In this document: positions 1 to 64,000 of the stretch, piece after piece | How positions within the stretch are numbered: position 1 is the first letter of the stretch | Layout of the letters: the number at the start of each line of letters is the position of its first letter | The notes under the pieces: model-generated | Told to the model about the DNA's origin: nothing | Seen by the model: the letters and a program-made list of their open reading frames with translations, nothing else | Database searches by the model: none | Origin: a virus | IMG/VR virus record: IMGVR_UViG_3300036886_000043 | Span: 1 to 64,000 of that record | DNA length: 64,000 nt | Reading direction: 5' to 3' (one strand) | Program-made: the position numbers and the translations under genes

Positions 1-50
1 CGCGAAACAACCGAACGGAGCACAGTGGAGAGCTTTTCGATAGGGGCGGT

Positions 51-245
51 ATGAGCGAGGAAGTTAAGTACGTAAATCCCATTCTTATAGTGCTGGGTCT
101 TGCGTTATGCACATGCCCTGCTGCCCATGGACTGGTCTTCTTCCCCCACCCTCATAGGCCAGAGATTGATCCCAGCTTGGCGATCAGCGCCCTCACGCTG
201 CTCGCAGGCTCACTCGCAGTGCTGAGTGTTCGGCGCAAGAAGTAG
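51..245 (+). CDS. Small two-helix membrane protein
   Basis: A 64-residue protein with two hydrophobic stretches (about residues 10-32 and 43-60) and a basic RRKK tail, which predicts two membrane-spanning helices with the C-terminus in the cytoplasm. The ATG follows a purine-rich AGGGGCGG stretch that can act as Shine-Dalgarno. No family was recognised. It could be a holin-like or superinfection-type membrane protein, but nothing in the sequence decides this. Confidence 0.6.
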   Translation: MSEEVKYVNPILIVLGLALCTCPAAHGLVFFPHPHRPEIDPSLAISALTLLAGSLAVLSVRRKK

Positions 246-328
246 CTGGAAGCCAAAACAGCAGTAGCAACCGGCGCACATCATAGTCGTTTTTATGCTA
301 TGATGCCGCTTGACAGGAGGAAATAGTC

Positions 329-943
329 ATGGTTGAGGGACAAAAGAAGAGGCAGATCGGAAAGGGCATGAAAACCAGGGGAACTAAACGAGTTAAGTCG
401 CAGAGGGAGACGAAAGAGATGACAGCGCAATCCACGAATGAGGGACAGCATACACCTGTTCCAGAGGCAGTTTTGGAGCCTCAAGAGGGGAACGAAACCC
501 CCGGTAACCTAGAGCTCGAAAAAGGCGAAAATTCACTCCAAAATTTGGAAAGTTCTGAGGCGATTGTTGCACATGATGAAGGACTCGAAGCGGCCCTAAA
601 TGAGTCGGCGGGCGAGGTAATCGACGCTGAATTTCGCGAAGGCTACGAACCGGAGCAGGCAAAGCTGAACGTCGAAGCTCTTCAAGCGGCTTATGGGAGT
701 ATGAGGTTTCCCGATCCTCCAAGTGAGGCGGCGGTCAACATGGACATCCGTGGAGTCCCGACTAATTTCCATATTGGTCTGCAACCAGACGGCACCACCA
801 AGATCATCGTGACGATCCAGGAGGGCTACTGGGAAGCCGTGCAGCAGTGGGCTGAAGCGGACGGCGTTCCCGTCGAGCGTTGGCTCTCAGACAGGCTTTA
901 CGAGTACATCAGCACCTACGGGGAACCGGCGAAGGGCAGATGA
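329..943 (+). CDS. Acidic hypothetical protein, RHH-like C-terminus
   Basis: A 204-residue protein. The first 30 residues are strongly basic, the middle (about 30-110) is Glu-rich and low in complexity, and the last 65 residues look folded: a beta strand (KIIVTI) followed by two helices (EAVQQWAEADG, PVERWLSDRLYEYI). That order resembles a ribbon-helix-helix DNA-binding fold, but this is only a shape argument. AGGAGG lies 8 nt before the ATG. The stop overlaps the next start as ATGA, so translation is probably coupled to the zinc-ribbon gene. Confidence 0.7.
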   Translation: MVEGQKKRQIGKGMKTRGTKRVKSQRETKEMTAQSTNEGQHTPVPEAVLEPQEGNETPGNLELEKGENSLQNLESSEAIVAHDEGLEAALNESAGEVIDAEFREGYEPEQAKLNVEALQAAYGSMRFPDPPSEAAVNMDIRGVPTNFHIGLQPDGTTKIIVTIQEGYWEAVQQWAEADGVPVERWLSDRLYEYISTYGEPAKGR

Positions 944-1212
944 TCGTCATAATCATTGTCCGGCGGGCAGTCTGCGAGGTCTGTCAGAAGACTTGGGACT
1001 TGGAGTGGGGCGAAGATCCGCCGTCCAAGTGCAAGCTGTGCGGGAGCAAGGACTGGGAAGAGGCACCGGAGATCCGGGACGCCATCTACATCCGCAAGGG
1101 CATCACGAAGAAGAAGCGGCGGCTGAACCCAGGGGCCGCGTCAGGGGCCAGGCAGGAACGCGGGAAGAAGCAGTGGAGAAGGTTCAAAGACAAAGAGGGC
1201 AATCCTGTCTGA
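940..1212 (+). CDS. Small zinc-ribbon protein (family copy 1)
   Basis: A 90-residue protein starting at the ATG inside the ATGA overlap with the upstream gene. A hydrophobic strand leads into CEVCQKTWDLEW and then CKLCGSKDW, giving two CxxC knuckles near residues 12-15 and 30-33, a typical zinc ribbon. The rest is basic (KKKRR, KKQWRR), suggesting nucleic-acid contact. Two further genes, at 1963 and 11035, share the same plan: a strand, Cys-x-x-Cys, a Trp, a Pro, then Cys-x-x-Cys or Cys-only ligands. Function unknown. Confidence 0.75.
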   Translation: MIVIIIVRRAVCEVCQKTWDLEWGEDPPSKCKLCGSKDWEEAPEIRDAIYIRKGITKKKRRLNPGAASGARQERGKKQWRRFKDKEGNPV

Positions 1213-1234
1213 GCGAAAGCCGCAGAGAAGCGGG

Positions 1235-1263
1235 TTGACAGCGGTTCGGAACCATCGTAGGAT
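1235..1263 (+). promoter_or_regulatory. Sigma70-type promoter
   Basis: TTGACA at 1235-1240, a 17-nt spacer and TAGGAT at 1258-1263. It lies just upstream of the 35-residue gene at 1313, and a hairpin terminator follows that gene. The word ATGTAGGCA overlaps the -10 end; the same word occurs three times near 13.2 kb. Confidence 0.7.
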
Positions 1264-1312
1264 GTAGGCATATTGTCCTAGCCCGAAAGAGACTAGGTGA
1301 AGGGGAGCAAAG

Positions 1313-1420
1313 ATGACCGACAACTACCGCACCGAGAAGACCACCGAAAAGCATGACGACGCTCAGGGCGCCGAGCCGGCCAAGGACAGCCGAACCACCG
1401 ACGTAAAAGAGAGCAACTGA
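1313..1420 (+). CDS. 35-residue charged peptide gene
   Basis: A short open frame encoding 35 mostly polar residues rich in Thr, Asp, Glu and Lys, with no hydrophobic segment. It is supported by context: a consensus promoter at 1235-1263, a GGGGAG Shine-Dalgarno a few bases before the ATG, and an intrinsic terminator at 1455-1497. It therefore forms a complete single-gene transcription unit. No family was recognised; a disordered anti-host or regulatory peptide is possible. Confidence 0.6.
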   Translation: MTDNYRTEKTTEKHDDAQGAEPAKDSRTTDVKESN

Positions 1421-1454
1421 TTCCTGGCCGGCAGCGCCGACAGTGAAGTGAAGC

Positions 1455-1497
1455 ACAAGCGGGGGACTTCCAAAAGTGAAGTTCCCCGTTGTGTTTT
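1455..1497 (+). terminator. Intrinsic terminator
   Basis: A 15-16 bp stem (left arm 1455-1470, right arm 1478-1492, some G-T pairs) with a 7-nt loop, followed by a TTTT run. It closes the 1313 transcription unit. Confidence 0.75.
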
Positions 1498-1518
1498 ATG
1501 CCTGATTAGAGCGACAAT
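1489..1518 (+). promoter_or_regulatory. Promoter for a leaderless gene
   Basis: TTGTGT at 1489-1494, an 18-nt spacer and GACAAT at 1513-1518. The ATG at 1525 lies six bases after the -10 box and has no clear Shine-Dalgarno, so transcription would start at or next to the start codon. Confidence 0.5.
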
Positions 1519-1524
1519 GGAGCC

Positions 1525-1923
1525 ATGCAGCCCCTCTTCCCTTACGAAGTCGGCATCATGCGCAACGGCGGATACGTCAACGGCCTCCAAGTGTTCACAC
1601 AGCCAGGAGGACCGGGAACGCCGGTGTCTCCGCAGCCTCCGCGGACAAATCCTCCGAGTAACTGGAAAAACCAAGGCGGAATCCCCGTATACCCCACGGC
1701 GTTCGTAGGTTTGCTCAGTTGGGGATGCGGGCATTGGACGAACACGGCGGAAATTGTGACCGTGGACAACCCATACGACGATTGCCGCGCCGCACTTGTT
1801 TGTTGCCCGTGTTGTTCCTATATACAAGAAATCATTGAGCCCGCTTCGGATTGGTGGGTCGAGTGGTACTCGCTTTTCCCTGTTGGCGTGAAACAAAATG
1901 CTTTTTCTCAAGTCGAAGCCTGA
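1525..1923 (+). CDS. Cys-rich hypothetical protein
   Basis: A 132-residue protein. The first half is Gly/Pro-rich. The second half carries CGHW near residue 68 and CCPCCSYIQ near residue 94, a cluster that could bind zinc, followed by EIIEPASDWW. The start at 1525 was chosen because it sits 6 nt after a -10 element (leaderless arrangement). A downstream ATG at 1558 is an alternative. No confident family assignment. Confidence 0.65.
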   Translation: MQPLFPYEVGIMRNGGYVNGLQVFTQPGGPGTPVSPQPPRTNPPSNWKNQGGIPVYPTAFVGLLSWGCGHWTNTAEIVTVDNPYDDCRAALVCCPCCSYIQEIIEPASDWWVEWYSLFPVGVKQNAFSQVEA

Positions 1924-1925
1924 TG

Positions 1926-1931
1926 TATACT
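1926..1931 (+). promoter_or_regulatory. Probable -10 element
   Basis: TATACT with only a weak -35 (TTTTCT, 17 nt upstream). An ATG at 1939 lies 7 nt downstream and is in frame with the zinc-ribbon gene, so a leaderless longer start is possible. Confidence 0.4.
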
Positions 1932-1962
1932 TAAGGGGATGCTTGGGCGAAGAGGAAGCTCA

Positions 1963-2232
1963 ATGATAAGAGTTAAGGCGGTATGGCAATGCGATAGGTG
2001 TTCACTGCAATGGATCGCCGACACCCCGCCTGATACCTGCCCAAAATGCGTCCGACACTTCAGTGGCCCAGTCACAATCCGGCTTGCCGGCCGCGATATA
2101 GAAATCTCGTCCGTTCGCCTTTACGGCGACAATCCATTGAAGAAAGCCGCAACCGGCCTTGATTCCCTACGTCTTGGGATACGCTGCCCGCATAATTGGA
2201 TTGCCCCGCATCTTTGCCCAGAGTGCGGATAA
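1963..2232 (+). CDS. Small zinc-ribbon protein (family copy 2)
   Basis: An 89-residue protein from the ATG at 1963, which has GAGGAAG upstream and matches the starts of its relatives. An in-frame ATG at 1939 would add eight residues. It reads IRVKAVWQCDRCSLQW, then CPKC near residue 26, and ends in CPHNWIAPHLCPECG, so there are three Cys-x-x-Cys or Cys/His knuckles. It belongs with the genes at 940 and 11035. Probably nucleic-acid or protein binding; role unknown. Confidence 0.75.
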   Translation: MIRVKAVWQCDRCSLQWIADTPPDTCPKCVRHFSGPVTIRLAGRDIEISSVRLYGDNPLKKAATGLDSLRLGIRCPHNWIAPHLCPECG

Positions 2233-2255
2233 TCATTAGTGCAACAATAGGCCCC

Positions 2256-2284
2256 TTGACACAGCCCACTTCTCCCCCTATAGT
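2256..2284 (+). promoter_or_regulatory. Sigma70-type promoter
   Basis: TTGACA at 2256-2261, 17-nt spacer, TATAGT at 2279-2284. It drives the gene starting at 2342, which has a good AGGAGG site. Confidence 0.8.
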
Positions 2285-2341
2285 GAGTTTGCATGGAGAT
2301 ATGCAGGCAGTATTCCCAATGCAACTAAAAGGAGGGTACAC

Positions 2342-2548
2342 GTGAAGGTTGAAATTGTAGGGGACAATTTGGTGGTGACGGCGCCGATCAGCAAGGCGCT
2401 GTCGAGCAGTGGCAAAAGTTTTCTACTGGTAACGTCCAGCGGCAACATCACAACCGACTGCACTTTTGAGGGGCAGAAGGTGGTTGTAGGATTAAACGCC
2501 TACGTGCCCAATCCGAACTACGTGGCGCCGGTAAAGGCCAAGAAGTAA
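2342..2548 (+). CDS. 68-residue hypothetical protein
   Basis: Starts at a GTG preceded by AAAAGGAGGG, an excellent Shine-Dalgarno. The product is mostly alternating polar/hydrophobic residues that predict a small beta-rich domain, with a basic KAKK end. It is transcribed from the strong promoter at 2256. Immediately downstream is a long RNA hairpin element (2553-2662) and then the ParB-like gene. No family was recognised. Confidence 0.75.
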   Translation: MKVEIVGDNLVVTAPISKALSSSGKSFLLVTSSGNITTDCTFEGQKVVVGLNAYVPNPNYVAPVKAKK

Positions 2549-2552
2549 GACT

Positions 2553-2662
2553 GGCAGGCTCGTCCTGCCCAAGCCGCTACAGTTCCTCACCAACCGAGAG
2601 GCTGATGGAACATTCGCATAGCAGAACAAAGCCGTCGAACCTCAAGTAGCGGCTTGGGCAGG
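2553..2662 (+). ncRNA. Structured RNA element, copy 1 (leader of ParB-like gene)
   Basis: A 17-bp perfect stem pairs 2564-2580 with 2646-2662 around a 65-nt loop. The left arm can instead form a 6-bp hairpin with 2553-2558 (GGCAGG/CCTGCC), so two mutually exclusive folds exist, as in attenuators and riboswitch-like leaders. A homologous element lies at 4302-4390. Within the big stem, three base pairs differ between the copies by compensatory changes (C-G to G-C, C-G to T-A, A-T to G-C), which supports selection for RNA pairing. The loop of both copies carries a similar GAGGCT-N-GT/AT-GGA stretch. Function unknown; cis-regulation of the downstream gene is the simplest idea. Confidence 0.6.
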
Positions 2663-2669
2663 GCAAGAA

Positions 2670-2684
2670 TTCCAAAATTTGGAA
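2670..2684 (+). repeat. 7-1-7 palindrome (junction repeat)
   Basis: TTCCAAAATTTGGAA, perfect arms around one base, in the gap between the RNA element and the ParB-like gene. Confidence 0.85.
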
Positions 2685-2709
2685 AAACAGGAAAGGGAGG
2701 GAACAAGAA

Positions 2710-3570
2710 ATGGCAGACCGTTTTCAGAGTGTAGGGGAAGGGAAGATCGAGGGCCGGAAGCTCGACCCGCGTACCATCATCATCCGCAAGGATTTCAACT
2801 ACCGCGACCTCTCCAGTGAGGCGACTCAGAAGCATATCGCATGGCTGAAGGAGTCGATCAAGGCCGAGGGTGTCGAGATACCCGTCAGGGTCCAATTCAT
2901 CAGCGGCAAGGTGTATCTGGTCGATGGCCAGTGCCGCGTGGAAGCCTGCAAACAACTCTTCAAAGAAGGCGAGAAGGTGCCGTACAAAGGCGGCGGCTTT
3001 GGACCTCCGCTGGTGCCGGCGCTGGCAGTGGCTGGCGATGAGGCCGACATGCTGGCGGCTTCGATGGTGGCGAACGGATCTCTGCCTCCGACGAAGATTG
3101 AGTTTGGGGTAGCGGCTGACCGGCTGCTGAAGCTGGGCTGGACGGTGGAGAAGGTCGCTCTCTACATTCCGTCGCACGTGGGCGTGAAGGGCTTCAAGGC
3201 GGCCCGGTACGTCAAAGAGGCTGTGGAGCTTCACCATGCACCGATCAGCGTCAAAAAGGCGGTACAGGAAGGCAAGGATGGGGTGAAATTGAGCGCATCC
3301 GCTGCCTTGAAGATCGCCAGGGAGAACCCGCTGGACCCGGAACCCGCAATTCAGGCCGAGGTTGACAAGGCCAAAGCCGCAGGGAAGACGGAAGCGAAGA
3401 GGCCGAAGGGCGCCGGCGAAGCAACGAAGGCCAAGGAAGCAACCAAGGCGCAGATCGACAAGTGGCTTGAGAAAGCCGATGCGTTGGCGGAGATTGCCCT
3501 TGACCTGACGCTGGGCCGGGATGAAGTGGTGTCTGCCGCGGATTCCTACGTCAGAAGCCGGGGGCGTTGA
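2710..3570 (+). CDS. ParB-like nuclease/partition-fold protein
   Basis: A 286-residue protein. Residues about 20-110 follow the ParB N-terminal pattern: IRKDFNYRDLS, a helix with IAWLKESIKAEGVEIPVRV, then VYLVDGQCRVEAC, the equivalent of the conserved G-x-R-R box. Residues 110-210 are helical and may form the KorB-like HTH region (TVEKVALYIPSHVGVKG). The C-terminus is Lys/Ala/Glu-rich and then helical. No ParA partner is visible. In phages such proteins act as DNA-binding or CTP-switch factors, regulators or nucleases; which applies here cannot be told. The ATG is preceded by AAGGGAGGG. A structured RNA and a 7-1-7 palindrome lie just upstream. Confidence 0.8.
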   Translation: MADRFQSVGEGKIEGRKLDPRTIIIRKDFNYRDLSSEATQKHIAWLKESIKAEGVEIPVRVQFISGKVYLVDGQCRVEACKQLFKEGEKVPYKGGGFGPPLVPALAVAGDEADMLAASMVANGSLPPTKIEFGVAADRLLKLGWTVEKVALYIPSHVGVKGFKAARYVKEAVELHHAPISVKKAVQEGKDGVKLSASAALKIARENPLDPEPAIQAEVDKAKAAGKTEAKRPKGAGEATKAKEATKAQIDKWLEKADALAEIALDLTLGRDEVVSAADSYVRSRGR

Positions 3571-3595
3571 CTTGCGCCAGTCTGGGGTTAGAGTA

Positions 3596-3655
3596 ATGAG
3601 GTGGTTGATGCGGCTGTCTTTTGTGGCAGCGATTCTTTGGGGGTTAACCAGGTAG
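3596..3655 (+). CDS. 19-residue hydrophobic micro-ORF
   Basis: MRWLMRLSFVAAILWGLTR: a positively charged start followed by one short hydrophobic stretch, like a tiny membrane peptide. It fills the gap between the ParB-like gene and the next junction palindrome. Its Shine-Dalgarno is weak, so translation is doubtful. Confidence 0.25.
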   Translation: MRWLMRLSFVAAILWGLTR

Positions 3656-3659
3656 GATT

Positions 3660-3674
3660 TTCCAAAGTTTGGAG
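3660..3674 (+). repeat. 7-1-7 palindrome (junction repeat)
   Basis: TTCCAAAGTTTGGAG with central G. The GGAG of the right arm lies a few bases before the ATG at 3680 and can serve as its Shine-Dalgarno. Confidence 0.8.
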
Positions 3675-3679
3675 TCTTT

Positions 3680-3940
3680 ATGGAATGTCCAGTTTGCAAC
3701 GGGGATCAGTTTCTCAAGCGGCAGGTAGATGTAAGCGAAGTCTACGGCAAGCCGACCAATGCAACGGTTACGAGGATATGCCCGAACTGTTTGGGCAGCG
3801 GGGAAGGGGAATTGCCGCTATCTGGAAAAGATTTGGCGGCAGGAGGGGGTATTGGGGATGGAGAGCGACAGAATTTGTCGGGAGGAGTTCCAATCGGCAG
3901 TGGGGAACGTGATGGCGGAACTGTACAACACCCACGATGA
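3680..3940 (+). CDS. DnaJ-type zinc-finger-like protein
   Basis: An 86-residue protein beginning MECPVCNGDQF and containing CPNCLGSGEGE near residue 34. CxxCxG repeats with following glycines are the hallmark of DnaJ-type zinc knuckles. The rest is Gly-rich. Its last 80 bases overlap the next gene in another frame; residues past about 58 are compositionally poor. Probably a small zinc-binding adaptor. The junction palindrome supplies the ribosome site. Confidence 0.65.
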   Translation: MECPVCNGDQFLKRQVDVSEVYGKPTNATVTRICPNCLGSGEGELPLSGKDLAAGGGIGDGERQNLSGGVPIGSGERDGGTVQHPR

Positions 3941-4067
3941 GTTTCGGCATGACCGTATCAGCCGAGACGCTTATGTGCAACGAGTAGCAACGCTGAGGCA
4001 GGTTGGGCAGCGGTTTCAAACGGAGTTCAGGCAGGGGCACCGCATCATGGCGGCGCCGACGAGGTAA
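3858..4067 (+). CDS. 69-residue helical hypothetical protein
   Basis: Starts at an ATG with AGGAGGGGG about 9 nt upstream, inside the 3' end of the previous gene. The product is Arg/Glu/Gln-rich and predicted almost fully alpha-helical, with no Cys or membrane segment. It ends IMAAPTR. Out-of-frame overlap with a translated upstream gene suggests translational coupling. Function unknown. Confidence 0.6.
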   Translation: MESDRICREEFQSAVGNVMAELYNTHDEFRHDRISRDAYVQRVATLRQVGQRFQTEFRQGHRIMAAPTR

Positions 4068-4091
4068 CCGGCCGCACTGGAGGAAAGCACG

Positions 4092-4295
4092 ATGGCAAGG
4101 TACAAGAAAGCAGTACAGTCTAAGGGCGATTACGTCCTTGATTATGTCGAATCGTTTCGCGGCATCCGCCCCTGTCTTTTCATCGGAAGGGGACGTGTGG
4201 CGGGCAACACCAGCTCCATTCCCAGCGGCCTTCACTCAACCCCACGTAAAGCATGGGAAGCCGCTGCGATGGCATTGAAGCTGAAGGCAGTCTAA
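4092..4295 (+). CDS. 67-residue hypothetical protein
   Basis: Preceded by GGAGGAAA. A small basic protein (MARYKKAV start, LKLKAV end) with a central strand-rich segment CLFIGRGRVAG and a helix containing KAWEAAAMALKL. The pattern resembles small phage AP2-like or dsRNA-binding modules but is too short to assign. The second structured RNA element begins seven bases after its stop. Confidence 0.65.
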   Translation: MARYKKAVQSKGDYVLDYVESFRGIRPCLFIGRGRVAGNTSSIPSGLHSTPRKAWEAAAMALKLKAV

Positions 4296-4301
4296 CCCCG
4301 A

Positions 4302-4390
4302 CAGGCTTGCCCTGCCCAGGCTGCTAGACGCTGAGGCTTGTAGGAGGTGGCCGAAATGTCAACCGATTGCTTTCCTAGCAGCCTGGGGAG
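4302..4390 (+). ncRNA. Structured RNA element, copy 2
   Basis: Homologue of the element at 2553-2662. The main stem pairs 4315-4327 with 4375-4387 (13 bp, then one mismatch and two more pairs) around a 47-nt loop. The alternative small hairpin is CAGG (4302-4305) with CCTG (4311-4314). Compared with copy 1, three stem pairs have changed on both strands so that pairing is kept. The loop holds AGGAGGT followed by an ATG at 4356 in frame with the next gene, so the hairpin could gate an alternative translation start. Confidence 0.6.
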
Positions 4391-4415
4391 CGCAAGATGC
4401 TCTAATGGAGGGATT

Positions 4416-4778
4416 ATGGCACTGATGATTCACGATACGACGGGCACTCAAACGGACTCGGTAGCTCCTTTGAGCCGGAAGAAGCTCAAGCAGTTGATGC
4501 GGAAGAATCCCAATTTGACGGCGGTTACTTTTCAGGAGAGATTCGGACGCCGCATCGGGCTCGGTTTCTTCTCCAGGCTGAACAAGAAGCGGCAGGAGAG
4601 GGCCAACAAGCGCCGGCTGCACGCCAAGCGGTCCTTGCCGGATGGCACGGCTTTCCAGTTGCTTCCGACCGTCGCGGATCTCGAAGTGATGAAGCCGACG
4701 ATCTTCGAGCGTATAGGCTCGATGTTCAAGAACCTTCGCCGGCGTGCGGAGCGCGAGAGCGCAAGGAAGGGAGCCTGA
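4416..4778 (+). CDS. Basic hypothetical protein
   Basis: 120 residues from the ATG at 4416, which has GGAGGG close upstream. An in-frame ATG at 4356, with a better-spaced AGGAGGT, would add 20 residues translated through the RNA hairpin. The protein is strongly basic (RKKLKQLMRKN, RLNKKRQERANKRRLHAKR, NLRRRAERESARKG), suggesting nucleic-acid or ribosome contact. No family was recognised. The next gene starts two bases after its stop. Confidence 0.65.
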   Translation: MALMIHDTTGTQTDSVAPLSRKKLKQLMRKNPNLTAVTFQERFGRRIGLGFFSRLNKKRQERANKRRLHAKRSLPDGTAFQLLPTVADLEVMKPTIFERIGSMFKNLRRRAERESARKGA

Positions 4779-4779
4779 C

Positions 4780-5094
4780 TTGTTCAATTATTTGGCGACT
4801 TTGCGATTGAACAACGGGGCTTTGATGGTTGGCCCCAAGCGGCGCGTGGTCTTCGCTAACGGGGTCCACTCAAAGGATTACCGCAGCAACGGCGGGTCAG
4901 CCACGCGGTATGAGGTCAAGAGGGCTTTGGCTCCTCTGTCCGGGTACTGGTCGAAGCCGAGCGAGGCCGATCATGTACCGGGAGCTCCAGTCCAAAAGGA
5001 TGTGCCGGTGATGTCTTTTTACGAGTTCCGGCTGAAGGCGAAGCGTCTTTTGACGGACGCGGGGCTGCTGCGGCCTACGCCGGCCGAGGATTAA
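4780..5094 (+). CDS. Hypothetical protein, TTG start
   Basis: 104 residues, with a TTG start chosen because AAGGAAGGGAG lies 6 nt upstream and the previous stop is one base away. There is a strand-rich N-terminal half (ALMVGPKRRVVFANGVHSKDY) and a helical C-terminus (SFYEFRLKAKRLLTDAGLL). A strong terminator follows, so this is the last gene of the unit that begins near 2.3 kb. Function unknown. Confidence 0.6.
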   Translation: MFNYLATLRLNNGALMVGPKRRVVFANGVHSKDYRSNGGSATRYEVKRALAPLSGYWSKPSEADHVPGAPVQKDVPVMSFYEFRLKAKRLLTDAGLLRPTPAED

Positions 5095-5111
5095 GTGCAA
5101 CCCTTTTGAGC

Positions 5112-5144
5112 GAGGCCCTGCTGAGTGCGGGGCTTCTTTTTCTC
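5112..5144 (+). terminator. Intrinsic terminator
   Basis: A 10-bp stem (5112-5121 with 5127-5136, two G-T pairs), 5-nt TGAGT loop, followed by a T-rich run. It ends the upstream operon. Confidence 0.85.
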
Positions 5145-5178
5145 TGGAATAGTGAAACAATAGAGGTACGGAGGTAGT

Positions 5179-5532
5179 ATGTCGATCAAGCTAAATTCCA
5201 TCGTTTGCGATGTGTGCGGCATTGAGAAGAAATCAGTTAATCATTGGTGGTGGCTTCATCTGGAAGGCAGGAAGTTTGTCTCCGGTTCGTTGAAGAATCA
5301 GAGGGTGCCGCGTGAGGAAGACCACCACGCCTGCGGCTCGGATCATGCGGGGACTCTCTACCAGCGGTTTATGGCAAACGGCAATCTTGACAAAGAGATG
5401 CACGAGCGCCGGATTCCTGAGCCGGTGGGTTTGACTGAAGCTGGCGCATTGGGGAAGGAGCCGGCGGTCGAAGAATTACACGAGGAGGATGAGCAAACCG
5501 CAACCGAGGGGCTGGAAAAGAACATCCAGTAG
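5179..5532 (+). CDS. Zinc-finger-like hypothetical protein
   Basis: A 117-residue protein with CDVCGIEK near residue 10, then HWWWLHL and HHACGSDH near residue 49, giving a Cys/His set that could hold one zinc. The C-terminal 50 residues are acidic and low in complexity. The GGAGG Shine-Dalgarno lies 6 nt before the ATG. The arrangement, CxxC first and C-x-x-H-like ligands later, occurs in many small phage proteins of unknown role. Confidence 0.7.
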   Translation: MSIKLNSIVCDVCGIEKKSVNHWWWLHLEGRKFVSGSLKNQRVPREEDHHACGSDHAGTLYQRFMANGNLDKEMHERRIPEPVGLTEAGALGKEPAVEELHEEDEQTATEGLEKNIQ

Positions 5533-5537
5533 GGGTC

Positions 5538-5567
5538 TTGCTTTCTCGTTACAAGCTGCAACAATAG
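5538..5567 (+). promoter_or_regulatory. Possible promoter
   Basis: TTGCTT, 18-nt spacer, CAATAG. Similar AACAATAG words occur near 2243 and 5156, also before genes, so the motif may be a phage-specific -10. The match to consensus is weak. Confidence 0.3.
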
Positions 5568-5583
5568 AGGTATGGAGGGCGGT

Positions 5584-5814
5584 ATGACTTCTTTGGGGAA
5601 GAGGAAGACCCGTCTGATTTTTACTACCTGCGACACCGTGCGAGAGCGCGGCAAGTTGCGCGAGGTTGTGATCGAAGCACAGACGCATTATGCGGTTGTG
5701 CGACTGGCCGGGATGAGAAAGCGTTTCCCAATCAGCTATGCAACCATCTACCAAACAGCGGCGAAAATTGCCGCAGAGCGGTTGAGAGCTGAGAAGAAAG
5801 CAAAGCGGAAATAG
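5584..5814 (+). CDS. 76-residue basic hypothetical protein
   Basis: Starts at the ATG with GGAGGG upstream. It has a beta-rich first half (RKTRLIFTTCDTVRERGKLREVVIEAQTHYAVVRLAGMRKRFPISYATIYQ begins the run) followed by a basic helix ending KKAKRK. The fold suggests a compact domain, possibly nucleic-acid binding. It is preceded by its own weak promoter and followed by another promoter, so it may be a one-gene unit. No family name can be given. Confidence 0.7.
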   Translation: MTSLGKRKTRLIFTTCDTVRERGKLREVVIEAQTHYAVVRLAGMRKRFPISYATIYQTAAKIAAERLRAEKKAKRK

Positions 5815-5829
5815 TTGGAGGCTGGGGTC

Positions 5830-5858
5830 TTGTAAAAGGCTCTGGCCTTCTCTATTGT
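5830..5858 (+). promoter_or_regulatory. Sigma70-type promoter
   Basis: TTGTAA at 5830-5835, 17-nt spacer, TATTGT at 5853-5858. The ATG of the next gene is 7 nt downstream. Confidence 0.6.
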
Positions 5859-5865
5859 GGGGAGC

Positions 5866-6309
5866 ATGAGAAACCGGCGCAGGACAATCGAATCTCTGAA
5901 GCGGCTTGCGGAGCGGCCTGGAACCAAGGCCGAAGGGGAGACTGCACGACGGCTGCTTGAGCAGATGGGTGTGAAGCCGAAGCGCAGTTTCCCAGTGGTA
6001 CAGTTCAATCCCAGCACGTTCCCGCTAGGGACGCGCATCTTTTACTGCTACTGGTGCTACCCCAACGATGCCGGCACTGTCCGAAAGCTACCGCCGCGCT
6101 GGATTCAAGGTAAGTGGTGGGTTCACATCAAGTTCGACAGGTTAAAGCAGCCGCGATGGGTTCCGGTGACGAGTGCGAAGGGATGCCATATTGCGACCGA
6201 GCCGTTTACTGGCGAATTTGCCCGCTGGATGGAATTGACATGGACTGAGGACTTGGAAGATCACGATGCCCAAATGGAAGAATTAAGGCGGGCATGTACG
6301 GGGCATTGA
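5866..6309 (+). CDS. Hypothetical protein, DUF2786-like N-terminus
   Basis: 147 residues. The N-terminal stretch, a basic helix with SLKRLAERPGTKAEGE followed by ARRLLEQMG, resembles the short helical DUF2786 motif common in phage and bacterial hypotheticals. The middle is aromatic-rich with a CYWCY motif, and the C-terminus is acidic. The ATG lies 7 nt after the promoter's -10 box and GGGGAG is squeezed in between, so translation may be leaderless or nearly so. Function unknown. Confidence 0.65.
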   Translation: MRNRRRTIESLKRLAERPGTKAEGETARRLLEQMGVKPKRSFPVVQFNPSTFPLGTRIFYCYWCYPNDAGTVRKLPPRWIQGKWWVHIKFDRLKQPRWVPVTSAKGCHIATEPFTGEFARWMELTWTEDLEDHDAQMEELRRACTGH

Positions 6310-6334
6310 CAATCTGCAACGATGCGTCATTATG
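6306..6334 (+). promoter_or_regulatory. Sigma70-type promoter
   Basis: TTGACA at 6306-6311, 17-nt spacer, ATTATG (or CATTAT one base earlier). A similar arrangement with CATTAT lies at 9512-9540. Confidence 0.55.
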
Positions 6335-6364
6335 GGGGAGTCGGCAACTAGCCGAGGAGGAAAT

Positions 6365-6700
6365 ATGGGAATCAAGGTAAAGATTCAAGTCAAAGGTGGA
6401 GTGGCGGAAGTGGTCGAGTGTCCGCAGGATGTGGACGTGGAGATCGAAGACCTGGACGGGCAGGACGAGCCGGAGACGGGCGACGGCAAGGCAGTATGGG
6501 AAAAGGACCATCCCCCGCTCTCCGCCGAAGTGGTAGCGGCCCGCGCCGGGATACTCCCTCACGACCCGCAGGACGACGAGCCGGAAGGGGAACACGACCC
6601 GGTGACGTGCGGCTGTGCGTACATGGGGAACGACTGCTGGAGTTGCGGCCACATCGACAACGACACAATCAGCAATCTCAGGCCGCAGGAAGCGGAGTAG
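6365..6700 (+). CDS. Acidic Cys-containing hypothetical protein
   Basis: 111 residues, with AGGAGG just before the ATG. It starts with two strands (GIKVKIQVKG, VAEVVECP) then a long acidic segment, and ends with CGCAYMGNDCWSCGH near residues 83-97, a Cys-rich knuckle able to bind a metal. The start at 6365 is preferred over an in-frame upstream ATG at 6332 that falls on the promoter. Its stop codon is followed directly by a junction palindrome. Confidence 0.7.
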   Translation: MGIKVKIQVKGGVAEVVECPQDVDVEIEDLDGQDEPETGDGKAVWEKDHPPLSAEVVAARAGILPHDPQDDEPEGEHDPVTCGCAYMGNDCWSCGHIDNDTISNLRPQEAE

Positions 6701-6702
6701 GA

Positions 6703-6717
6703 TTCCAAAATTTGGAA
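6703..6717 (+). repeat. 7-1-7 palindrome (junction repeat)
   Basis: TTCCAAAATTTGGAA, two bases after a TAG stop. Confidence 0.9.
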
Positions 6718-6758
6718 AGCGGGGGGCGGTCGAGGCCGCTCCCCCGGAGGGTAGGGGC

Positions 6759-6872
6759 ATGATGATGAGAACGCGATTCCCGAAACGTCGGGATGATGGC
6801 AAGCGGAGCGCCCGGAAGCGTTATCAGGCAATAGGGCGGAAGCTGGCACGGAAGGCGAAGGCCGCAGCGTAA
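6759..6872 (+). CDS. 37-residue basic peptide gene
   Basis: Starts MMMRTRFPKRRDD and is about 45% Lys/Arg with Ala at the end. CCGGAGGG lies upstream at suitable spacing. Such short basic proteins often bind nucleic acid. It sits between a junction palindrome and the next gene; no homology can be claimed. Confidence 0.5.
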   Translation: MMMRTRFPKRRDDGKRSARKRYQAIGRKLARKAKAAA

Positions 6873-6936
6873 CGAACCAGGGCGGGGGATTGAAAAATCC
6901 CCCGTTTCTGTCAGTATGGGGATGGAGGGAAACACA

Positions 6937-7311
6937 ATGTTCGCAATACGTAAAGGGAACACAATCACAATCGCACCGTTGGAAGATGCTCTGGTGGGCT
7001 TGCAGTCCGGCTGGGCTATCCGTTTCGCCGATAAGCCTCAATTCCTCTTCCACATTTCGCGCAAGAACCTTGACGGCTCGAAAATGACAATGGATCGGGC
7101 AATTGAGAACTGTGCGCGTATCGCCAGACGCGAAGGGCTTGATCTTCGCTCCAATGCCTGTGACGCGCAAGTCTTTGAGTTGGCTACCGATGGAGAGCAC
7201 AAGGCGTGTGAGTTGCTCGGCATCCCATTTCCACCCGCTGATCGTCTTCTCCCGGCTGTGACGCTAGTGCGAGATCGCTTGGCCGCGCTGGAGGCTCCAT
7301 GCAGAATCTAG
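6937..7311 (+). CDS. Hypothetical protein
   Basis: 124 residues from the ATG with GGAGGG eight bases upstream. It has a beta-rich N-terminal half and a helical C-terminal half (DRAIENCARIARREGLDLRS, ELLGIPFPPADRLLPAVTLVRDRLAALE). It heads a run of six tightly overlapping genes (6937-9064), presumably one operon. No family was recognised. Confidence 0.7.
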   Translation: MFAIRKGNTITIAPLEDALVGLQSGWAIRFADKPQFLFHISRKNLDGSKMTMDRAIENCARIARREGLDLRSNACDAQVFELATDGEHKACELLGIPFPPADRLLPAVTLVRDRLAALEAPCRI

Positions 7312-7451
7312 TGTGGAGAGTCCGCTGGAAGAACCTTGAAGGATGGCAGTATTCACCCAAAACTTTCACATCGGTAGACAAGGCGCGGAAAGAAGCTGAC
7401 AGAATTCCCGTTCCATGGCCGATTGATATTGTCCCGGAGGTTAGGTCATGA
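7299..7451 (+). CDS. 50-residue hypothetical protein
   Basis: MQNLVWRVRWKNLEGWQYS start. It overlaps the previous gene by 13 bases and the next by ATGA. It is Trp/Arg-rich and predicted to be a short beta hairpin plus helix. The double overlap in a translated operon makes it credible despite its size. Confidence 0.55.
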   Translation: MQNLVWRVRWKNLEGWQYSPKTFTSVDKARKEADRIPVPWPIDIVPEVRS

Positions 7452-7675
7452 CACTTTCTGCAATCGAGTACCTCTACCGCCCGATGTATCGCTCCGCGCA
7501 CAATTCAGCCTTTCCGCCTGATGTGACCTGGGATTACGTCGAAGCCCCTGCCTCCGATCCGATGATTGCAGTTCGGCGCGGCCTGCCACTGTCCCGTCAA
7601 CCGTTCGGCGTGATCGCCTTGAATCGCCGGCTAACGTCTCAAGAGCGCACAGAATACCAGATGGAGATCGTATGA
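7448..7675 (+). CDS. 75-residue hypothetical protein
   Basis: Starts in the ATGA overlap and ends in the next ATGA overlap, so it is translationally coupled on both sides. There is no Cys cluster or membrane helix; the middle is Pro-rich (AFPPDVTWDY, LPLSRQPFG). Function unknown. Confidence 0.6.
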   Translation: MTLSAIEYLYRPMYRSAHNSAFPPDVTWDYVEAPASDPMIAVRRGLPLSRQPFGVIALNRRLTSQERTEYQMEIV

Positions 7676-8412
7676 AAACGGCAGCTCAGAAATACTCCGA
7701 ATCCAATGCAGAGGCTATCCTAGCCTACTTTCGCGGCGTAGACGGTACGTTCGTTCCCACTCCCGCGCATCCTTCCCCCCGGTATCCGATGGTTGACGAT
7801 ACTGTCGGGATTCACACCGTCCGGCTATCACAGAGCACACTCGCCGGGTACTTGGAACAGGCGTTTGTAGCAGGCGAACGGGCAGAGTTCGGCAGGATTA
7901 CTGGAAAGAAGTCTCCCTTTAAGCGAGAAGGCTTGCACTCTCATGAGGAGCCGATGCCCGGTCGCCATTCTCCCTGGAATCGTGATTGTCCACAGTGCGT
8001 TGCCGACAAGCTGATTTCGCAAGGGAACGTACCCGGCGTTGAGGATTCATGCGTTGAGGAACCGGAGCAGCTCACTGGAAAGCCACTCCCTCCAATCGCA
8101 ATAACCATGTTAGAGAGAATGTTAGCACGGCAGAACGCTATCGCCATAATCTCCGGGAAGGATGAGAAATGCGAGGTATGTGGAGGCGATCATAAGGATT
8201 ACATGGTTCATGGGGCTACTCTGCCAACGCGCAAATTATCTAATGCGGTTGACGAACTGATCCGCCACGATGAATCACGCACTGACGAAAAGCTCTTACA
8301 GGCAATTGCAGCGGCGGACGCGGAGGCAGATCGTTTAGAGGGACGCACTCCAAAACACGGCCTGAATCTCGGAGCCTACCGGAACGTGTTCGATGCGGAC
8401 GGTGAACAATGA
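7672..8412 (+). CDS. Zn-binding-type hypothetical protein
   Basis: 246 residues. CPQC near residue 105 and CEVCGGDH near residue 166 give two Cys pairs that may form a zinc finger. The first 90 residues and the C-terminal 70 are helical and polar. ATGA overlaps both neighbours. It is the largest gene of this small-gene operon, but no enzymatic motif is visible. Confidence 0.65.
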   Translation: MKTAAQKYSESNAEAILAYFRGVDGTFVPTPAHPSPRYPMVDDTVGIHTVRLSQSTLAGYLEQAFVAGERAEFGRITGKKSPFKREGLHSHEEPMPGRHSPWNRDCPQCVADKLISQGNVPGVEDSCVEEPEQLTGKPLPPIAITMLERMLARQNAIAIISGKDEKCEVCGGDHKDYMVHGATLPTRKLSNAVDELIRHDESRTDEKLLQAIAAADAEADRLEGRTPKHGLNLGAYRNVFDADGEQ

Positions 8413-8717
8413 ACAACGACGAAATGGTAGTCAAGACAGTTTGGAAAAGCGCCCATGCGGTGCGGGATTGGCCGGGTAAGGTAACGATCCGCCGCTTTAG
8501 CCCATTCAAGAACGAAAAGATTGAAGGCGAAGGCGCAACGGAAGCGGATGCTTGGAAGAATACGGCTGACAAGATTCGCGCTCTTTGGAAGCCTGAGTGG
8601 GTTGTCGATGTTATTACGTCAGAGCAACAGGCGATTGCCGATGAAGCCGACTGGCAGGCAATGGTTAACGAAAAGGAAAAACAAAGACGAATTGCGAATC
8701 GAAAGGAGAACCGATAA
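8409..8717 (+). CDS. 102-residue hypothetical protein
   Basis: Coupled to the previous gene by ATGA. The N-terminal half is strand-rich (VVKTVWKS, KVTIRRF), followed by an acidic helix and then a basic helical end (NEKEKQRRIANRKENR). Possibly an RNA- or DNA-contacting accessory protein; unassigned. Confidence 0.6.
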   Translation: MNNDEMVVKTVWKSAHAVRDWPGKVTIRRFSPFKNEKIEGEGATEADAWKNTADKIRALWKPEWVVDVITSEQQAIADEADWQAMVNEKEKQRRIANRKENR

Positions 8718-9064
8718 TGAAGCCCATCGACAGAATGTGTCCAGCTTGCAAGGTTCCTCCTGGCGTTGGTTGCCTACCGTTTGGCGTTAAACCCGGCTGT
8801 GGGTATCCGATGAAAGGGTTCCACTGGGAACGGCGCAATCAAAGGGAAACAAAGATTGCCTACCCAACGCCGAGAGATTTGCAGGATTGGCGCAAGGCTC
8901 TGGCCGATGATCGCGAGAAATATGTCAATCAACCGCGAGTTAAAATCTTGGCCCTTATTGATCGTATCGCCATGCTGGAGCACAAGTTACGCGGTGCAGT
9001 CCTGGCCGTGGATATTCTCGATTACACAGTCACAGAACAGGAGAAAACAGCAAGATGCCTATGA
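8717..9064 (+). CDS. CPAC-motif hypothetical protein
   Basis: 115 residues starting MKPIDRMCPACKVPPGVGC, with a second Cys near residue 28; this is a Cys3 or Cys4 knuckle seen at the N-terminus of many short phage proteins. The remainder is helical, with a coiled-coil-like stretch ending in EQEKTARCL. It overlaps the next gene by 10 bases. Confidence 0.65.
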   Translation: MKPIDRMCPACKVPPGVGCLPFGVKPGCGYPMKGFHWERRNQRETKIAYPTPRDLQDWRKALADDREKYVNQPRVKILALIDRIAMLEHKLRGAVLAVDILDYTVTEQEKTARCL

Positions 9065-9300
9065 ATGAAAACATTGCCGCCGGTCCTATTGAAGGCCCCG
9101 GTCGGTGCGAGATCGAAATTCGCTGGAACGCGCAGGCGAGAGCGTTCTTTGTAGAGTACGGCAATGCGCGCTTTTCGGTGACGAGGTTAGGCGCGATTAT
9201 CCTCGGAGACGCTTTGCGTGAAGCTGTAAGGACTCTAACGGTTGCTCAGTATACCGGCCATGAAGAGAACAATTTACTGACATATACCGAGGAGGATTGA
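9055..9300 (+). CDS. 81-residue hypothetical protein
   Basis: A small mixed alpha/beta protein: strands EIEIRWN, AFFVEYG and ARFSV, then helix LGDALREAVRTL. GGAGAAAAC precedes the ATG inside the end of the upstream gene. No family was recognised. Confidence 0.55.
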   Translation: MPMNENIAAGPIEGPGRCEIEIRWNAQARAFFVEYGNARFSVTRLGAIILGDALREAVRTLTVAQYTGHEENNLLTYTEED

Positions 9301-9302
9301 CA

Positions 9303-9506
9303 ATGGATTGCACATCAGCATTTCGGCAGTGGTGGGACGATTTAACACGAGAAGGCGACCCGATGCGCATCCCTAACCCTTGCGCAAAAGGATTCACGGC
9401 AGGCTGGTACGCTTGCGAACGGGAACATGAACGCCAGAGGGAAGAAACGCTCCGCCAGAGAGAGTTTGTAGAGCGTCACGTCGAGGGAACAGCCACAAAA
9501 GCGTAG
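9303..9506 (+). CDS. 67-residue hypothetical protein
   Basis: Starts at the ATG after GAGGAGGATTGACA. It is helical, with C..W and a CAKGFTAGWYACERE segment that resembles the small GxxxGW-containing phage proteins; the second half is an Arg/Glu coil. Last gene of the operon before the promoter at 9512. Confidence 0.6.
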   Translation: MDCTSAFRQWWDDLTREGDPMRIPNPCAKGFTAGWYACEREHERQREETLRQREFVERHVEGTATKA

Positions 9507-9511
9507 GGGCA

Positions 9512-9540
9512 TTGCAACGATGCCCCTGTAGCTGCATTAT
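9512..9540 (+). promoter_or_regulatory. Sigma70-type promoter
   Basis: TTGCAA at 9512-9517, 17-nt spacer, CATTAT at 9535-9540, ten bases before the next ATG. Confidence 0.6.
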
Positions 9541-9549
9541 GGGGAAGTG

Positions 9550-9867
9550 ATGAAAGCAACAGCCCACAACACGCATTTTAGAATCATTCCGCACGATGTA
9601 GTGGAGTGGTGCCAACGCTGCCACATGGAAAAGCCGCAGGATGTAGCCGTAGCTTTCCAGCGTGACGGTACTGCAACCTTTCGGTTCCTGTGCGCGAAGT
9701 GTGAGCGTATGGAGCGCAGCCTAAACCAGCCGCGATTGTTCGGGAAAGATACGCCGATGTTGACGTTTGCGGACCCGGATGAGGCAATCGAGGCCGTGGA
9801 GGAGCCGGAGCCTGTCGAGTACGAGAGTCCGCAACTGAGCTTATTTGGTGGGGCCTTTACATTTTAG
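9550..9867 (+). CDS. Zinc-ribbon hypothetical protein
   Basis: 105 residues. CQRC near residue 22 and CAKCERM near residue 50 form a classical two-knuckle zinc ribbon. The C-terminal third is acidic and Pro-rich (EAVEEPEPVEYESPQLSLFGG). The QLSLFGG end resembles beta-clamp-binding peptides (QL-x-LF), so a link to a replication clamp is conceivable but unproven. Confidence 0.65.
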   Translation: MKATAHNTHFRIIPHDVVEWCQRCHMEKPQDVAVAFQRDGTATFRFLCAKCERMERSLNQPRLFGKDTPMLTFADPDEAIEAVEEPEPVEYESPQLSLFGGAFTF

Positions 9868-9928
9868 GAACTGCAACGATACTGAAAATGGGCGGCTAGA
9901 TCCGAAAGCCGCAGAGAGAAAGGGAATC

Positions 9929-10072
9929 ATGGAAAACTGGCAACCACGGAGACAGACACGAGGCGGGGATGTAGTTGGGTTGGCAATGCTGTTCTTGCTT
10001 ATCATCATCGGCTCTGGCTTGATCTGGCTCACAGTTCACTACGCTGCAACGATTGACGGCTGGCATTTCTAA
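9929..10072 (+). CDS. 47-residue single-pass membrane protein
   Basis: A basic N-terminus (WQPRRQTRGG), one strong hydrophobic helix (VGLAMLFLLIIIGSGLIWLTV) and a short polar tail. AAAGGGAATC precedes the ATG. Topology by the positive-inside rule puts the N-terminus in the cytoplasm. It could be a holin-class or membrane regulatory peptide. Confidence 0.6.
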   Translation: MENWQPRRQTRGGDVVGLAMLFLLIIIGSGLIWLTVHYAATIDGWHF

Positions 10073-10101
10073 GCCGCAATGGAGAGGGAGAGGGCAAAAG
10101 T

Positions 10102-10476
10102 ATGAAACTGGTATTTGACGAGCACACGTTAGGGACAGGAGCCGAAGGGCTTGAAATCAGCGTCAAGGGTTTCAAGAGCAGCCCCGCGGACCACGAGAGC
10201 GACCCTATCCAAGTTTTCATCGAGCACTATGATGGGAAGCTCCGCATCCACACCTGGGACGGATCGAGCCAAGACCCGGCCAGTGTCGTGATCGACCCGC
10301 TGCCCGGAGACGTAAAGTACACAGTGATCGTGGATTCTGAGGAGTACGGCGGGGAGACGCACGGCCCTTACGACTCCCCGGCAGAGGCGGTAGCCGCGAT
10401 TGAACGGCTGAAAGAAGCCGCAACAAAAACCGGAGACGGCGTGGAACGGAGCTATGCTATCGAACCCGCAAGCTAA
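10102..10476 (+). CDS. Hypothetical beta-rich protein
   Basis: 124 residues with a GAGGGAGAGG ribosome site. There are repeated strand-like segments (LEISVKGF, PIQVFIEHYDGKLRIHTWD, VKYTVIVDSEEYG) and a C-terminal helix (PAEAVAAIERLKEAATK). It is acidic, with no Cys or membrane segment. Function unknown. Confidence 0.65.
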   Translation: MKLVFDEHTLGTGAEGLEISVKGFKSSPADHESDPIQVFIEHYDGKLRIHTWDGSSQDPASVVIDPLPGDVKYTVIVDSEEYGGETHGPYDSPAEAVAAIERLKEAATKTGDGVERSYAIEPAS

Positions 10477-10533
10477 ACCGCAACCCGGCGAAAGCCGCAA
10501 CGAAGAGAACTCAAAGGAAAGGTAGAAAAGCAA

Positions 10534-10758
10534 ATGGAACAGACGAGAGAAGAAGCAGCGTGCGCAGCAATGCTTTTAGCTTATGCCAATTCTTGCAAAC
10601 GGAGCGAGACGAGACAAAAGTGGACTATGAACGATCAACGGACTCACGAACGGCTCAAGGAAGCATTACTCCTCTTCATGGATGCCGATAATCTCGAAAC
10701 TTCTGTTATGCAGATTCGCGGTATTGGCCTAATATGTGAGCAGCCTCAAGTAGCCTAA
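10534..10758 (+). CDS. 74-residue helical protein
   Basis: Mostly alpha-helical, with three Cys spread along the chain. AAAGGAAAGG lies upstream. A terminator starts 22 bases after the stop, so this is the last gene of the unit. No family was recognised. Confidence 0.6.
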   Translation: MEQTREEAACAAMLLAYANSCKRSETRQKWTMNDQRTHERLKEALLLFMDADNLETSVMQIRGIGLICEQPQVA

Positions 10759-10779
10759 ACACTCTAATCCTCAACACCT

Positions 10780-10815
10780 GGCCCGCCTCTCTTCACAGTC
10801 TGCGCGGGCCTTTCT
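10780..10815 (+). terminator. Intrinsic terminator
   Basis: GGCCCGC (10780-10786) pairs with GCGGGCC (10804-10810) around a 17-nt loop, followed by TTTCT. It ends the block of small genes. Confidence 0.65.
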
Positions 10816-11020
10816 CTGCCTTAAACTCCCCGCATTGCCTCCGCTCTGCCATTCCTTGCACCTTTTCCCTATGGTTGCAGCTCACCGGAAACACCCGCCC
10901 CACACTCCAAAGAAAAACTACGCGAGAGATGATGTCCCCGCCGTCGCCGCAGCGCCCCTCCTAAAGCCCTTGGATGTAGCGGGACTGTTATACGGGGGGC
11001 ACAATGTACCAGTGTTATGA
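10816..11020 (+). other. Intergenic stretch, no convincing gene
   Basis: An open frame of about 60 codons exists here, but it lacks a ribosome site, is Pro/His-rich and shows no protein-like pattern. The stretch is best read as non-coding, between a terminator and an operator-like site. Confidence 0.5.
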
Positions 11021-11033
11021 GGTACAATGTACC
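11000..11033 (+). promoter_or_regulatory. Operator-like direct and inverted repeat over a -10
   Basis: ACAATGTACCA occurs twice (from 11001 and from 11025), and the second copy is part of the 6-1-6 palindrome GGTACAATGTACC at 11021-11033. TACAAT at 11023-11028 can act as -10, and the ATG follows 6 nt later with no Shine-Dalgarno. A repressor binding here would cover the promoter. Confidence 0.5.
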
Positions 11034-11034
11034 A

Positions 11035-11352
11035 ATGGCGAGAGTAACGATAGAAGCGTGGAAATGCGACGTGTGCGCGTGGACGTGGATACCGGAGAGC
11101 ACGAGCGAACCGGCAAGGTGTCCGAGCCGGCAATGTAGATCGAGCCGATGGAACGCTGGCAAGATCGAGAGGCCGAAGCCGGAGAAAATGATTATCTTGA
11201 AACCGTGCGAGACGGAGAAGCCGAGAGCGCAAGAGATCGAGAGTCCGAAGCCGGCAGCGCGAGAGATACCAGCGCCGGCAGAACCCCGGAAGTTTACCAT
11301 CTGCCCGAAGTGTGGAGCATTGAACGGAAATCATTTTAGGGGCTGCAAGTAG
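11035..11352 (+). CDS. Small zinc-ribbon protein (family copy 3)
   Basis: 105 residues. ARVTIEAWKCDVCAWTW, a later Cys pair (near residue 30) and C-terminal CPKCGALNGNHFRGC give at least two zinc knuckles, separated by a Glu/Pro/Lys linker of about 45 residues. It shares the start pattern of the genes at 940 and 1963. The start was chosen by homology and its position 6 nt after a -10 box, suggesting a leaderless mRNA under the GGTACAATGTACC palindrome. Confidence 0.7.
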   Translation: MARVTIEAWKCDVCAWTWIPESTSEPARCPSRQCRSSRWNAGKIERPKPEKMIILKPCETEKPRAQEIESPKPAAREIPAPAEPRKFTICPKCGALNGNHFRGCK

Positions 11353-11357
11353 GGGCC

Positions 11358-11386
11358 TTGTACCTCTAGCGGCTTTGGGGCATAGT
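11358..11386 (+). promoter_or_regulatory. Sigma70-type promoter
   Basis: TTGTAC at 11358-11363, 17-nt spacer, CATAGT at 11381-11386. Confidence 0.6.
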
Positions 11387-11408
11387 AGGGACATTGGAGG
11401 GAAACACC

Positions 11409-11615
11409 ATGAAGCTATGCATCCACATCGAATATGGGAATGATGCTATGCAGTTCCACGAGGACGCCGCGCCGGTACTCCGCGAATGTGCAGACGCCCT
11501 AGAGGGTTGCAATTGGAGCGGCAAGAACGCAAAGCCACTCTACGACATCAACGGAAACCGCGTCGGAACTATGGAGATGATTGGCCGTGACAAAGCAAAA
11601 GCGCAAAGCCGTTGA
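11409..11615 (+). CDS. 68-residue hypothetical protein
   Basis: Starts at the ATG after TTGGAGGGAAACACC. It has an N-terminal strand (KLCIHIEYG), a helix with FHEDAAPVLRECADALEG, then a strand pair ending NRVGTMEMIG. This plan recurs in small phage proteins of unknown role. It overlaps the next gene by 29 bases. Confidence 0.65.
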   Translation: MKLCIHIEYGNDAMQFHEDAAPVLRECADALEGCNWSGKNAKPLYDINGNRVGTMEMIGRDKAKAQSR

Positions 11616-11799
11616 GTCTCACATCTTCGACGGCATGAAGACGGCCGTCACAGAGCAAGCGCAAGCCGCAGTGGAGCACAACGCGGCAGAGCTAACGGCC
11701 CGTCTGATTGAAGACCGGCCAACCATCGACGCAAGGGCAGGGGAAATGGAACGCAACAGCCCCTTGTTTTTCGGAACCATTCACCCGACACTGTTCTAA
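11587..11799 (+). CDS. 70-residue hypothetical protein
   Basis: A GTG start at 11587 with GGAG 9 nt upstream; a TTG two codons earlier is an alternative. It is an Ala/Glu-rich helical protein with a basic start (TKQKRKAVESH). It overlaps the upstream gene out of frame. No family was recognised. Confidence 0.5.
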   Translation: MTKQKRKAVESHIFDGMKTAVTEQAQAAVEHNAAELTARLIEDRPTIDARAGEMERNSPLFFGTIHPTLF

Positions 11800-11818
11800 G
11801 ACCTTGGAGGGTCGAACC

Positions 11819-12445
11819 ATGACAGCACAGAGCAAGAGAACCGAATCGTTACAGAACAAGCTCACCAGTCTTGGCGCTCGTCACCGCGCCATGACCACGG
11901 GCCCGGACAAAGGCCCACTGGACTGGTACGAACTGAACAGCCAAGTCGTGATAGTCCACCTGTACGCAAAGGGAGGCTATGAGGTTTACGCGCCAGTGGC
12001 AGGAGCCAGCTTGTCAGTACAAGAGACACTCGACGCGCTGGACAGGATAGCGGCCAGCAACCCGGCACCGCTGAGCGTGGACAGGCAGGACTACGCACAC
12101 ACAACCCAGGTAGTAAACCGCATCATTGACGAAGTCGCCGGCACGATCAGGACAAACGGAATACAGGAACTTGACCACGAACAGCGCGGCGGCATGAGCA
12201 CCTACCTGTATGTAGTCGATTGTCTGGTAGCGACAGCCTACAACGCTTGCCGCGCCCTGCCAGGGTTCGCGCTGAGCTATGGCGAATTTCACACCAGGGC
12301 AACGGCAAAGCCGCAGCCCACAGCCGCAGACCGTGGAGCCGCAAGGGGAGTAATAGCGGAGATGGAGCACGGACCGGCCATGAGCGGCACAATGGAAGAT
12401 GAAGTACGCTTGCCGAGCTATCAGCGGTACGCGGCCACGCACTGA
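11819..12445 (+). CDS. Hypothetical protein (208 aa)
   Basis: GGAGGG precedes the ATG. The N-terminal third is strand-rich (WYELNSQVVIVHLYAKGGYEVYAPV), and the remainder is helical with a Cys pair around residue 140-150. It has no catalytic motif or membrane segment. A junction palindrome and a terminator follow directly, so it ends a transcription unit starting at 11358. Confidence 0.65.
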   Translation: MTAQSKRTESLQNKLTSLGARHRAMTTGPDKGPLDWYELNSQVVIVHLYAKGGYEVYAPVAGASLSVQETLDALDRIAASNPAPLSVDRQDYAHTTQVVNRIIDEVAGTIRTNGIQELDHEQRGGMSTYLYVVDCLVATAYNACRALPGFALSYGEFHTRATAKPQPTAADRGAARGVIAEMEHGPAMSGTMEDEVRLPSYQRYAATH

Positions 12446-12451
12446 GCGGCT

Positions 12452-12466
12452 TCCCAAACTTTGGAA
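12452..12466 (+). repeat. 7-1-7 palindrome (junction repeat)
   Basis: TCCCAAACTTTGGAA, one arm mismatch, central C. It lies between a stop codon and a terminator. Confidence 0.7.
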
Positions 12467-12472
12467 CGAATC

Positions 12473-12500
12473 GGCCTCATCTTCGGGTGGGGCCTTTCCT
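12473..12500 (+). terminator. Intrinsic terminator with TTCG loop
   Basis: A 9-bp stem (12473-12481 with 12486-12494, two G-T pairs) closed by a TTCG tetraloop and followed by TTTCCTTT. Confidence 0.8.
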
Positions 12501-12557
12501 TTGTCCGGCAGCGGTGAGATATTGGGGATGCGGTCAAGGCCGCAGGAGGGTAACAGG

Positions 12558-12905
12558 ATGTCCCAGGCAGCGTTAAGGAATCGAATCAGGATTGAGGAGC
12601 AGATAGTCGAGCGGTGTATAGCTGACCTGCTAGCGGCTGGTTACAGTCTCGGAGTGCATGACGGGGAAGAGATAACCATCCACCACAGCCAGGATGCCGC
12701 AGCGGTCAAAGCCGCAATGTTCACCACTGACGAGGCAAGACTATTCGTCTACAAGACAGACGGCCCGCAAGGTAAGCGCGACTGGTTTGGATGGGTGTTC
12801 TTTGTCTACGGTAATGATGGGTGGGACGTAATCAACGATCACACCTGCAACCTTGAGGACGCATTGAAGGGAGTAGACGAGTACGCCGAGACCTTCGAGC
12901 GGTAG
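12558..12905 (+). CDS. Hypothetical protein (115 aa)
   Basis: AGGAGGG lies upstream of the ATG. The N-terminus is helical (ALRNRIRIEEQIVERCIADLL), followed by a beta-rich domain (YSLGVHDGEEITIHH, ARLFVYK, WFGWVFFVYGNDGWDVINDH) and a C-terminal helix. Similar proteins with the WVFFVYGN-DGWDVI-NDYT plan are common in phages and are uncharacterised. A single-gene unit bracketed by two TTCG terminators. Confidence 0.7.
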   Translation: MSQAALRNRIRIEEQIVERCIADLLAAGYSLGVHDGEEITIHHSQDAAAVKAAMFTTDEARLFVYKTDGPQGKRDWFGWVFFVYGNDGWDVINDHTCNLEDALKGVDEYAETFER

Positions 12906-12926
12906 ACGGCAACCAGGCAGGGAATC

Positions 12927-12954
12927 GGCTCATCCTTCGGGATGGGCCTTTTCT
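12927..12954 (+). terminator. Intrinsic terminator with TTCG loop
   Basis: A 9-bp stem (12927-12935 with 12940-12948), TTCG loop, then TTTTCTT. Confidence 0.85.
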
Positions 12955-13277
12955 TGCTCCAAACGGCCTCACCACTTGCCCCAGGACGCGCTGACAGGGA
13001 ACCGGGCAGCCTACCCTATGGCAGAAACGCCCAAGGCCGCCAGCCCCGCGCCCCTGCCCGCTCCTCAGCCGCTCAGCCCCGTGCGCAAGGGGGTGGGGGT
13101 GCCTCAGCGACGCGACGCGACTAACCCAGCGAAAATAAACCGGCAAATCTTAAAAAGGAAAAAGATGTAGGCAGTTTGGTTTGTCAAGGTGTGCGAAAGA
13201 AAAGGGTGGGTGTGGTATTTTACAATGTAGGCAGAATGTAGTAAGGTGACGATGTAGGCAAAAAGGAGGAATCGAAA
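12955..13277 (+). other. Intergenic regulatory region with ATGTAGGCA repeats
   Basis: No convincing gene; an open frame here is Pro/Ala-rich and lacks a ribosome site. The word ATGTAGGCA occurs at 13165-13173, 13225-13233 and 13252-13260. The middle copy overlaps TACAAT (13221-13226), a likely -10, as the copy at 1262-1270 overlaps the -10 at 1258-1263. The region probably holds the promoter and operator of the gene at 13278. Confidence 0.5.
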
Positions 13278-13490
13278 ATGGCAAGAGATGGGGGGGTATT
13301 AAAAACAGAAACAGTAAATCCGATCAAACTAAACATCAAACAAATCAACGGACAAAGGCTTGAACGCTGGTGCCACTACTGGAACATCTCTTCTACTGAC
13401 ATTGATTTATTTGAAGTGAAGGACGGAAGGATTGAACAAGTAGCAGCAATAGGGAATATCGAGTCAATCGAAGAAGTAGCAAACATATAA
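13278..13490 (+). CDS. 70-residue hypothetical protein
   Basis: AAAAGGAGG lies upstream. It is a mixed alpha/beta protein ending VAAIGNIESIEEVANI. Residues 42-51 read IDLFEVKDGR, encoded by a 30-base stretch that is repeated exactly, in frame, in the gene at 13739. No family was recognised. Confidence 0.65.
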   Translation: MARDGGVLKTETVNPIKLNIKQINGQRLERWCHYWNISSTDIDLFEVKDGRIEQVAAIGNIESIEEVANI

Positions 13491-13499
13491 CACAACGAC

Positions 13500-13525
13500 G
13501 CCCGCTGACGCGGGCTGGCGGTTTT
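13500..13525 (+). terminator. Possible terminator
   Basis: GCCCGC pairs with GCGGGC across a 4-nt loop (13500-13515); a TTTT run follows only after six more bases, so efficiency is uncertain. Confidence 0.4.
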
Positions 13526-13537
13526 CGGGAGTCGAAA

Positions 13538-13717
13538 ATGTCTGAGCGATTAGTTTGGTTTGAGGTTCGGGAGAAAAGGCGGTTCCGCTGGCAGTGGTGG
13601 GGCTGGAAGAAGGTTGATGCCAAACCCGTGCCAGAAGATCAAGTCAGTTTTTTCATTCAGATTGCGATGGCTCCGTATGTGCTGCAAGGGGTCGAGTACA
13701 GGTTGAGGTCGGCGTGA
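13538..13717 (+). CDS. 59-residue Trp/Arg-rich protein
   Basis: MSERLVWFEVREKRRF start, then RWQWWGWKKV: a very Trp-rich basic segment, followed by DQVSFFIQIAMAPYVLQGVEY. It could be a small beta protein that binds membrane or nucleic acid. Ribosome site weak (GGGAGTCG). Flanked closely by genes on both sides. Confidence 0.5.
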   Translation: MSERLVWFEVREKRRFRWQWWGWKKVDAKPVPEDQVSFFIQIAMAPYVLQGVEYRLRSA

Positions 13718-13738
13718 GCGGTTTAGGGGAGGGTTAAA

Positions 13739-13975
13739 ATGTGGAATCCGCTTTGCATTGTGTTCGGCCACCGTAAGGTGAGTTGGAAGACGGGATCAAT
13801 TGATTTATTTGAAGTGAAGGACGGAAGGCACGGGAGCCGGACTGGAACGGTAGTTACCCACCAAAAGTGCATACGGCGGTTTTGCGGCTGGAGCCGGGAG
13901 TGGTGGAAAAGACTGCCAGCACAGATAGTAAAAGAAGAGTTGAGCGGTTTTGGATTCCAAATTTTGGGGGAATGA
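13739..13975 (+). CDS. Mosaic hypothetical protein
   Basis: 78 residues. Starts MWNPLCIVFGHRKVSWK, then IDLFEVKDGR, which is identical at the DNA level (30 of 30 bases, 13799-13828) to part of the gene at 13278. The remainder has Cys/Trp (CIRRFCGWSREWWKRL). The composition suggests a recombinational patchwork or a decaying gene. A junction palindrome lies in its last codons. Confidence 0.45.
   Translation: MWNPLCIVFGHRKVSWKTGSIDLFEVKDGRHGSRTGTVVTHQKCIRRFCGWSREWWKRLPAQIVKEELSGFGFQILGE
13955..13969 (+). repeat. 7-1-7 palindrome (junction repeat)
   Basis: TTCCAAATTTTGGGG, one arm mismatch; inside the end of one gene and just before the next start codon. The run of G can act as Shine-Dalgarno. 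Confidence 0.7.
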
Positions 13976-14226
13976 TGGACGAAAAGGATACGATGGATGG
14001 CATCACCAAAGATTCTCCTAAGATCAAGGCACAGGGTCTTGTTTTTAGGAAGCACACAGATGAAAAAGGTCTTATCTCTTTGATCTGTTTTCGAAGTGAT
14101 AACTCCTCTCATGAAAGCACCGATAGGGTGTTTCATGATTACAATTTACAATTTGGAGACGAGGAAAGTATTCCAGTGATGGCAGAGAAGTTGGCGAAAT
14201 GGTATCGATCATTTGATGTGAAATGA
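13972..14226 (+). CDS. 84-residue hypothetical protein
   Basis: Starts at the ATG overlapping the previous stop. The protein has a strand-rich core (GLVFRKHTDEKGLISLICFRSD) and C-terminal helix (PVMAEKLAKWYRSFDV). AT-rich codon use compared with neighbours hints at separate origin. Its TGA stop begins the next junction palindrome. Confidence 0.6.
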   Translation: MMDEKDTMDGITKDSPKIKAQGLVFRKHTDEKGLISLICFRSDNSSHESTDRVFHDYNLQFGDEESIPVMAEKLAKWYRSFDVK

Positions 14227-14241
14227 TTCCAAATTTTGGAA
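14227..14241 (+). repeat. 7-1-7 palindrome (junction repeat)
   Basis: TTCCAAATTTTGGAA; the preceding TGA stop and the repeat form TGATTCC. Confidence 0.9.
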
Positions 14242-14254
14242 TAGGGAGGAATTG

Positions 14255-14491
14255 ATGCAGAAGTTCAAAATAAGAAGCACGGTCACATGGAACACTGGCG
14301 GGAAGAGATGCACAGCGTCCTGCTATCAGCGGACTGGGGTGGTCACGGAAGTTGTGGCTGCATGGAAGATTCCGACTACCTACACGGATGGAAAATACAC
14401 GGTAGGATCACGGGACCACGAGTCCTATGTTGTAACAGTCGGAAGTCATAAATACTGGCCGCGAGTGAACAATTTGAGCGAGAAGGCGTAA
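14255..14491 (+). CDS. 78-residue hypothetical protein
   Basis: GGGAGG upstream. A small beta-barrel-like pattern: KFKIRSTVTWNTGGKRCTAS begins it, followed by GVVTEVV, ESYVVTVG and KYWPRVNNL. A positively charged SH3-like barrel is likely. Role unknown. Confidence 0.65.
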   Translation: MQKFKIRSTVTWNTGGKRCTASCYQRTGVVTEVVAAWKIPTTYTDGKYTVGSRDHESYVVTVGSHKYWPRVNNLSEKA

Positions 14492-14501
14492 GGAGGGTAG
14501 G

Positions 14502-14639
14502 ATGAAGGCTCGATTGACACAAAAGAATTTGGTGTTCGGGATCTACCGCGGCGCGAAGGGGTCGTTGAATCCCGGCTTGGTATCTGGTTTGCCGGCCACT
14601 ACATCTGGCCGTGGGAGCGGAAGCATGGAGAGCAAATGA
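14502..14639 (+). CDS. 45-residue small ORF
   Basis: AGGAGGGTAGG precedes the ATG at ideal spacing. The product is Gly/Ser-rich and basic at the start (MKARLTQKNLVFGIYRGAKG). The ATGA overlap at its end couples it to a 25-codon frame. The strong ribosome site is the main support. Confidence 0.45.
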   Translation: MKARLTQKNLVFGIYRGAKGSLNPGLVSGLPATTSGRGSGSMESK

Positions 14640-14713
14640 AGAAGACTCAATTCACTGGCGGTCATAGTCCGCTAGTCAAACCGCAGGAAGAGGCAGGAGA
14701 ACATGGCAACTGA
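14636..14713 (+). CDS. 25-residue small ORF
   Basis: Starts in an ATGA overlap and ends over the start of the next gene. MKKTQFTGGHSPLVKPQEEA: polar, no motif. It may serve only to carry ribosomes to the next start. Confidence 0.3.
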   Translation: MKKTQFTGGHSPLVKPQEEAGEHGN

Positions 14714-15047
14714 GAAATTCGCAAACGAAGTAACGAAGTACGAGAACATCGCGCTTGAGCAATGGAACGATCTCAAGGCCGTTCTCTTGAAAGCCTTTCG
14801 ACTTCCCATCCAGCAGAACCAAGCGAAGGTGCAGTGGGGCTCAACGGTTTACGAGTGGGATACCGGAGTGTTCGAGTGGGACTTCCACCAGAACGACAAC
14901 CCGAACCCGGACAAGATTCCCAACACCTACTACCTCGAAATCCGCATCAAGCGGCGCCCGGCTGACCCGGCGGAGTTGGCAATCGAGAGCACGATTGCCA
15001 CGTTCTTCAAGAAGGTCACCGACAAGCAAAAGCGCAAGGAGCCCTAA
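14703..15047 (+). CDS. Hypothetical protein (114 aa)
   Basis: GGCAGGAGAAC upstream. A helical N-terminus (NEVTKYENIALEQWNDLKAVLLKAF) leads into a beta-rich middle with aromatic strands (TVYEWDTGVFEWDFHQND, YYLEIRIKRRP) and a basic C-terminal helix. It is the first of five genes joined by overlaps up to 15786. No family was recognised. Confidence 0.65.
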   Translation: MATEKFANEVTKYENIALEQWNDLKAVLLKAFRLPIQQNQAKVQWGSTVYEWDTGVFEWDFHQNDNPNPDKIPNTYYLEIRIKRRPADPAELAIESTIATFFKKVTDKQKRKEP

Positions 15048-15301
15048 TGCGTTGGGCCGTCTGCGTCAAGAACATCGAAGTCGGGAAGATGATGCTCATC
15101 ACGCCGGATATGTCGGTGGATGTAGACGACCCGCGCCTCGGCGATGAGGTCCACATCGTTCCTGTCGTGGAGGACCAAAAAGACCCGGACTGGCTTTCAT
15201 TCGGGGTCCACGATTTTGTTCGAGACTGCTACTGCCATCCGAAGATCCAAGAACAATGTTACGGCCGTACAATCATCTCGCACAGCGCAACGGTAAATTG
15301 A
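15047..15301 (+). CDS. 84-residue Cys-containing protein
   Basis: TAATG overlap with the previous gene. N-terminal strands, then acidic loops and a Cys/His set (VRDCYCHPKIQEQC) that could bind a metal. Function unknown. Confidence 0.6.
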   Translation: MRWAVCVKNIEVGKMMLITPDMSVDVDDPRLGDEVHIVPVVEDQKDPDWLSFGVHDFVRDCYCHPKIQEQCYGRTIISHSATVN

Positions 15302-15588
15302 TGGAACCTATAACCACTCACGAGCAGTTCATGCTTGCGGTCCAGAATCATTTGAAGGAGCGCGAGGGATGTCCTGTTATGGTTATCGTGCATTCTCCTA
15401 CGGGCCTGGAGATGCAATTCAACTTCATGGACTATGCACTCCAGATGGGGATTCTCGACGTTGCCAAGATGTCAACAATGATCGCCTTTGAGCGACAGAC
15501 GCGAGAAGGACTCAAGACCGGAGAAAATCAAATTATGGTGTCGAACATCAAGGACGCCATTGATTCTGAAAAGAAGAAGGTGAACTGA
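15301..15588 (+). CDS. 95-residue hypothetical protein
   Basis: Starts at the ATG overlapping the previous TGA. Predicted helix-strand-helix: HEQFMLAVQNHLKE, CPVMVIVHSPTGLEMQFNF, then helical to the end. The neat single-domain shape suggests a real protein; no family name is known to me. Confidence 0.6.
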   Translation: MEPITTHEQFMLAVQNHLKEREGCPVMVIVHSPTGLEMQFNFMDYALQMGILDVAKMSTMIAFERQTREGLKTGENQIMVSNIKDAIDSEKKKVN

Positions 15589-15786
15589 ATGGCAAGTCTG
15601 AAACTGAAAACCGGAACGCCGGTTGAAGTGAAGAAGGGATTCGTTGATCTCAACGGACCATGCGTTGTGCTCTACGAAACTGTAAAGGGCAACTTGGTTG
15701 AGGAGCACATGGTGCTGGCCTATCATCTCCTACCAGGAGAAATCGTGAGACGTGCGGGGGATGGTGATTATGCCGTCGAATATTAA
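15589..15786 (+). CDS. 65-residue small beta-barrel-like protein
   Basis: Begins directly after the previous stop (TGAATGG). The pattern of strands (LKLKTGTPVEVKKGFVDLNG, PCVVLYETV, EHMVLAYHLL, GEIVRRAG) fits an SH3/KOW-like barrel. Possibly an RNA- or protein-binding module. Confidence 0.6.
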   Translation: MASLKLKTGTPVEVKKGFVDLNGPCVVLYETVKGNLVEEHMVLAYHLLPGEIVRRAGDGDYAVEY

Positions 15787-16222
15787 GTTCATTGACCGGC
15801 GCGGAGATAAGGAAAAAGCGCCAGCCTTGGTTGCCGAAGTGGTTCCCGAACCCGCAGCCGACAGGTCATCGTGGAAGAACGTCGGCTACATGATCTGTTT
15901 GATCCCGAGCAATGCTGGCCCAATCGTGGCCGGCAGAGCGGTTGGACTGAGGTCTGATGGGAAATGCTTCATCGGAGACTATTTTCTGTCGCAGATTTAC
16001 CCCGAGCATTTTGACTGGACAGTTGAATCTCGAAAGCGGCTCGACACCTATCTTGGATGCGACTGTGCCGTAGGGATTCAATGTGCTGTCCACAAGACGT
16101 ATGTGCCGCAGTGGATCAAGGCTGACACGCAGCGGCTTGAATTGATTGGGAGTTCTCCTGTACCCGAGGCAATCGAGGCAATGGTCAAGGGGCAAAGGTC
16201 AAGCATACTTAAACCCAGGTGA
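15770..16222 (+). CDS. Hypothetical protein (150 aa)
   Basis: The start is placed at the ATG with GCGGGGG 9 nt upstream; in-frame ATG/GTG codons nearer 15761 are alternatives. It has alpha/beta composition with a Cys/His stretch CDCAVGIQCAVHK near residues 95-108. It is followed immediately by the peptide deformylase gene. Function unknown. Confidence 0.6.
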   Translation: MPSNIKFIDRRGDKEKAPALVAEVVPEPAADRSSWKNVGYMICLIPSNAGPIVAGRAVGLRSDGKCFIGDYFLSQIYPEHFDWTVESRKRLDTYLGCDCAVGIQCAVHKTYVPQWIKADTQRLELIGSSPVPEAIEAMVKGQRSSILKPR

Positions 16223-16227
16223 CGGGC

Positions 16228-16833
16228 ATGTACTTTGAAAGAAAGTTCAGGCTCTTAACCTATGGGCCGGAGATGAACAATACTCTCTCGAAGCCGATTG
16301 AAGAGGCTGAATGGCCGGAGATTCCGAGGCTGTTTGGGTACATGGCCGAAGTTTTGTGGAAAGCTGGTGGGGTTGGGCTGGCGGCTCCGCAGATAGGGTG
16401 CTTTAAGCAGTTCGTGTTGATTGCAAGGAGCCACGGATCGATAATTGGTTTGGTGAACCCGGAGATCACGCGATTGTACGGCAAGGAGATTGAGGGGAAT
16501 GAGGGGTGTTTAAGTATGCCTCCGCCGGGAAATATGTGTAGGGTTCCACGACTTGAGATCGTCGATGTTGAAGCATCTCTTGCGGATACCCCGGATATAC
16601 GCAAGAAGTTGACATTTCATGGTGGAATGGCAAGAATCGTTCAGCACGAACTCGATCATCTGACGGGAACATTCTTTATCGACCGTGTTCCAGAGCGACG
16701 AGGGAAAGAGGTTCTGGGGCGATTTCACAACTGGAAAGCAATGCGCAGGGCGCAAATAAGAAGAAGCGAGGAAAATGAGTATGTCGATGCCGGAGCTTTC
16801 GCCGCTAGTCGCGGCCAATCTCGTATGTCATGA
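16228..16833 (+). CDS. def: Peptide deformylase
   Basis: 201 residues. It removes the formyl group from the initiator Met of new proteins. All three family motifs are present: GVGLAAPQIG near residue 47, EGCLSMP (Cys94) and QHELDH (His140, Glu141, His144), so the metal ligands and catalytic Glu are intact. The length is slightly above the usual 165-190, with a basic C-terminal tail. The ATG at 16228 has only a weak ribosome site; a GTG three codons earlier is possible. Phage deformylases are known from marine viruses. Here the window also carries an initiator tRNA, so both ends of fMet handling are phage-encoded. Confidence 0.93.
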   Translation: MYFERKFRLLTYGPEMNNTLSKPIEEAEWPEIPRLFGYMAEVLWKAGGVGLAAPQIGCFKQFVLIARSHGSIIGLVNPEITRLYGKEIEGNEGCLSMPPPGNMCRVPRLEIVDVEASLADTPDIRKKLTFHGGMARIVQHELDHLTGTFFIDRVPERRGKEVLGRFHNWKAMRRAQIRRSEENEYVDAGAFAASRGQSRMS

Positions 16834-17023
16834 GTGCGGAACCATTCTGAAGCCGAAGGTAGTGATGGGCCGCAAGGGACAGAAACAGGTTGTCGATCAC
16901 CTGGAGTACGTTTGCAAGAACCCGAAGACCGGGTGTAACTACAAAGTGCAGTCAACCATCATGACCTCAATGGAAATGCTGGCGCTGCGTGATGACGGCA
17001 GTGAAGTGAGGATCGGAGAATGA
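16775..17023 (+). CDS. Zinc-ribbon protein
   Basis: 82 residues, starting inside the 3' end of the deformylase gene after GCGAGGAAA. CHECGTIL near residue 18 and CKNPKTGC near residue 46 are the expected four zinc ligands, with strands between them. The following gene starts in an ATGA overlap. Function unknown. Confidence 0.7.
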   Translation: MSMSMPELSPLVAANLVCHECGTILKPKVVMGRKGQKQVVDHLEYVCKNPKTGCNYKVQSTIMTSMEMLALRDDGSEVRIGE

Positions 17024-17532
17024 ACAGCATAATCTGGCTCTACATCATCGGCGGCTTTTTTGCGCTGCTCGGCGCCTGGACGTTCGTGAGAAAGGTTGTG
17101 TTCATCTCCCGGACTTTGTTTGGCACGATCAATGACCTTGCCAGCACGTTGAAAGATGCAACCGAGATAGCGCGGGCCTACCGCGAAGACCTTGCTATTC
17201 TTCGGCAGATGGCTCAGTCGGGACAAATTCCGAATCCTGGCGATGAGCCGGAATCGATTATTCCGCAGGCTCCAGCGGCTCCGGCCACAATGCCATCGCC
17301 GTATTGGGGCCGCTTCGCAACCAAGACCGAAGAGCCCGATGCGCCGGCTGAATCGGCTGGAGCGGTCGATGTAACCGCAACCGAAGAAGAACTTGTGGAT
17401 CAGGAAAGAAACGAAGCCGCGGTGGACTTTGAGGTAACCGAAAGACAGAAGGCCGCAACTCGTGAAGCGGATCAGGCAAGGGTCAAGGAACTTGCGGACC
17501 TGGGCATCAACGCGAAGCCGGAGGACCAGTGA
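17020..17532 (+). CDS. Membrane-anchored coiled-coil protein
   Basis: 170 residues. Residues 4-24 form one hydrophobic helix (IIWLYIIGGFFALLGAWTFV), followed by a helical segment of about 40 residues and then a Pro/Ala/Glu-rich disordered tail. It looks like an inner-membrane-anchored protein with a long cytoplasmic or periplasmic tail. Coupled by ATGA to both neighbours, just before the terminase genes. Function unknown. Confidence 0.65.
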   Translation: MNSIIWLYIIGGFFALLGAWTFVRKVVFISRTLFGTINDLASTLKDATEIARAYREDLAILRQMAQSGQIPNPGDEPESIIPQAPAAPATMPSPYWGRFATKTEEPDAPAESAGAVDVTATEEELVDQERNEAAVDFEVTERQKAATREADQARVKELADLGINAKPEDQ

Positions 17533-18140
17533 AGTCGAGCTACACAAAAGCTCTCTCCACTCGCAACATGCGCGACCCGCGTCATCTGATGCGGCTTGTG
17601 AAGTTCCGGGTTCTCACAGGAACCGATGTCGAACGCATAGCGGCTATTGCCAAGTCCGAAGGCGTGAGCAAGGAAACCATCAAGGCTTCCGTTCGCCAGA
17701 TGGAGATGTATAGCGAACAGAACAAAACCTTCAATGTCGATTTGCGCATAAACGAATCGATTCTCAGGGTGATTCCAGCGTTTGAGAACAGCATGGCTGG
17801 GCTTCTTGCAGCGACAGAGTTGGTCGAGATTAACGATACCAAGACCGGGACGAAGAAGGTTGTCAAGCAGGACGACAAGACTACTCGCCTTGAAGCTAGC
17901 CGCATCGTGAAGGACATCATCGTTGCCAAGCAGCCGAAGGGGCCAATCGCGGAAATCAATGTCAATCAGACGAATCAGGTTGCGAATCTGAGCACAGCCG
18001 AGACAACAGAAGAGCGCATGGACCGCCTCAGAAAGAAAGCGGCTGAGGCCAACTTGCTTCCTGCTGAGGTCGCAGCGGTCCCTGGCTACCTTGACCGCGA
18101 TGAAGAGCCGGACGATGAGGACGGGGATGAAGAAGAATAG
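17529..18140 (+). CDS. Terminase small subunit candidate
   Basis: 203 residues. Residues about 25-55 (TGTDVERIAAIAKSEGVSKE, then TIKASVRQMEMY) read as a helix-turn-helix. The middle is helical and the C-terminus acidic (DEEPDDEDGDEEE), which fits TerS proteins that bind packaging sites and contact TerL through a charged tail. The position two genes before TerL supports this. Sequence alone does not prove it; a transcription factor is the alternative. Confidence 0.65.
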   Translation: MKSSYTKALSTRNMRDPRHLMRLVKFRVLTGTDVERIAAIAKSEGVSKETIKASVRQMEMYSEQNKTFNVDLRINESILRVIPAFENSMAGLLAATELVEINDTKTGTKKVVKQDDKTTRLEASRIVKDIIVAKQPKGPIAEINVNQTNQVANLSTAETTEERMDRLRKKAAEANLLPAEVAAVPGYLDRDEEPDDEDGDEEE

Positions 18141-18573
18141 CGCCTTCAAACTTCAAGCATCGGAAGTAGAACGAATCCGAGAGATGGTCCCAACCGTAGA
18201 CGAGTTGAGGATCATCGACTTAATGAGGGATTACCGCTCTATACGCAAGAACTATTTTGGGAACAGCATCCCTCCAACTGAAGAGATTCTAATTCGGTTT
18301 CTCCCGCGCAATGAGATGGGCAGACTCAGCGGATCTAAGGATCGGGATACCGATGGATATTGCTCATGCGGGAAACATCATGGAACTCCGGTCCCGCAAA
18401 CATTATCCTTGGTAGACGATCTTGATGTTAACCAGACAAGGATCACTCTCCTTCATGAAATGGCGCACATGAAGGTAAACACGAAGTTCGGCCGCGCCAT
18501 GAAACATGGTAAGAATTTCAAAAAAGAACTGCGGCGGCTTATGGCGGCTGGCGCATTTGATGATTGGTTGTAA
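18127..18573 (+). CDS. SprT-like zinc metallopeptidase
   Basis: 148 residues. LLHEMAHMK (His110, Glu111, His114) is the metallopeptidase active site, and KHGKNFKKEL with His127 supplies the third ligand in the spacing seen in SprT/Spartan-type domains. In cells such enzymes cleave DNA-protein crosslinks; in a phage the role may be clearing proteins from packaged DNA or maturation. It lies between the TerS candidate and TerL with overlap upstream, an unusual place for it. Confidence 0.8.
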   Translation: MKKNSAFKLQASEVERIREMVPTVDELRIIDLMRDYRSIRKNYFGNSIPPTEEILIRFLPRNEMGRLSGSKDRDTDGYCSCGKHHGTPVPQTLSLVDDLDVNQTRITLLHEMAHMKVNTKFGRAMKHGKNFKKELRRLMAAGAFDDWL

Positions 18574-18575
18574 TC

Positions 18576-20792
18576 ATGTCGATCATTCGAGCCAATAAGT
18601 ACCTCGGCGAGATCATTGAGATCCTCGACATGCACCGGCAGAAGTATCGGGCCGGGGACATCGGGGACGACGAAGCGAGAGCCTCGTTATCATCTGGCGA
18701 CAACGAGTGGATTGACGGCGAGATGTACCATAGCCTGACCGACACGCGATATTTTCTATCCAACTACTACGCCATCCGAACCGAAGATAAAGGCTTCCAA
18801 GGTCTCTACCCATTCTTTGACAGCCAAGAGATTCTCTATGAGGAACTGCGGAAGCTGGAAAAGAAGAATGGCCGTGTACGGGCAATGGTTGCCAAGGCCC
18901 GACGCATGGGGTACACGACTTACATGGTTGGGGAATTCCTTCACAAGACAGTTATACGCTACAAGCACACCGACGCAATCATTGTGTCCCAGGACGAAAA
19001 GGGCGCGAAATACAACATGGGAATGTACGAATCGGCTTTCGACTTCCTGCCGTGGTGGATGAAGCCGAGAGTCAACCTGCATCAGACTGGAGCCCTCTAT
19101 AACTTCGATGAACCGGATGAGAACTTACGAGCACGGCGCCCAGGATTGAAGAACTGGGTGTATGCCGACAACGCTAATCGACCTTCGGGCGTTGGCCGCG
19201 GTCAAGGATTCCGCTGCGGGATGTTGGATGAGTTGGCTTTCTGGAAGAATTCCTCTCAGCTTTCAAAGTCACTGTTGAGGACGTTTGTCGCCCGAGACGG
19301 TTTCTACGTGATGGGATCGACAGGAAACGGTCGTAACGATGCGTGGCACAACTTGTGGAGACGTGCCGAGGCGGGATCAATCGACTGGAATCCGATCTTC
19401 ATTCCGTTCTATCGTAGGCCGAAAACCTACTCGCTTCCGATTCCGAAGGGAGAGGTCTTTGAACTGAGTCCCGAAGAGAAAGAAATGGTGGAGCAGGTTA
19501 AGCAAAAAGAGAACTTCACCATCTCAAAGGAAACGATCAACTGGATGCGGAAAACCAAAGAAGAATTCGTTGCAACGGACGGCGACGACATGCTCTTCTC
19601 TCAGGAATATCCGACCAACGCAGAAGATAGTTTCCAGAACGCGATTATTTCCGCGATCCCGAGAGGCATCATAAATCGCTACAGCAAGCGGACTGTACAG
19701 CCGGTATGGATTGGGGAAATTAGTTTCGACTTCGTAAAGTGGCTTCCCCATCTTTACATGAAGGAACTGAAGCCGGGAGAAGAAGCGCTCTATCCCGAAA
19801 TAGAAAATCGGCTGCATCTTTGGGAAAAGCCGCAACCGGGAGAGAGATATTGCGTCGGTGTAGACGTAGCTCTTGGCCAGAAAGGCGGAGACTATTCTTC
19901 ATGCACGGTGATGAAAATCAGCGCACGCGCACAATTAGACGCGCAGGTAGCGCAGTGGCATGGATACATGGACCCGCACAATCTGACGGACATCGTGCTT
20001 GCGTTAGGCTGGTACTACAACGAAGCTCTGATAGCCGTCGAAGTAAACTCGTTTGGTATGGCGACGAATACGCGGCTGATGCGCGACTACGAGTATGAGC
20101 AGATTTATCGGTTCAAGCGCATGGACCGCCTAAAGCATTTCATGACAGACATCGTTGGATTCTGGACTGATTACAAGTCGAAGAGGACGTTAATCTCCTT
20201 CTTCTCAAAGATGATGCTCGACGACCAAGTGCTCATTCGAGACAAGTACCTGATCGACGAATTGAGGGATTTCACCGAAGATGGAGCGGAAGGTGAAGGG
20301 GCACACGATGACCTGGTGATGAGCGCCATGATTGCTCTCTACTGCGGGCATGAAGGTGAATTTGAAGAGAGACGCCAGAGGCCGGCAGAGGCCGCAAAGG
20401 ACAAAAACAATTACATCGTCTACAAGATGCAGGTGATGGATGGGATGCAGATTCCAGTGAAACTATTTCAGTCTGCATCTCCATTCGAGGCTGAAAAGTT
20501 CGCAAAGAAAAAAATCGGCTCTTACATCATCAACGAGCATGGAGCGATGGCGGATTTGGTTCTCAAGCGAAAGAATGAAAAGGGAGAGTTGGAGTCGGTC
20601 ACAAAGCGCGTGCCAGCGGATTTTCAAAACACTGCGTACAGCCCAATTCACGATAGGCCGGGGACGCGGCAACGAATGTTTGATGAGGGGATTCCTGCCG
20701 AGATGATCGATTCAGAGAGCGCAGCGGAGTTCGATGCTCGGCAGGAAGACGAGGAATTAGTGAGCGATTCAGATTCATGGAAGTGGTCCTGA
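18576..20792 (+). CDS. terL: Terminase large subunit
   Basis: 738 residues; the ATPase-nuclease motor that packages DNA into proheads. ATPase: Walker A variant KARRMGYTTY (about residues 108-118), Walker B MLDELAF near 217 and the coupling segment GSTGNGRND near 248. RNase H-fold nuclease: GVDVALG with Asp430, VEVNSFGM with Glu489, and HDDLVMSA with Asp578/Asp579. It is longer than most TerL proteins; the extra residues lie in a C-terminal extension past 600. Starts two bases after the upstream stop. Its nuclease domain has a separate paralogue at 50861. Confidence 0.95.
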   Translation: MSIIRANKYLGEIIEILDMHRQKYRAGDIGDDEARASLSSGDNEWIDGEMYHSLTDTRYFLSNYYAIRTEDKGFQGLYPFFDSQEILYEELRKLEKKNGRVRAMVAKARRMGYTTYMVGEFLHKTVIRYKHTDAIIVSQDEKGAKYNMGMYESAFDFLPWWMKPRVNLHQTGALYNFDEPDENLRARRPGLKNWVYADNANRPSGVGRGQGFRCGMLDELAFWKNSSQLSKSLLRTFVARDGFYVMGSTGNGRNDAWHNLWRRAEAGSIDWNPIFIPFYRRPKTYSLPIPKGEVFELSPEEKEMVEQVKQKENFTISKETINWMRKTKEEFVATDGDDMLFSQEYPTNAEDSFQNAIISAIPRGIINRYSKRTVQPVWIGEISFDFVKWLPHLYMKELKPGEEALYPEIENRLHLWEKPQPGERYCVGVDVALGQKGGDYSSCTVMKISARAQLDAQVAQWHGYMDPHNLTDIVLALGWYYNEALIAVEVNSFGMATNTRLMRDYEYEQIYRFKRMDRLKHFMTDIVGFWTDYKSKRTLISFFSKMMLDDQVLIRDKYLIDELRDFTEDGAEGEGAHDDLVMSAMIALYCGHEGEFEERRQRPAEAAKDKNNYIVYKMQVMDGMQIPVKLFQSASPFEAEKFAKKKIGSYIINEHGAMADLVLKRKNEKGELESVTKRVPADFQNTAYSPIHDRPGTRQRMFDEGIPAEMIDSESAAEFDARQEDEELVSDSDSWKWS

Positions 20793-20797
20793 TGGGA

Positions 20798-20812
20798 TTC
20801 TAAATTTTGGAA
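20798..20812 (+). repeat. 7-1-7 palindrome (junction repeat)
   Basis: TTCTAAATTTTGGAA, one arm mismatch, a few bases after the TerL stop. Confidence 0.8.
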
Positions 20813-20827
20813 TGAGGGAGAAGAGAA

Positions 20828-21433
20828 ATGCCAATCGTAAAACTGCGTTATGCCTGCCCTCAATGCGGGGCACAGATGCAAGCCGAGAACCGCCAACTGA
20901 TATGCTCTGCGAACCGCGCCCATGCGTGGAACGACATTGCAACTTTTCAAAGTCTTAACCCGCAGGTGAAGTATGAAGAGGCGAAGCCCCCGGTCATAGT
21001 CCAGCCGAACCATGTTAAGGTGGAGGTAACCGTACCTCCAAAGGTAAAGCAGGGGCTTGAGGCCAAGTTCGGAAATACTGCATCCTCTACGATTGCCGGG
21101 GTGCTTGGGATGCTGGCTGAGGGGGAGATCCTGATTGTTCCCGAGTCGGACCTTCAGCGGATGAAAGAGCGGTTTGGCAAGAAGCCGGAGAGCTCGGCGG
21201 AATTGTTTGGTCTGCTGTACTCGCTTTCAATGGACCTCGAAACCGCAAACCTGATAGCGACCAATGCTCAGAAGGACGTTCAGGCATACGAGGGCCGCAA
21301 TCCAAACTCCGTCCTGATTGACCTTGGGACAATGTATGGCCCAACGGTCGAGAAGGCCAAGGAAGCCAATGAGCCGCTGAAGCTATGGATCGAGCGAAAC
21401 CTGAAGACTGCCATTGAAAATGCGTGGTTCTGA
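20828..21433 (+). CDS. Zinc-ribbon protein between TerL and portal
   Basis: 201 residues. CPQCGAQMQAENRQLICS near residues 10-27 is a zinc ribbon. Residues 70-200 are helical with DLQRMKERFG and a conserved-looking C-terminal helix (LKLWIERNLKTAIENAWF). GAGGGAGAAGAG upstream. The position suggests a head or packaging accessory, but no family was recognised. Confidence 0.65.
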   Translation: MPIVKLRYACPQCGAQMQAENRQLICSANRAHAWNDIATFQSLNPQVKYEEAKPPVIVQPNHVKVEVTVPPKVKQGLEAKFGNTASSTIAGVLGMLAEGEILIVPESDLQRMKERFGKKPESSAELFGLLYSLSMDLETANLIATNAQKDVQAYEGRNPNSVLIDLGTMYGPTVEKAKEANEPLKLWIERNLKTAIENAWF

Positions 21434-21479
21434 GATTTCCGTAGAAAACATGGCGGTTGAGAGATACGATTAAGACGAC

Positions 21480-23345
21480 ATGGCAGACTTTGAAGCTCCA
21501 ATCCCGAAGACCCCGGAAGTAGTAGACCAGTACCTCGTGGACTACTACACAAAGATGGGGTCGTTCCTTGACGGCTGCTACGAGGAAGGTGTAGCCCGCC
21601 AAAAGACCACACCTGAACTGAAGGCAATGGACGAGGCTATCGACTACCTAGCTGGAATCCAGTGGCGAGAGAAACTCCCGAGCTACAGGCCGAAGCCGGT
21701 GTCGAATGAGGTTCTATCGAACTTTTGGGAGACGATAGGATTGCTCACCGACACGAGGCCCATCTTCCACATCTCAGAGGTCGGGATGCCAGGGAACTAC
21801 TCGAAAACCTCCAAGATTCTAAACGCGATGGTCAAGGGTTGGGCTCGGAGAGACAAATTCAACCAGACGCTTGCATTCTGGACGATGTTCGGAATGTTCA
21901 CGACTTCTCCGGCTGTCCTCTACTGGAATCGGTTTGCCAGAGGGACAAGCGGCGATGCGGCCGATGCCGATATTTCTATGAAGCATCTGAGCCCGAAGGC
22001 CCTGATGCGGCTTGGGCCTACCAGACCTCACGACATCGAAGAAGACGAGATGGTGATCTACCGTCATCGGGAGACCCTTGACTGGATCAAACGAGCCTAC
22101 CCGAACATGGGAAAGCATGTTCGTCCAGACGAGGGGATAAGCCAGTACGGTGTCGAGCAGCAGGCTTCGCCACTCGTGATGCCACAATTATTCGAGCAGT
22201 TGGGTGCAGTTCAGAGACATCTCATAGGTGGCTCTGAGCAGTCAAGGGTGAGGAGTAGGTATCCAGAGGCGGAAGTCGTAGAGTTTTGGATGATCGATGA
22301 CAGCACGAACGACAGCCAAAAGACAATTTGGATGGGACCGGGGGATGGAATAGGTCCAAATAGCGCACCTTGGGGATACTGGGTCAAGCCCGGAGAAAGG
22401 CTCTATCCGCGGGGCCGGCTGGTGATCCGCTCGAACAAGGTCACGCTCTACGATGAGCCAAACCCCTACTACCACCGCAAGAGGCCGTTTGTTTTGATGG
22501 GGCTCCACTCGGTTCCGTGGCAACAGTACGCCATGAACGTGTTGAAGCCGTGGATGGATACGAACGACGTTCTCAACCAGATCATGGCTGGACTCTTGCA
22601 GGCCACGAAGAGAGCGTTGAGCCCTGCTTTAATGGCGCCGAAGTCTGCTATTCACCCGGATGCTTTGAAAGCCATTGATGCCGGCAAACCGAACCTAAAA
22701 ATCTCCTACAACTCAAACGCGGTTACAGGGCCGACCTGGCAGACACCGCCGAACATCGGCAACTACCCGATCCCGATCTACCAGGAACTCAAGCGTTCAA
22801 TCAAGGAGAACTCGGGGACCGAAGCGGTCAACCAGGCTCTTGCGAAAAAGCAAGTTCCGGGCGGCGACACACTCGACAAGATTCAGTTCTCGAAGACTAC
22901 TCCGATCCGCTTCAAGGCAGGAAACGTTGAAACAGGAGTCAATGAAATCGGAGAACTATGGACTGGGACAGCACTCCAATTCTACGACGCTGCAAGGCGC
23001 ATGGAGAGCCTTGGGTTGGATGGATTGGTGAAAGAGGACATCGACGACAGACCGGGGAGCCTGATCCCTGAAGGAGTAAACTCGGAATCGTATGTTCGCA
23101 AGTTCGGCTTTGAATGTGAACAAGGATCTTTGTTCAACTTCCAGAGACAGGACCGGATACAAATTGCGGCCGGACTGAGAAAGAACAGAGACTTGAGCCG
23201 TAAGCAGTTCTTCAAAATCGCAATTCCTGATTGGAACGTGGATCAGAAAGAGAACGACGACGAACTCATGGAAGAGGCAAAGCAGGCTGCGATGGCGATG
23301 GCGGCATCTGGCGTGAAGCCGGGAGCGCATCATGGCAGCAAATGA
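21480..23345 (+). CDS. Portal protein
   Basis: 621 residues, the usual size for podovirus-type portals. It forms the dodecameric ring through which DNA enters. Evidence: position between terL and the scaffold/capsid genes, and the portal-like series FWMIDDSTN, a long beta-rich wing, RKRPFVLMGLHSVPWQQYAMN (20-residue excerpt RKRPFVLMGLHSVPWQQYAM), then a helical stem and crown with NEIGELWTGTALQFYDAARR. The C-terminus is Met/Ala-rich. Its 3' end overlaps a 53-residue gene. Confidence 0.85.
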   Translation: MADFEAPIPKTPEVVDQYLVDYYTKMGSFLDGCYEEGVARQKTTPELKAMDEAIDYLAGIQWREKLPSYRPKPVSNEVLSNFWETIGLLTDTRPIFHISEVGMPGNYSKTSKILNAMVKGWARRDKFNQTLAFWTMFGMFTTSPAVLYWNRFARGTSGDAADADISMKHLSPKALMRLGPTRPHDIEEDEMVIYRHRETLDWIKRAYPNMGKHVRPDEGISQYGVEQQASPLVMPQLFEQLGAVQRHLIGGSEQSRVRSRYPEAEVVEFWMIDDSTNDSQKTIWMGPGDGIGPNSAPWGYWVKPGERLYPRGRLVIRSNKVTLYDEPNPYYHRKRPFVLMGLHSVPWQQYAMNVLKPWMDTNDVLNQIMAGLLQATKRALSPALMAPKSAIHPDALKAIDAGKPNLKISYNSNAVTGPTWQTPPNIGNYPIPIYQELKRSIKENSGTEAVNQALAKKQVPGGDTLDKIQFSKTTPIRFKAGNVETGVNEIGELWTGTALQFYDAARRMESLGLDGLVKEDIDDRPGSLIPEGVNSESYVRKFGFECEQGSLFNFQRQDRIQIAAGLRKNRDLSRKQFFKIAIPDWNVDQKENDDELMEEAKQAAMAMAASGVKPGAHHGSK

Positions 23346-23493
23346 GAAGTTCGAGAATGAAGACATTCCGCTGATTCTCGCCACGCTCAAGAGGGCACAC
23401 GAGGTGAAGAAATATGCCCGTGTAACCGTTGATTTTAACAAGGACGGTGGGGTTGTTTCGGTGCAATTAGACATCAAGGATAAAGTGAAGTAG
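23332..23493 (+). CDS. 53-residue hypothetical protein
   Basis: Overlaps the portal 3' end by 14 bases in another frame. A helix (LILATLKRAHEVKKYARV) then two strands (VTVDFNKDG, VVSVQLDIKDKV). A compact alpha/beta miniprotein, probably coupled to portal translation. A non-coding stretch and terminator follow. Confidence 0.55.
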   Translation: MAANEKFENEDIPLILATLKRAHEVKKYARVTVDFNKDGGVVSVQLDIKDKVK

Positions 23494-23596
23494 AAAATAT
23501 TTTTATTTTCTTGTTGCAAAGAGCAAACGAAAAGGTTTATCACATTCACAGTGGGGCAAAGCAAGAGACACCGCAAAAGCGGATTGGACTCAGGCA
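23494..23596 (+). other. Intergenic stretch before terminator
   Basis: An AT-rich opening then a mixed sequence; no gene or clear motif was seen. Confidence 0.4.
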
Positions 23597-23631
23597 GCCG
23601 TTAAGGATTCGTCCTTGGCGGCTTTTGTTTT
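23597..23631 (+). terminator. Intrinsic terminator with TTCG loop
   Basis: An 11-bp stem (23597-23607 with 23612-23622, two G-T pairs), TTCG loop, then TTTTGTTTT. It separates the terminase-portal block from the scaffold-capsid block. Confidence 0.9.
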
Positions 23632-23748
23632 GCACATGAGACCTCCGGTATCCATTCCGGGGATTGCACGTAGTACAGCGGCGTTTGGTCCGCAACCAGA
23701 ACATCGGCGAAATAAAAACCAAGGCGAGAGCCCGGAAAGGAGACCAAA

Positions 23749-23808
23749 ATGTTTGAACTGAAGCGCAAAGCGAAGCGTCATCCCGGCCGGTCCAAGAAGG
23801 CCCGCTAG
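23749..23808 (+). CDS. 19-residue basic peptide gene
   Basis: MFELKRKAKRHPGRSKKAR: ten of 19 residues are basic. GGAAAGGAGACC precedes the ATG at ideal spacing, in a stretch otherwise lacking genes. It resembles the basic tails of the small proteins at 27.7-28.4 kb. Possibly a DNA-binding virion or scaffold peptide. Confidence 0.4.
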   Translation: MFELKRKAKRHPGRSKKAR

Positions 23809-23889
23809 TTAATCGCCGGGTAAAACCGGCATGAATCAAACGGGGCGGTTTTAGGACCGCCCCCAACACTTCCGAACTGAGGCTTTGAA

Positions 23890-24096
23890 ATGGCAAAAGA
23901 CGGAAAGGGAATGGCCGCACCCATTGCAGTAGGCGGTCACTATGATGCGACCTCGGCGCCGAAGTTACACAAGGGCGAGTTCGTACAAGTTGGAACTTTT
24001 ATCGACGAAGGGGACATGACCACTGTTGAGCCCCGCGGCGTGAGTGTCAACGTGAAGACCGGCAAGACGCAGGTCGGAAACTCGGAATTCGCTTAA
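23890..24096 (+). CDS. 68-residue hypothetical protein
   Basis: Gly-rich with strands FVQVGTFIDEGDM and VSVNVKTGKTQVG; predicted small beta domain. TAATG overlap with the next gene. Located just before the scaffold gene, so a minor head protein is plausible. The ribosome site is modest (GAGG, 9 nt). Confidence 0.6.
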   Translation: MAKDGKGMAAPIAVGGHYDATSAPKLHKGEFVQVGTFIDEGDMTTVEPRGVSVNVKTGKTQVGNSEFA

Positions 24097-24449
24097 TGCC
24101 TCCAATCGACAGACCGCCGATGTCACCGCAAGCCCAGGCTCAGATGGGGCCTCCCGGTGGTCCGGGTTTCGGACCAGCAATCGGGAATGCCCAGGAGCAG
24201 GTGGGCAAGAACCAAGTTGACTTGGCGGTTTCAACGGTCGAAAAGATTTTGATGGGCGTACCGGACGACACGTTCCGAACCTACGTGACGAGAGCTATGG
24301 CGATCCTGAAGACCGGAGCGGCCATGGCGCAGCAGAAGGGTCCGCAATCGCAGCCAGGGGGAGTAGGACAGCCTCCGGCGGCTGGAGCAGGCGCACCCCC
24401 CCCACAGCAACCACAGTTACCTCCAATGCCGGGGCAGATGCCCGGATAA
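24096..24449 (+). CDS. Pro/Gln/Gly-rich hypothetical protein
   Basis: 117 residues. A low-complexity N-terminus (PPMSPQAQAQMGPPGGPGFG), one central helical segment (AVSTVEKILMGVPDDTFRTY and onward) and a Pro/Gln-rich end. Proteins with this plan occur upstream of scaffolds in podoviruses. Probably head-assembly related; unproven. Confidence 0.6.
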   Translation: MPPIDRPPMSPQAQAQMGPPGGPGFGPAIGNAQEQVGKNQVDLAVSTVEKILMGVPDDTFRTYVTRAMAILKTGAAMAQQKGPQSQPGGVGQPPAAGAGAPPPQQPQLPPMPGQMPG

Positions 24450-24513
24450 TCATTAACGCCCGTAGCCCGTAGCCTCGACGGAGCCCGCAAGGGAAGCGAG
24501 GAAGGACAGGGAG

Positions 24514-25455
24514 ATGGCAGTCAAGACCTTTGAAGAGATTTACTCTGCGCTCAGTGCGCAAGAGAAGACGCTCATTGACAACCTTTTTGCAAAAGAACCA
24601 GAACTGAAGGGTGGGTGGCTTCGCCAAGACGACTACAGCCGCAAGCAGAACGAGTTGAAGTCGAAGGAAGCTGTATACGAGGAAGCCGTGGCGTACAAGG
24701 CAAAAACCGAGCCTTGGACGGAAATGGCCTACGACCGGATTCACAATCTGGAAGAGGCAGGCGTCATCGCTCCCGATGGAACAGTCCTTTGGACTGACCA
24801 GAAGGCACAACTCGAACAGCAACTTGAAGCAGCGAAAGCTCTTGGAGGAGACATGGACCCGAAGGTTTTGGATGATCTGGTTACCGCGAAGGTGAAGGAA
24901 ATCGCCAAGAATGCCGGCGGTTTGACGAGAGAAGAAGCAACCGCACTCTACGCGAAAGAAAGCAAGGATCTTGTTGAAGCTGGATTCAAGGAGCGCGAAG
25001 CAAAGTTTAACGCGGAAACCATTCCGTTTGTGGCTGGATTCTCCGCAGGGGTCGCGGTACTGGCAAGCCGCTACGAGCAGGAAAGCGGCGAGAAGTGGAC
25101 AGCGGAAAAGCAGAAAGAACTCTACAAGTTGATGAGCGACGAACAGAACTTCGACGCTTTCAAGGTTGAAGAGAAGTTTCTGGCACCGATCCGTGAGAAG
25201 AGCGCGGACAAGAAGAAGCGCGAAGCCGACATCGAGGCCGAAGTAAGCAAGCGGCTTGCGGATCGCGGAATGCCTGGTGGTGGCGGTGAGCGGTATATTC
25301 CTCAAGCCCCAGGCGGAGACGCTAGAGGTCTTTTGCAGAAGGCGTTGGAAGACAGCGCCGGAAGTAGCGACAAGGGTCCGGTTGATGTGCGCGACCTTGT
25401 GCAAGCAGGTGTTGTCGAGGGCGCGAGGGAATTGATAGAAGCAGGGAAAGTTTAG
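24514..25455 (+). CDS. Scaffolding protein candidate
   Basis: 313 residues, almost entirely helical and highly charged, with long coiled-coil segments (about 40-70, 90-190, 200-250), a Gly-rich break near 255 and a helical C-terminus. It sits directly before the capsid gene, the standard place for a scaffold. GGACAGGGAG precedes the ATG. No protease motif was seen. Confidence 0.75.
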   Translation: MAVKTFEEIYSALSAQEKTLIDNLFAKEPELKGGWLRQDDYSRKQNELKSKEAVYEEAVAYKAKTEPWTEMAYDRIHNLEEAGVIAPDGTVLWTDQKAQLEQQLEAAKALGGDMDPKVLDDLVTAKVKEIAKNAGGLTREEATALYAKESKDLVEAGFKEREAKFNAETIPFVAGFSAGVAVLASRYEQESGEKWTAEKQKELYKLMSDEQNFDAFKVEEKFLAPIREKSADKKKREADIEAEVSKRLADRGMPGGGGERYIPQAPGGDARGLLQKALEDSAGSSDKGPVDVRDLVQAGVVEGARELIEAGKV

Positions 25456-25638
25456 AGTTTTGCGGTTCTTTCAAAACCGTAACTGCAATCTGTAAGCGGG
25501 AAGCCTCGTGCGGAGCCCACTCGGGATTGGCAGGGATGAATCAGCAGGAAGCATTTTGCCGAACCTGTTGATGGATGAAGCGGCGCAAGCCGAGTTGTCA
25601 GCATCTCAGGCCCGAAGGGGCGGAATCGAGGCTTTAAC
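25456..25638 (+). other. Untranslated leader of the capsid gene
   Basis: 183 bases without a convincing gene; only a ten-codon ATG frame at 25536. It may hold the capsid ribosome site and regulatory structure. Confidence 0.4.
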
Positions 25639-26619
25639 GTGCTCACCTACAACGATCTCACGAGCAAAACGCAAGACAAGATTGTGCCGCGCATTGTGGA
25701 CAATGTGTTCAAGAACTCTCCAGTCCTCACGCGGCTCAAGAACAAGAGGCGCTTCCAGTTTGAGGGCGGTCTTACGATCCGCCACAACATCATGTACGCG
25801 CCTCTGAAGGGCGGTTCGTATACACGCGGCCAAGCGTTCGATACCTCGGCAGTGCAAACGGACACCGCTCTCTACTTCAACATCAAGCAATACTACGTCA
25901 ACGTCACTCTCTACGGTTCAGATCAGGTTTTGAACCGCGGGCCGGAAGCCGCTTTGAGCTTCATCGGCTCGAAGATGATTAACGCTTCCGGTACGATGGC
26001 GCAGTTGCTTGCAACCAATCTGTACGGCGACGGCGGCGTGAACGGTTCGACCTCATTGAACTCCACGACCGACCTCGACGGCGCGGCAGCGGCCATCAAC
26101 ATCCCAGCCAACTACCCAATCTATGGCGGTACCACCAGAACCGACATCGCATCTGCGGCAAACACAGGCATCAACGCCTACTATGCGGCCCCAACGGCTT
26201 TCTCGCTTGGCGCTGTGCAGACGGCGTTCGGCGCAAGCTGGTTTGGCCAAGAGAAGCCGGATATGCTGGTGACGACTCAGCCGGTCTGGGACGCGATGTG
26301 GAACAAGCTCCAACCGCAGCAACGTTTCAATGACGAGACATCCGACGTTCACATTGGATTCCGCTCGTTCTTCTGGAACGGAGGCCAGGTGGTTGTTGAC
26401 CAGTACCTCAACGTACTCGGCGGCGCCTACCAGATGTACTTGTTCAACACCAACTACATCTTCCTCTACGTCTCGACGATTCCGAAGTACGCTTTTGGGT
26501 TCTCGGGGTGGAAGGAAGCGCAGAACACAGATGACGTGGCCGGCCAGTATTTCTATGACGGCAACCTCGTATTCGACGCACCGCGTCTGATGGGCAACCT
26601 GGCATTTAGCGCCCTGTAA
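25639..26619 (+). CDS. Major capsid protein
   Basis: 326 residues, the typical size for an HK97-fold capsid of this phage group. The series MLTYNDLTSKTQDKIVPRIV, then RRFQFEGGLTIRHNIMYAPL, SFIGSKMINASGTMAQLLA and a beta-rich C-terminus (FRSFFWNGGQVVVDQY) matches that fold. The GTG start is placed before the conserved N-terminus. Codon choice is regular, as expected for a highly expressed gene. Follows the scaffold and precedes two further virion proteins. Confidence 0.85.
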   Translation: MLTYNDLTSKTQDKIVPRIVDNVFKNSPVLTRLKNKRRFQFEGGLTIRHNIMYAPLKGGSYTRGQAFDTSAVQTDTALYFNIKQYYVNVTLYGSDQVLNRGPEAALSFIGSKMINASGTMAQLLATNLYGDGGVNGSTSLNSTTDLDGAAAAINIPANYPIYGGTTRTDIASAANTGINAYYAAPTAFSLGAVQTAFGASWFGQEKPDMLVTTQPVWDAMWNKLQPQQRFNDETSDVHIGFRSFFWNGGQVVVDQYLNVLGGAYQMYLFNTNYIFLYVSTIPKYAFGFSGWKEAQNTDDVAGQYFYDGNLVFDAPRLMGNLAFSAL

Positions 26620-26635
26620 AGAAAAGGAGAACGAA

Positions 26636-27277
26636 ATGGGACTCTTCAGTGTAAGCAATCAGCTTCTTCAGATCGACACAGGCGTAGTTCGGACCTATCT
26701 TTATAACCCCACGCTCGGCTTTGCCCCGTGGAAGGGATTGGGCGAGAACCAGGTGCTCGGTCAACGGTACATCGCTTCAGTCAACGCAACCAGCGGCGTG
26801 AACACGGCTGTGTTAAACCCAAGCGGCGCTCCGGCGATCTTCATGCTTGTCCAGTACAAGTCCACCGGGAAGCCCGCGCCTGTAGCGGGACCGGCTCCGG
26901 TCTACTGGACGGACGAGACCTACACAACGGTCTCCGGCGTCGAATCGGAAGCCCTGCTTGGCCTCAACGGAGCGGCTGGCTACCTGATGCTGAACACCAC
27001 CGACTACAGCGGCCTTACAGACGCGCTGTTGGAAGGGGCGTATTGCCTCATCCAAGTCGGCGGGTATCTTCAGAACGCTTGGGCGCCAACGTCTGGAACT
27101 CCAGGTGTCGGCAACCTGATTACGCCGCTGGCTGGAAACTGGGCATCGCAAAATGTTGTTGCAAGCGCAACGGCAGGCGGCGTGGCGTGCCGGTCGTTTG
27201 GAGTACAGGCAACCGTAATCACCACAACCCCCATCGCTGGCTTGTGCGATGTGCTCGTCAACTGCGACATCATCTAA
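26636..27277 (+). CDS. Head decoration/virion protein candidate
   Basis: 213 residues, Gly/Thr/Ala-rich and strand-rich, lacking charge clusters, as seen in capsid decoration and virion proteins. AAAGGAGAACGAA upstream; 16 bases after the capsid stop. Likely co-expressed with the capsid at high level. Exact role unknown. Confidence 0.65.
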   Translation: MGLFSVSNQLLQIDTGVVRTYLYNPTLGFAPWKGLGENQVLGQRYIASVNATSGVNTAVLNPSGAPAIFMLVQYKSTGKPAPVAGPAPVYWTDETYTTVSGVESEALLGLNGAAGYLMLNTTDYSGLTDALLEGAYCLIQVGGYLQNAWAPTSGTPGVGNLITPLAGNWASQNVVASATAGGVACRSFGVQATVITTTPIAGLCDVLVNCDII

Positions 27278-27289
27278 GGGAGGCAAGCG

Positions 27290-27634
27290 ATGGCGTACAC
27301 AATCACGAAACTTGCCGACGGCGATCTGTCGCTCGGTAACCTGCGGGGCGAACTCGTCAACCTTCAACCAGCGTCGTCGGACTACCCAACCGGCGGATAT
27401 CTCATCCAGGGCATTGGTGGGGCGACCGAAAGCACTGGCAATGTCGGAATGGACAAGGTTCTGGCTGTGCTACCTGTGGGTGGACAGCAGGGTTATGAAC
27501 CTGTGTGGCAACCGGCAACCTCGAAGCTCGAAATGCTCTATAACGGATCTTCGGCTCCGGGTTCAAATGTTCAGGTTCCAGCCAGTACCGATCTGTCAGC
27601 CTTGACGTTTGAACTTCTTTTGCTTGGGTACTGA
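27290..27634 (+). CDS. Small virion protein candidate
   Basis: 114 residues, strand-rich, with repeated Gly (GYLIQGIGGATESTGNVG) and hydrophobic C-terminus LTFELLLLGY. GGGAGGCAAGCG precedes the ATG. The terminator after it makes scaffold-capsid-decoration proteins one transcription unit. Confidence 0.65.
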   Translation: MAYTITKLADGDLSLGNLRGELVNLQPASSDYPTGGYLIQGIGGATESTGNVGMDKVLAVLPVGGQQGYEPVWQPATSKLEMLYNGSSAPGSNVQVPASTDLSALTFELLLLGY

Positions 27635-27656
27635 CGGCCCTTCGCGGGGCAATCAC

Positions 27657-27695
27657 CGGAAGGGCGGGGGACACTCTCTCTCGCCCTTCCGTTTT
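27657..27695 (+). terminator. Intrinsic terminator
   Basis: A 10-bp stem CGGAAGGGCG/CGCCCTTCCG with 15-nt loop, then TTTT, ending the capsid operon. Confidence 0.8.
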
Positions 27696-27706
27696 AGGAG
27701 GCAGTT

Positions 27707-27928
27707 ATGGTTTACGGTGATGATGACCGCAAAGATCACAAGGATGACCGAAAGGATAGCGGCATCCGGGGCGGGTTGAAAGCCGCTGGCAAAAGCCTTA
27801 TGTCTAGCGGCCAAGACGAATTGGACCGTGCGGCCAGTGAGCGAATCACTCCGGTATCAATGAAGCGTGGCGGCAAGGTTCGGAAGGCGAAGCGCAAAGG
27901 GAAGAGACAAGCAAAGCCGAGGGACTAA
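27707..27928 (+). CDS. Small basic protein 1 (GGKVR motif)
   Basis: 73 residues with an Asp/Lys-rich start (DDDRKDHKDDRKD) and a strongly basic tail starting RGGKVRKAKRKGK. AGGAGG upstream. First of four tiny basic genes joined by overlapping stop/start codons. Such proteins could neutralise DNA in the head or help assembly. Confidence 0.65.
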   Translation: MVYGDDDRKDHKDDRKDSGIRGGLKAAGKSLMSSGQDELDRAASERITPVSMKRGGKVRKAKRKGKRQAKPRD

Positions 27929-28077
27929 TGGCGACGAAAAGAAACAGGCCGGTTGTCATCGTTGCCCATGAGAACGAACGGGTGATACCGGCGAACAAGC
28001 GCAAGAAGGTTGAAAGGTTGATGAAGCGGTCGGGAATGAATCTGACCGACAAAACCAGGCGTGAAGGGAGAGAGTGA
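27928..28077 (+). CDS. Small basic protein 2
   Basis: 49 residues. It starts in a TAATG overlap and ends in a TGATG overlap. MATKRNRPVVIVAHENERVI then a Lys/Arg-rich helix. Translational coupling on both sides supports it. Confidence 0.6.
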   Translation: MATKRNRPVVIVAHENERVIPANKRKKVERLMKRSGMNLTDKTRREGRE

Positions 28078-28238
28078 TGGCAATATCCAGAGACAAGAAG
28101 GGCAACTGGGAGGCCGACAAGAAGAGCGGTGGTCCTCCGAAGTGGTTATCAGTTGTCAGCCCGATTTCTAATCTTGCCAGGTTGAAAAAGGGCGGCAAGG
28201 TTCGCTCCAAAAAGAAGCGGATGAAAGCGAGGTCGTAA
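28077..28238 (+). CDS. Small basic protein 3 (GGKVR motif)
   Basis: 53 residues. The C-terminus KKGGKVRSKKKRMKARS is clearly related to the end of the protein at 27707, so the two may be diverged duplicates or share an RNA/DNA-binding tail. Overlaps both neighbours by single bases. Confidence 0.6.
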   Translation: MAISRDKKGNWEADKKSGGPPKWLSVVSPISNLARLKKGGKVRSKKKRMKARS

Positions 28239-28402
28239 TGGCGTCGAGAGAAATCAAACCAGCTTTCAGTGAAAAGATGCGCAAGACCGTGCGCGGCGGG
28301 GCGCCCAAGGGCAAGGTTAAGGCCGCACTAACGCCTCCGAAAGAAGAGCGGCCAAAGAAGGACACCCGGAAGGTCAAGCGGGCTCTCGCAAGCGGCCGGT
28401 AA
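28238..28402 (+). CDS. Small basic protein 4
   Basis: 54 residues, Lys/Arg/Pro-rich (GAPKGKVKAALTPPKEERPK). It ends in a TAA that touches the next junction palindrome. Confidence 0.6.
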   Translation: MASREIKPAFSEKMRKTVRGGAPKGKVKAALTPPKEERPKKDTRKVKRALASGR

Positions 28403-28417
28403 TTCCAAAATTTGGAG
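28403..28417 (+). repeat. 7-1-7 palindrome (junction repeat)
   Basis: TTCCAAAATTTGGAG directly after a TAA stop; its GGAG lies 8 nt before the next ATG and is the only Shine-Dalgarno there. Confidence 0.9.
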
Positions 28418-28423
28418 TAGACA

Positions 28424-29407
28424 ATGCCGGTTATCTTTAGCTCGCCCCTCTTTCCCTTCCAAGTTGGGAGTTCACCATATAATCAGTCATTTTCAACACA
28501 GCTAAATTTCGGCAGTATGCTTCGTGAAGTCACGAACTGGAATCCCAACGTAGACTCCGAAGTAGCCGGCCGAATGATTAACAACCGAATGCGGCAGATC
28601 ATCGACCGGAGATCCTGGTACGCAACCAAAGTCCGCGGCGTAGCCTCAGTGCCAAACATCCAAGTTGGGGGAACCTGTACAGTAACCTACAAAAGCAACA
28701 CAGTGCAGGGAATCGGAACTGCATGGACTCCGACTCTTGTCGGGCTCCAGTTCCGGCAGACGTTCACTCAGCCCTATCAGACAATCACGGCGGTTGACGC
28801 AACAGCACAGACGCTTCAACTGGACACGCCGTACCCCGGCCCCGCGTTCAGTGGGGCATTCTACATCGTTTGCGCCTATTTGACATTTGGAGGAAACGTC
28901 AAGCGTCTTCTTCATGCCAGTAATCAACTCTTCGGATGGCCAATGGAGATCGGAGTAAAACAGGAAGAACTTAACGCAAAAGATCAATGGAGAGCGTCTA
29001 TGGGTTGGGCAACCACGATGGCAACTCTCCCCCCAACTTCAGACGGGCAGTTCCAAGTAGAAGTGTGGCCAACCCCGTATGCGGCACAAACGTTCCCGTT
29101 TGAAGCCTACACAGAGCCGCCGAATATGGTTCTCGATGGAGACTCCCCGCAGGCTTGGATCAGGTCTGACGTTCTTGTTACTGGGGCGATTGCAGACGCA
29201 CTTCTTTACAGGCCAAAACAGAACTCCTACTACGACGTGGCATCAGCAATTCAGATTGCAGCCGGCAAAGCCGCTCAGTTCGAGAAAGACCTTGAGCAGA
29301 TGGAAAACGCCGATGAAGGGCTTGAGCAGCAGGCAGTCCAGTGGGACTATAACGCTGAGTGTCAAGAGAGCAGCGACTTCAGCCTTTGGGGGCAGATGCA
29401 CCGATAG
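28424..29407 (+). CDS. Neck/head-tail adaptor protein candidate
   Basis: 327 residues. Helical ends (LREVTNWNPNVDSEVAGRMI, EKDLEQMENADEGLEQQ) enclose a beta-rich insert near residues 75-150 (GTCTVTYKSN, GIGTAWTPTLVG, YQTITAVDATAQTLQLDTPY), a common Ig-like insertion in phage neck proteins. The overall plan resembles podovirus adaptor/gatekeeper proteins. Translation probably depends on the palindrome-borne Shine-Dalgarno. Confidence 0.65.
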   Translation: MPVIFSSPLFPFQVGSSPYNQSFSTQLNFGSMLREVTNWNPNVDSEVAGRMINNRMRQIIDRRSWYATKVRGVASVPNIQVGGTCTVTYKSNTVQGIGTAWTPTLVGLQFRQTFTQPYQTITAVDATAQTLQLDTPYPGPAFSGAFYIVCAYLTFGGNVKRLLHASNQLFGWPMEIGVKQEELNAKDQWRASMGWATTMATLPPTSDGQFQVEVWPTPYAAQTFPFEAYTEPPNMVLDGDSPQAWIRSDVLVTGAIADALLYRPKQNSYYDVASAIQIAAGKAAQFEKDLEQMENADEGLEQQAVQWDYNAECQESSDFSLWGQMHR

Positions 29408-29417
29408 CGGTTTTTGA

Positions 29418-29447
29418 TTGAAGCCAGCCTGCCTGACAGCGCATAAT
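29418..29447 (+). promoter_or_regulatory. Possible promoter
   Basis: TTGAAG, 18-nt spacer, CATAAT at 29442-29447, upstream of the gene at 29468. Confidence 0.35.
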
Positions 29448-29467
29448 GATTTTCAAGGGGACGTAGA

Positions 29468-29866
29468 ATGTTCAAAGGGAATTGGCCGTTTGGCGAACGA
29501 CAGGATTCATTCTGCGCGAATCCCCACTGCCGCTGGCATACGGAAGTAAAAGGCGGGAGCTTCTTCCAATCTGATCGGTATCGCGGGATGGTATGTGAAG
29601 ATTGCTTTAACGGCTTCGGGCCGCGTTTGCCGAATCAAGCCAAGAGCGCGTTTGATTTCGTGACGAGCACTATCACCGGCAAGCCGATTCGAGTCAAGAG
29701 TATGCAGCACCTTCAGCGGCTTGAGAAAGAGCACGGATGTTCGAGCGTAGTCCTGAACTGTGATCGGTCGAACTGGGATACACCGAAGAGTCCGAGAGAG
29801 AACTGGCAGCAACCGCCGAGAGAGATTTTACCTCACGGCGTCACAGTAGGGGAGGCAAGGCGATGA
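29468..29866 (+). CDS. Cys/His-rich hypothetical protein
   Basis: 132 residues. CANPHCRWH near residue 16 and CEDCFNGFG near residue 43 give a zinc-binding set. The remainder is polar with a basic helix (QHLQRLEKEHG). Coupled to the next gene by ATGA. Role in the virion or in host takeover cannot be told. Confidence 0.65.
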   Translation: MFKGNWPFGERQDSFCANPHCRWHTEVKGGSFFQSDRYRGMVCEDCFNGFGPRLPNQAKSAFDFVTSTITGKPIRVKSMQHLQRLEKEHGCSSVVLNCDRSNWDTPKSPRENWQQPPREILPHGVTVGEARR

Positions 29867-30066
29867 AGAAACAGTCGAAGGAAATGGAAGCGGTGCGGCA
29901 GAGGCGGTATCCGAATGACGTTCTTGGGATGTCGAACTCGATTCCGCGGGATACGGAGTTCGACTTAAAGCCGGCGCCAAGCAGAACTCACTGCGGCTTT
30001 GACGAGTGCGCGTTCGAGTCACCGAAGCCAGGTAACGCGATGTGGGAGGAGAAGAACAGGCCATGA
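29863..30066 (+). CDS. 67-residue hypothetical protein
   Basis: A charged, helical start (KKQSKEMEAVRQRRYPND), then a polar segment with two Cys. It overlaps both neighbours by four bases. No family was recognised. Confidence 0.55.
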   Translation: MKKQSKEMEAVRQRRYPNDVLGMSNSIPRDTEFDLKPAPSRTHCGFDECAFESPKPGNAMWEEKNRP

Positions 30067-30608
30067 TTAGAACCTGGGGATTTCAAACGCTTACCGGAAG
30101 TGCGCAACCGTGGTTTGGAGATAAACTGTCTGCGGCCTTCAGTAATCTCAAGCAGCCGAACGGATTCTACTTTGTGGCGGTTGCCAATGCGGCCCTGTAT
30201 CAAAACGGGGACCGGATCATTCTCGGAGCCGGCGGATCGGCGGCGACAAACTGCCTGCTTGTCGGAGGAGTCAACACCACCACAAATATCCTGTCTTGTA
30301 CGTCCGAAGGTGACGCTCTGGTATCGGCATGGCCCATCAACACTCCACTTGCGCTCGACATTGCCTGCTATGGAATTATGATTCAGGCGGCTTTGGCAAA
30401 CGCTGGTCCGGTCTACCTTGGTGCTGATTCTACTGTCACAAATGCTGGAGCGGGGTCAGCGTTCTATGAACTTTACAACGTGGCCACTGCTCAACCTAAT
30501 GCGTGGAGTCTCTTTAAGCACGACGGCCAGAATCCTCTCCGCACTACAGAGGGCTGGATTGCAGGAACTTCGGGGCAGAAGTTTGCGGTAGCGGCGTTTA
30601 TCAACTGA
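30063..30608 (+). CDS. Virion structural protein candidate
   Basis: 181 residues from the ATG in the overlap. Strand- and Gly/Ala/Thr-rich with few charges (FYFVAVANAALYQNGDRIIL, LADSTVTNAG-like turns), as in head or neck fibre proteins. Its TGA stop begins a junction palindrome. Confidence 0.6.
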   Translation: MIRTWGFQTLTGSAQPWFGDKLSAAFSNLKQPNGFYFVAVANAALYQNGDRIILGAGGSAATNCLLVGGVNTTTNILSCTSEGDALVSAWPINTPLALDIACYGIMIQAALANAGPVYLGADSTVTNAGAGSAFYELYNVATAQPNAWSLFKHDGQNPLRTTEGWIAGTSGQKFAVAAFIN

Positions 30609-30623
30609 TTCCAAAATTTGGAG
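30609..30623 (+). repeat. 7-1-7 palindrome (junction repeat)
   Basis: TTCCAAAATTTGGAG preceded by the TGA stop (TGATTCC) and followed by the next ATG 6 bases later, so one 24-base unit holds stop, Shine-Dalgarno and start. Confidence 0.9.
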
Positions 30624-30629
30624 TGACCA

Positions 30630-30842
30630 ATGGCAACGCGACTAGATGCGACATTTGAAGCTAACAGTAAGAGGATGAACCGAAACTCTACTCGGATGTC
30701 CTCAGATACCGCATACAACAAAGGGAAGCCCGCAACCGAAGCTCGATTTACCAGACTGGAGCAATTGAAAAGATTGCCGCGAGGGAAGGCTGCAAGTGAA
30801 ACGTGGCGCCCATCTAAGCGCAGCAAAGACAGCGGGAGGTAG
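30630..30842 (+). CDS. 70-residue basic hypothetical protein
   Basis: Arg/Lys/Ser/Thr-rich (KRMNRNSTRMSSDTAYNKGK, KRLPRGKAASETWRPSKRSK), probably disordered and nucleic-acid binding. Ribosome site is the GGAG in the preceding palindrome. Confidence 0.55.
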   Translation: MATRLDATFEANSKRMNRNSTRMSSDTAYNKGKPATEARFTRLEQLKRLPRGKAASETWRPSKRSKDSGR

Positions 30843-30844
30843 CC

Positions 30845-31147
30845 GTGGTTGAAGTTCCTAAGTATACGGACTTCAGCGACCGCTCAGAGTGGAATAAGCC
30901 AAACAGCCCTGCATGGGTCTGTCCAACCCAAGACGGCAAGACACTGAAGCCTGTAATCCGATGCAACTGCGGTCAGTGGTCTGGACTTGGCCTCCATCAC
31001 GTTCACGCCGACGGGACCGTGACGGCATCTTTCTATCACAAAAAAGGAACAAACTACGCAATTGGGGAAGACCCTAACGGCTGCGAGTGGCATGTCTGGT
31101 TGAAATTGCTAGACTACGAAGGCGGCGACTTTCCTCCAAGTGCGTAG
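30845..31147 (+). CDS. Cys/His-rich hypothetical protein
   Basis: 100 residues, GTG start two bases after the upstream stop, with GGGAGG. IRCNCGQWSGLGLHHVHADG followed by a strand and CEWHVWLKLLDY. C-x-C, H-x-x-H and C-x-x-H pairs suggest a metal site. The HHVHADG series recurs in small phage proteins. Function unknown. Confidence 0.65.
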   Translation: MVEVPKYTDFSDRSEWNKPNSPAWVCPTQDGKTLKPVIRCNCGQWSGLGLHHVHADGTVTASFYHKKGTNYAIGEDPNGCEWHVWLKLLDYEGGDFPPSA

Positions 31148-31160
31148 TCTAAGGTGAATC

Positions 31161-31880
31161 ATGGCACTACTGACGCTGGCGGACCTCAAAACCGATGTTT
31201 GCGGCAGAATCGAAGAAGATCCTAGTTCTCCCGTTTTCTGGAACCTGACCGGCGAGGTCTATCCGGCTATGGTGGACGGGATCTTCGAGGCGTCTCTGAT
31301 TACGGGCGTGGTGCAGCTTACAGGGGTGCAGGTAACGCTGGCGGCTAACCGGACATGGTTTCCCCTGCAAGCCTGTGTCGGCGGCTTAGGGAGCCTACCA
31401 GGGGGCGTTGTAGAGGGCATTGTGGCGCCGTTGAGGATGAAGGCGCCCTACGGGATCAGGAAAACGAGCCTGAAGAGCTTAGACGACATGAATCCCGGCT
31501 GGCAGAAGGAAGCGGCGGGTACGCAGATCATCAGTTGGTTCCCTCTCGGAGTCAGCGGTTTTGGCATCTACCCGCAGTTGAAAGCGGGGCAGAATGTGGT
31601 CATGGACTTCCTCTACAGCCCGATCAACGCGGCGCGGCCGTACACAGGCAACGAGACCATCCCTCTCCAGCAGGAATTCAGCGACCTACTGAGCAAGTAC
31701 GCGGCGGCTCAACTCAGGGCTAAAGAGGCCGGCGCCGAGGCTGAGGAAGCCGATACGGTCTTCCAAGAGTACCTCTCTGAGACGAAGGATTTGAGCCTCT
31801 TCCAACAACGGATAGACAGCCTGGTTTATAGTTCGGCGTATGGCGGCAGGAGCCAGGTGAACCCAAGGACGGCGGTGTAA
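31161..31880 (+). CDS. Neck protein candidate 1
   Basis: 239 residues. N-terminal helix (LADLKTDVCGRIEED), then a beta-rich middle (FYPAMVDG-like turn, GVQVTLAANRTWFPLQA, SWFPLGVSGFGIYPQL) and a helical C-terminus with LLSKYAAAQLRAKEAGAEAE. The last helix and the position after the capsid block fit podovirus tail-adaptor proteins. Ends in a TAATG overlap with the next gene. Confidence 0.6.
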   Translation: MALLTLADLKTDVCGRIEEDPSSPVFWNLTGEVYPAMVDGIFEASLITGVVQLTGVQVTLAANRTWFPLQACVGGLGSLPGGVVEGIVAPLRMKAPYGIRKTSLKSLDDMNPGWQKEAAGTQIISWFPLGVSGFGIYPQLKAGQNVVMDFLYSPINAARPYTGNETIPLQQEFSDLLSKYAAAQLRAKEAGAEAEEADTVFQEYLSETKDLSLFQQRIDSLVYSSAYGGRSQVNPRTAV

Positions 31881-32749
31881 TGGCTGCTCCAGTAGTAGGT
31901 GCCGGTTATCTTCGAGTCATAGACCGCTTGCAGGACACGAGCCTTGCTCTGTTCGAGCCGGTAGTCAACCTCCAGTTCCCGGTTACGATAGCCGCTGGAG
32001 TCCAGACAATCGGAGTTGGCGATCCGTCCATTTATGACGGATGCCTATTGGTCGCCGGCGTTACTGGGGGGAATCTTGAGGTCATCACGGTAACAGCTTC
32101 CACAGTAAATTCCTTCACGGCGACCTTCGCCAACGCTCACGCGGCCGGCGAATGGATCAACGGCGCCACGTTCCCGGTACGGTATCCAACGGACCCTCTT
32201 TTTACCCAGGCGGAGATGCTGGCGTATATCAGCAGCGCAACGGATGATTTTCTAACTGACGTTCCTCTAGCCTACAACCTTGCAGATTTGACGGTGAGCC
32301 CGACGCAACAGAACACGCCGCTGCCGGTGGATTCGCTGTTCCCTGTGAGGATTGCATACGAGTCCTACCCGCTGAGGGAGACGAGCCAGAGCAACCTCGA
32401 CAGCATGTTCTACGGCTGGACTCAGGCTCCACTCGACAAGCCGCGAGTGTACTTCAGGGACAAGATCCCGATTCAGAATGTTGGCATCTGGCCGCGGATG
32501 GGGAACACCGTTCCGTTGGAATGTGTCTACGCACAGCGGCAGACGCAGACGATGGGATGGGGGGACGGTTTCCTGGTGCCCGATCCATTCACGGTTGCGA
32601 TCCTGCAAAGAACGCTGTCGTTTGCCTATAGCAAAGACGGCGAGGCCCGTCAACCTGGGCTGGCGAAGTATTGGGCATCGCGCTACCAAATGTCAGTCAA
32701 GATCGCCAAAATGATTTTGGATGTGGTCAACGATCCCCAGATGCAGTAG
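31880..32749 (+). CDS. Neck protein candidate 2 with Ig-like insert
   Basis: 289 residues. Residues about 35-95 form a beta module ending STVNSFTATFANAHAAGE, which is closely matched in the nozzle protein at 41248 (ASFTAFVQNAHAAGEPV). The rest is helix-rich with GIWPRMGNTVPLECVYAQRQ. Likely a partner of the preceding neck protein in the connector. A GC-rich hairpin follows. Confidence 0.6.
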   Translation: MAAPVVGAGYLRVIDRLQDTSLALFEPVVNLQFPVTIAAGVQTIGVGDPSIYDGCLLVAGVTGGNLEVITVTASTVNSFTATFANAHAAGEWINGATFPVRYPTDPLFTQAEMLAYISSATDDFLTDVPLAYNLADLTVSPTQQNTPLPVDSLFPVRIAYESYPLRETSQSNLDSMFYGWTQAPLDKPRVYFRDKIPIQNVGIWPRMGNTVPLECVYAQRQTQTMGWGDGFLVPDPFTVAILQRTLSFAYSKDGEARQPGLAKYWASRYQMSVKIAKMILDVVNDPQMQ

Positions 32750-32769
32750 CCGAAAATACCCAAAAAGGA

Positions 32770-32792
32770 GGCCCGGTGGGTAACCGGGCCTT
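32770..32792 (+). terminator. GC-rich hairpin, possible terminator
   Basis: GGCCCGGT/ACCGGGCC (8 bp) with 5-nt loop but only TT afterwards. It ends the structural block, so it may be a weak or factor-assisted terminator, or an mRNA end stabiliser. Confidence 0.5.
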
Positions 32793-32803
32793 GGAGGATA
32801 GGG

Positions 32804-32890
32804 ATGCAACTAAAAGATATGGGCGGTGTAACGCCCCTATGCACAAAACAATCGTATCACACCTCCACAATTTCCGAAAATAGTAGTTGA
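32804..32890 (+). CDS. 28-residue small ORF
   Basis: GGAGGATAGGG precedes the ATG at good spacing. MQLKDMGGVTPLCTKQSYHT and on; polar. Its stop overlaps the -35 of the next promoter. Possibly a leader peptide; low support beyond the ribosome site. Confidence 0.3.
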   Translation: MQLKDMGGVTPLCTKQSYHTSTISENSS

Positions 32891-32916
32891 CAGGTACAAG
32901 ACTGTCCAGTACAGTC
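32887..32916 (+). promoter_or_regulatory. Promoter with LexA-like operator
   Basis: TTGACA at 32887-32892, 17-nt spacer, TACAGT at 32910-32915. The 17-base inverted repeat GACTGTCCAGTACAGTC (32900-32916) covers the -10. Its half sites CTGT/ACAG are those of Gram-negative LexA boxes but with 5 rather than 8 bases between. The ATG at 32923 lies 7 nt after the -10. Confidence 0.75.
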
Positions 32917-32922
32917 AGCATC

Positions 32923-33312
32923 ATGTTTGCTAAAGTGTTCTTCCAAATCTTTGAATCATCGATCTCTGATGATTACTTGGTCCGCCATGTGTTTATGGAC
33001 TTGCTCGTACTCTCTGACGAAGATGGCGTCGTCGATAAAACCTCGAAAGCAATATCCCGCATTACCAACGTACCCTTGGAAGTCATAGAGATGGCGGTTG
33101 CCAAACTATGCGCTCCAGATCCACAAAGTCGAACTCCAGACCATGACGGCCGGCGGCTCGTCTTGATTGACGAGAATAGGGATTGGGGATGGAAAATTGT
33201 CAACTATCTGAAATATCGTCAGATACGAGACGAAGAGGCCAGGAGAATCTCCAATCGGTCCTACAAACGAGACCAGCGAGCAAAAGAAAAGGCCGAAGCG
33301 TTACAGTCGTGA
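32923..33312 (+). CDS. Winged-helix phage protein
   Basis: 129 residues. FQIFESSISDDYLVRHVFMD and then DLLVLSDEDGVVDKTSKAIS, followed by NVPLEVIEMAVAKLCAPDP, read as a winged-helix domain like the N-terminal part of phage replication regulators, with a strand pair (GRRLVLIDENRDWGWKIVNY) and a basic tail. The conserved plan occurs in many uncultivated phages. It has no Shine-Dalgarno and starts 7 nt after a -10 box, so it is probably leaderless and controlled by the overlapping operator. Confidence 0.75.
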   Translation: MFAKVFFQIFESSISDDYLVRHVFMDLLVLSDEDGVVDKTSKAISRITNVPLEVIEMAVAKLCAPDPQSRTPDHDGRRLVLIDENRDWGWKIVNYLKYRQIRDEEARRISNRSYKRDQRAKEKAEALQS

Positions 33313-33342
33313 CATTCAGCATTACGTCCAGTACACGTTGCT

Positions 33343-33359
33343 GACTGTCCAGTACAGTC
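33343..33359 (+). promoter_or_regulatory. LexA-like operator, second copy
   Basis: GACTGTCCAGTACAGTC, identical over 17 bases to the site at 32900-32916, again overlapping a TACAGT -10 (33353-33358) six bases before an ATG. A related GTCCAGTACA word lies at 33327-33336. The -35 is poor. Confidence 0.7.
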
Positions 33360-33364
33360 GGCGG

Positions 33365-33514
33365 ATGTCAGCACAGGAAGAAGCAGAGGAAGAAGCAGAG
33401 GGAGATATAGAATCAGAAGAAGAAAATCCCCCGCAAGGCCGCTACGAAGTAGCGAGACTTGCAAGCTCAGCGCAGCGTAAAAGCCAGTATAGTGAAATAC
33501 GCGAGACACATTAG
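33365..33514 (+). CDS. 49-residue acidic small protein
   Basis: MSAQEEAEEEAEGDIESEEE, then a Pro and a mixed C-terminal helix (RYEVARLASSAQRKSQYSEI). No Shine-Dalgarno; starts 6 nt after a -10 box under the second operator copy. Its acidic character would suit a DNA mimic or an inhibitor, which is speculation. Confidence 0.5.
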   Translation: MSAQEEAEEEAEGDIESEEENPPQGRYEVARLASSAQRKSQYSEIRETH

Positions 33515-33532
33515 GAAAAACGGAGGGAAGAA

Positions 33533-33685
33533 ATGAAGGTCCGGGTGATAAACAAGTTCAGCAACAACTACGACAAGGTTGGAATCGCGGACGTAGCCGC
33601 ATGGGATCGAGACGATTTCTGGATTCCTGTAACCATCAACGGGGAAAGACACTTGGTTGCCAAGAGGGATTTGGTGGAAGCGTAG
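33533..33685 (+). CDS. 50-residue small beta protein
   Basis: CGGAGGGAAG precedes the ATG. Strands KVRVINKFSNNYDKVGIADV, FWIPVTINGERHLVAK and a short end make an SH3-like mini-barrel likely. Follows the acidic gene closely. Function unknown. Confidence 0.55.
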   Translation: MKVRVINKFSNNYDKVGIADVAAWDRDDFWIPVTINGERHLVAKRDLVEA

Positions 33686-33688
33686 CCA

Positions 33689-33703
33689 TTCCAAATTTTT
33701 GAA
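33689..33703 (+). repeat. 7-1-7 palindrome (junction repeat)
   Basis: TTCCAAATTTTTGAA, one arm mismatch; between a stop and a promoter. Confidence 0.7.
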
Positions 33704-33715
33704 TTTGCTACCCTC

Positions 33716-33743
33716 TTGACGAAAACTGCCAACGTGGTACGCT
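33716..33743 (+). promoter_or_regulatory. Sigma70-type promoter
   Basis: TTGACG at 33716-33721, 16-nt spacer, TACGCT at 33738-33743, upstream of the LexA-like gene. Confidence 0.55.
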
Positions 33744-33763
33744 TGTCAGGTGAAGGGGAATAA

Positions 33764-34069
33764 ATGGCGGCTGTCACGAAGAGTCAAAGACGGGTTCTCG
33801 ACTTCATCAAGGAGTTCATCGAGAAGAGGCAATACTCTCCATCGTTTCAGGAAATCGCGGATGGGCTCGGGCTGAAATCATTAGCAACGGTTTTCAAGCA
33901 CGTTGGGCACCTGAAGAAGAAGGGGCTGTTGAAGGATTCTTTCAATCGTTCGCGGTCTTTGGAGATCGTGGAGCCGGGATCTTTAGAGGCTCGGTTTGTT
34001 CTTAATGCTACCCACTCGCATCTTTGGGACAATGTTGAGAAGTGCTGGTGGGTGAGGGAGAAGCGGTGA
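33764..34069 (+). CDS. LexA-type DNA-binding protein without protease domain
   Basis: 101 residues. Residues 1-70 follow the LexA N-terminal winged helix closely: TKSQRRVLDFIKEFIEKRQY, SPSFQEIADGLGLKSLATVF (recognition region), HVGHLKKKGLLKD. The autocleavage/protease domain of LexA is absent; the C-terminal 30 residues are unrelated. It could bind LexA-like sites constantly, without SOS cleavage. Two 17-base CTGT-N5-ACAG sites lie 0.4-0.9 kb upstream. AGGTGAAGGGG is the ribosome site. Confidence 0.85.
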   Translation: MAAVTKSQRRVLDFIKEFIEKRQYSPSFQEIADGLGLKSLATVFKHVGHLKKKGLLKDSFNRSRSLEIVEPGSLEARFVLNATHSHLWDNVEKCWWVREKR

Positions 34070-34680
34070 TGAAGAAAATCGATGTGACAGAAGAGCGAGA
34101 ACTGAAGTGGCCGGATGGTTGTGACCGCACGCGGATTCAGGATCGCAAGGGTCAACCGGCATGGAAGAAGAACTTGGCGCAGTACAAGGATGCGCTAGTG
34201 ACGGAATTGGGAAGGCTAGGCGCAACCTCTGTTCTGGTTTGCCGCGGCCCGAATGAGCGACTGGACCCCGGCGTAGCTGTATGGTTCTCAATGGCAACGG
34301 CCGACTTTGGTTGGCAGCAAGGATTAGGCATTGACAATCCCGCCCCGCGCTTGGAGGAGATTGACGCTGCCTTCCGTGAAAAAACGCGCTCTTGTCATCC
34401 TGACCGGCCTGACGGTGGGGACAGTGAACTATTTAAGCGGCTCGTGGACTGGCGCCAACAGGCAAAGGCTTGGGTGATGGGTACTCACGACCAGAAGCAT
34501 GACTACGTGATGGCGATTGACCAGTACACGGAGCAGCGGCTTAATCTGTGCGCCCTGCGTCTGGCCTTCAGTTATATTCGTGGGCTCAAGCGCGTGGGGG
34601 CGCCGGCGATTGTGACGCAGACCCTTGGAGCGTTCCGGGCGAAGTTGACAGGAGGTTCCAGTGCCGCAGCTACAGCTTGA
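34069..34680 (+). CDS. J-domain protein
   Basis: 203 residues, ATG overlapping the previous stop. Residues about 88-130 hold a J-domain helix II-loop-helix III with the HPD motif at 110-112 (EIDAAFREKTRSCHPDRPDG then SELFKRLVDWRQQ). J-domains stimulate Hsp70 ATPase, so the protein may recruit host DnaK for replication or assembly. The first 85 and last 70 residues are unassigned. It overlaps the next gene by 20 bases. Confidence 0.75.
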   Translation: MKKIDVTEERELKWPDGCDRTRIQDRKGQPAWKKNLAQYKDALVTELGRLGATSVLVCRGPNERLDPGVAVWFSMATADFGWQQGLGIDNPAPRLEEIDAAFREKTRSCHPDRPDGGDSELFKRLVDWRQQAKAWVMGTHDQKHDYVMAIDQYTEQRLNLCALRLAFSYIRGLKRVGAPAIVTQTLGAFRAKLTGGSSAAATA

Positions 34681-35119
34681 AGGCCGTGTTGACGATCCCT
34701 ATCAGACCATCGAATCTCTGACGGAAGAACTGAGCCAAAGGGACGCAGAGTTACGTGCCGAGCGCAGAAAGAACGCTGGAGTTGAAGCGGGAGTCCGTGA
34801 CCTGAGAGGGATCCTCGGGCCTCTTTACAAGGCTCTGCGGCTTGTGTTTGGCGAGATCGAGGCGATGGGCGTTACAGATGGTGCGAATGGGGCGGCAAGT
34901 CCGCGAAACAGCGCCGCGTGGGAGCAGTGGAAGCAGCGGCTTGGCGGAGCGACGGCACGGGCAATCGATGCGCTGATGGTGCATGGAGAGATGAATCAGA
35001 CCCAACTCCGCATCATTCTTGGATGCGCTACGCGGACTGTTACGAATGTAGTGGCTGCGTTGAACCAGGCGAAGCTCATTGATAAGAACGGCGGAAAAAT
35101 CAGCCTCAAGCAACTGTGA
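34661..35119 (+). CDS. wHTH protein with coiled-coil
   Basis: 152 residues, GTG start with CAGGAGG upstream. Residues 10-45 are a charged helix (SLTEELSQRDAELRAERRKN). Residues 90-150 form a winged helix: ARAIDALMVHGEMNQTQLRI, LGCATRTVTNVVAALNQAKL. A transcription or replication regulator is likely. The TGA stop begins a junction palindrome. Confidence 0.65.
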   Translation: MPQLQLEGRVDDPYQTIESLTEELSQRDAELRAERRKNAGVEAGVRDLRGILGPLYKALRLVFGEIEAMGVTDGANGAASPRNSAAWEQWKQRLGGATARAIDALMVHGEMNQTQLRIILGCATRTVTNVVAALNQAKLIDKNGGKISLKQL

Positions 35120-35134
35120 TTCCAAATTTTGGAG
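35120..35134 (+). repeat. 7-1-7 palindrome (junction repeat)
   Basis: TTCCAAATTTTGGAG, preceded by TGA stop and with GGAG 10 nt before the next ATG. Confidence 0.9.
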
Positions 35135-35143
35135 AGAGTAAGA

Positions 35144-36355
35144 ATGTCGCGCACCCCGGTTCTCATCATTTCCGATAACCCAAACGGATCAACGGGTTTG
35201 GGCATGATTGCGCGAGAGATCGCAACCCGCGTTCAAAAGCACCTGTCTGACGTGTGCTATGTCGGAGTAGCGGGATACGGCGGGGATAACGAGAACAAAT
35301 TGCCTTTTCCTGTCTACCCATTTAGCGAATTGAGGAACTTGACAATCCCATCCTTACCGTGGATTTGGAGGCAGTTCGCCGGCGAACGCAAGGGAATCAT
35401 CATGACGATCTGGAACATTGCATGGCTTCCTTGGTTTGCGAACCCTGAAAATCTTCAAGTGAAAGACCGCAAAGACTTAAAACTCAAAGACTTTCTGATG
35501 TCAGAAAAGTTCAAGCTCTGGTCCTACGTTCCGGTTGATTCCGTGGGTCCGAACGATAGGCTATCGGTGCATGAAGAGAGGATTCTGAAGGGACTGAACA
35601 GGGTTCTGGCATACACGAAGTTCGGAGCCGACGCGATTGACCGAACTCTTGGAAATGATTTAGGGACGACTCCGCACATCTCGCACGGAACGGACCCGTC
35701 GATCTTCTATCCGCGGGACCGCAAGGAAGCCCGGAAGACGCTTTTGAGCCGCATTGGAAGGGGGAACGGCGTTGTATCCGACGACATCATCCTCGTAGGT
35801 ATTTTTGCCACAAACACTCCTCGAAAAGATTGGGCGTTGGGGATTGAAATCTGCGGGCGATTGGTCGAGAAGGGCTATAACATTGGCTTGTTGATTCACG
35901 TCAATGCTATGCAGGGGAACTGGAACCTCACAGAGTTGTGCTTAGGTTTTGGTTTACAGGGCAGGACGATTGAATCAACACGGCCGCTAGACCGCGAAGA
36001 CGTTGCGTGGCTCTATGCGGCTTGCGATGTGACATTGGGCATCGGCTCTGGAGAGGGATGGGGTCTGCCTCTCTCGGAGAGCATGGCGATGGGGGTTCCG
36101 GTTGTGCATGGCCGGTATGCGGGCGGGACCGGGTTCATGCCTGAAGAGTGGACCGTGGAACCCTGCGGGTGGAGATACGAAGGGCCGTTCTCGAACAAGC
36201 GGCCAGTGTTCAATCCCGACGACTGGGCAGAGGTTGTAGGAAAAATCATGATTCCAAACAACAATCCTCGCACATCGTTTCTCGGAAAAGAGTTGATGTG
36301 GAACGTGGTTTGGTCACAGTTTGAGAGGTGGATCAGGGATGGGCTCAATGGATAG
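35144..36355 (+). CDS. GT4-like glycosyltransferase (GT-B fold)
   Basis: 403 residues. The N-terminal Rossmann half has the NGSTGLGMIAREIA glycine loop; the C-terminal half ends in GSGEGWGLPLSESMAMGVPV, the E-x7-E donor-binding motif of GT4 enzymes. It transfers a sugar from a nucleotide donor, acceptor unknown. First gene of a seven-gene sugar island lying between neck and tail genes. GGAGAGAGT ribosome site partly supplied by the palindrome. Confidence 0.85.
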   Translation: MSRTPVLIISDNPNGSTGLGMIAREIATRVQKHLSDVCYVGVAGYGGDNENKLPFPVYPFSELRNLTIPSLPWIWRQFAGERKGIIMTIWNIAWLPWFANPENLQVKDRKDLKLKDFLMSEKFKLWSYVPVDSVGPNDRLSVHEERILKGLNRVLAYTKFGADAIDRTLGNDLGTTPHISHGTDPSIFYPRDRKEARKTLLSRIGRGNGVVSDDIILVGIFATNTPRKDWALGIEICGRLVEKGYNIGLLIHVNAMQGNWNLTELCLGFGLQGRTIESTRPLDREDVAWLYAACDVTLGIGSGEGWGLPLSESMAMGVPVVHGRYAGGTGFMPEEWTVEPCGWRYEGPFSNKRPVFNPDDWAEVVGKIMIPNNNPRTSFLGKELMWNVVWSQFERWIRDGLNG

Positions 36356-36908
36356 AAACTTCGAGTCTCTTTGGGAGCCAATTGCAGGCATCAAAGGAGA
36401 ATACGCCATCTCCAAGGAATCCTTGCGCTACGTGCATTCCAAAGCAGCCATCCCTCTCAATCCGGTGTTTTTGGAAATAGGCGTCTGTCATGGACGGACC
36501 TTGGCTTTTCTTAGTCAGTGGGCCGCGTCTGTCAGCGGACGAGCCTACGGAATAGATAACTTCCTTATGGTGGAGGGAAGCCTTGAAGGGGTATTTGTAG
36601 AGTTCGAGTCAAGAAAATTGACGAACTGGATAGTCATTGCGTCCGACACGCAGACGGCCCATTGGCGCTTGCCTATTGATCTTCTTATTGTCGATGGTGG
36701 TCACGCCGAAGAAGTTGTTTCAAGAGATATTGAAAAATATCTTCCATTTGTGAAATTCGGTGGGTATGTGTTTTTCCATGATTATGACGACCCTTACACG
36801 CGGGACAGTTGCCATTGGGCGATACGGTACTATGCGGATCAAGCCTGCAAAAAATGGGAAGATTTAGGCGCCAGAGTCGAGGGCCTGAAAGGATGGAGAA
36901 AGCCATGA
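36339..36908 (+). CDS. Class I SAM methyltransferase (type 24-like)
   Basis: 189 residues; overlaps the glycosyltransferase end by 17 bases. FLEIGVCHGRTLAFLSQWA near residue 45 is the SAM-binding loop, then YGIDNF as the acidic strand-2 residue, IDLLIVDGGHAEEVVSRDIE and GGYVFFHDYDD. This order fits small sugar-modifying methyltransferases. It probably O-methylates a glycan built by the neighbours. Confidence 0.8.
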   Translation: MGSMDRNFESLWEPIAGIKGEYAISKESLRYVHSKAAIPLNPVFLEIGVCHGRTLAFLSQWAASVSGRAYGIDNFLMVEGSLEGVFVEFESRKLTNWIVIASDTQTAHWRLPIDLLIVDGGHAEEVVSRDIEKYLPFVKFGGYVFFHDYDDPYTRDSCHWAIRYYADQACKKWEDLGARVEGLKGWRKP

Positions 36909-37462
36909 TTCCAATTCCTTATTATCCGAAGTTCTATCGTGTTCCGCTCCGCTTGGCCGATGTCCCTACGGCTTGGGGTCCGAACGAGTCTATCCTCATG
37001 GATATGATTCAGCGGTTCGATATTCCCACAAACAGAGCCCTTGAGTTTGGGGTGGACTATGGGTATTCCGCGTCGGCGCTGGCAAACTACTTCGATGAAG
37101 TAATCGCTGTAGACCACTTCCAGGGAGATCCGCAGACCGGGGAACGGGACAACTTGTATGAGCAGGCTTTGAAGGCCCTTCAGAACTTTCCTAACATTCG
37201 TTTGGTCTGCCAAGACTATCGAGAGTTCATTAAGGTCGATAAAGACGAATACGGACTTATCCATGTAGACATGTTCCACGATTACGAATGTACCTACGGT
37301 GCCGGCCGGTGGGCCGCAGATCATGCCAGGGTAGTGATCTTCCACGATACTGAAGGGTGGGTAGAAGTGAAGGACGCGGCAGGGAAGATTTCTGAGGAGA
37401 CAGGGATGAAGTTCTACAACTACGCCGTGAACTTTGGTCTCGGAATTCTAGTGAGGCAATAA
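36905..37462 (+). CDS. Class I SAM methyltransferase
   Basis: 185 residues, ATGA overlap. ALEFGVDYGYSASALANYF is motif I; EVIAVDHFQGDP motif II; LIHVDMFHDYE and ARVVIFHDTEG later motifs. It is related in plan to the preceding gene, so a tandem duplication is possible. Substrate unknown; sugar context. Confidence 0.75.
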   Translation: MIPIPYYPKFYRVPLRLADVPTAWGPNESILMDMIQRFDIPTNRALEFGVDYGYSASALANYFDEVIAVDHFQGDPQTGERDNLYEQALKALQNFPNIRLVCQDYREFIKVDKDEYGLIHVDMFHDYECTYGAGRWAADHARVVIFHDTEGWVEVKDAAGKISEETGMKFYNYAVNFGLGILVRQ

Positions 37463-37980
37463 TGCACCCCTCGGCGCTGAAGAGCGGAAAGCAGTTTTTC
37501 GAGAAGTACGCCATCCGCGGCTCTATCGTGGAGATCGGAAGTTGCGTGGTCGGTGGGGGGAGCCTTCGGGATGTTTCTCCCGCCGGCTGTAAATATCTTG
37601 GCTTGGATATATGTGAAGGCCCTGGGGTAGACGTGGCGATGCCAGACCCGTACAGCTTTCCTATTCTTGACGGCTGTGCGGATTGTGTGGTTTGCTCCTC
37701 GGTTTTTGAGCATGTTGAGTTCTTTTGGCTGACCTTCTTGGAAATGGTCAGGGTCGTTAAAGTCGGGGGATTGATCTACGCGAACGCCCCAAGTAACGGC
37801 ATAGTTCACGGTTACCCTGTAGACTGTTGGAGGTTTTACCCTGATGCTGGACAGGCTTTGGCAAAATGGGCATTGAGGAGTGGTCTTCCGGTCGAAGTGG
37901 TGGAAACGTGGATAGGTCCGCCCGACGGGGCAGATTCCGCAAGGTGGGAAGACTGGGTGTGCGTGTGGAGGAAACTGTGA
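37462..37980 (+). CDS. Class I SAM methyltransferase (type 11-like)
   Basis: 172 residues, TAATG overlap. IVEIGSCVVGGG then YLGLDICEGPGVDVAMPDPY, and CVVCSSVFEHVEFFWLTFLE: the SSVFEHV motif is characteristic of Methyltransf_11 enzymes. GGLIYANAPSNGIVHG follows. It belongs to the same coupled gene string. Confidence 0.8.
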   Translation: MHPSALKSGKQFFEKYAIRGSIVEIGSCVVGGGSLRDVSPAGCKYLGLDICEGPGVDVAMPDPYSFPILDGCADCVVCSSVFEHVEFFWLTFLEMVRVVKVGGLIYANAPSNGIVHGYPVDCWRFYPDAGQALAKWALRSGLPVEVVETWIGPPDGADSARWEDWVCVWRKL

Positions 37981-39014
37981 TGGAAAACATTCTAGTAACG
38001 GGCGGCGCGGGGTTCATCGGGAGCCATTTGACGGACTACCTGCTCAACCAAGAACACAATGTTGTAGTCCTCGACGACCTCAGCGGAGGGTTCAAGAAGA
38101 ATCTCGAATTTCTACTTTCCGGCAAGTCGTCTGACGAGCCAATTGTGAGGAGGGACTGCATTTTTGTTAAAGGGTCCATCCTCGACGTTCCGCTGGTGGA
38201 CAAGTTGTTCGACCAGTATCGTTTTTCTCGTGTCTACCATCTTGCAGCATACGCAGCGGAGGGGCTTTCTCACTTTATCAAGCGGTTCAACTACCAGAAC
38301 AATCTTATCGGTTCGGTGAACCTCATCAACGCGGCCGTAAAATACGGGACGGAATGTTTTGTGTTCACTTCTTCAATGGCCGTGTACGGGTCGGCCCAAG
38401 TTCCATTTGATGAAAGCATGAGGCCGGCGCCGGAGGACTCCTACGGAATTGCCAAGTATGCGGTAGAGCAGGAATTGGCAATCAGCAAAGATGTGTTCGG
38501 ATTGGACTATGTGATATTCCGTCCGCACAACGTAATTGGAGAGAGGCAGAATATCGGCGACCCCTACCGAAACGTAGTCGGAATTTTCATGAATAAAACT
38601 CTCTTAGGGGAGCCCATGACCATCTTTGGCGACGGAGAGCAGGCCCGAGCTTTCAGTTACATCGGGGACATCGTTCCCACGATTGCGGACTCCCCCTCTA
38701 TTTCGGCGGCAAGGGGGAATATCTTCAACATTGGCGGAGACACGCCCTGCACCATCAATGAACTGGCGAATCTTGTTGCGGAGGCTATGGGTGTTGAAAA
38801 GAAAGTGGTTCACCTGGAAGAGAGGCATGAGGTAAAGTACGCCTACTGCAATCATGACCGAGCCGCCGAAACATTCAACTATGCGCCGCGAACATCGTTG
38901 CGCGATGGGATCTCTCTGATGGCGGAGTGGGTTAAGAGGCATGGTTCGCGGCGGGGAAAGGATTTTGACGGCATTGAAATTACAAAGAATTTACCGACTT
39001 TCTGGAGGAGATAG
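37980..39014 (+). CDS. NAD-dependent nucleotide-sugar epimerase/dehydratase
   Basis: 344 residues, extended short-chain dehydrogenase. TGGAGFIGSH (residues 7-16) binds NAD; HLAAYAAE, SSMAVYG and the catalytic YGIAK (Tyr155, Lys159) are all present; FRPHNVIGERQN and ARAFSYIGD match the UDP-sugar epimerase subgroup. It likely makes an activated sugar for the neighbouring transferases. GTGATGG overlap with the previous stop. Confidence 0.9.
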   Translation: MENILVTGGAGFIGSHLTDYLLNQEHNVVVLDDLSGGFKKNLEFLLSGKSSDEPIVRRDCIFVKGSILDVPLVDKLFDQYRFSRVYHLAAYAAEGLSHFIKRFNYQNNLIGSVNLINAAVKYGTECFVFTSSMAVYGSAQVPFDESMRPAPEDSYGIAKYAVEQELAISKDVFGLDYVIFRPHNVIGERQNIGDPYRNVVGIFMNKTLLGEPMTIFGDGEQARAFSYIGDIVPTIADSPSISAARGNIFNIGGDTPCTINELANLVAEAMGVEKKVVHLEERHEVKYAYCNHDRAAETFNYAPRTSLRDGISLMAEWVKRHGSRRGKDFDGIEITKNLPTFWRR

Positions 39015-39016
39015 GG

Positions 39017-39844
39017 ATGGAAATACTGCAAATGTCAGATAGGCCGCTAAGTAGTCGTATGCTGCTTGGAAGACCATCTGCGCGTTGGTTGGGTCAGTCA
39101 GAAAAAACCGGGGAAGGCTGGGGGTATCAGTCATGCTGGTTCTCGCATGATGTAACGGCCGCTAACAGGTATCCCATCTGCGAAGTGTATGACACTCCCA
39201 TGATGGAGGCGTACCAAAAGTGCTTTGAAGCGTCGTTTCGGGAGGGCTGTGAATTCGTTGGAATGATCCACGATGACCTCTCGATTTATGAAATGGGATG
39301 GGACTTGCGCGTTCTGGAAGAATTCGAAGATCCCGAGGTCGGAGCGGTGGGATTCTTTGGGGCGTTCTCTCATTGCCAGCCGCAACTTTATGATGAGCCA
39401 TGCAAGCCGGTGAACTTTACTCGCTCTGGGGTGGTTTCCAACCTGCGCCGCGACGCTCATTTTTGTGGGGAGAGGTACACGGGGTCGTGTGATGTGGCGG
39501 TGTTCGATGGACTGGCCTTGTTCATCCGGCGAGACGCATTAGTTAAGATCAACGGTTGGCCGGTTGGTACTGCAATTCAATACTGGGCGTATGATTATTG
39601 GCTGTCTATGGAGCTTCGACGTATAGGGTATCGCCTGCGCGTGGTTGGAATCGATTGCGACCATTGGAGCGGAAAGGGAATGCCGATCGCTAAACAACTG
39701 GCCGAAGCTGTCGGTAAAATCAACCCCTGCGGCGATGAGGCACACATTCTCGCTCATCAGTATCTCTACGACCTCTACAAAGGAACAGGCGTTATTCCGT
39801 ACACGGTTGTGGACCAACATCGAAAGGAGAAATCTCTTGGATAA
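39017..39844 (+). CDS. GT-A glycosyltransferase
   Basis: 275 residues. CEFVGMIHDDLSIYE (DDL as the D-x-D-type metal site) near residue 85, VGFFGAF, and FDGLALFIRRDALVKINGWP, typical of GT2-like domains that end with a D-x-W element (YDYWLSMELRRIGYRLRVVG). GGAGGAGATAGGG ribosome site. Sugar and acceptor unknown. Confidence 0.75.
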   Translation: MEILQMSDRPLSSRMLLGRPSARWLGQSEKTGEGWGYQSCWFSHDVTAANRYPICEVYDTPMMEAYQKCFEASFREGCEFVGMIHDDLSIYEMGWDLRVLEEFEDPEVGAVGFFGAFSHCQPQLYDEPCKPVNFTRSGVVSNLRRDAHFCGERYTGSCDVAVFDGLALFIRRDALVKINGWPVGTAIQYWAYDYWLSMELRRIGYRLRVVGIDCDHWSGKGMPIAKQLAEAVGKINPCGDEAHILAHQYLYDLYKGTGVIPYTVVDQHRKEKSLG

Positions 39845-40526
39845 TCAGGACTACGCAATCTTTTGCCCAGTAGTCAATCGATTTGACTTACTTGACGCGG
39901 CGGTAGCCAGCACTGCGCCATACAACATGACCGTCATCGACAACTCGAACGGGAAGTTAGGTGACCGCTACAAGGGCGCCGAGCATGTCACTGTCTATAT
40001 TCCGTCGGTTCCTCTTACGTTTCAACAGACCTCAAATCTTGAATGTTGGTTGGCGAAACAGCGTGGTGCGAAGTATTACGTTCACATGCACTCTGATGCT
40101 CAGTTCCCGACAGAGCGCATTGGCGAACTACTGGATATTGCACGCAGGGCCGATGGAAAGCGGTGGCTGGTAATCTTCACGCTCTATGACATTCTCTGCG
40201 TCTACAATGTCGCCGCGATGGAAGACCTGGGGGGCTATGACGCGCATCTCTTCCATCTTTACCACGGGGACAACGATCTTTGGCGAAGGGCGAAACTTTC
40301 CGGGTATGAGCGCATCGAGGCCGGTGGGGAAGGCATCATTCACAATGGAGGAGGGTCGGCAACAATCAACTCCGATTCGCGTTGGAAAATCTGCAACGAC
40401 AATCAATTTCCGTTATCGGCGGAAATTTTCAGGCGCAAGTGGGGAGGCAATCCCGAGCATGAGACTTACACTGCTCCCTTCAACCGGCCAGACGTATTTA
40501 CCGACATGAAGCCTGTCATCCCATAG
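39837..40526 (+). CDS. Glycosyltransferase-like protein, TTG start
   Basis: 229 residues. A TTG start is chosen because AAGGAG lies 8 nt upstream and it overlaps the preceding stop. YNMTVIDNSNG, YVHMHSDAQFP (acidic metal site), then GGYDAHLFHLYHGDNDLWRR and SGYERIEAGGEGIIHNGGGS: the GT-A fold with a D-N-D-x-W-type catalytic segment. Last of the sugar island; a junction palindrome follows. Confidence 0.7.
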   Translation: MDNQDYAIFCPVVNRFDLLDAAVASTAPYNMTVIDNSNGKLGDRYKGAEHVTVYIPSVPLTFQQTSNLECWLAKQRGAKYYVHMHSDAQFPTERIGELLDIARRADGKRWLVIFTLYDILCVYNVAAMEDLGGYDAHLFHLYHGDNDLWRRAKLSGYERIEAGGEGIIHNGGGSATINSDSRWKICNDNQFPLSAEIFRRKWGGNPEHETYTAPFNRPDVFTDMKPVIP

Positions 40527-40528
40527 GG

Positions 40529-40543
40529 TTCCAAAATTTGGAG
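40529..40543 (+). repeat. 7-1-7 palindrome (junction repeat)
   Basis: TTCCAAAATTTGGAG; GGAG lies 6 nt before a TTG start. Confidence 0.9.
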
Positions 40544-40549
40544 TGGACG

Positions 40550-40729
40550 TTGAATCTTCAGAGAATGACAAACCGGGATCTATGGAACGAATGGACTGAA
40601 GCCCTGGAGTCCGCGGCATTGGATGAGAGCAACGACTCCGCGAAGCGCCGGGAAGAGCAGTGCTTGAACGAGATCATCAGACGGATGCAGGAAGCGTCCA
40701 CGAGGCCGCTGGTGCGGCAGGAGGCATGA
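40550..40729 (+). CDS. 59-residue helical protein
   Basis: TTG start six bases after the palindrome GGAG; an ATG at 40565 is an alternative. Highly charged helix (NRDLWNEWTEALESAALDES then KRREEQCLNEIIRRMQEA). ATGATG overlap with the next gene. Function unknown. Confidence 0.55.
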   Translation: MNLQRMTNRDLWNEWTEALESAALDESNDSAKRREEQCLNEIIRRMQEASTRPLVRQEA

Positions 40730-41001
40730 TGGGAAATGAAGTCATTGTCGAAGAGCACGAGAACATACGGCCTACGTGGAAGGTGTCCTGTAATATCGGG
40801 ACATTGTTGTTTACTGGATGGAAAAAGGGGTGCGCTCAGTTACAATGGACTCCGCCTGATGATATTCATTGCTTGCAGTGTTACGTGAATTTCTCTCCGG
40901 CGCCGAAAATGTGGAGGATTGTCGAAATTCTGAATCGCTTTATACGCCAAGAGTCGCACAGAGAAGACATCGTGGTAAAGGCTCAGGAGGTGCAGGCGTG
41001 A
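40729..41001 (+). CDS. 90-residue hypothetical protein
   Basis: AGGAGG five to seven bases before the ATG. Strands (EVIVEEHENIRPTWKVSC, TLLFTGWKKGCAQLQWTP) then a helix (MWRIVEILNRFIRQESH). Three Cys. Coupled to the next gene at GTGA. No family was recognised. Confidence 0.6.
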   Translation: MGNEVIVEEHENIRPTWKVSCNIGTLLFTGWKKGCAQLQWTPPDDIHCLQCYVNFSPAPKMWRIVEILNRFIRQESHREDIVVKAQEVQA

Positions 41002-41228
41002 GTCGTGAAGTTATAGTCCGCGACGAGTTCTATCGGTTAGGGAAAGAGGTTCGGCAACGCCGATGGATAGGCGGTGTGCTGATATTTGATATTGGTTCTC
41101 CGGTTGTCGCCGTGGACTGCTGGAACCTCCAGAGCGCGTGGACTACTCTTGTGAAGCTGCCAGCCGCTCTTATGAAAGAGGGACCAAAGTCCCTGATGAT
41201 TAAGAAATCTGTAGCATCTACGGCTTAG
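40998..41228 (+). CDS. 76-residue hypothetical protein
   Basis: GTG start with CAGGAGG seven bases upstream. N-terminal helix REVIVRDEFYRLGKEVRQRR, strands GGVLIFDIGSPVVAVDC, and a basic end. Immediately before the large tail gene; function unknown. Confidence 0.55.
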   Translation: MSREVIVRDEFYRLGKEVRQRRWIGGVLIFDIGSPVVAVDCWNLQSAWTTLVKLPAALMKEGPKSLMIKKSVASTA

Positions 41229-41235
41229 ACAGCGG

Positions 41236-41241
41236 TACGAT
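41236..41241 (+). promoter_or_regulatory. Possible -10 for a leaderless start
   Basis: TACGAT six bases before the ATG at 41248, with no Shine-Dalgarno; the -35 is poor. Spacing matches the other candidate leaderless genes in the window. Confidence 0.35.
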
Positions 41242-41247
41242 ACACCT

Positions 41248-44200
41248 ATGCCGGACGCTGTTTACAAAGAGTACCCTCTCATCTTCCAAAGCAAGGGAAT
41301 CTTCGCCCGCCAGGTCGATGACCTTGTGGACCCGCAAGGGCTTTTGAATGAGGATAATGTTGAGGAGTTGGCAGAAGGCGCTTATGCTCAAAAATTGGGC
41401 AGTGTCCTCGTAAACGCCCAGGGGACCATCGGCCAGCCGGTCTACCCGTTATCGGGGAAAGTGGTCAGCCTATCCAAATTAGGCCAGTTGGCGGGGGCAT
41501 ACGCAAGATATGCGGTTACGGCAGACGGGGCTCTCTGGCGCAGATCGTTGCTTTCGGCGGGGCAGTTCACAAAGATTTCTACATCCTTCAGCGGGAGCCC
41601 TTGCTCGATTCAGTCTTACTGCAACACGGATTTTACCTCAGTATCGACGGAATTTTTTGCAGACGCCGCAGGGATGTTCAAGGACGACGGAACCTTTGCG
41701 GCTCCACAGCAGATGGGCATCTTCCAGCCCCAGTTTCCAGTGCAGGCGCAGGCGCAGCCGCCCTCATCCGTGATACTTGACAACTATGTGACCTCGGCGG
41801 GGAGCTATTCATACACCGGGATCTCTGGAGGAACCAACGCAGGATACGTGAATACGACGATCCCTGCTGGAGTTCCCGCCGCAGGGCTTCAATCGGTAAC
41901 GGTGGTCGATCCTACGCAGCCGGGCCTATTCCAGCTTTTGACTGTTGACTCAGGCGGAAATGCGGAGACGGTCCTTGTCCTCTTAGTGACTCCCACGGGG
42001 TTTGTGGCGAACTTCACAAAGATTCACTCAAGTGGAGTCACGGTCACGAGCGCAGACCTCTCGGTTTCGGTTCCTGCAAGCACTACGGCAACAATAAGTG
42101 CCTCATTCGGCATCCTTCCATGTGGGGCTAAACCGATACTTGTGAACTGGCCCGTTACAAACCAGCCACTACAGCAAGCGGACTACCTTGGCTTGTATCT
42201 TTTTGTCAGTGATCCAACCCAGATACAGAGCATCACGCTCAAGCTCGATTGCGGGGATGGTTCATTCGATAGTGATTATTTCTACAAGGTCATTGCTCAA
42301 GGTCCACTCCAAAATTTGGTATCTTCGGCAACCTCTTCAACAGACCCAACAACTGCATTGACGGACGCGCTCCTGTCAGACAGCCTCAATCTCTACGGCA
42401 ACCAAGCCGGAGGGATCGGTGAACTGAATACCGGGCTCGACAACTGGACACCGCTCCTCTTTCAACTCTCCGACTTTGCCGGCTCAGGCCGTGCGGACTT
42501 CAACGATCCGGTCTACAACTGGGCCAACGTCAACGGCTACCAGATTCAGATTGTCACCAACGACAACACGAGCGTGACGGTCAATCTTGCGGCCCTGGTG
42601 CTCTTTGGCGGAGCCGGTCCAGATACGCTCGGAGGCGTAGCTTACGACTACGTGTGGACGTTTTTCAATCCGGTGGATGGAACAGAGTCAAACCCGTCAA
42701 TGATTGTGACGAACCAGAACCCGCCGAATCAGACGAACCGGGTCTATCCGCGGCGCCAGCCGGTGTTGTTGAACATGGACGTTACCACTTACGGACCATT
42801 AGGGCAGTTGCAAGACGGTCAGATCGGGTATCTGAGAATCTACAGGCGAGGTGGAACACTCGGGGACAACTTCCGAAGGGTAGATCAAATTCCGGTCAAC
42901 ATAGCGGCCGGGGGAATCGTCCAGTACATCGACACAGCGCCGGACTACCTAGTAGCCGGAGCAGATATTGTCTCGTTTACCAACGATGTTCCGGTCCCGA
43001 GCCTACTCCCGGTCCCGGTCAACACGACATTGATGACTCCGATCTATACAGAAAATCAGGTGACGAACGTCTTCCCTGTGTCGATGGCAAACATCTCTGT
43101 GCGCCAGCAGGTAACAATCGGAAGTCCTACTGCAATAGCAAACAACTTTGAAACCGTAATTGTTCTAACCCTCGACGAAGCAAGTTTTACTGCGTTTGTG
43201 CAAAACGCTCATGCGGCTGGAGAGCCGGTACAGGCAAGCTATCAGGTAGGCCAGCCGGTTTATGGAATGGTCATAGCCTTCAACAAGGCATGGTATTGGG
43301 GAGATCCGAATAACCCGTCTACCCTCTACTTCAGCACCGGAAATGCTCCGCAGTACGTGGGAGAGGCGAACAACGTCATTGTCTCCACCCCGGACGACTA
43401 CATCACAACAGTTAAGCCTTACAAGGGAAACATCTTCGTCAGTTGCGTCAAAAGCGGGTGGTGGATGATTCCTCCGGGCTCTCCTGCCAGCCAGCCGCCG
43501 TATCCTACGGCCTGCGTACATGGCTGCGTGGCTCCGTTCGGGGCCGTGGCGACAGAGGAAATGATTCTCTATCAGGCGGCGGACGGAATACGCGCTTTCG
43601 CTGGAGGGGCATCGGAGTATATGAGTCTCCCGATTGAATTCATTTTTCAAGGCGTGGGTTCTACTCCGATTGTCGAAGCGGATCAAACGAAGTTGTCTCA
43701 GACGGTGGCCGCGTATTGGAACTCGATGGTATTTTTCAGCTACATCGGGACGGATGGGAACCGGCATCGAGTGATTGCCCACGCTCAATACAAGAGGTTC
43801 AGGAATGACGACGTGGACGCTCAATGCCTCTTGCTTGAGGCCGACACGAATCAGTTGCTCTATGGAGACTCAAACGGACTGGTTCACATCGACCGTCAGA
43901 ACCTTCCCTATGACCAGGTAAACAGCGGCGGTGTGCTGGCCGCGGGACCGATTGCGATCAATTTGCAAACAGCCTATAGCTTCCAAGGAAGCCCCGCGAA
44001 CCAGAAACAGTATCAGGCCGTTCAGATCGACTGCAACACAGGGGGCCAAACGCTCAACGTCAACCTTCTCTTCAATGATGGAGAGATCACAGTCGCGCTC
44101 GGAACGATCAGCAATGCACAGCGCGGCAAGATCAATCTGCCAGTGAACTTAGGGTTGGGCCAACAGGCGTATAAGATTTCGCTTCAGATCACCGGCAACG

Positions 44201-44589
44201 TGTCTGCCTTCGCGTACCTCTATCAAGCCGCAGTTGAGGCTCTGGTGCTGCCGAGGACGCGGAAAACCGTAGATACCTACGACCTGAATTGCGGATTTGC
44301 AGACTCGAAATACTGCAAGGATTTTTGGGCACAGTACACGGCTACGGCTCCGATCAACGTGCAAGTGTATTATGACGACAACGCAACCCCAGGGTTCACT
44401 TTCACGATGCCTCAAGCCGGAGGCGTCAGGAACCCTCTTAGGGTAAGATTACCGGCAGTCTCATTCAGGACGATCCGCGTGGTAGCGGAATCGACAGGGG
44501 ACTTTCTCTGGTGGCCCGATACCTGTCTTTGGGTCAAGCCCCAGTGCGCTTCGAGGGGCTATGAGAAGGTGTTGATTGTTGAGAACTAA
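41248..44589 (+). CDS. Tail nozzle/DNA-stabilisation-like virion protein
   Basis: 1,113 residues, strand-rich throughout, poor in Cys. The C-terminal two thirds (about 550-1,100) reads as repeated beta-propeller blades (PVYGMVIAFNKAWYWGDPNN, TLYFSTGNAPQYVGEANN, DDYITTVKPYKGNIFVSC, LYQAADGIRAFAGGASEYMS). Nozzle proteins of podoviruses (T7 gp12, P22 gp10 type) have this plan, so the role is probably sealing and opening the tail tube. Residues near 640-660 carry the NAHAAGE beta module shared with the neck protein at 31880. Its start lacks a Shine-Dalgarno. Confidence 0.7.
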   Translation: MPDAVYKEYPLIFQSKGIFARQVDDLVDPQGLLNEDNVEELAEGAYAQKLGSVLVNAQGTIGQPVYPLSGKVVSLSKLGQLAGAYARYAVTADGALWRRSLLSAGQFTKISTSFSGSPCSIQSYCNTDFTSVSTEFFADAAGMFKDDGTFAAPQQMGIFQPQFPVQAQAQPPSSVILDNYVTSAGSYSYTGISGGTNAGYVNTTIPAGVPAAGLQSVTVVDPTQPGLFQLLTVDSGGNAETVLVLLVTPTGFVANFTKIHSSGVTVTSADLSVSVPASTTATISASFGILPCGAKPILVNWPVTNQPLQQADYLGLYLFVSDPTQIQSITLKLDCGDGSFDSDYFYKVIAQGPLQNLVSSATSSTDPTTALTDALLSDSLNLYGNQAGGIGELNTGLDNWTPLLFQLSDFAGSGRADFNDPVYNWANVNGYQIQIVTNDNTSVTVNLAALVLFGGAGPDTLGGVAYDYVWTFFNPVDGTESNPSMIVTNQNPPNQTNRVYPRRQPVLLNMDVTTYGPLGQLQDGQIGYLRIYRRGGTLGDNFRRVDQIPVNIAAGGIVQYIDTAPDYLVAGADIVSFTNDVPVPSLLPVPVNTTLMTPIYTENQVTNVFPVSMANISVRQQVTIGSPTAIANNFETVIVLTLDEASFTAFVQNAHAAGEPVQASYQVGQPVYGMVIAFNKAWYWGDPNNPSTLYFSTGNAPQYVGEANNVIVSTPDDYITTVKPYKGNIFVSCVKSGWWMIPPGSPASQPPYPTACVHGCVAPFGAVATEEMILYQAADGIRAFAGGASEYMSLPIEFIFQGVGSTPIVEADQTKLSQTVAAYWNSMVFFSYIGTDGNRHRVIAHAQYKRFRNDDVDAQCLLLEADTNQLLYGDSNGLVHIDRQNLPYDQVNSGGVLAAGPIAINLQTAYSFQGSPANQKQYQAVQIDCNTGGQTLNVNLLFNDGEITVALGTISNAQRGKINLPVNLGLGQQAYKISLQITGNVSAFAYLYQAAVEALVLPRTRKTVDTYDLNCGFADSKYCKDFWAQYTATAPINVQVYYDDNATPGFTFTMPQAGGVRNPLRVRLPAVSFRTIRVVAESTGDFLWWPDTCLWVKPQCASRGYEKVLIVEN

Positions 44590-44615
44590 GGTGTATGCTG
44601 TATCTGAGGTGATTT

Positions 44616-44783
44616 ATGCTCAACATCATTTTGGTAATTCTGATGTTTCTGTGCGGATTTGGCGGATATGCGATCCCAGTTACGCAGCCGGCCGGTTTCC
44701 GGTATGGCGTCGGTCTTCTCGGCGCTGTGCTTTTTATCTTGTTTTGCCTCATCAACCTTGGCCTGATTCACCCAGGGCTATAA
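44616..44783 (+). CDS. Small two-helix membrane protein
   Basis: 55 residues. Two hydrophobic helices (NIILVILMFLCGFGGYAI and VGLLGAVLFILFCLINLGL) around a short polar turn. Located after the nozzle gene; size and topology would suit a holin but there is no proof. Weak ribosome site (TGAGGTG). Confidence 0.55.
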   Translation: MLNIILVILMFLCGFGGYAIPVTQPAGFRYGVGLLGAVLFILFCLINLGLIHPGL

Positions 44784-44786
44784 GCG

Positions 44787-44951
44787 ATGATTATCTTGCT
44801 CATCATTGTTCTAGTTCTGCTCTTTGGCGGCGGCTTCGGTTACTACGGCCACACTCAATGGGGCGCGAATAACGTCTATGCAGGGCCGGGAATCGGCCTT
44901 GGAACCATCCTGATTATCCTGCTGATTCTGTTCCTGCTCGGCGTCATTTGA
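44787..44951 (+). CDS. Gly-rich two-helix membrane protein
   Basis: 54 residues. IILLIIVLVLLFGGGFGYYG, a polar Gly/Asn turn, then LGTILIILLILFLLG. This plan, with hydrophobic ends and an aromatic Gly turn, resembles the small DUF3309-type membrane proteins found in bacteria and phages. Three bases after the previous stop, so co-translated. A lysis role is possible but unproven. Confidence 0.6.
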   Translation: MIILLIIVLVLLFGGGFGYYGHTQWGANNVYAGPGIGLGTILIILLILFLLGVI

Positions 44952-45153
44952 GTCGTGTCCGCATGTGCATGTAGGACAGTGTTTAGTCGTTCCCGCTCTG
45001 TGGAAATCTCTCCGGTTGTCGAGAAGGGGTTACTATTCAGGTAGCCTTGACGCAAATCATTTTCCGTGCGATGATTTTGATATGAGATTTGACCGCAACA
45101 GTTTATGCCTCTCCTATTCACTCCTGTCGAGTGACGGGGAGGCTGCGGTCTGA
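44952..45153 (+). other. Intergenic stretch with a 23-codon frame
   Basis: Mostly non-coding. An ATG at 45082 opens a 23-codon frame that ends at the TGA of the next junction palindrome; no ribosome site. TTGACG at 45049 could be a -35, but no good -10 follows. This stretch separates the tail operon from the tRNA cluster. Confidence 0.4.
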
Positions 45154-45168
45154 TTCCAAAGTTTGGAA
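45154..45168 (+). repeat. 7-1-7 palindrome (junction repeat)
   Basis: TTCCAAAGTTTGGAA preceded by TGA; central G. Confidence 0.9.
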
Positions 45169-45181
45169 TTTCAGCGAAGCG

Positions 45182-45204
45182 GCCTCCAGAAATGGAGGCT
45201 TTTT
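45182..45204 (+). terminator. Intrinsic terminator with GAAA loop
   Basis: GCCTCCA/TGGAGGC stem, GAAA tetraloop, then TTTTT. Ends the late operon five bases before the first tRNA. Confidence 0.9.
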
Positions 45205-45209
45205 GTTGT

Positions 45210-45293
45210 GCGGGATTGGCGAAACGGCAGCCGCGCCCGATTTAAGATCGGGTGTCTTAGGACGTGGGAGTTCAAGTCTCCCATCCCGCACCA
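45210..45293 (+). tRNA. tRNA-Leu(UAA)
   Basis: Acceptor GCGGGAT/ATCCCGC, A73, encoded CCA; anticodon loop TTTAAGA; long variable arm as normal for Leu. Confidence 0.92.
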
Positions 45294-45294
45294 T

Positions 45295-45371
45295 GTATCG
45301 GAAGGTAAAGTTTTGGAACCAGTGGTCCGCAAAACCACTTTTAGCCGGTGGGACTCCGGCCCGGTACTCCA
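45295..45371 (+). tRNA. tRNA-Cys(GCA), C33
   Basis: Acceptor GTATCGG/CCGGTAC, U73 (a Cys identity base), CCA. Anticodon loop CCGCAAA has C at position 33. The T-loop TGGGACT departs from TTCRANY. Confidence 0.8.
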
Positions 45372-45383
45372 AAGTTTAGTAGT

Positions 45384-45462
45384 GCTCGCGTAGCCCAATT
45401 TGGCAGGAGGCACTTCATTCAAAACGAAGACAGTGCTGGTTCAAATCCAGCCGCGAGTACCA
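45384..45462 (+). tRNA. tRNA-Leu(CAA), short variable arm
   Basis: Acceptor GCTCGCG/CGCGAGT, A73, CCA; anticodon loop TTCAAAA on a stem with one mismatch; good T-arm. The variable region is ACAGT, much shorter than in standard bacterial Leu tRNAs. Confidence 0.7.
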
Positions 45463-45470
45463 AAATATGT

Positions 45471-45549
45471 GCCCCGTTAGCCCAATTGGCAGGAGGCGTC
45501 TGACTTAGGATCAGAACAGTGATGAGTTCGAATCTCTCACGGGGTACCA
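45471..45549 (+). tRNA. tRNA-Leu(UAG), short variable arm
   Basis: Acceptor GCCCCGT/ACGGGGT, A73, CCA; anticodon loop CTTAGGA. D-arm nearly identical to the preceding tRNA, so the two are duplicates that diverged at the anticodon. T-stem has two mismatches. Confidence 0.7.
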
Positions 45550-45558
45550 AAATTTAGA

Positions 45559-45587
45559 TTGCAACGGGTACCAATCTACTGTAAAAT
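45559..45587 (+). promoter_or_regulatory. Sigma70-type promoter
   Basis: TTGCAA at 45559-45564, 17-nt spacer, TAAAAT at 45582-45587; ATG of the HNH gene six bases downstream, no Shine-Dalgarno (leaderless arrangement). Confidence 0.7.
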
Positions 45588-45593
45588 ATTGGT

Positions 45594-46193
45594 ATGAATG
45601 GTGATTCGAGTATTTGCAATGGATGTGGTTTAAGTGAGCCAGAAGTGAGATTTCGATTGCGGAAGGCGAACGGGAAAACTTACAGAAAACACTTGTGTAC
45701 AAAATGTGATGATGAATATCAAAAGAAGTACACTAAACCTCAAGGCGTAAAAGATAGGAATAGAAAATCGTATCTGAAAAGAAAGGAGAGAAGAGCACGG
45801 GGAGAAATAGTCGAGATTTTCCTTCTTGAGGACTGTCGAAGAATTGACAGAAAAAAAGGTATCAAATCCGATTTAGACTCTGAATATATTGCGGAGATAA
45901 TAAAGGATGGATGCGCGTATTGCGGAGATATAGAATCACGCATTGGGCTTGATCGGATAGATAATTCACTGGGCCACATGAAGGGAAATGTTAACGCCTG
46001 TTGTATGAGATGTAATCTTATTCGTAGGGATATGCCATACGAAGCATGGCTGATTGTAGCGCCCACGATGAAGATTGCGAGAGAATCAAAAGCGTTTGGG
46101 AATTGGAATGTGCTTTTTGGAAACAAGAAGAAAACGGAGCGCGGGCCGGACGATAAGGCAACGGGTTGCTACCCCGCACAGCCGCAAGGCTGA
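45594..46193 (+). CDS. HNH endonuclease in the tRNA cluster (1)
   Basis: 199 residues. CNGCGLSEPEVRF at residue 9 and CTKCDDEYQKKY near 36 form a zinc finger, followed by a basic segment and the HNH core CAYCGD...RIGLDRIDNSLGHMKGN...CCMRCN with the LDRIDN variant in place of a typical H-H start. Probably a homing-type nuclease. Its AT-rich codon use differs strongly from neighbours, a sign of transfer. Its last 58 bases overlap tRNA-Ser(GCU). Confidence 0.8.
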   Translation: MNGDSSICNGCGLSEPEVRFRLRKANGKTYRKHLCTKCDDEYQKKYTKPQGVKDRNRKSYLKRKERRARGEIVEIFLLEDCRRIDRKKGIKSDLDSEYIAEIIKDGCAYCGDIESRIGLDRIDNSLGHMKGNVNACCMRCNLIRRDMPYEAWLIVAPTMKIARESKAFGNWNVLFGNKKKTERGPDDKATGCYPAQPQG

Positions 46194-46221
46194 CTGAGTT
46201 TGACTCTCAGGCGCTCCGCCA
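46136..46221 (+). tRNA. tRNA-Ser(GCU)
   Basis: Acceptor GGAGCGC/GCGCTCC, G73, CCA; loop TTGCTAC; variable arm CAGCC-GCAA-GGCTG. Its 5' two thirds lie in the HNH reading frame. Confidence 0.88.
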
Positions 46222-46225
46222 GTTC

Positions 46226-46310
46226 GGAAGGTACCGCTGAAAGGTCGGCAAACGGTCCTGAAAACCGTGGCTCCTTCGGGATGGGCGTTCGATTCGTCTA
46301 CCTTCCGCCA
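46226..46310 (+). tRNA. tRNA-Ser(UGA), C33
   Basis: Acceptor GGAAGGT/ACCTTCC, G73, CCA; loop CCTGAAA (C33); variable arm CTCC-TTCG-GGAT. Confidence 0.85.
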
Positions 46311-46315
46311 AGTTT

Positions 46316-46402
46316 GGGAGTGATGCTCTGTAGGGAGAGCAGCAGGCCGTAACCCTGCCGTCACTTGTGGCATAGGGGGTTCGATTCCCTCCACTCCCAC
46401 CA
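46316..46402 (+). tRNA. tRNA-Tyr(GUA), C33
   Basis: Acceptor GGGAGTG/CACTCCC, A73, CCA; loop CCGTAAC (C33); long variable arm expected for bacterial Tyr. Confidence 0.88.
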
Positions 46403-46405
46403 TAC

Positions 46406-46434
46406 TTGTCAACACGGAAGAGTAGTGGTATACT
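46406..46434 (+). promoter_or_regulatory. Promoter of tRNA array
   Basis: TTGTCA at 46406-46411, 17-nt spacer, TATACT at 46429-46434. Start of transcription would fall at about the first base of the initiator tRNA (46440). Confidence 0.8.
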
Positions 46435-46439
46435 GAAAT

Positions 46440-46514
46440 CGCGGGTTGGTAGCGCAGCGTCATACGTCAGGCTCATACCCTGAAGATCCGGTGCAAATCC
46501 GGTACCCGCAACCA
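46440..46514 (+). tRNA. Initiator tRNA-fMet(CAU)
   Basis: The first base pair is a C1-A72 mismatch, the hallmark that allows formylation and initiator use. Acceptor then GCGGGT/ACCCGC, A73, CCA; loop CTCATAC. The anticodon stem has two, not three, G-C pairs next to the loop. Confidence 0.85.
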
Positions 46515-46515
46515 A

Positions 46516-46591
46516 GGTCACGTCGTCTAACTGGAAGGATACTTCCCTGTCTAGGAAGCTGGCGCGGGTTCGATTCCCGTCGTGATCGCCA
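46516..46591 (+). tRNA. tRNA-Asp(GUC)
   Basis: Acceptor GGTCACG/CGTGATC, G73, CCA; loop CTGTCTA; normal arms. Confidence 0.92.
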
Positions 46592-46597
46592 AGTTTA

Positions 46598-46676
46598 GCC
46601 GATGCACTCTGTACTGGATTCGGAGCACTCCCCTTCAAGGAGTTGGATGCGAGTTCGATTCTCGTCGTCGGCGCCA
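46598..46676 (+). tRNA. tRNA-Glu(UUC), C33
   Basis: Acceptor GCCGATG/CGTCGGC, G73, CCA; anticodon stem ACTCC/GGAGT with loop CCTTCAA (C33). Confidence 0.85.
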
Positions 46677-46684
46677 AGTTTTAC

Positions 46685-46761
46685 GGGGTCACCGTCTAAT
46701 TGGTCTGGACGCCAGATTCTCAATCTGGAAACTGTGAGTTCGATCCTCACTGGCCCTACCA
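46685..46761 (+). tRNA. tRNA-Glu(CUC)
   Basis: Acceptor GGGGTCA/TGGCCCT, A73, CCA; loop TTCTCAA. Confidence 0.85.
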
Positions 46762-46770
46762 GAAAATGAT

Positions 46771-46799
46771 TTGACAGAAATTGCGAACGGCGGTACAGT
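46771..46799 (+). promoter_or_regulatory. Sigma70-type promoter inside tRNA cluster
   Basis: TTGACA at 46771-46776, 17-nt spacer, TACAGT at 46794-46799. Drives a unit of about 130 nt that ends at the terminator 46905-46935. Confidence 0.85.
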
Positions 46800-46805
46800 A
46801 GAAAA

Positions 46806-46935
46806 CGAGATGAAAAACCGAGTCAATCACGGATTTACACCAGCGACGGCGCAACCGACGCAGGGTAATCCTATGTAGCGGCTCGTGGAGTTTGAAGCAA
46901 AGCGCCCACCGAGCCAATCAGCCGGTGGGTTTTTT
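46806..46935 (+). ncRNA. Short transcription unit 1 (sRNA or 22-codon mRNA)
   Basis: Bounded by a consensus promoter and a clean terminator, about 130 nt long. It contains ATG at 46810 opening a 22-codon frame (MKNRVNHGFTPATAQPTQGN...) without a good ribosome site. It could be a small RNA or a micro-gene. Confidence 0.55.
46905..46935 (+). terminator. Intrinsic terminator
   Basis: CCCACCG/CGGTGGG stem, 11-nt loop, then TTTTTT. It lies nine bases before tRNA-Asn. Confidence 0.88.
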
Positions 46936-46943
46936 GTTGATGT

Positions 46944-47019
46944 TCCAGCGTAGCAAAAAGGTAATGCGCCGCACTGTTAATGCGGAAATGTGCAGGTTCG
47001 AGTCCTGCCGCTGGAGCCA
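46944..47019 (+). tRNA. tRNA-Asn(GUU)
   Basis: Acceptor TCCAGCG/CGCTGGA, G73, CCA; loop CTGTTAA. Confidence 0.92.
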
Positions 47020-47028
47020 GTTTGAAGT

Positions 47029-47103
47029 TGCCCGTTCGTTCATGTGGCAGGACGGCTGACTCTGGATCAGCGGAGCGAGGTTCAAGTCCTCGACGGGCAG
47101 CCA
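47029..47103 (+). tRNA. tRNA-Gln(CUG)
   Basis: Acceptor TGCCCGT/ACGGGCA, G73, CCA; loop CTCTGGA. Confidence 0.92.
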
Positions 47104-47111
47104 AGTTTTAC

Positions 47112-47187
47112 AGGGAGATGGCCGAGCGGCTTAGGCGACAGCCTTTGGAACTGTCTCAGGTAGGTTCGACTCCTACTCTCCCTGCCA
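47112..47187 (+). tRNA. tRNA-Gln(UUG)
   Basis: Acceptor AGGGAGA/TCTCCCT, G73, CCA; loop CTTTGGA; one mismatch in the anticodon stem. Confidence 0.85.
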
Positions 47188-47188
47188 T

Positions 47189-47264
47189 GCGGACGTAGCT
47201 CAATTGGTAGAGCACAGCGTTGCCAATGCTGAGGTTGCCGGATCGTTGCCGGTCGTTCGCTCCA
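47189..47264 (+). tRNA. tRNA-Gly(GCC), odd T-loop
   Basis: Acceptor GCGGACG/CGTTCGC, U73, CCA; loop TTGCCAA. The T-loop is ATCGTTG instead of TTCRANY. Its CCA end is part of a junction palindrome. Confidence 0.75.
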
Positions 47265-47274
47265 AATTTTGGAG
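47260..47274 (+). repeat. 7-1-7 palindrome overlapping a tRNA 3' end
   Basis: CTCCAAATTTTGGAG: the left arm is the end of tRNA-Gly and the right arm holds GGAG for an ATG at 47281. Confidence 0.85.
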
Positions 47275-47280
47275 GTTGAC

Positions 47281-47442
47281 ATGCCGCACAGGTATCATTT
47301 CAATGCCGATCTCCGAGAAGTGTACAGAAGGCTGGCGGGACAATTTCGAGCACCGTTAGTTGAGTCGGCACAACACGACACTCGTAACGTCGAGGCTCCG
47401 GTTCGAGGCCGGGACGGTGCTCCAGAATTGGAAGGTGAGTGA
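47281..47442 (+). CDS. Small ORF running through tRNA-Thr(CGU)
   Basis: TTGGAGG lies seven bases before the ATG. The 53-codon frame reads MPHRYHFNADLREVYRRLAG and then passes in frame through the whole tRNA-Thr gene, ending as TGATG over the HNH start. It may be the stub of a gene cut by the tRNA, or a ribosome feeder for the HNH gene. Confidence 0.4.
   Translation: MPHRYHFNADLREVYRRLAGQFRAPLVESAQHDTRNVEAPVRGRDGAPELEGE
47350..47424 (+). tRNA. tRNA-Thr(CGU)
   Basis: Acceptor GCACCGT/ACGGTGC, U73, CCA; loop CTCGTAA; T-arm CCGG-TTCGAGG-CCGG. One anticodon-stem mismatch. Confidence 0.82.
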
Positions 47443-47978
47443 TGAATTTGATGCGGAAGCCGGTATTGCAGTTGAATGCAAGCTACGAGCCGCTTCGCAT
47501 CATCGCGGCAAGAAGGGCATTGACGCTCATAACCAAGGGCGTAGCCGTGGTGGAAGTGCCAACCAGCACAGTAGTCTATCCTGGCATCTACTTGCCCTCA
47601 GTGATTCGGTTGCGGACTTACCGGCATGTGCCTATTAGGATGCAGGTGATGAGCCGCAAGAACATTCTCCTTCGGGATGGCGGCCGCTGCATGTATTGCG
47701 GACAGAGGTCAAACGAATTGACGCTTGACCATGTGATTCCGCGTTCCCGTGGCGGATTGAATACGTGGGACAATCTTGTGGCTTGCTGCAAACGCGACAA
47801 TCACAAGAAGAACGACAGGACTCCAGAGGAAGCGGGAATGAACTTGATTCACAGGCCGCTTCCGCAAACGATCCACACGCCGCGGTTTGTTCTACGGTCT
47901 ATGGGTTTGGAAGTAAATGAGTGGAGCCCGTACTTGTGGGCCGACTCCGAAGGCGACAAGAAGTATGCGTTTAACTGA
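47442..47978 (+). CDS. HNH endonuclease in the tRNA cluster (2)
   Basis: 178 residues. N-terminal strand PVLQLNASYEPLRII, then RDGGRCMYCGQRSNELTLDH (partial), with LDHVIPRSRGGLNTWDNLVA and CCKRDNHKKNDRTPEEAGM, a complete HNH core with two CxxC zinc knuckles. It belongs to the class of free-standing HNH nucleases that often sit in phage and bacterial genomes outside introns. ATG overlaps the stop of the preceding small frame. tRNA-Thr(UGU) begins one base after its stop. Confidence 0.9.
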   Translation: MNLMRKPVLQLNASYEPLRIIAARRALTLITKGVAVVEVPTSTVVYPGIYLPSVIRLRTYRHVPIRMQVMSRKNILLRDGGRCMYCGQRSNELTLDHVIPRSRGGLNTWDNLVACCKRDNHKKNDRTPEEAGMNLIHRPLPQTIHTPRFVLRSMGLEVNEWSPYLWADSEGDKKYAFN

Positions 47979-48050
47979 GCCGGGTGAACATCGAATGTTG
48001 CGGGCGCTTGTATCGCTTGCTAGTGGGTTCGACTCCCACATCCGGCCCCA
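47979..48050 (+). tRNA. tRNA-Thr(UGU)
   Basis: Acceptor GCCGGGT/ATCCGGC, C73, CCA; anticodon stem with two G-T pairs, loop CTTGTAT; good T-arm. Confidence 0.75.
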
Positions 48051-48060
48051 ACAAGTTCAT

Positions 48061-48135
48061 GGGGAATATCGTTCAGCGATAGGACGCTAAGTTGTGGCCT
48101 TAGTCACCGCAGTTTGATTCTGCGTATTCCCCCCA
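48061..48135 (+). tRNA. tRNA-His(GUG)
   Basis: Extra 5' G(-1) opposite C73, the His identity element; acceptor GGGAATA/TATTCCC; loop TTGTGGC; encoded CCA. Confidence 0.9.
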
Positions 48136-48148
48136 AGTTTTAAGTAGT

Positions 48149-48223
48149 GGGCGTGTGGTGCTAATGGGAACACATCCGGCCTGCACCCGGAAGTTGAGAG
48201 TTCGATTCTCTCCATGTCCACCA
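48149..48223 (+). tRNA. tRNA-Ala(UGC), C33
   Basis: Acceptor GGGCGTG/CATGTCC keeps the G3-U70 pair that defines Ala tRNAs; A73, CCA; loop CCTGCAC (C33). Confidence 0.85.
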
Positions 48224-48229
48224 AGTTTT

Positions 48230-48305
48230 GCCGACTTAGCTGATGAGGTCATAGCGGTCGCCTGAAGAGCGATAGAAGCCCGCTCGATACGGGCAGTCGG
48301 CACCA
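48230..48305 (+). tRNA. tRNA-Phe(GAA)
   Basis: Acceptor GCCGACT/AGTCGGC, A73, CCA; loop CTGAAGA. Confidence 0.9.
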
Positions 48306-48306
48306 T

Positions 48307-48384
48307 CGGTGTGTAGCGTAGTCTGCTTAACGCGCTCCGTTCGGGACGGAGAGATCGCAGGTCGAAATCCTGCCACGCCGACCA
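48307..48384 (+). tRNA. tRNA-Pro(CGG)
   Basis: Acceptor CGGTGTG/CACGCCG, A73, CCA; loop TTCGGGA. Confidence 0.9.
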
Positions 48385-48390
48385 GTTTAC

Positions 48391-48464
48391 CGGGGTGTAG
48401 TGTAAAGGAAACATCCGTGGCCTGGGACCACGTGTTGGGCTTTCGAGATGCCCCACCCCGACCA
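48391..48464 (+). tRNA. tRNA-Pro(UGG), C33
   Basis: Acceptor CGGGGTG/CACCCCG, A73, CCA; loop CCTGGGA (C33). Confidence 0.85.
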
Positions 48465-48470
48465 ATTTAC

Positions 48471-48545
48471 GGCCCGTTCGTTCAATGGACAGGACTTCGG
48501 ATTACGAATCCGACAATCAGAGTTCGACTCTCTGGCGGGCTACCA
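48471..48545 (+). tRNA. tRNA-Arg(ACG)
   Basis: Acceptor GGCCCGT/GCGGGCT, A73, CCA; loop TTACGAA, as in bacterial Arg tRNAs modified to inosine. Confidence 0.88.
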
Positions 48546-48546
48546 C

Positions 48547-48575
48547 TTGCAAGAAAAGAAAAGTTGATGTACAGT
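48547..48575 (+). promoter_or_regulatory. Sigma70-type promoter inside tRNA cluster
   Basis: TTGCAA at 48547-48552, 17-nt spacer, TACAGT at 48570-48575; ATG at 48583 is 7 nt downstream. Confidence 0.75.
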
Positions 48576-48582
48576 GGAATTC

Positions 48583-48651
48583 ATGCAGATCAGGACCAAA
48601 CACGGAATAACCAGAATGACCAAGCGGGTCATTTGGGGGATCGTGTGTTGA
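48583..48651 (+). CDS. 22-codon leaderless micro-ORF
   Basis: MQIRTKHGITRMTKRVIWGI then VC and TGA; basic, with no Shine-Dalgarno but positioned so that transcription from 48547-48575 would begin at the ATG. Followed by a terminator, so it forms a complete tiny unit of about 120 nt between tRNAs. It could instead be a small RNA. Confidence 0.4.
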   Translation: MQIRTKHGITRMTKRVIWGIVC

Positions 48652-48678
48652 GGGTCTGAGCATTTTGGTACGCACAGA

Positions 48679-48702
48679 CCTTCGCTCAGGCGAGGGTTTT
48701 TT
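48679..48702 (+). terminator. Intrinsic terminator
   Basis: CCTTCGC/GCGAGGG stem with 4-nt loop, then TTTTTT. Confidence 0.85.
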
Positions 48703-48718
48703 ATTGCTCTTTGAAAAT

Positions 48719-48793
48719 AGGGGAGTGCTGGCGGCACAGCGGTTGGTCTCCAAAACCAACGTCACGGCGGTTCGAGTCCGCTCTCCCCTGCCA
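48719..48793 (+). tRNA. tRNA-Trp(CCA)
   Basis: Acceptor AGGGGAG/CTCCCCT, G73, CCA; loop CTCCAAA. Confidence 0.92.
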
Positions 48794-48798
48794 TTTTT

Positions 48799-48867
48799 GG
48801 CACGTACCCAAGGCGGGAAGCGATCCTCATAAGATCGTAAACTGGTTCGAGTCCAGGCGTGCTACCA
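48799..48867 (+). tRNA. tRNA-Met(CAU) or tRNA-Ile2
   Basis: Acceptor GGCACGT/GCGTGCT, A73, CCA; loop CTCATAA; only 69 nt with a short D-arm. CAU may be elongator Met or, after lysidine modification of C34, Ile (AUA). Confidence 0.8.
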
Positions 48868-48872
48868 GTTTT

Positions 48873-48966
48873 GGGCGATAGCACCGGCCGTGCGGCGGAG
48901 TCTTATAAACTCTGGAGAGCGCCAGATTAGCGCAACGGGAAGGATCGACACCTTCATCGCCTACCA
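48873..48966 (+). tRNA. tRNA-Ile(UAU), long variable arm
   Basis: Acceptor GGGCGAT/ATCGCCT, A73, CCA; anticodon stem GGAGT/ACTCT, loop CTTATAA. A variable arm of over 20 nt containing a GCGC/GCGC hairpin is unlike normal class I Ile tRNAs. T-loop ATCGACA. Confidence 0.65.
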
Positions 48967-48969
48967 TGT

Positions 48970-49044
48970 GGGTCGCAGATGTTTTTGGCGGCATACCCGG
49001 CTCTTACCCGGAATGGCGGGGTTCGACTCCCCGGCGACCCACCA
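48970..49044 (+). tRNA. tRNA-Lys(CUU)
   Basis: Acceptor GGGTCGC/GCGACCC, A73, CCA; loop CTCTTAC. Confidence 0.88.
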
Positions 49045-49053
49045 TCTGTTTTC

Positions 49054-49127
49054 GGACTGCGAGTGTGATGGTGCATAACGCCCTTTTAAGGCGTTTGGAT
49101 AGAGTTCGATTCTCTAGCGGTCCACCA
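49054..49127 (+). tRNA. tRNA-Lys(UUU)
   Basis: Acceptor GGACTGC/GCGGTCC, A73, CCA; loop CTTTTAA. Confidence 0.9.
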
Positions 49128-49128
49128 T

Positions 49129-49203
49129 GGCCCTATAGCTCAAGGGGATAGAGTGCGGTCTTCTAAGCCGTCGATCACCGTTCGACTCGGTGTAGGGCTC
49201 CCA
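49129..49203 (+). tRNA. tRNA-Arg(UCU)
   Basis: Acceptor GGCCCTA/TAGGGCT, C73, CCA; loop CTTCTAA. Confidence 0.88.
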
Positions 49204-49208
49204 GTTTT

Positions 49209-49285
49209 GCCGCTGTATCTCTCCGGTTTCCTAAACCGGCAAGAGTAGTTGGATGACGCCGGTTCGACTCCGGCCAGCGGCCCCA
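49209..49285 (+). tRNA. tRNA-Arg(CCU)-like, displaced D-arm
   Basis: Acceptor GCCGCTG/CAGCGGC, C73, CCA and a perfect T-arm, with anticodon arm CCGGT-TTCCTAA-ACCGG. Only seven bases separate acceptor and anticodon arm, so no D-hairpin can form there. A D-loop-like TAGTTGGATGA lies after the anticodon arm, and TCTCT/AGAG would pair around that arm. Confidence 0.6.
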
Positions 49286-49290
49286 GGTTT

Positions 49291-49368
49291 GCTGCCGTAT
49301 TCGGTTCTGGTTCCGAACCAGAGGGCCGTAGATGGAGAAGGCAGGTTCGAGTCCTGTCGGCAGCGCCA
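49291..49368 (+). tRNA. tRNA-Arg(CCG)-like, displaced D-arm
   Basis: Acceptor GCTGCCG/CGGCAGC, G73, CCA; anticodon arm TCTGG-TTCCGAA-CCAGA; good T-arm. Same odd plan as the preceding tRNA: no D-hairpin before the anticodon arm, TAGATGGAGAA after it, and TCGG/CCG flanking it. Confidence 0.6.
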
Positions 49369-49373
49369 GTTTA

Positions 49374-49449
49374 GCCGGGTTCGCCCAAAGGCTTAGGGCC
49401 GATGGTCTACACCCATCTGATAGGGGTTCGAGTCCTCTACCCGGCACCA
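49374..49449 (+). tRNA. tRNA-Val(UAC), C33
   Basis: Acceptor GCCGGGT/ACCCGGC, A73, CCA; loop TCTACAC (C33). Confidence 0.85.
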
Positions 49450-49454
49450 AGATT

Positions 49455-49528
49455 GTCGATGTAGCTCAGTGGTAGAGCACCGCAATGGTAATGCGGCGAC
49501 GAGGGTCCGATTCCCTCCTTCGGCTCCA
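49455..49528 (+). tRNA. tRNA-Thr(GGU)
   Basis: Acceptor GTCGATG/CTTCGGC with one mismatch, U73, CCA; loop ATGGTAA. Confidence 0.78.
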
Positions 49529-49532
49529 TTTT

Positions 49533-49607
49533 GCCGATGTAGCTCAATGGCAGAGCATTCGCTTGATAAGCGAAAGGTCAGTGGATCAGTACCACTCATC
49601 GGCACCA
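49533..49607 (+). tRNA. tRNA-Ile(GAU), odd T-loop
   Basis: Acceptor GCCGATG/CATCGGC, A73, CCA; loop TTGATAA; T-loop ATCAGTA. Confidence 0.85.
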
Positions 49608-49613
49608 AGTTGA

Positions 49614-49688
49614 GCGGGATTAGCCAAGTGGAAAGGCAATGGGCTTCCAACCCATTATGCGTCGGTTCAACCCCGACATCCCGCTCCA
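49614..49688 (+). tRNA. tRNA-Gly(UCC)
   Basis: Acceptor GCGGGAT/ATCCCGC, U73, CCA; loop CTTCCAA. Last tRNA of the array. Confidence 0.9.
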
Positions 49689-49707
49689 CTTTTCTGCCAA
49701 CAAGCGT

Positions 49708-49713
49708 TATACT
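49708..49713 (+). promoter_or_regulatory. -10 element for a leaderless gene
   Basis: TATACT six bases before the ATG at 49720; -35 poor. Confidence 0.45.
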
Positions 49714-49719
49714 ACTTTC

Positions 49720-50655
49720 ATGCCGAAGTCGCCCAAACTCGGAAAGATTACATTCTCCTCTTTGTCTCTTCCAGAGCAAATCCAGATGAGCAACTTGCAG
49801 GATGCCGTGAACATCCTCGGCGGTCATTCGGGGGAAGTCGAGTTAAGCAATCATCTAAACCTCGGCGGGAACAAAATAACGAACGTGGCGGCGCCGGCCG
49901 CGGATAGCGATGTGTTGACGAGCGGAGCGGCAGAAACAAAGTATTCCGCGGCGGCTTTACGTCCGCAGCTTGAGTCGAGCGGGACGCATCCATTCGTAGG
50001 CTACAGACAAGTCAATAATCAAGGACAGCGCGAAAAAACCTCAAGCTGGCTCAACGAGCTTCTCTCTACCCCTCCGAACTCCAACAACATCAATCCCATC
50101 GTCAGTTCTTCGGGAGGCTCAACGAGCGTCACGATCCCGGCCAGCATCTTGCAGATGGGGGATGGAACCACGCGATACCTTCCTTCGCGGACGGACACGT
50201 TGACCAACCCGGCAAGCTACTCCATTACCTCGTTTACGATTGCTTTGGGAGTGGCAACGGTGGTTTTGTCCTCGACTCCATCGCCGGCTTTGGCTGCGCC
50301 TACGGTGGTGTACATTTCAGGGACGAGTGAGATTGACGGGACGTTCCCGATTGCAAGCATTGTCAGCCCGACGACGTTCACGATCAACGTAAGCAGTGGG
50401 GTGTCTGGCACTGGAGGGACGGTAGAGACGGGAGGAATCTGCTACTATTACCTCAACAAGTCATTCCAGAAGGTGATGCTATCCGTCCTTCCGTCATCTT
50501 CAGACACCCCGTTTAGGCGTCTCGGAATTTCTGGAGACGGATACCAGTTGCTTGCGGTTGTCAGCATCAATTCGAGCGGAACTGTCCAAGTGGGGACGGC
50601 CGGAGGGGGAACGCCGAGCGTCGTTAGCACAGCCAATGCAGGAAGCAGGTTCTAA
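49720..50655 (+). CDS. Tail fibre/appendage-like protein
   Basis: 311 residues. It begins MPKSPKLGKITFSSLSLPEQ, then a repeat-like stretch (LSNHLNLGGNKITNVAAPAA with SDVLTSGAAETKY) that is the standard trimeric-fibre pattern in which LNLGGNKITNV-AP precedes a D-A motif. The middle is a Gly/Ser/Thr-rich beta domain, and the C-terminal part is strand-rich. Probably a receptor-facing appendage. No Shine-Dalgarno; starts 6 nt after TATACT. Confidence 0.7.
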   Translation: MPKSPKLGKITFSSLSLPEQIQMSNLQDAVNILGGHSGEVELSNHLNLGGNKITNVAAPAADSDVLTSGAAETKYSAAALRPQLESSGTHPFVGYRQVNNQGQREKTSSWLNELLSTPPNSNNINPIVSSSGGSTSVTIPASILQMGDGTTRYLPSRTDTLTNPASYSITSFTIALGVATVVLSSTPSPALAAPTVVYISGTSEIDGTFPIASIVSPTTFTINVSSGVSGTGGTVETGGICYYYLNKSFQKVMLSVLPSSSDTPFRRLGISGDGYQLLAVVSINSSGTVQVGTAGGGTPSVVSTANAGSRF

Positions 50656-50840
50656 TGGGAATTCGAATTACAAAAGAACAAGAAGTCCATGATGGAGAAA
50701 AGCTATGGCGCATCAAAGCAACATGGGACTCTAAGCATGGAGGAACTGAATCTCATGTACGTTTTGCCAAAACTCTAGTTGCGCAGCGAAGGATAGTCTA
50801 CGGATTTAAGATGAAGTTCCGTATGGGGGAGTACGACTGA
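50655..50840 (+). CDS. 61-residue hypothetical protein
   Basis: TAATG overlap with the fibre gene. Strand-rich and basic (EKLWRIKATWDSK, RRIVYGFKMKFRMGEYD). Possibly a small accessory of the fibre or the gene after it. No family was recognised. Confidence 0.55.
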   Translation: MGIRITKEQEVHDGEKLWRIKATWDSKHGGTESHVRFAKTLVAQRRIVYGFKMKFRMGEYD

Positions 50841-50860
50841 TCCAAAAATCAGGAGGAAAT

Positions 50861-51505
50861 ATGGAAACGAAAATTCTCGAAGCGGTTGAAACGAGTAAGA
50901 TGTCAGTTTGTTCACCAGTCAAAGTATGGAAGTTCCCAGAACCGGGAAAGAACTACATCTTGTCGGCAGACCCCTGCTTGGGGACTGAAACAGATAGCTC
51001 CAATGCCGCAATCGAAGTAATTGATGCGGAGACTGGGGAACAGTGTGCAGAGTTTGCTCAGGTGGTGTCTCCTGAAAACCTAGCACCGATAATCTTCGAT
51101 TTGGCGAAGAGATACAATAATGCGGAAGTGGCGGTAGAGGTAAACAGTGTCGGCATGTTGACGAACAAACTCCTGATTCACAAGTTTAATTACGAAAACA
51201 TCTACCGCTTCAAACGGCTTGATCGCCTTCAAAATACCATGACGGACATCGTTGGATGGTGGACCGATTACAAGTCTAAGGCGCAAATGGAAGCCATATT
51301 CAGGGATTTTTTGGGGAATAATATAGGATTGATCCACAGTAAAAAATTGCTAAATGAGATTCTTTTCTACAACGAAGATAGTCCTAAACCGAATGATCGG
51401 TTTGCAGCCATGATGATTGCTCTGGCCGTTCGGGACGAGTTACTGAAGTCTAGGGCTTCTATTCTGAAGGCAGAAGAGAAGATGAGGAATAGGGGAGTGG
51501 ATTGA
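50861..51505 (+). CDS. Stand-alone terminase-type nuclease (TerL C-terminal paralogue)
   Basis: 214 residues; AGGAGGAAAT ribosome site. It aligns by eye with residues 425-600 of the TerL at 18576: SADPCLG (Asp37), VEVNSVGM-LTNKLL (Glu93), YENIYRFKRLDRLQNTMTDI (TerL has YEQIYRFKRMDRLKHFMTDI), GWWTDYKSK and NDRFAAMMIALA (Asp179). All RNase H-fold acidic residues are kept, while the ATPase domain is missing. Either a split-off domain with its own role (a resolvase or Holliday-junction-type nuclease) or a gene from another terminase. Confidence 0.88.
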   Translation: METKILEAVETSKMSVCSPVKVWKFPEPGKNYILSADPCLGTETDSSNAAIEVIDAETGEQCAEFAQVVSPENLAPIIFDLAKRYNNAEVAVEVNSVGMLTNKLLIHKFNYENIYRFKRLDRLQNTMTDIVGWWTDYKSKAQMEAIFRDFLGNNIGLIHSKKLLNEILFYNEDSPKPNDRFAAMMIALAVRDELLKSRASILKAEEKMRNRGVD

Positions 51506-51551
51506 CGAACTGGAAGCGATCTGCCGAGCAGATGGATTGGAGCTTCCGACA

Positions 51552-51710
51552 ATGTACGTGGCGTGGAATCCACGTTGCCCAGTCCACGGCTTTCCTGAAG
51601 GTTCCGAGGAATATCAGAACGCTGCAATCTTGTCTGAAACTAAGGTAATGGAGACGAAGTGGTATCAGCGTTGGCGTGACCTGATGGCAAAGGAAATGGA
51701 AGCCCAATGA
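51552..51710 (+). CDS. 52-residue Cys/Trp-containing protein
   Basis: ATG at 51552, but the frame stays open upstream to 51486 with ATT/TTG codons near GGGGAG (ELEAICRADGLELPT), so the true N-terminus may be longer. It reads MYVAWNPRCPVHGFPEG, with a Cys/His pair, then a polar helix. ATGA overlap with the next gene. Confidence 0.5.
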   Translation: MYVAWNPRCPVHGFPEGSEEYQNAAILSETKVMETKWYQRWRDLMAKEMEAQ

Positions 51711-51961
51711 AAATCATCGTCAAAGACGTGAAGGTTCATCCGGTAACCGGCTACATGGAAGTGGACGTGGTGGCCGTGAACGATAAGGGCGTGGAGGGTC
51801 CGAAGAAGACGTATGGAACGGACGCTCATCAACTTCAATCGGCATACAGTGGGGACATTAACTTGTGGCTGGCATCGGTGAAGGGGACTCACGAACAGCA
51901 CCATGGGCACCACGAGGTTTTGGCCGCGCAGTTGTTGGGGATGAAAGGGAAGGAACTATGA
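51707..51961 (+). CDS. 84-residue hypothetical protein
   Basis: Strand-rich N-terminus (KIIVKDVKVHPVTGYMEVDV), then a helix with EQHHGHHEVLAAQLLG. The first strands resemble a small beta-sandwich used in tail proteins. Coupled to both neighbours by overlaps. Unassigned. Confidence 0.6.
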   Translation: MKIIVKDVKVHPVTGYMEVDVVAVNDKGVEGPKKTYGTDAHQLQSAYSGDINLWLASVKGTHEQHHGHHEVLAAQLLGMKGKEL

Positions 51962-52152
51962 AGAAGTTTAGAGGCAAGCCGAATCCAACACGAACAAATA
52001 GGGCATTTGAGGCTTTAGCTAAAAACTTCTACACGGACACTCCAATGTGGAGGTTTGTTGCGAGGGGTGGTAGGGGGCGTAGGTTGATGATCTTGTATCG
52101 GCGGCTGAAGGGGAGTCGGAGGCCGCAGTGCTTTCGGCAGGATGTTTGGTGA
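51958..52152 (+). CDS. 64-residue basic protein
   Basis: MKKFRGKPNPTRTNRAFEAL, then FVARGGRGRRLMILYRRLKG and a basic end. Starts in an ATGA overlap. The TGA stop is the first part of the next junction palindrome. Confidence 0.55.
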   Translation: MKKFRGKPNPTRTNRAFEALAKNFYTDTPMWRFVARGGRGRRLMILYRRLKGSRRPQCFRQDVW

Positions 52153-52167
52153 TTCCAAAATTTGGAA
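52153..52167 (+). repeat. 7-1-7 palindrome (junction repeat)
   Basis: TTCCAAAATTTGGAA preceded by the TGA stop. Confidence 0.92.
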
Positions 52168-52178
52168 TGGAGGGTGAT

Positions 52179-52649
52179 ATGGGATTGATTTTCAAAGACG
52201 AAGTAACGTCATCGGAGCCGCTGGATATGCCTCCTGTCAATCGACGGATTGCAAAGAACTCCGTTACAGGCGAGGACTACATCCCTGGATATGTGATTGG
52301 CCGCGGCGTAAATGTTGGCACAGAAACCTGTATTTACAGTCTTGAACAAGTGGACGGTCAGCCGCCAATGACCGCGGCGCAGAAAGCATTCGGAGTTCTT
52401 TGGTATGGGGATCTAAAACCAGACCTCATACTTTCTTCTGAGGTATACATGAAGAAGATGGTCCGCCGCATAATTCCGAATCAGCGCAAGGCGGGGATGT
52501 ACGGCTGTAATTTTGGCTTCTTTCTTAACGGGGCAATATGGTCCTATAGCGAAGAGGTTGATTGCAGTGAAGGATGGGTGTTTATTTTGAACACGAAATA
52601 CCCGACAGCACCGCATCTCAATGGGTGCTATAAGGCGATGGAGGAGTGA
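52179..52649 (+). CDS. Hypothetical protein (156 aa)
   Basis: AATGGAGGG upstream. Strand-rich, with four Cys (GRGVNVGTETCIYSL, MYGCNFGFFLNG, VDCSEGWVFILN, LNGCYKAMEE). The even spread suggests a virion or receptor-associated beta protein rather than a zinc finger. Overlaps the GNAT gene start (TGATG). Confidence 0.55.
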   Translation: MGLIFKDEVTSSEPLDMPPVNRRIAKNSVTGEDYIPGYVIGRGVNVGTETCIYSLEQVDGQPPMTAAQKAFGVLWYGDLKPDLILSSEVYMKKMVRRIIPNQRKAGMYGCNFGFFLNGAIWSYSEEVDCSEGWVFILNTKYPTAPHLNGCYKAMEE

Positions 52650-53257
52650 TGGACGGCTGGAAGTACATGACGAAGAATGCAGCGGTGGTTCCGTTCTCCC
52701 CCGGAACCGTGGTCTATCAAGATGGGATGCTCTCGACGCTTTACTACCGCAGCAAGGAACTTGGGCGTCTGGAGTATATGTTCTGTGGCGACAAGCCAGG
52801 TCATGACCAGTTCATCCGAATGTTCGACGAGTCCAAAAGGATTACTCAGATACTTTGCGAGGTTGAGAATCAGGGCACACCGCAGGAGGTTTGTCATCCG
52901 GCTGGATGTTCTTGGGTTGAGCTTTCAAAGGGCGTCGATGGCGAGAGAGCCGCAATGTGCGGGTTTGCGTTTATCAAGCGAAGCCGCTACATGGTTGATT
53001 TGGGGATGCTTGGAATTGCATATTGGATGGAGGGGCTGAAGATCGACGTTCTTCATGGCGTTTTGCTTGAGGAGAACAAGGCGGCGCAACACTTTGCTGA
53101 AAGGCTCGGGTTCAAAAAAGAAGGCGTAGTCCGACGTTTTCACTCCTACCGAGGCAAGTTGGTTTCTGCGGTTGCCATGATGATTGAGAAGGAATTTTTC
53201 CTCCCCGGATACGAAGAATGGTATGAATCGAAGAAAGTTGTAGAAACTGTAGAGTGA
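52649..53257 (+). CDS. GNAT acetyltransferase-like protein
   Basis: 202 residues. The C-terminal half carries the GNAT signature: GVLLEENKAAQHFAERLGFK then KEGVVRRFHSYRGKLVSAVA, the part that binds acetyl-CoA and forms beta 6-7. The first half is less typical (a long beta region with VCHPAGCSWVELSKG). It may modify a small molecule or a host or virion protein. Substrate unknown. Confidence 0.75.
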   Translation: MDGWKYMTKNAAVVPFSPGTVVYQDGMLSTLYYRSKELGRLEYMFCGDKPGHDQFIRMFDESKRITQILCEVENQGTPQEVCHPAGCSWVELSKGVDGERAAMCGFAFIKRSRYMVDLGMLGIAYWMEGLKIDVLHGVLLEENKAAQHFAERLGFKKEGVVRRFHSYRGKLVSAVAMMIEKEFFLPGYEEWYESKKVVETVE

Positions 53258-53268
53258 TTTAACGTAAC

Positions 53269-53283
53269 CTCCCATTTAGGGAG
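53269..53283 (+). promoter_or_regulatory. Shine-Dalgarno-masking hairpin
   Basis: CTCCC (53269-53273) pairs with GGGAG (53279-53283) around ATTTA. The right arm is the ribosome site of the TTG-initiated gene at 53292, so translation could be controlled by melting of this hairpin. Confidence 0.5.
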
Positions 53284-53291
53284 AGACTTCC

Positions 53292-53849
53292 TTGAGCAAG
53301 CCAACAGGCGAGGACCAGCAACTTCAGGCCAGTCAGGCGAATCTTGCCGACGTAATGAGTGCAACCGGCAAGCAATCGGCCCAAGAGGGTGCAACTCTCT
53401 TCAATCTCGGTCTGCCTGGATTAGAGAAGTCGGAATCGTATTATGGCAAACTGGCCAGCGGCGACCCGAACGCATTGGCAAGGGCAAACGCGCCAGCTAT
53501 CCAGTCGATTACCGGACAATCCGATCAACAACTCAAAAACATCATGCAGAACTCCCCGAGGGGGGGAGCGCGAGACCTTGCGGCCTCGGAAGCGGATTTG
53601 TCTAAGGGCGCTGGTATCAGCAACCTTACGACAGGCTCGTACACAAATGCCTTTCCGTCCCTCGCCAGCCTTGGAGGGCAGAACGTGGGGCAGGGGAATC
53701 AGGCTACGTCCACGGGCATTTCTGGTATGAATGCCGCGGCTAACCAGTACGGACAGTTGCAGCAGTTGAATAACGAGCAGAAGGCGACTCAGCTTGGTCT
53801 GTTCTCGTCCTTGGCCGGAGCCGGTGCATCGGCAGCGGGGGCGATGTGA
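53292..53849 (+). CDS. Ejection/internal virion protein candidate 1
   Basis: 185 residues, TTG start with GGGAGAG upstream. Ser/Gly/Gln/Ala-rich, helical and poorly charged, ending FSSLAGAGASAAGAM. Proteins of this make-up (Q-rich helices with GGARDLAASEADL) are typical of the ejection cluster of podoviruses, located after tail genes. Role inferred from composition and order. Confidence 0.6.
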   Translation: MSKPTGEDQQLQASQANLADVMSATGKQSAQEGATLFNLGLPGLEKSESYYGKLASGDPNALARANAPAIQSITGQSDQQLKNIMQNSPRGGARDLAASEADLSKGAGISNLTTGSYTNAFPSLASLGGQNVGQGNQATSTGISGMNAAANQYGQLQQLNNEQKATQLGLFSSLAGAGASAAGAM

Positions 53850-53850
53850 T

Positions 53851-55911
53851 ATGCCAGTAAACGCCGATCAGTTCGCAGTGACCCCGTACACCTCGACGGT
53901 GCCTCTTCTCCAGATCCCGCCAGGGGCGATAGAGCAGCAGAGCCGACCGGCGCAGCCGCTACAGGGGCAATTTGGCCGGAAGGGGACCGGCGCTCTTGCA
54001 ATCGGGGACTCTCTACTCAAGGGGTTTATGCTCGGCCACGAACAGAAGGAGCAGAGGAAAAACGAGCAGGCCAAGGCGACAATCAACGCGGCCGATGCCG
54101 CAAGCGAAGCGGCCTACCGGGCATACCAGGATGCGCTTACGAAGGTTGGAGGCAAGCAGGACGATCCGGCGGCTCAGTCTGCGTATGAGGCGTATAAGGC
54201 TACCTTTAATGCCGGAAAGCAGGCCAAGGCGCAGTTTGTCATTCCAGAGAAGGGGCAGAAGGGGAAGAAGAGTTCTTCAGATAGTGTTGGCTCAACGGGA
54301 ACTGGCGGCAAAGGCGGCAAAGACAAGAAACAGGCCAGTGCGGGCTTCAACAATATCAGGGAATTCTTTGAGGCGAACCCTCATATCGTTCCTCAGATTG
54401 CATTGATGACTATGCAGCCAAAGCCGCAGGGGCTTGAGCCGCAGCGTCAAGTCCAAAGTTTGGAATTGGATACAGCCCAGCGCCAGAACAACGACTTGAA
54501 GCAAAAAGATTCTGACCGAAACATGATCGCCATGTACGGCAAGCTGACCCCAGAGGAGATAGCCAAACTACCGGCAGACGTACAAAAGCAGATCAATGAC
54601 CCGCAGAATGGTCTTAAAGTTGCTCAGTCCCGGTATGCGATGGAGGCTCCTCAGAAGGGCAAGGACCGCATCTGGACGAACGGAAAGGGAGATTTTAGCT
54701 CTCTTCCTGAAGGGGAAGCTCCTCCAGTTAATTCTGGATACTACCCGTATGAGAAGACTCCAGCAAACGGCCCGAAGGGCGAGGAAGCGTTCGTTGCCGA
54801 ATATGCCACGAAGAACAATATCAGTCCTGCTTCGATGGACCCGGCAACCCGGAAGTACCTGCACGATGTTTGGACGTATCGGAACCCGCAGACGACTTCA
54901 TCGGTAAGCGGGGCTACGGTTGATGCGCAAGGAAACCGCACCGCTACGAACAGGTCTACTCGTGGCTCTGCCGAGCCTAGACCGCCATCGGGTGTGGCTC
55001 CTGTTAGCGGGATGGGCATACAGCCTCCACCGGGGGCAGCAGCGGCCCCTACAGCCCAAGGAGTACCACCCACAGCGCCTCAAGGATCGACTCAGTACAC
55101 GGTTGGAGAGAAGCCGCAAGGAATTGTCGAGGAAGGCAACCTACCGATTTGGAATCGTCCTACGGTACAGAATTCCGATGGTAAGCACAGCACTGAATAT
55201 TCGACATCGATGGAGGAGGACGGTAAAGAGGTTCTTGTCCCAACGGTGGTCAACGGGAAGTTTCTTACTCCAGACGGAAAGAAACCGAAAGAAGGTTCTC
55301 CGGAAGAGAAAGCCATGTTCAAGTCAGCATGGCAGCACTATAAGGACACCGGAGAAAATCTCGGAAAGTTCAAGAGCGCAAAGGATGCCAATGCATACGC
55401 GGACACTTTGCATAATCGGGGATCGGCAAAGTCTGATTCAAGGGGAGGTATCCCCCATCCTCCAACAGTGAAGTCGGCCTCTAGCGGGCAAGGAATTACT
55501 CGTCCTCCGCAGGCTGGAAAGACCGCAAAGGCTGGAATGACACCGCCGCCAAGAGGCAAGGAAACGGCCCTCACGGCTTCAGTGACCCGGCAGGCAGTCA
55601 AGGCTCAGCAGGAAGGCTACCGGAAGGCGGAAGCACAGTACACGAAGGATATTGCCGACGCGGACAAGGCATTTGCGACGATTCAGGAGAATGCTTCCAA
55701 GAACACCGATCCGACGATTCTCCAAGCCGCCCAACAGGCCAAGGATGCAGCCTACGCCAGAGCAAAAACCTTTCTTGAAGGAGCAAAGGCCAGTGTTGCA
55801 GAGGAGTACGATGCTGCCGTAAAGTCGATTAGGGGGACGCCGGGAGGCCAATCTGGAGGAACGGCGGGAGGGCAGCAACCGAGCGGTAATTTACCTCCAG
55901 GGTGGCAATGA
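53851..55911 (+). CDS. Large ejection/internal virion protein candidate 2
   Basis: 686 residues, ATG two bases after the previous stop. Residues 60-140 and 560-650 are long charged helices; the middle is Pro/Gly/Gln-rich. Residues about 425-530 form a distinct module (PIWNRPTVQNSDGKHSTEYS, EVLVPTVVNGKFLTPDGKKP, FKSAKDANAYADTLHNRG) seen in phage internal and lysis-associated proteins. The overall design suits a protein packaged in the head and ejected. The stop is four bases before the giant gene. Confidence 0.65.
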   Translation: MPVNADQFAVTPYTSTVPLLQIPPGAIEQQSRPAQPLQGQFGRKGTGALAIGDSLLKGFMLGHEQKEQRKNEQAKATINAADAASEAAYRAYQDALTKVGGKQDDPAAQSAYEAYKATFNAGKQAKAQFVIPEKGQKGKKSSSDSVGSTGTGGKGGKDKKQASAGFNNIREFFEANPHIVPQIALMTMQPKPQGLEPQRQVQSLELDTAQRQNNDLKQKDSDRNMIAMYGKLTPEEIAKLPADVQKQINDPQNGLKVAQSRYAMEAPQKGKDRIWTNGKGDFSSLPEGEAPPVNSGYYPYEKTPANGPKGEEAFVAEYATKNNISPASMDPATRKYLHDVWTYRNPQTTSSVSGATVDAQGNRTATNRSTRGSAEPRPPSGVAPVSGMGIQPPPGAAAAPTAQGVPPTAPQGSTQYTVGEKPQGIVEEGNLPIWNRPTVQNSDGKHSTEYSTSMEEDGKEVLVPTVVNGKFLTPDGKKPKEGSPEEKAMFKSAWQHYKDTGENLGKFKSAKDANAYADTLHNRGSAKSDSRGGIPHPPTVKSASSGQGITRPPQAGKTAKAGMTPPPRGKETALTASVTRQAVKAQQEGYRKAEAQYTKDIADADKAFATIQENASKNTDPTILQAAQQAKDAAYARAKTFLEGAKASVAEEYDAAVKSIRGTPGGQSGGTAGGQQPSGNLPPGWQ

Positions 55912-55914
55912 TAA

Positions 55915-58900
55915 ATGGCAGACCAACAGACTTGGAATCCAGTACCGGAACTCAAGCAGAAGTATCCGGGCTTGAAGGACTGGTCGGATGAGAAAATCTA
56001 CAATAATTTGTCGGACCCGAATAAGTTTCGGTCTGCTTTCCCGCAGTACGCCAATCTTGGCGACGATGTAATCAAGCGGAACATTGACCATCTGAAGCCC
56101 TCAATCCAACCACAGGCCGCGCCAGCGAATGTACAGGCTCCGGTTATGCCTTCAAAGGCGCCTGAGCAACGCCCACCGGATGAATTGAGGGCATGGACTC
56201 CCACTCCGCTTCAAGAAGCGTCTATCTGGTTTCGCAACACTCAGACCGGCAAGACTCTGGCGAATTCTTTTAACGATATTCGCCAAATGGCAAGCAGCGC
56301 GTGGACTAAAGCTCAAGAGCCGTTCGGCGGTGATCCTGAAGATGTTGAAAACTTGCGTAAGAAGCAAAACCAGTTCATTGATGACTATTTTCCAGAGAGT
56401 ATTGCGGGAAGCAAAAAAGTCGCCTCTGCTGTAAGAGGAGGAGCTAAAGGGGCGCTCCAGTTTGGAGAAGAGCTGACCTCTCCGGTCCAGATCGGATTGA
56501 TGGTCGGGACGTTTGGCGAGAGTGCTCTTGCTCGGACTGCGGCTTCGATGGGACTACCGAAGTTGGTCCCAGCGGCTCGGGTAATGGGAAAGCTAATTCA
56601 GGCTCAGTTCATCTCTCAGATGGTCGAAGGTGGATACACGAGCATTCGTGATTCCGTGAAGACCTATATTAGCGGGGATTGGGACACGGCGACACAGCAG
56701 GCGGTAGTCGGATTGGGTAGCCTACTGATGGCAAGGGCTGGCATCAGCCACGCTGAGGCTACAGAGAAAATACACGCCGACTTGGACAAGACCGCTGTCG
56801 AAAAGCACGGCCAGAAATTCAATAAGCTCTCTCCAGAAAATCAAGGTCTGGTTATCGAAGAAACTGTCAATCGTTCGCCAGAGTACAAGGCGATGATGGA
56901 GACGGTTGACGCCAAGAACGCCGAAGTCGCAGACAGCATTCAGAAAAAGCGGCAGATGCAAGTTGCACGCTACTCTGGAATCGCATGGGATCAGGCGTGG
57001 AATCCAGATGCCGCGCATCGGGCGGTAGATGCTCTCCACGCGGAACGCGCTGAAACTGCGAGGAAGGAACAAGTACAAAAAGTCGTCGGAACAATCAGGG
57101 CCAGGGTCAAGCAGCGCACCGACGAGATCAAAGCGGAAAACGAGGAACGTCTGGCCGCTGCCCGTGAGGGTCGCGAAGAGAAGCGCAAGGCCGCGGCTGA
57201 GGATCGTGAATCCGTACAGCAAACCGCAGAGGAAATCATCAAAGGCAGAGATGAGACCTTCGCTGGACGACAGGCAATCGGTGAAATCCCAACTGAAGAG
57301 GAAATGTCGCGCCCAGTCGAGGCCGCAGTTGACAACTCAGGCCACGTCAGCTACCCGGTCCAATACTGGGGAGAGGAAAACAGGTTCGGAGTCGGAACTG
57401 ACGGAGAGAGGCATTCGGTTTACCGTCAGACTCCACGCGGAGTCGAGTGGCTGGACCGCAGCGGCAATTTCACTGAAACTCCAGAGGCGCTTTACTTCAA
57501 TACCGACGACAAGACTTCAGATACAGTTGCAAGACTCTCTTCGCTGAAACTTGAGTCCGACGGCGTAGCAGCGCAGCCGGAAGCTACTGCCGAGCAAGTT
57601 AAGGACGCTGAGACGCTGGGCGAGATTCGCCGGCAGTTGATTGAAGGGGAGATCAACGCAGCCGAAGCGCAGAAACGCGCCGGCATCGCAGAGAAGACTA
57701 CTCTTCCAGACGTGTATGCGGCGGCTCGGGAAGGCCGTCTCAGTGGACCCTTCAGTGAGAAGTCTGCAACGGATTACGAACATGAAGTTGTGTTGGAACT
57801 ACTCAACAACGGCGCCAGCGAAGAAGAAGTCCAGGCGACACTTGAAAGCCTGCCAGCACTCGCAAGGGTGGACATCGAAAGAAACCTTCATCACGTCTAC
57901 CAGCCGGGAGACTATATCATCTCGAAGCGTGACGTGAAGTGGACACTTGACGCAAAAGGCTTGTTGCATCCTTCGGATGGTGGAATATCTGTACCTTTAA
58001 TGAAGCGGGGAACGTACTCGAATCAAGCTATGCAACTTGCGGCTTCGGGCAGGGTTGGGTATGGTACGAAGACCCGGCTGGAGCGGAGAGCCGACTTCTC
58101 AAGAAACCGCGACATCAAGAGGCAAATCGCAGTCCGGCAAGAAGAGTTTGACCGGGAGATGCGGGTTGCTCAACAGAACGCCGGCCTGGAAGCAATTCCA
58201 CAGGAAGGCGACGTTCACTACGAAGGGGAGCGTGAAGAACGCCGCAAGCAGTTCCTTGGCAGACCTCCGGTTCCCGAGGAAACTCACAAGGCAAGAGTAG
58301 AACGCAGGGCGGCTTACAAAGCCTCGAACGATCCAAACAACATCATCAACCAACTGGCAAAGCAGTTTGGAGTGACACCGGATGAAGTGATGCGGATTGG
58401 ACTGTCTGAGAGGACTCCGACCATCGAGGCAAAGGTGGCTTCGCTTGAAGTCGGGGACAGGGTTTCAGATCCATTCAGGCCGGACAGACCTTGGATTGTC
58501 GAGGAGAAGAATGGCCAAACCTACCTGCGGTCTGGACAGGCCAACCCGATTCCGTTTGACAGGCTGAATCCGAGCCCTCGCGTTTTCCAAATTTTGGAAA
58601 AAGGCGACATCACGCATGACCGCGACTGGACCGCAGAGGAGAAGGAAAAAGTCGCGTTTGAGAAACCGTACCTGGTTCACCAAAGATTCCTCGTAGATGG
58701 CGTTCGGGACCGGATGGAGGGCAAAGTCGTTGACCCAGAGCCGAAGACACAGGTGCAGGCCGAAACGCAGGCGGCCGCGGCAGAGAGCCGGAAAGCCGCA
58801 GCCCACTCAGTGGCAGTGGAAGCCGCGGAGAAGGCCACAAATCCAGAGATTGCCCATGACGACACTCCAGAGAAGGCAGTAGCCAAGGCAGAAGAACTCG

Positions 58901-61900
58901 CAAGGAAGGCCGAAGACGCGAAGAAGGTAGCGAAGGAAGCTGTAGCTCAATCCGCGGAAGCAAAGGCTAAAACTGGACCGAAGGGGAACTTCCCGCAGCG
59001 TTATGTCCCAAATTATCCTCTTGGGAAACCGACGACTATAGATCAAAATGGCCGTCAGTTAAAAGCGCACTATCGTCTTGTTCCAGTGGGGGCGGTAATC
59101 ATTTCGCATACTTGGAAGGGTGACACATTGGTGCGGACGCCGGAGAATGAATATCCGAAGGTCTTGCAGCCAAGGGAGCCAAACGAAAGAACGATTCTCC
59201 AAAGACGCATCGACGCGCAGCGGTTTTCTCGATCTGAAGATGGAAGAATTTCTGGTTACAACTTCGACAAGTACGCAAACAAGACGATTGATGCTATGTC
59301 GGGGCCGACAGTAGTTGAGCATGGTCTCCGGTCGGTAGCTGGTACGGGTAGATTCCAGCGGTTCCTGATGCACATTCAAGTTCTCAAAGAGATACCAGAC
59401 GTTGAAGAGAGGGAGGGCGCCCTTGCCGTCCTGAAGGAAAGGTTAGTTAAACTCGCCGAAGATTCAGGATTTAGGGTTTATCCAGAGGACGGACAATTTC
59501 ACATTGTTGTTAGAGAATTAGACGATCCAATTCAGACAATGGAAGAGGCAACCAAACTCGGACTTCTCTTTAACGAATCAGAAGCCGACAACATCAGCGA
59601 CTCACAGAAAGGATTGGTCTACAGCCGCAGTTTCGATCAGGATGTAATCAACAAAATCGGTCGCATGGTGGAAGGCTCTGAAGGCGGAATGAACGCGGCC
59701 ATGCGTGACAATCCTCTCTTCTTCGCGGAGGTTGTCGCGTCGAGATTCGATATTCCGGTATCGCAGGCGTCCGCATGGTTCGTGAAAGATAAGATGGGCA
59801 ACGACGTTCTTACTGAAGAGGGAGAACGTCTGTTCCGCAGAGCCATGAACGGGTACGTCATACAAGACCCGGACTTACTGGCCGGCGTGGAGAATGAGGT
59901 TGCTTACAGGGCTTTTGAGAATGCCATCGGGTACATCTCGCGGCTGAAGGCGTTCCCCGAGTTGGACCTTACCGGAAAGATCAAGGAGTCTCTCGAAGCG
60001 GCGCGGTTGACAGGGAGCGTCAATCGGGATTTGGCGGCAAGCGGCGATCCTTGGGATGCGGTCTATCAGCCGAGCCAGATTGACTTGGCTGGAATGGAAG
60101 AAGAACCGCCGCCGGAACCGGATCGAATGACGGAGACTTTATGGAGATCACTCAATGCCTCTAAGGTGGCGGCTCCCCGCGTATTCAGCGACCGGATGAA
60201 GCGGTGGATTTCAGATGAAGATACTCAGGCCGGTATGTTTGATTCAACAGAGAAGGCGCTGGAGAAACCAGTTGACAAGTTCAACAGGGTATTCGCTCCA
60301 GAGTTGAAGCAAGTCGCTCTACGGCGCAATAAGGGGACGCCCAGAGAGGGAACACCGGACGGATGGATGCTTTCTCAGACCGAGTACGATGCGGCTATGC
60401 AGGGCCGTGAAGTGAGCGACGAAGAGAGGGTAGAGGAGAAGCCGGAAGCGACTCCAAAATTCGAGCACATGGATCTCGTGACGGTAGTTCGTGGGCCTGG
60501 AGATTTGACCACGAACGTACCGGGATGGGTCTCCGATGTCCTTCCAGACGGAAGATTGAAAGTTGTCCCCGACAGTAAACTTCACGGCGGAATGATGACC
60601 GTTCCGGCTGAGTGGGTCGTTAAGAGGGAAGAGACTCCAAAATTTGGACCTCCGCCCAAGGCCGCATCCACCGTTGAAGTTGGGAAGCGTGTTACGTTCA
60701 CCCCGACAAACTTTAATCACAATGAAATAGTCGGCGTAGTGCGAGATACCATTACCAGTACGTCTGGAGCCAAAGGCTATCAAATTGTCGATGATGCAGG
60801 CATCGAGCATAGGGTGTGGGAGAAAGATGGGACAATCGGCGCAGAGACGAAGGCGGTAGATCAAAAAGCGATCAACGGTCTCAATGACGAAGAAAGAAGT
60901 TTGCGGAAGCGGCAGGCGGTTTTGGAGGCCCAAGTCAAGAAGCCTTCTGGAATGATTCCTCCAGCTATTACGTCCGAACTAAACGTCAAGCGTAGCGCCG
61001 AGTTACATGATATTCAGAAGCGCCTCGATGCGATTATCGATGAACGGCGAAAGTTAATGAAGGGCGGCATCAAACCCCCGCCCGAGGCCGCATCTCCAGC
61101 GGTTGTCGCAGACCGCAAGATAGCAGCAGAGAAGACAGAGCAGGGGTACATCACCCCTCACACCTTTAAGGAAATGTTGAATGCTTTCCCGGTAACCAAG
61201 GAGAATGCTGGAACTATATACGACACTGCTAAGGCTTTGGCGGCAGCGAGATGGGAGCGCCGCAAACCGGAGGGAGTGGAGCATAAAGACGCCCTAGCAT
61301 GGGTATTGAAAGAAATTGGCTTCAAGGGTATCGAAAAGGGAGACGACCCTCGTCATCGCGGGGAATATGACTTTGCGACCGGGGTTATGCGGCTAAACAA
61401 AGCCGCAGACAAAACGACGGCTATTCACGAGTTCATCCATGCAATTTCTCCCCTTCTCGACGAAGAGGAGTGGGAACAAATCGATACAATCAAGGTCAAT
61501 AAGGCTGCTTACAAGAGGGAATACGGAAAAGATTGGGCCTACACAGGTCAAAACGAAAGGATGGAAAAACTGGCTTATGGAAGCGAGAAATTCTTTCGTG
61601 ACGAAAATGCGGTGGACTTTCAGCCAGGATTTGAACTGCGGAAAGTCCTCAAAGACATCAAAGAAATGTTCATCTCCGTCTATCGTAAACTGCAAAGTGA
61701 TCCTCTATCTCCGTTCAAACTCAGCGACGACTTCAGGCAGTGGATGGCAGACAACCTCGGAATTACCGGCTTCGATGTCGCGGACGATTGGCGTGAGGAA
61801 GTTAAGAAGGCCAGAGCAGCAGAGAAAAAGATTGTTAGGCCGGAAGAGCAGCCGCATCCCGTGGTCACATTGGCAAGAGAGCTTGGAGGAACGGGACTAA

Positions 61901-64000
61901 GGGAATCAATCGATGGAAAAGTTGTCGATGAGGTTGGGGACCGCGTAGACCCGAAGAAGCCGGTTGTGGTAATCATGTTCCCATCCGAAGAGGAGGCGAC
62001 TTCGGCAGTGAGCCGAATTGCCGATGGCAAGGACAAGATTAACGGCGCCGAACTGATTCATGGGAAAGACGGAACCTGGGCGATGAAGATCAGCGCTGCG
62101 ACGAAGATTCCGCGGGGAAGTTTGTTCCAAGAGTTGCCAAAAAGTGAAATTATGCTGGCAAACAGACGGCCAAATGTCGTTGTTCGCCAACTGAAAGACA
62201 TCGATGGCAATGTACTTGGACAAATTGTTGAACCCTATGATGGGACAGAGGAAGGAGCAATTAAAGCTGCTCGTATAACATACGACAAAATGATTAGACT
62301 GCCACGTTACGGTATGTCGGGGATGAGTAGAGTTGCGGCTACAGATGCAGAAGGAACCCCGAAATGGATGATTTCTCCCTATAGCAGTTCCGCCTACAAA
62401 GAAAGCATAGCGGAAATTGGCACAGATGAAGCTCGTGAGATGTTCGATTTTCCAGAGAAGGTAGGATCGAGAACAAGACGTGTTGATACACGCGCTTTAC
62501 TGGCTAAGTGGGACGAAGAAGCAAAACAGGCAATAGAAGCGAAGAAAAAAGATTTTCTCGAAAAGACGGCGCAGCGTTCACCGATTGCTCCGCCTTCTGC
62601 TCATCCATCTGCGGATGTTATGACGATTGCCGAGCGTCATCCCGGCCTTCAACTCGAAGACCTTGAGAAGCGGCTGCGCGAAACACCATCGTACAAAACA
62701 TTTGAGCGCCGGTTGGTTCAAGGCCAGATTGACAGACTCAAGGCGAGAATCAGGAACGAAGCAGGGCTCAATGAACCGGAGCCGCAGCGTGATCCTGAAT
62801 TGCCAAAACAAGTATTGCAAGAGGTGAAAAATGCCCAAGCATCCGACAGAGGAAGAACAGCGAATGATGACGCTCCTGGGATTTCAAAGCCTCCGCGAGT
62901 TGGAGGAATTCCTAAACCTCCCCAGTTGGGGGTGTCAGGATATGCAGGAGCCAAGCGTGGAGGGCCAACTCCAAGAAGCAGCGTACCAAGAGCGCCAGTA
63001 AACCTTGAGAACGTCAAGCCGGTGACTCTGGAGCCGCTGGCAGGCGTCCGCGGTGAGCCGGTAGGAATGACCACTGGCGAGAAGTTCGACCAGAAGGCGT
63101 GGGTTGAGAGAAAGAAAAAAGGTGGTATAGCTGAGGGCACGCCGTATCCTACGTGGGCACTTGAGCATAAGACTGCATCGCAATTGATGAGCGGACAGCC
63201 AGTAGTTGTCCAGACCGTGATGAGTGCGTTGGAACAAGGAGATGGTGTTGTCGTCGTGACGCCTCCTGGCACGGGGAAATCGAAATATGTTGGTCCGGCT
63301 ATCATCAAGGAATACTTGCGTAAGAAACCAGACGCGAACATCCTAAATGTGTCGATGAATAAGCGTCTGCTTAAAGAAGCAAAGAAGAGTGCTGCAAACA
63401 ATTTCGGACTTGACTATGATCTTGATCCCCCAAGTGGTGAGCCGGGAATCTATTGTGTGAGTTTTATGGGGATGCTAAACAACGAGATTTACAAGAATAC
63501 GAAGTGGGATTTGGTGTTAGTAGACGAGAGCGGTGGGGCTCGAAGGGCGCATGACGAAAATACGCAGTGGGGTCCAATGTTGATGGATGTGGTTGCTAAC
63601 TCAGAGAAGGCTGTCTACATGAGCGCCACTCCCTTCCACTCCCCAAATGAATACTTTTATATCTACGATAAGCTGAATCTCGGGCCGAAGGGACAGTTCG
63701 ACAAGTGGATTCAGGAGAACTTCGCTCACGAGAAGATTGGAGACAAGATCGTTGCGCGTCTCGACCCCGGCAAACAGGCGAAGTTGAGAGAGCAGTTAAT
63801 CGCGGATGGCCGGTTTGTTTCTCAGGCAATCTCGTATGACGGCTATAACGCGCATTTTGGAGTAGTGCCGGTCACTGACCACATGAAGCGCGGCCTCGAC
63901 CGCATCAGAGAAGGGTTTGACAGGGCCAGGGATCAGTTTGTGCGGATGGGCAAGCAGGGGCTCGCAAGGAAAGCCGCAGCGTTTGAGGCGGTTTACACGA
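55915..64000 (+). CDS. Giant polyvalent protein (partial, runs off the window)
   Basis: Open from the ATG at 55915 to the window end: at least 2,695 codons without a stop. By position: hydrophobic/amphipathic N-terminal region 173-276; charged coiled-coil about 290-480; Ala/Glu-rich coil about 940-1020; a DdrB-like ParB-superfamily domain 1045-1370 (YRLVPVGAVIISH, YPKVLQPRE, GPTVVEHGLRSVAGTGR); SH3/KOW-like segments near 1517-1640; a zinc metallopeptidase with HEFIH at 1838-1842; and an SF2 helicase/ATPase from about 2420 with PPGTGKS (2450-2456), LVLVDES (2533-2539) and SATP (2570-2573). This domain mix defines the polyvalent proteins known from phages and conjugative elements, thought to be injected with DNA. 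The gene follows the ejection proteins. Further domains must lie beyond the edge. Confidence 0.9.
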   Translation, partial: MADQQTWNPVPELKQKYPGLKDWSDEKIYNNLSDPNKFRSAFPQYANLGDDVIKRNIDHLKPSIQPQAAPANVQAPVMPSKAPEQRPPDELRAWTPTPLQEASIWFRNTQTGKTLANSFNDIRQMASSAWTKAQEPFGGDPEDVENLRKKQNQFIDDYFPESIAGSKKVASAVRGGAKGALQFGEELTSPVQIGLMVGTFGESALARTAASMGLPKLVPAARVMGKLIQAQFISQMVEGGYTSIRDSVKTYISGDWDTATQQAVVGLGSLLMARAGISHAEATEKIHADLDKTAVEKHGQKFNKLSPENQGLVIEETVNRSPEYKAMMETVDAKNAEVADSIQKKRQMQVARYSGIAWDQAWNPDAAHRAVDALHAERAETARKEQVQKVVGTIRARVKQRTDEIKAENEERLAAAREGREEKRKAAAEDRESVQQTAEEIIKGRDETFAGRQAIGEIPTEEEMSRPVEAAVDNSGHVSYPVQYWGEENRFGVGTDGERHSVYRQTPRGVEWLDRSGNFTETPEALYFNTDDKTSDTVARLSSLKLESDGVAAQPEATAEQVKDAETLGEIRRQLIEGEINAAEAQKRAGIAEKTTLPDVYAAAREGRLSGPFSEKSATDYEHEVVLELLNNGASEEEVQATLESLPALARVDIERNLHHVYQPGDYIISKRDVKWTLDAKGLLHPSDGGISVPLMKRGTYSNQAMQLAASGRVGYGTKTRLERRADFSRNRDIKRQIAVRQEEFDREMRVAQQNAGLEAIPQEGDVHYEGEREERRKQFLGRPPVPEETHKARVERRAAYKASNDPNNIINQLAKQFGVTPDEVMRIGLSERTPTIEAKVASLEVGDRVSDPFRPDRPWIVEEKNGQTYLRSGQANPIPFDRLNPSPRVFQILEKGDITHDRDWTAEEKEKVAFEKPYLVHQRFLVDGVRDRMEGKVVDPEPKTQVQAETQAAAAESRKAAAHSVAVEAAEKATNPEIAHDDTPEKAVAKAEELARKAEDAKKVAKEAVAQSAEAKAKTGPKGNFPQRYVPNYPLGKPTTIDQNGRQLKAHYRLVPVGAVIISHTWKGDTLVRTPENEYPKVLQPREPNERTILQRRIDAQRFSRSEDGRISGYNFDKYANKTIDAMSGPTVVEHGLRSVAGTGRFQRFLMHIQVLKEIPDVEEREGALAVLKERLVKLAEDSGFRVYPEDGQFHIVVRELDDPIQTMEEATKLGLLFNESEADNISDSQKGLVYSRSFDQDVINKIGRMVEGSEGGMNAAMRDNPLFFAEVVASRFDIPVSQASAWFVKDKMGNDVLTEEGERLFRRAMNGYVIQDPDLLAGVENEVAYRAFENAIGYISRLKAFPELDLTGKIKESLEAARLTGSVNRDLAASGDPWDAVYQPSQIDLAGMEEEPPPEPDRMTETLWRSLNASKVAAPRVFSDRMKRWISDEDTQAGMFDSTEKALEKPVDKFNRVFAPELKQVALRRNKGTPREGTPDGWMLSQTEYDAAMQGREVSDEERVEEKPEATPKFEHMDLVTVVRGPGDLTTNVPGWVSDVLPDGRLKVVPDSKLHGGMMTVPAEWVVKREETPKFGPPPKAASTVEVGKRVTFTPTNFNHNEIVGVVRDTITSTSGAKGYQIVDDAGIEHRVWEKDGTIGAETKAVDQKAINGLNDEERSLRKRQAVLEAQVKKPSGMIPPAITSELNVKRSAELHDIQKRLDAIIDERRKLMKGGIKPPPEAASPAVVADRKIAAEKTEQGYITPHTFKEMLNAFPVTKENAGTIYDTAKALAAARWERRKPEGVEHKDALAWVLKEIGFKGIEKGDDPRHRGEYDFATGVMRLNKAADKTTAIHEFIHAISPLLDEEEWEQIDTIKVNKAAYKREYGKDWAYTGQNERMEKLAYGSEKFFRDENAVDFQPGFELRKVLKDIKEMFISVYRKLQSDPLSPFKLSDDFRQWMADNLGITGFDVADDWREEVKKARAAEKKIVRPEEQPHPVVTLARELGGTGLRESIDGKVVDEVGDRVDPKKPVVVIMFPSEEEATSAVSRIADGKDKINGAELIHGKDGTWAMKISAATKIPRGSLFQELPKSEIMLANRRPNVVVRQLKDIDGNVLGQIVEPYDGTEEGAIKAARITYDKMIRLPRYGMSGMSRVAATDAEGTPKWMISPYSSSAYKESIAEIGTDEAREMFDFPEKVGSRTRRVDTRALLAKWDEEAKQAIEAKKKDFLEKTAQRSPIAPPSAHPSADVMTIAERHPGLQLEDLEKRLRETPSYKTFERRLVQGQIDRLKARIRNEAGLNEPEPQRDPELPKQVLQEVKNAQASDRGRTANDDAPGISKPPRVGGIPKPPQLGVSGYAGAKRGGPTPRSSVPRAPVNLENVKPVTLEPLAGVRGEPVGMTTGEKFDQKAWVERKKKGGIAEGTPYPTWALEHKTASQLMSGQPVVVQTVMSALEQGDGVVVVTPPGTGKSKYVGPAIIKEYLRKKPDANILNVSMNKRLLKEAKKSAANNFGLDYDLDPPSGEPGIYCVSFMGMLNNEIYKNTKWDLVLVDESGGARRAHDENTQWGPMLMDVVANSEKAVYMSATPFHSPNEYFYIYDKLNLGPKGQFDKWIQENFAHEKIGDKIVARLDPGKQAKLREQLIADGRFVSQAISYDGYNAHFGVVPVTDHMKRGLDRIREGFDRARDQFVRMGKQGLARKAAAFEAVYT

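What the first reader, a model, noticed from the sequence alone, without database searches (positions are those of the whole stretch)
55915..64000. Giant polyvalent protein, still open after 2,695 codons
The sequence shows one uninterrupted frame joining a DdrB-like ParB-superfamily domain, an HEFIH metallopeptidase and an SF2 helicase, directly after two ejection-type genes. Established knowledge: such domain mixtures are the polyvalent proteins of phages and conjugative elements, believed to act on entry against host defences. Inference: this is a head-packaged, ejected protein that proteolyses host factors and handles incoming DNA. The hydrophobic region at residues 173-276 may help membrane crossing.
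Basis: partly seen in the sequence, partly recalled or inferred. Interest (0 to 1): 0.9.

Follow-up and report, generated by a model that had tools for sequence, protein, structure and literature searches.

The report
Giant polyvalent phage protein, divergent member
A virus of bacteria encodes one huge 3,810-residue protein that joins a DNA-nuclease-like domain, a probable protein-cutting domain and a DNA-motor domain, probably carried in the virus particle and injected with the DNA to protect it on entry; the kind of protein is already known, but this one is very distant from any described example.

Summary
The frame opening at 55915 is still open at the window edge after 2,695 codons. It closes at base 67347 of the 97,230-bp virus record, giving 3,810 aa. 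Uninterrupted homologues of 3,527, 3,614 and 3,022 aa in other viral contigs argue against a sequencing artefact.

Domain calls. The DdrB-like ParB domain (residues 1036-1347) is supported by profile-profile comparison with P1 DdrB relatives (91.4%, E 9e-7; other segments under 1%), though the Pfam model misses it. The helicase is confirmed and is Strawberry-notch-type (99.9%, E 2e-31). The metallopeptidase is probable only: HExxH is invariant in three homologues, but no profile or fold match is significant.

There is no transmembrane segment at 173-276.

Gene order (185 aa, 686 aa, giant) resembles Bcep22-like podoviruses, whose giant was found in virions (PMC9144972).

Best reading: a divergent phage polyvalent protein, probably packaged and ejected to protect entering DNA, with the zincin most likely self-processing it. 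DdrB plus Strawberry-notch fusion already exists in Bacteroides phage BS-TP4.

The parts
55915..64000 (+). Giant ORF, residues 1-2695 of 3,810 (continues to record position 67347)
   Evidence: uninterrupted homologues
55915..59019 (+). N-terminal region, residues 1-1035, no known domain; most conserved at about 676-900 (47-51% identity to G004 in two 75-residue blocks)
56431..56742 (+). Least polar stretch, residues 173-276; mean hydropathy +0.26, best 19-residue mean 0.95: no transmembrane segment
59020..59955 (+). DdrB-like ParB domain plus following helical region, residues 1036-1347 (LQPRE at 1084-1088, GTGR at 1143-1146; the relative L005 reads QPR...GNGR)
   Evidence: hhalign 91.4%, E 9.2e-7 against P1 DdrB and ten relatives; missed by the Pfam model
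60448..61119 (+). Variable linker, residues 1512-1735, with two G-[IM]-PP-type motifs
   Evidence: gaps and low identity in relatives; motifs
61132..61884 (+). Probable zincin-like metallopeptidase, residues 1740-1990; HEFIH at 61426-61440, candidate third ligands E1881/E1884
   Evidence: HE..H and E..E invariant in three homologues; beta strands, HExxH helix, Glu helix in a low-confidence model
62140..62631 (+). Segment of about 164 residues (2076-2239) absent from both full-length relatives
62878..62922 (+). Linker GISKPPRVGGIPKPP (residues 2322-2336), a repeat motif shared with the upstream protein
63100..64000 (+). Strawberry-notch-type SF2 helicase, residues 2396-2990 (first lobe within the window; motif VI beyond 64000)
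53851..55911 (+). Upstream 686-aa partner gene, four G-I/M-x-x-PP motifs, ends just before the giant's ATG
   Evidence: homologues L005 (522 aa) and G004 (560 aa)
53292..53849 (+). Upstream 185-aa Gly/Ala/Gln-rich protein, same position as the 164-aa gene of L005
52646..53257 (+). GNAT-like acetyltransferase gene; Bcep22-like phages also carry an acyltransferase gene upstream of the giant

Best explanation
A divergent phage polyvalent protein. Most likely the 3,810-aa chain is made late, packaged into the capsid with its 686-aa and 185-aa neighbours, and ejected ahead of or with the DNA. In the cell the Strawberry-notch-type motor would translocate along incoming duplex DNA and clear or remodel bound host proteins such as restriction complexes, while the DdrB-like ParB domain acts on DNA or nucleotide. 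The zincin-like domain most likely cuts the chain, perhaps at proline-rich linkers, to free these units. Shown: the complete ORF, the DdrB-like domain and the Strawberry-notch-type helicase by profile comparison, conserved HExxH, conserved gene order. Inferred: packaging, ejection, self-cleavage and the antirestriction role.
For: DdrB-like domain: 91.4%, E 9e-7, control segments 0.1-0.8%. Helicase: AAA_34 over its cut-off in the G004 homologue (38 against 27 bits); profile match to Strawberry-notch helicases 99.9%, E 1.9e-31, 464 columns across both lobes. HExxH and downstream Glu invariant at 34% overall identity. Gene order 185 aa, 686 aa, giant kept in L005 and comparable to BcepIL02 gp68, gp69, gp70; the JC1 giant was identified in CsCl-purified virions with 51 unique peptides (PMC9144972). 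DdrB-ParB and Strawberry-notch helicase occur in one polypeptide in Bacteroides phage BS-TP4 and in L063, and in adjacent genes in L061. DdrB-ParB is described as restricted to phage-type polyvalent proteins near virion genes (PMC5512222).
Against: No virion proteomics for this phage or its homologues. No methyltransferase was found in the chain by Pfam or by the NPPY-type motif, so it is not a DarB-type modifier. The peptidase has no significant family or fold match. The C-terminal 800 residues match nothing known, including LPD38. L058 lacks HExxH, so proteolysis is not essential to every member.
Confidence: 0.68

Rival explanations
1. The zincin-like domain is an effector that cleaves host proteins after entry, rather than a processing enzyme for the giant itself.
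For: HExxH and neighbouring Glu residues are conserved; PMC5512222 allows other roles for such peptidases when they are delivered full length, as in N4 virion RNA polymerase.
Against: No evidence on substrates; the same paper proposes self-processing as a main role; repeated proline-rich linkers in the giant and its neighbour are plausible internal cleavage sites.
Confidence: 0.15
2. The giant is mainly an inner-core or ejection-conduit structural protein, like large podoviral internal virion proteins, and its enzymatic domains are secondary.
For: Position after two small late genes; long N-terminal and helical C-terminal regions without recognised enzymatic domains; L058 keeps size and position while lacking HExxH and the DdrB-type domain.
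Against: The helicase is the best conserved segment of the family (45-56% identity to G004 over 2551-3000), which points to catalysis under selection.
Confidence: 0.25
3. It is not in the virion at all but acts late inside the cell, for example in DNA packaging or host takeover.
For: No direct virion evidence; free-standing Strawberry-notch helicases exist in other viral contigs (L060, L065).
Against: Gene order comparable with that of a proven virion giant (PMC9144972); DdrB-ParB is described from phage-type, virion-linked polyvalent proteins (PMC5512222).
Confidence: 0.12
4. The open frame is an assembly error or a fusion of several genes.
For: Extreme length; mosaic conservation (segment 2076-2239 absent in relatives).
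Against: Independent assemblies keep one frame across the same domains.
Confidence: 0.01

Closest known systems
Bcep22-like podovirus giant (BcepIL02 gp70, 4,667 aa; JC1 gp69, 4,515 aa; 'DarB-like antirestriction')
   Same: Giant late-gene protein directly after small and 500-aa-class virion genes; SF2 helicase; an HExxH in gp70; found in JC1 virions (PMC9144972)
   Different: Has SLT, an Eco57I-type methyltransferase match, LPD3 and LPD38 and no ddrB-ParB hit; helicase profiles do not match (0.3%); no whole-length match
Bacteroides phage BS-TP4 gp3 (5,391 aa, annotated hypothetical)
   Same: DdrB-ParB and Strawberry-notch helicase in one polypeptide
   Different: Also has an InPase domain and LPD38; no tblastn match to this protein at E 1e-3
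Phage P1 DdrB (995 aa)
   Same: DdrB-like ParB domain aligned over about 270 columns; P1 DdrB also has an HExxH near its C terminus; a processed form is in P1 heads (PMC5512222)
   Different: No helicase; the peptidase regions do not align by profile
Metagenomic contigs G004 and L005/L006
   Same: True full-length homologues, 34% and 68% identity, same order of domains
   Different: Lack residues 2076-2239; linker 1512-1735 and C terminus diverged
Metagenomic contig L058 (3,022 aa)
   Same: Helicase 34% identical over 2396-2970, similar place after a 480-aa gene
   Different: No HExxH and no DdrB-ParB match; a ParB-like GHHRYEGA stretch by eye

Membership tests
Phage polyvalent proteins (Iyer et al. 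2017) | Several biochemically unrelated domains in one polypeptide | tested here: met
   DdrB-like ParB and Strawberry-notch helicase in one frame; zincin probable
Phage polyvalent proteins (Iyer et al. 2017) | Encoded in a phage near late virion genes | tested here: met
   Virus record with terminase 18564-20792 and portal 21480-23345, and 41248-44589 related to a Tunturi phage virion structural protein
Phage polyvalent proteins (Iyer et al. 2017) | Packaged and delivered with the DNA | not testable with these tools
   Only by analogy with JC1 gp69 (PMC9144972)
DdrB-like ParB domain (PF18763) | Match to the family profile | tested here: inconclusive
   Pfam model: no match at E 10; profile-profile with P1 DdrB family 91.4%, E 9e-7
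DdrB-like ParB domain (PF18763) | Conserved QPR and GNGR with active-site arginine | tested here: met
   QPR and G.GR in the window protein, QPR and GNGR in L005; G004 keeps only part (QYR, GNTR)
Strawberry-notch-type SF2 helicase (AAA_34 / Helicase_C_4) | Profile match over both helicase lobes | tested here: met
   99.9%, E 1.9e-31; AAA_34 over cut-off in G004, but no hit for the window protein itself
[quoted passage not shown]
   No model of that segment was made
Zincin-like metallopeptidase of polyvalent proteins | HExxH and a downstream zinc ligand | tested here: met
   H1838, E1839, H1842, E1881 and E1884 invariant in three homologues; absent in L058
Zincin-like metallopeptidase of polyvalent proteins | Profile or fold match to a known zincin | tested here: inconclusive
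   Profile 2%; model pLDDT 53; IrrE/PprI and selecase appear among PDB hits and a polyvalent metallopeptidase among viral hits, none at E 0.001 or better
DarB-type methyltransferase-helicase (Bcep22/P1 DarB) | Adenine methyltransferase fused to the helicase | tested here: not met
   No methyltransferase family and no [NDS]PP[YFW] motif
LPD38 C-terminal domain (PF18857) | Profile match at the C terminus | tested here: not met
   No hit at E 10 in G000, G001 or G004; profile-profile 0.3%

The most novel reading that the evidence does not exclude
The repeated G-[I/M]-x-x-PP motif, found in linkers of the giant, as an array in its upstream partner, and close to the C-terminal ..PP[KR] end of the giants, is a shared signal: either the cleavage site of the giant's own zincin or a docking tag that co-packages the two proteins. 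It would make a self-processing, co-ejected two-protein system built on a DdrB plus Strawberry-notch core without a methyltransferase.
Probability: 0.15. Interest if true: 0.65.

Novelty: new member of a known kind. Interest (0 to 1): 0.42.

Why it matters
It adds a lineage of giant polyvalent proteins that tblastn finds in none of 50,697 phage records and that single-sequence Pfam, PHROGs and NCBIfam searches do not identify. Together with BS-TP4, L063 and L061 it shows the DdrB-like ParB domain recurrently paired with a Strawberry-notch motor, an alternative to the well-known methyltransferase-helicase pairing, which suggests entry protection by translocation or DNA cleavage rather than by modification. 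That can be tested.

Tried and rejected
Single-sequence Pfam, PHROGs, NCBIfam, PADLOC and PDB searches of the giant: only a sub-threshold ResIII match and a weak terminase match to the helicase. tblastn of both halves against 50,697 phages: nothing at E 1e-3; relaxed searches gave weak helicase matches and noise. PF18763 on the record: no match. Whole-length profile comparison with BcepIL02 gp70: nothing. LPD38 at the C terminus, suggested by eye, was rejected. C-terminal structure prediction was too poor to use (pLDDT 41), so no fold search was run. Peptidase model pLDDT 53: matches read as suggestive only. Peptidase profile against the BcepIL02-type HExxH domain: 2%, only the HExxH helix aligned. 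Genome-contig scan with the helicase: no relative. Transmembrane role for 173-276 rejected on hydropathy.

Full report
Observation. The frame at 55915 runs to the window edge with 2,695 codons and no stop. The window is part of a 97,230-bp virus record. Reading past 64000, the frame stops at record position 67347, giving a 3,810-residue protein. The stop probability per codon at this composition is about 0.04, so chance is excluded. Pattern searches of viral contigs returned two identically laid-out loci, L005 and L006, with a 3,527-aa homologue at 68% identity. A terminase search led to a third relative, G004, with a 3,614-aa homologue at 34% identity. A search with the three-sequence helicase profile found a fourth, L058, 3,022 aa, homologous over the helicase. 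All are uninterrupted, so the length is real.

Domains. Single-sequence library searches see almost nothing, because the protein is very divergent: tblastn against 50,697 phage records finds no match. With relatives in hand the picture clears. Residues 1036-1347 match a profile of P1 DdrB and ten relatives with 91.4% probability and E 9e-7, aligned from the LQPR motif through GNGR and the following helical region; four other segments of the same protein score below 1% in the same test. The Pfam ddrB-ParB model alone does not reach it, so membership is by profile comparison and motifs, not by the curated cut-off. The helicase is of the Strawberry-notch group: AAA_34 passes its cut-off in the G004 homologue, and profile comparison with four Strawberry-notch helicases aligns 464 columns across both lobes at 99.9% and E 1.9e-31. 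The profile does not match the Bcep22-type helicase.

Peptidase. HEFIH at 1838-1842 is the only HExxH in the chain. H, E, H and the glutamates 1881 and 1884 are invariant in the three full-length homologues even though overall identity falls to 34%. A structure model from three sequences is of low confidence (pLDDT 53) but shows three strands, the HExxH helix and a glutamate-bearing helix, the order expected of a zincin. Fold searches gave no match at E 0.001 or better; IrrE/PprI and selecase appear among the PDB hits, and a polyvalent metallopeptidase, an IrrE protein and SprT-like proteins among the viral hits. I call it a probable zincin. The L058 homologue lacks it.

Rest of the chain. Residues 1-1035 and about 3000-3810 match nothing known. 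The C terminus is predicted helical, but the model is too poor to use, and it is not LPD38 by profile. The stretch 173-276 is among the least polar of the protein but has no transmembrane-grade segment. Residues 2076-2239 are absent in both full-length relatives, and linker 1512-1735 is highly variable.

Context. Upstream lie a 185-aa and a 686-aa gene and, before them, an acetyltransferase gene. BcepIL02 has an acyltransferase gene upstream, then 234-aa and 530-aa virion-associated proteins directly before its 4,667-aa giant. In the relative JC1 the corresponding giant was found in CsCl-purified virions (PMC9144972). [quoted passage not shown]). Packaging of this protein is therefore likely but inferred.

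Recurrence. The DdrB plus Strawberry-notch combination is not unique. Bacteroides phage BS-TP4 gp3 has both, with InPase and LPD38. L063 has both in one 2,612-aa frame. L061 has them in adjacent genes. No methyltransferase was found in the window's giant, so the DarB mechanism of modifying incoming DNA does not apply. A translocase that strips or remodels host complexes on entering DNA, assisted by a ParB-type nuclease or nucleotide-binding domain, is the most likely role; this step is inference.

Extra finding. A short motif, G-[I/M]-x-x-PP, occurs four times in the giant (0.5 expected from shuffles) and four times in the upstream protein (0.17 expected), is conserved as an array in the upstream proteins of L005 and G004, and resembles the C-terminal ends of the giants (LEAPPK, GIKPPPR, KIQPPPK). 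Proline-rich linkers could give this by common composition, so it is a lead, not a result.

Verdict. A genuine, very divergent member of a known kind.

Noticed in passing
window 45210-49688: Cluster of 28 tRNA genes covering most amino acids, with small ORFs between them.
   Followed up: no
window 53851-55911, 60448-61119, 62878-62922; L005; L033: G-[I/M]-x-x-PP motif repeated in the giant's linkers and in the upstream partner protein, well above shuffle expectation and conserved as an array in relatives.
   Followed up: partly
window 50861-51505: A 214-aa protein matching the same PHROGs as part of the large terminase (phrog_38407, phrog_24361), possibly a separate terminase-nuclease-like gene.
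   Followed up: no
record 82673-88882 (L004:4674-10883): A second very long ORF, 2,069 aa, with only weak fibronectin-III-like matches near its N terminus.
   Followed up: no
window 41248-44589: 1,113-aa protein with 23% identity to a virion structural protein of Tunturiibacter phages, the only phage records matched, perhaps hinting at an acidobacterial host.
   Followed up: partly
L061:3567-12997; L063:269-8107: Metagenomic viral contigs where DdrB-ParB and Strawberry-notch helicase are in adjacent genes (with GNAT and LPD1) or fused in the opposite order (with a TMEM65 match).
   Followed up: partly
L058:6092-15160: Homologous giant in which the DdrB-type domain seems replaced by another ParB-like stretch (GHHRYEGA, by eye) and the HExxH is missing.
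   Followed up: partly
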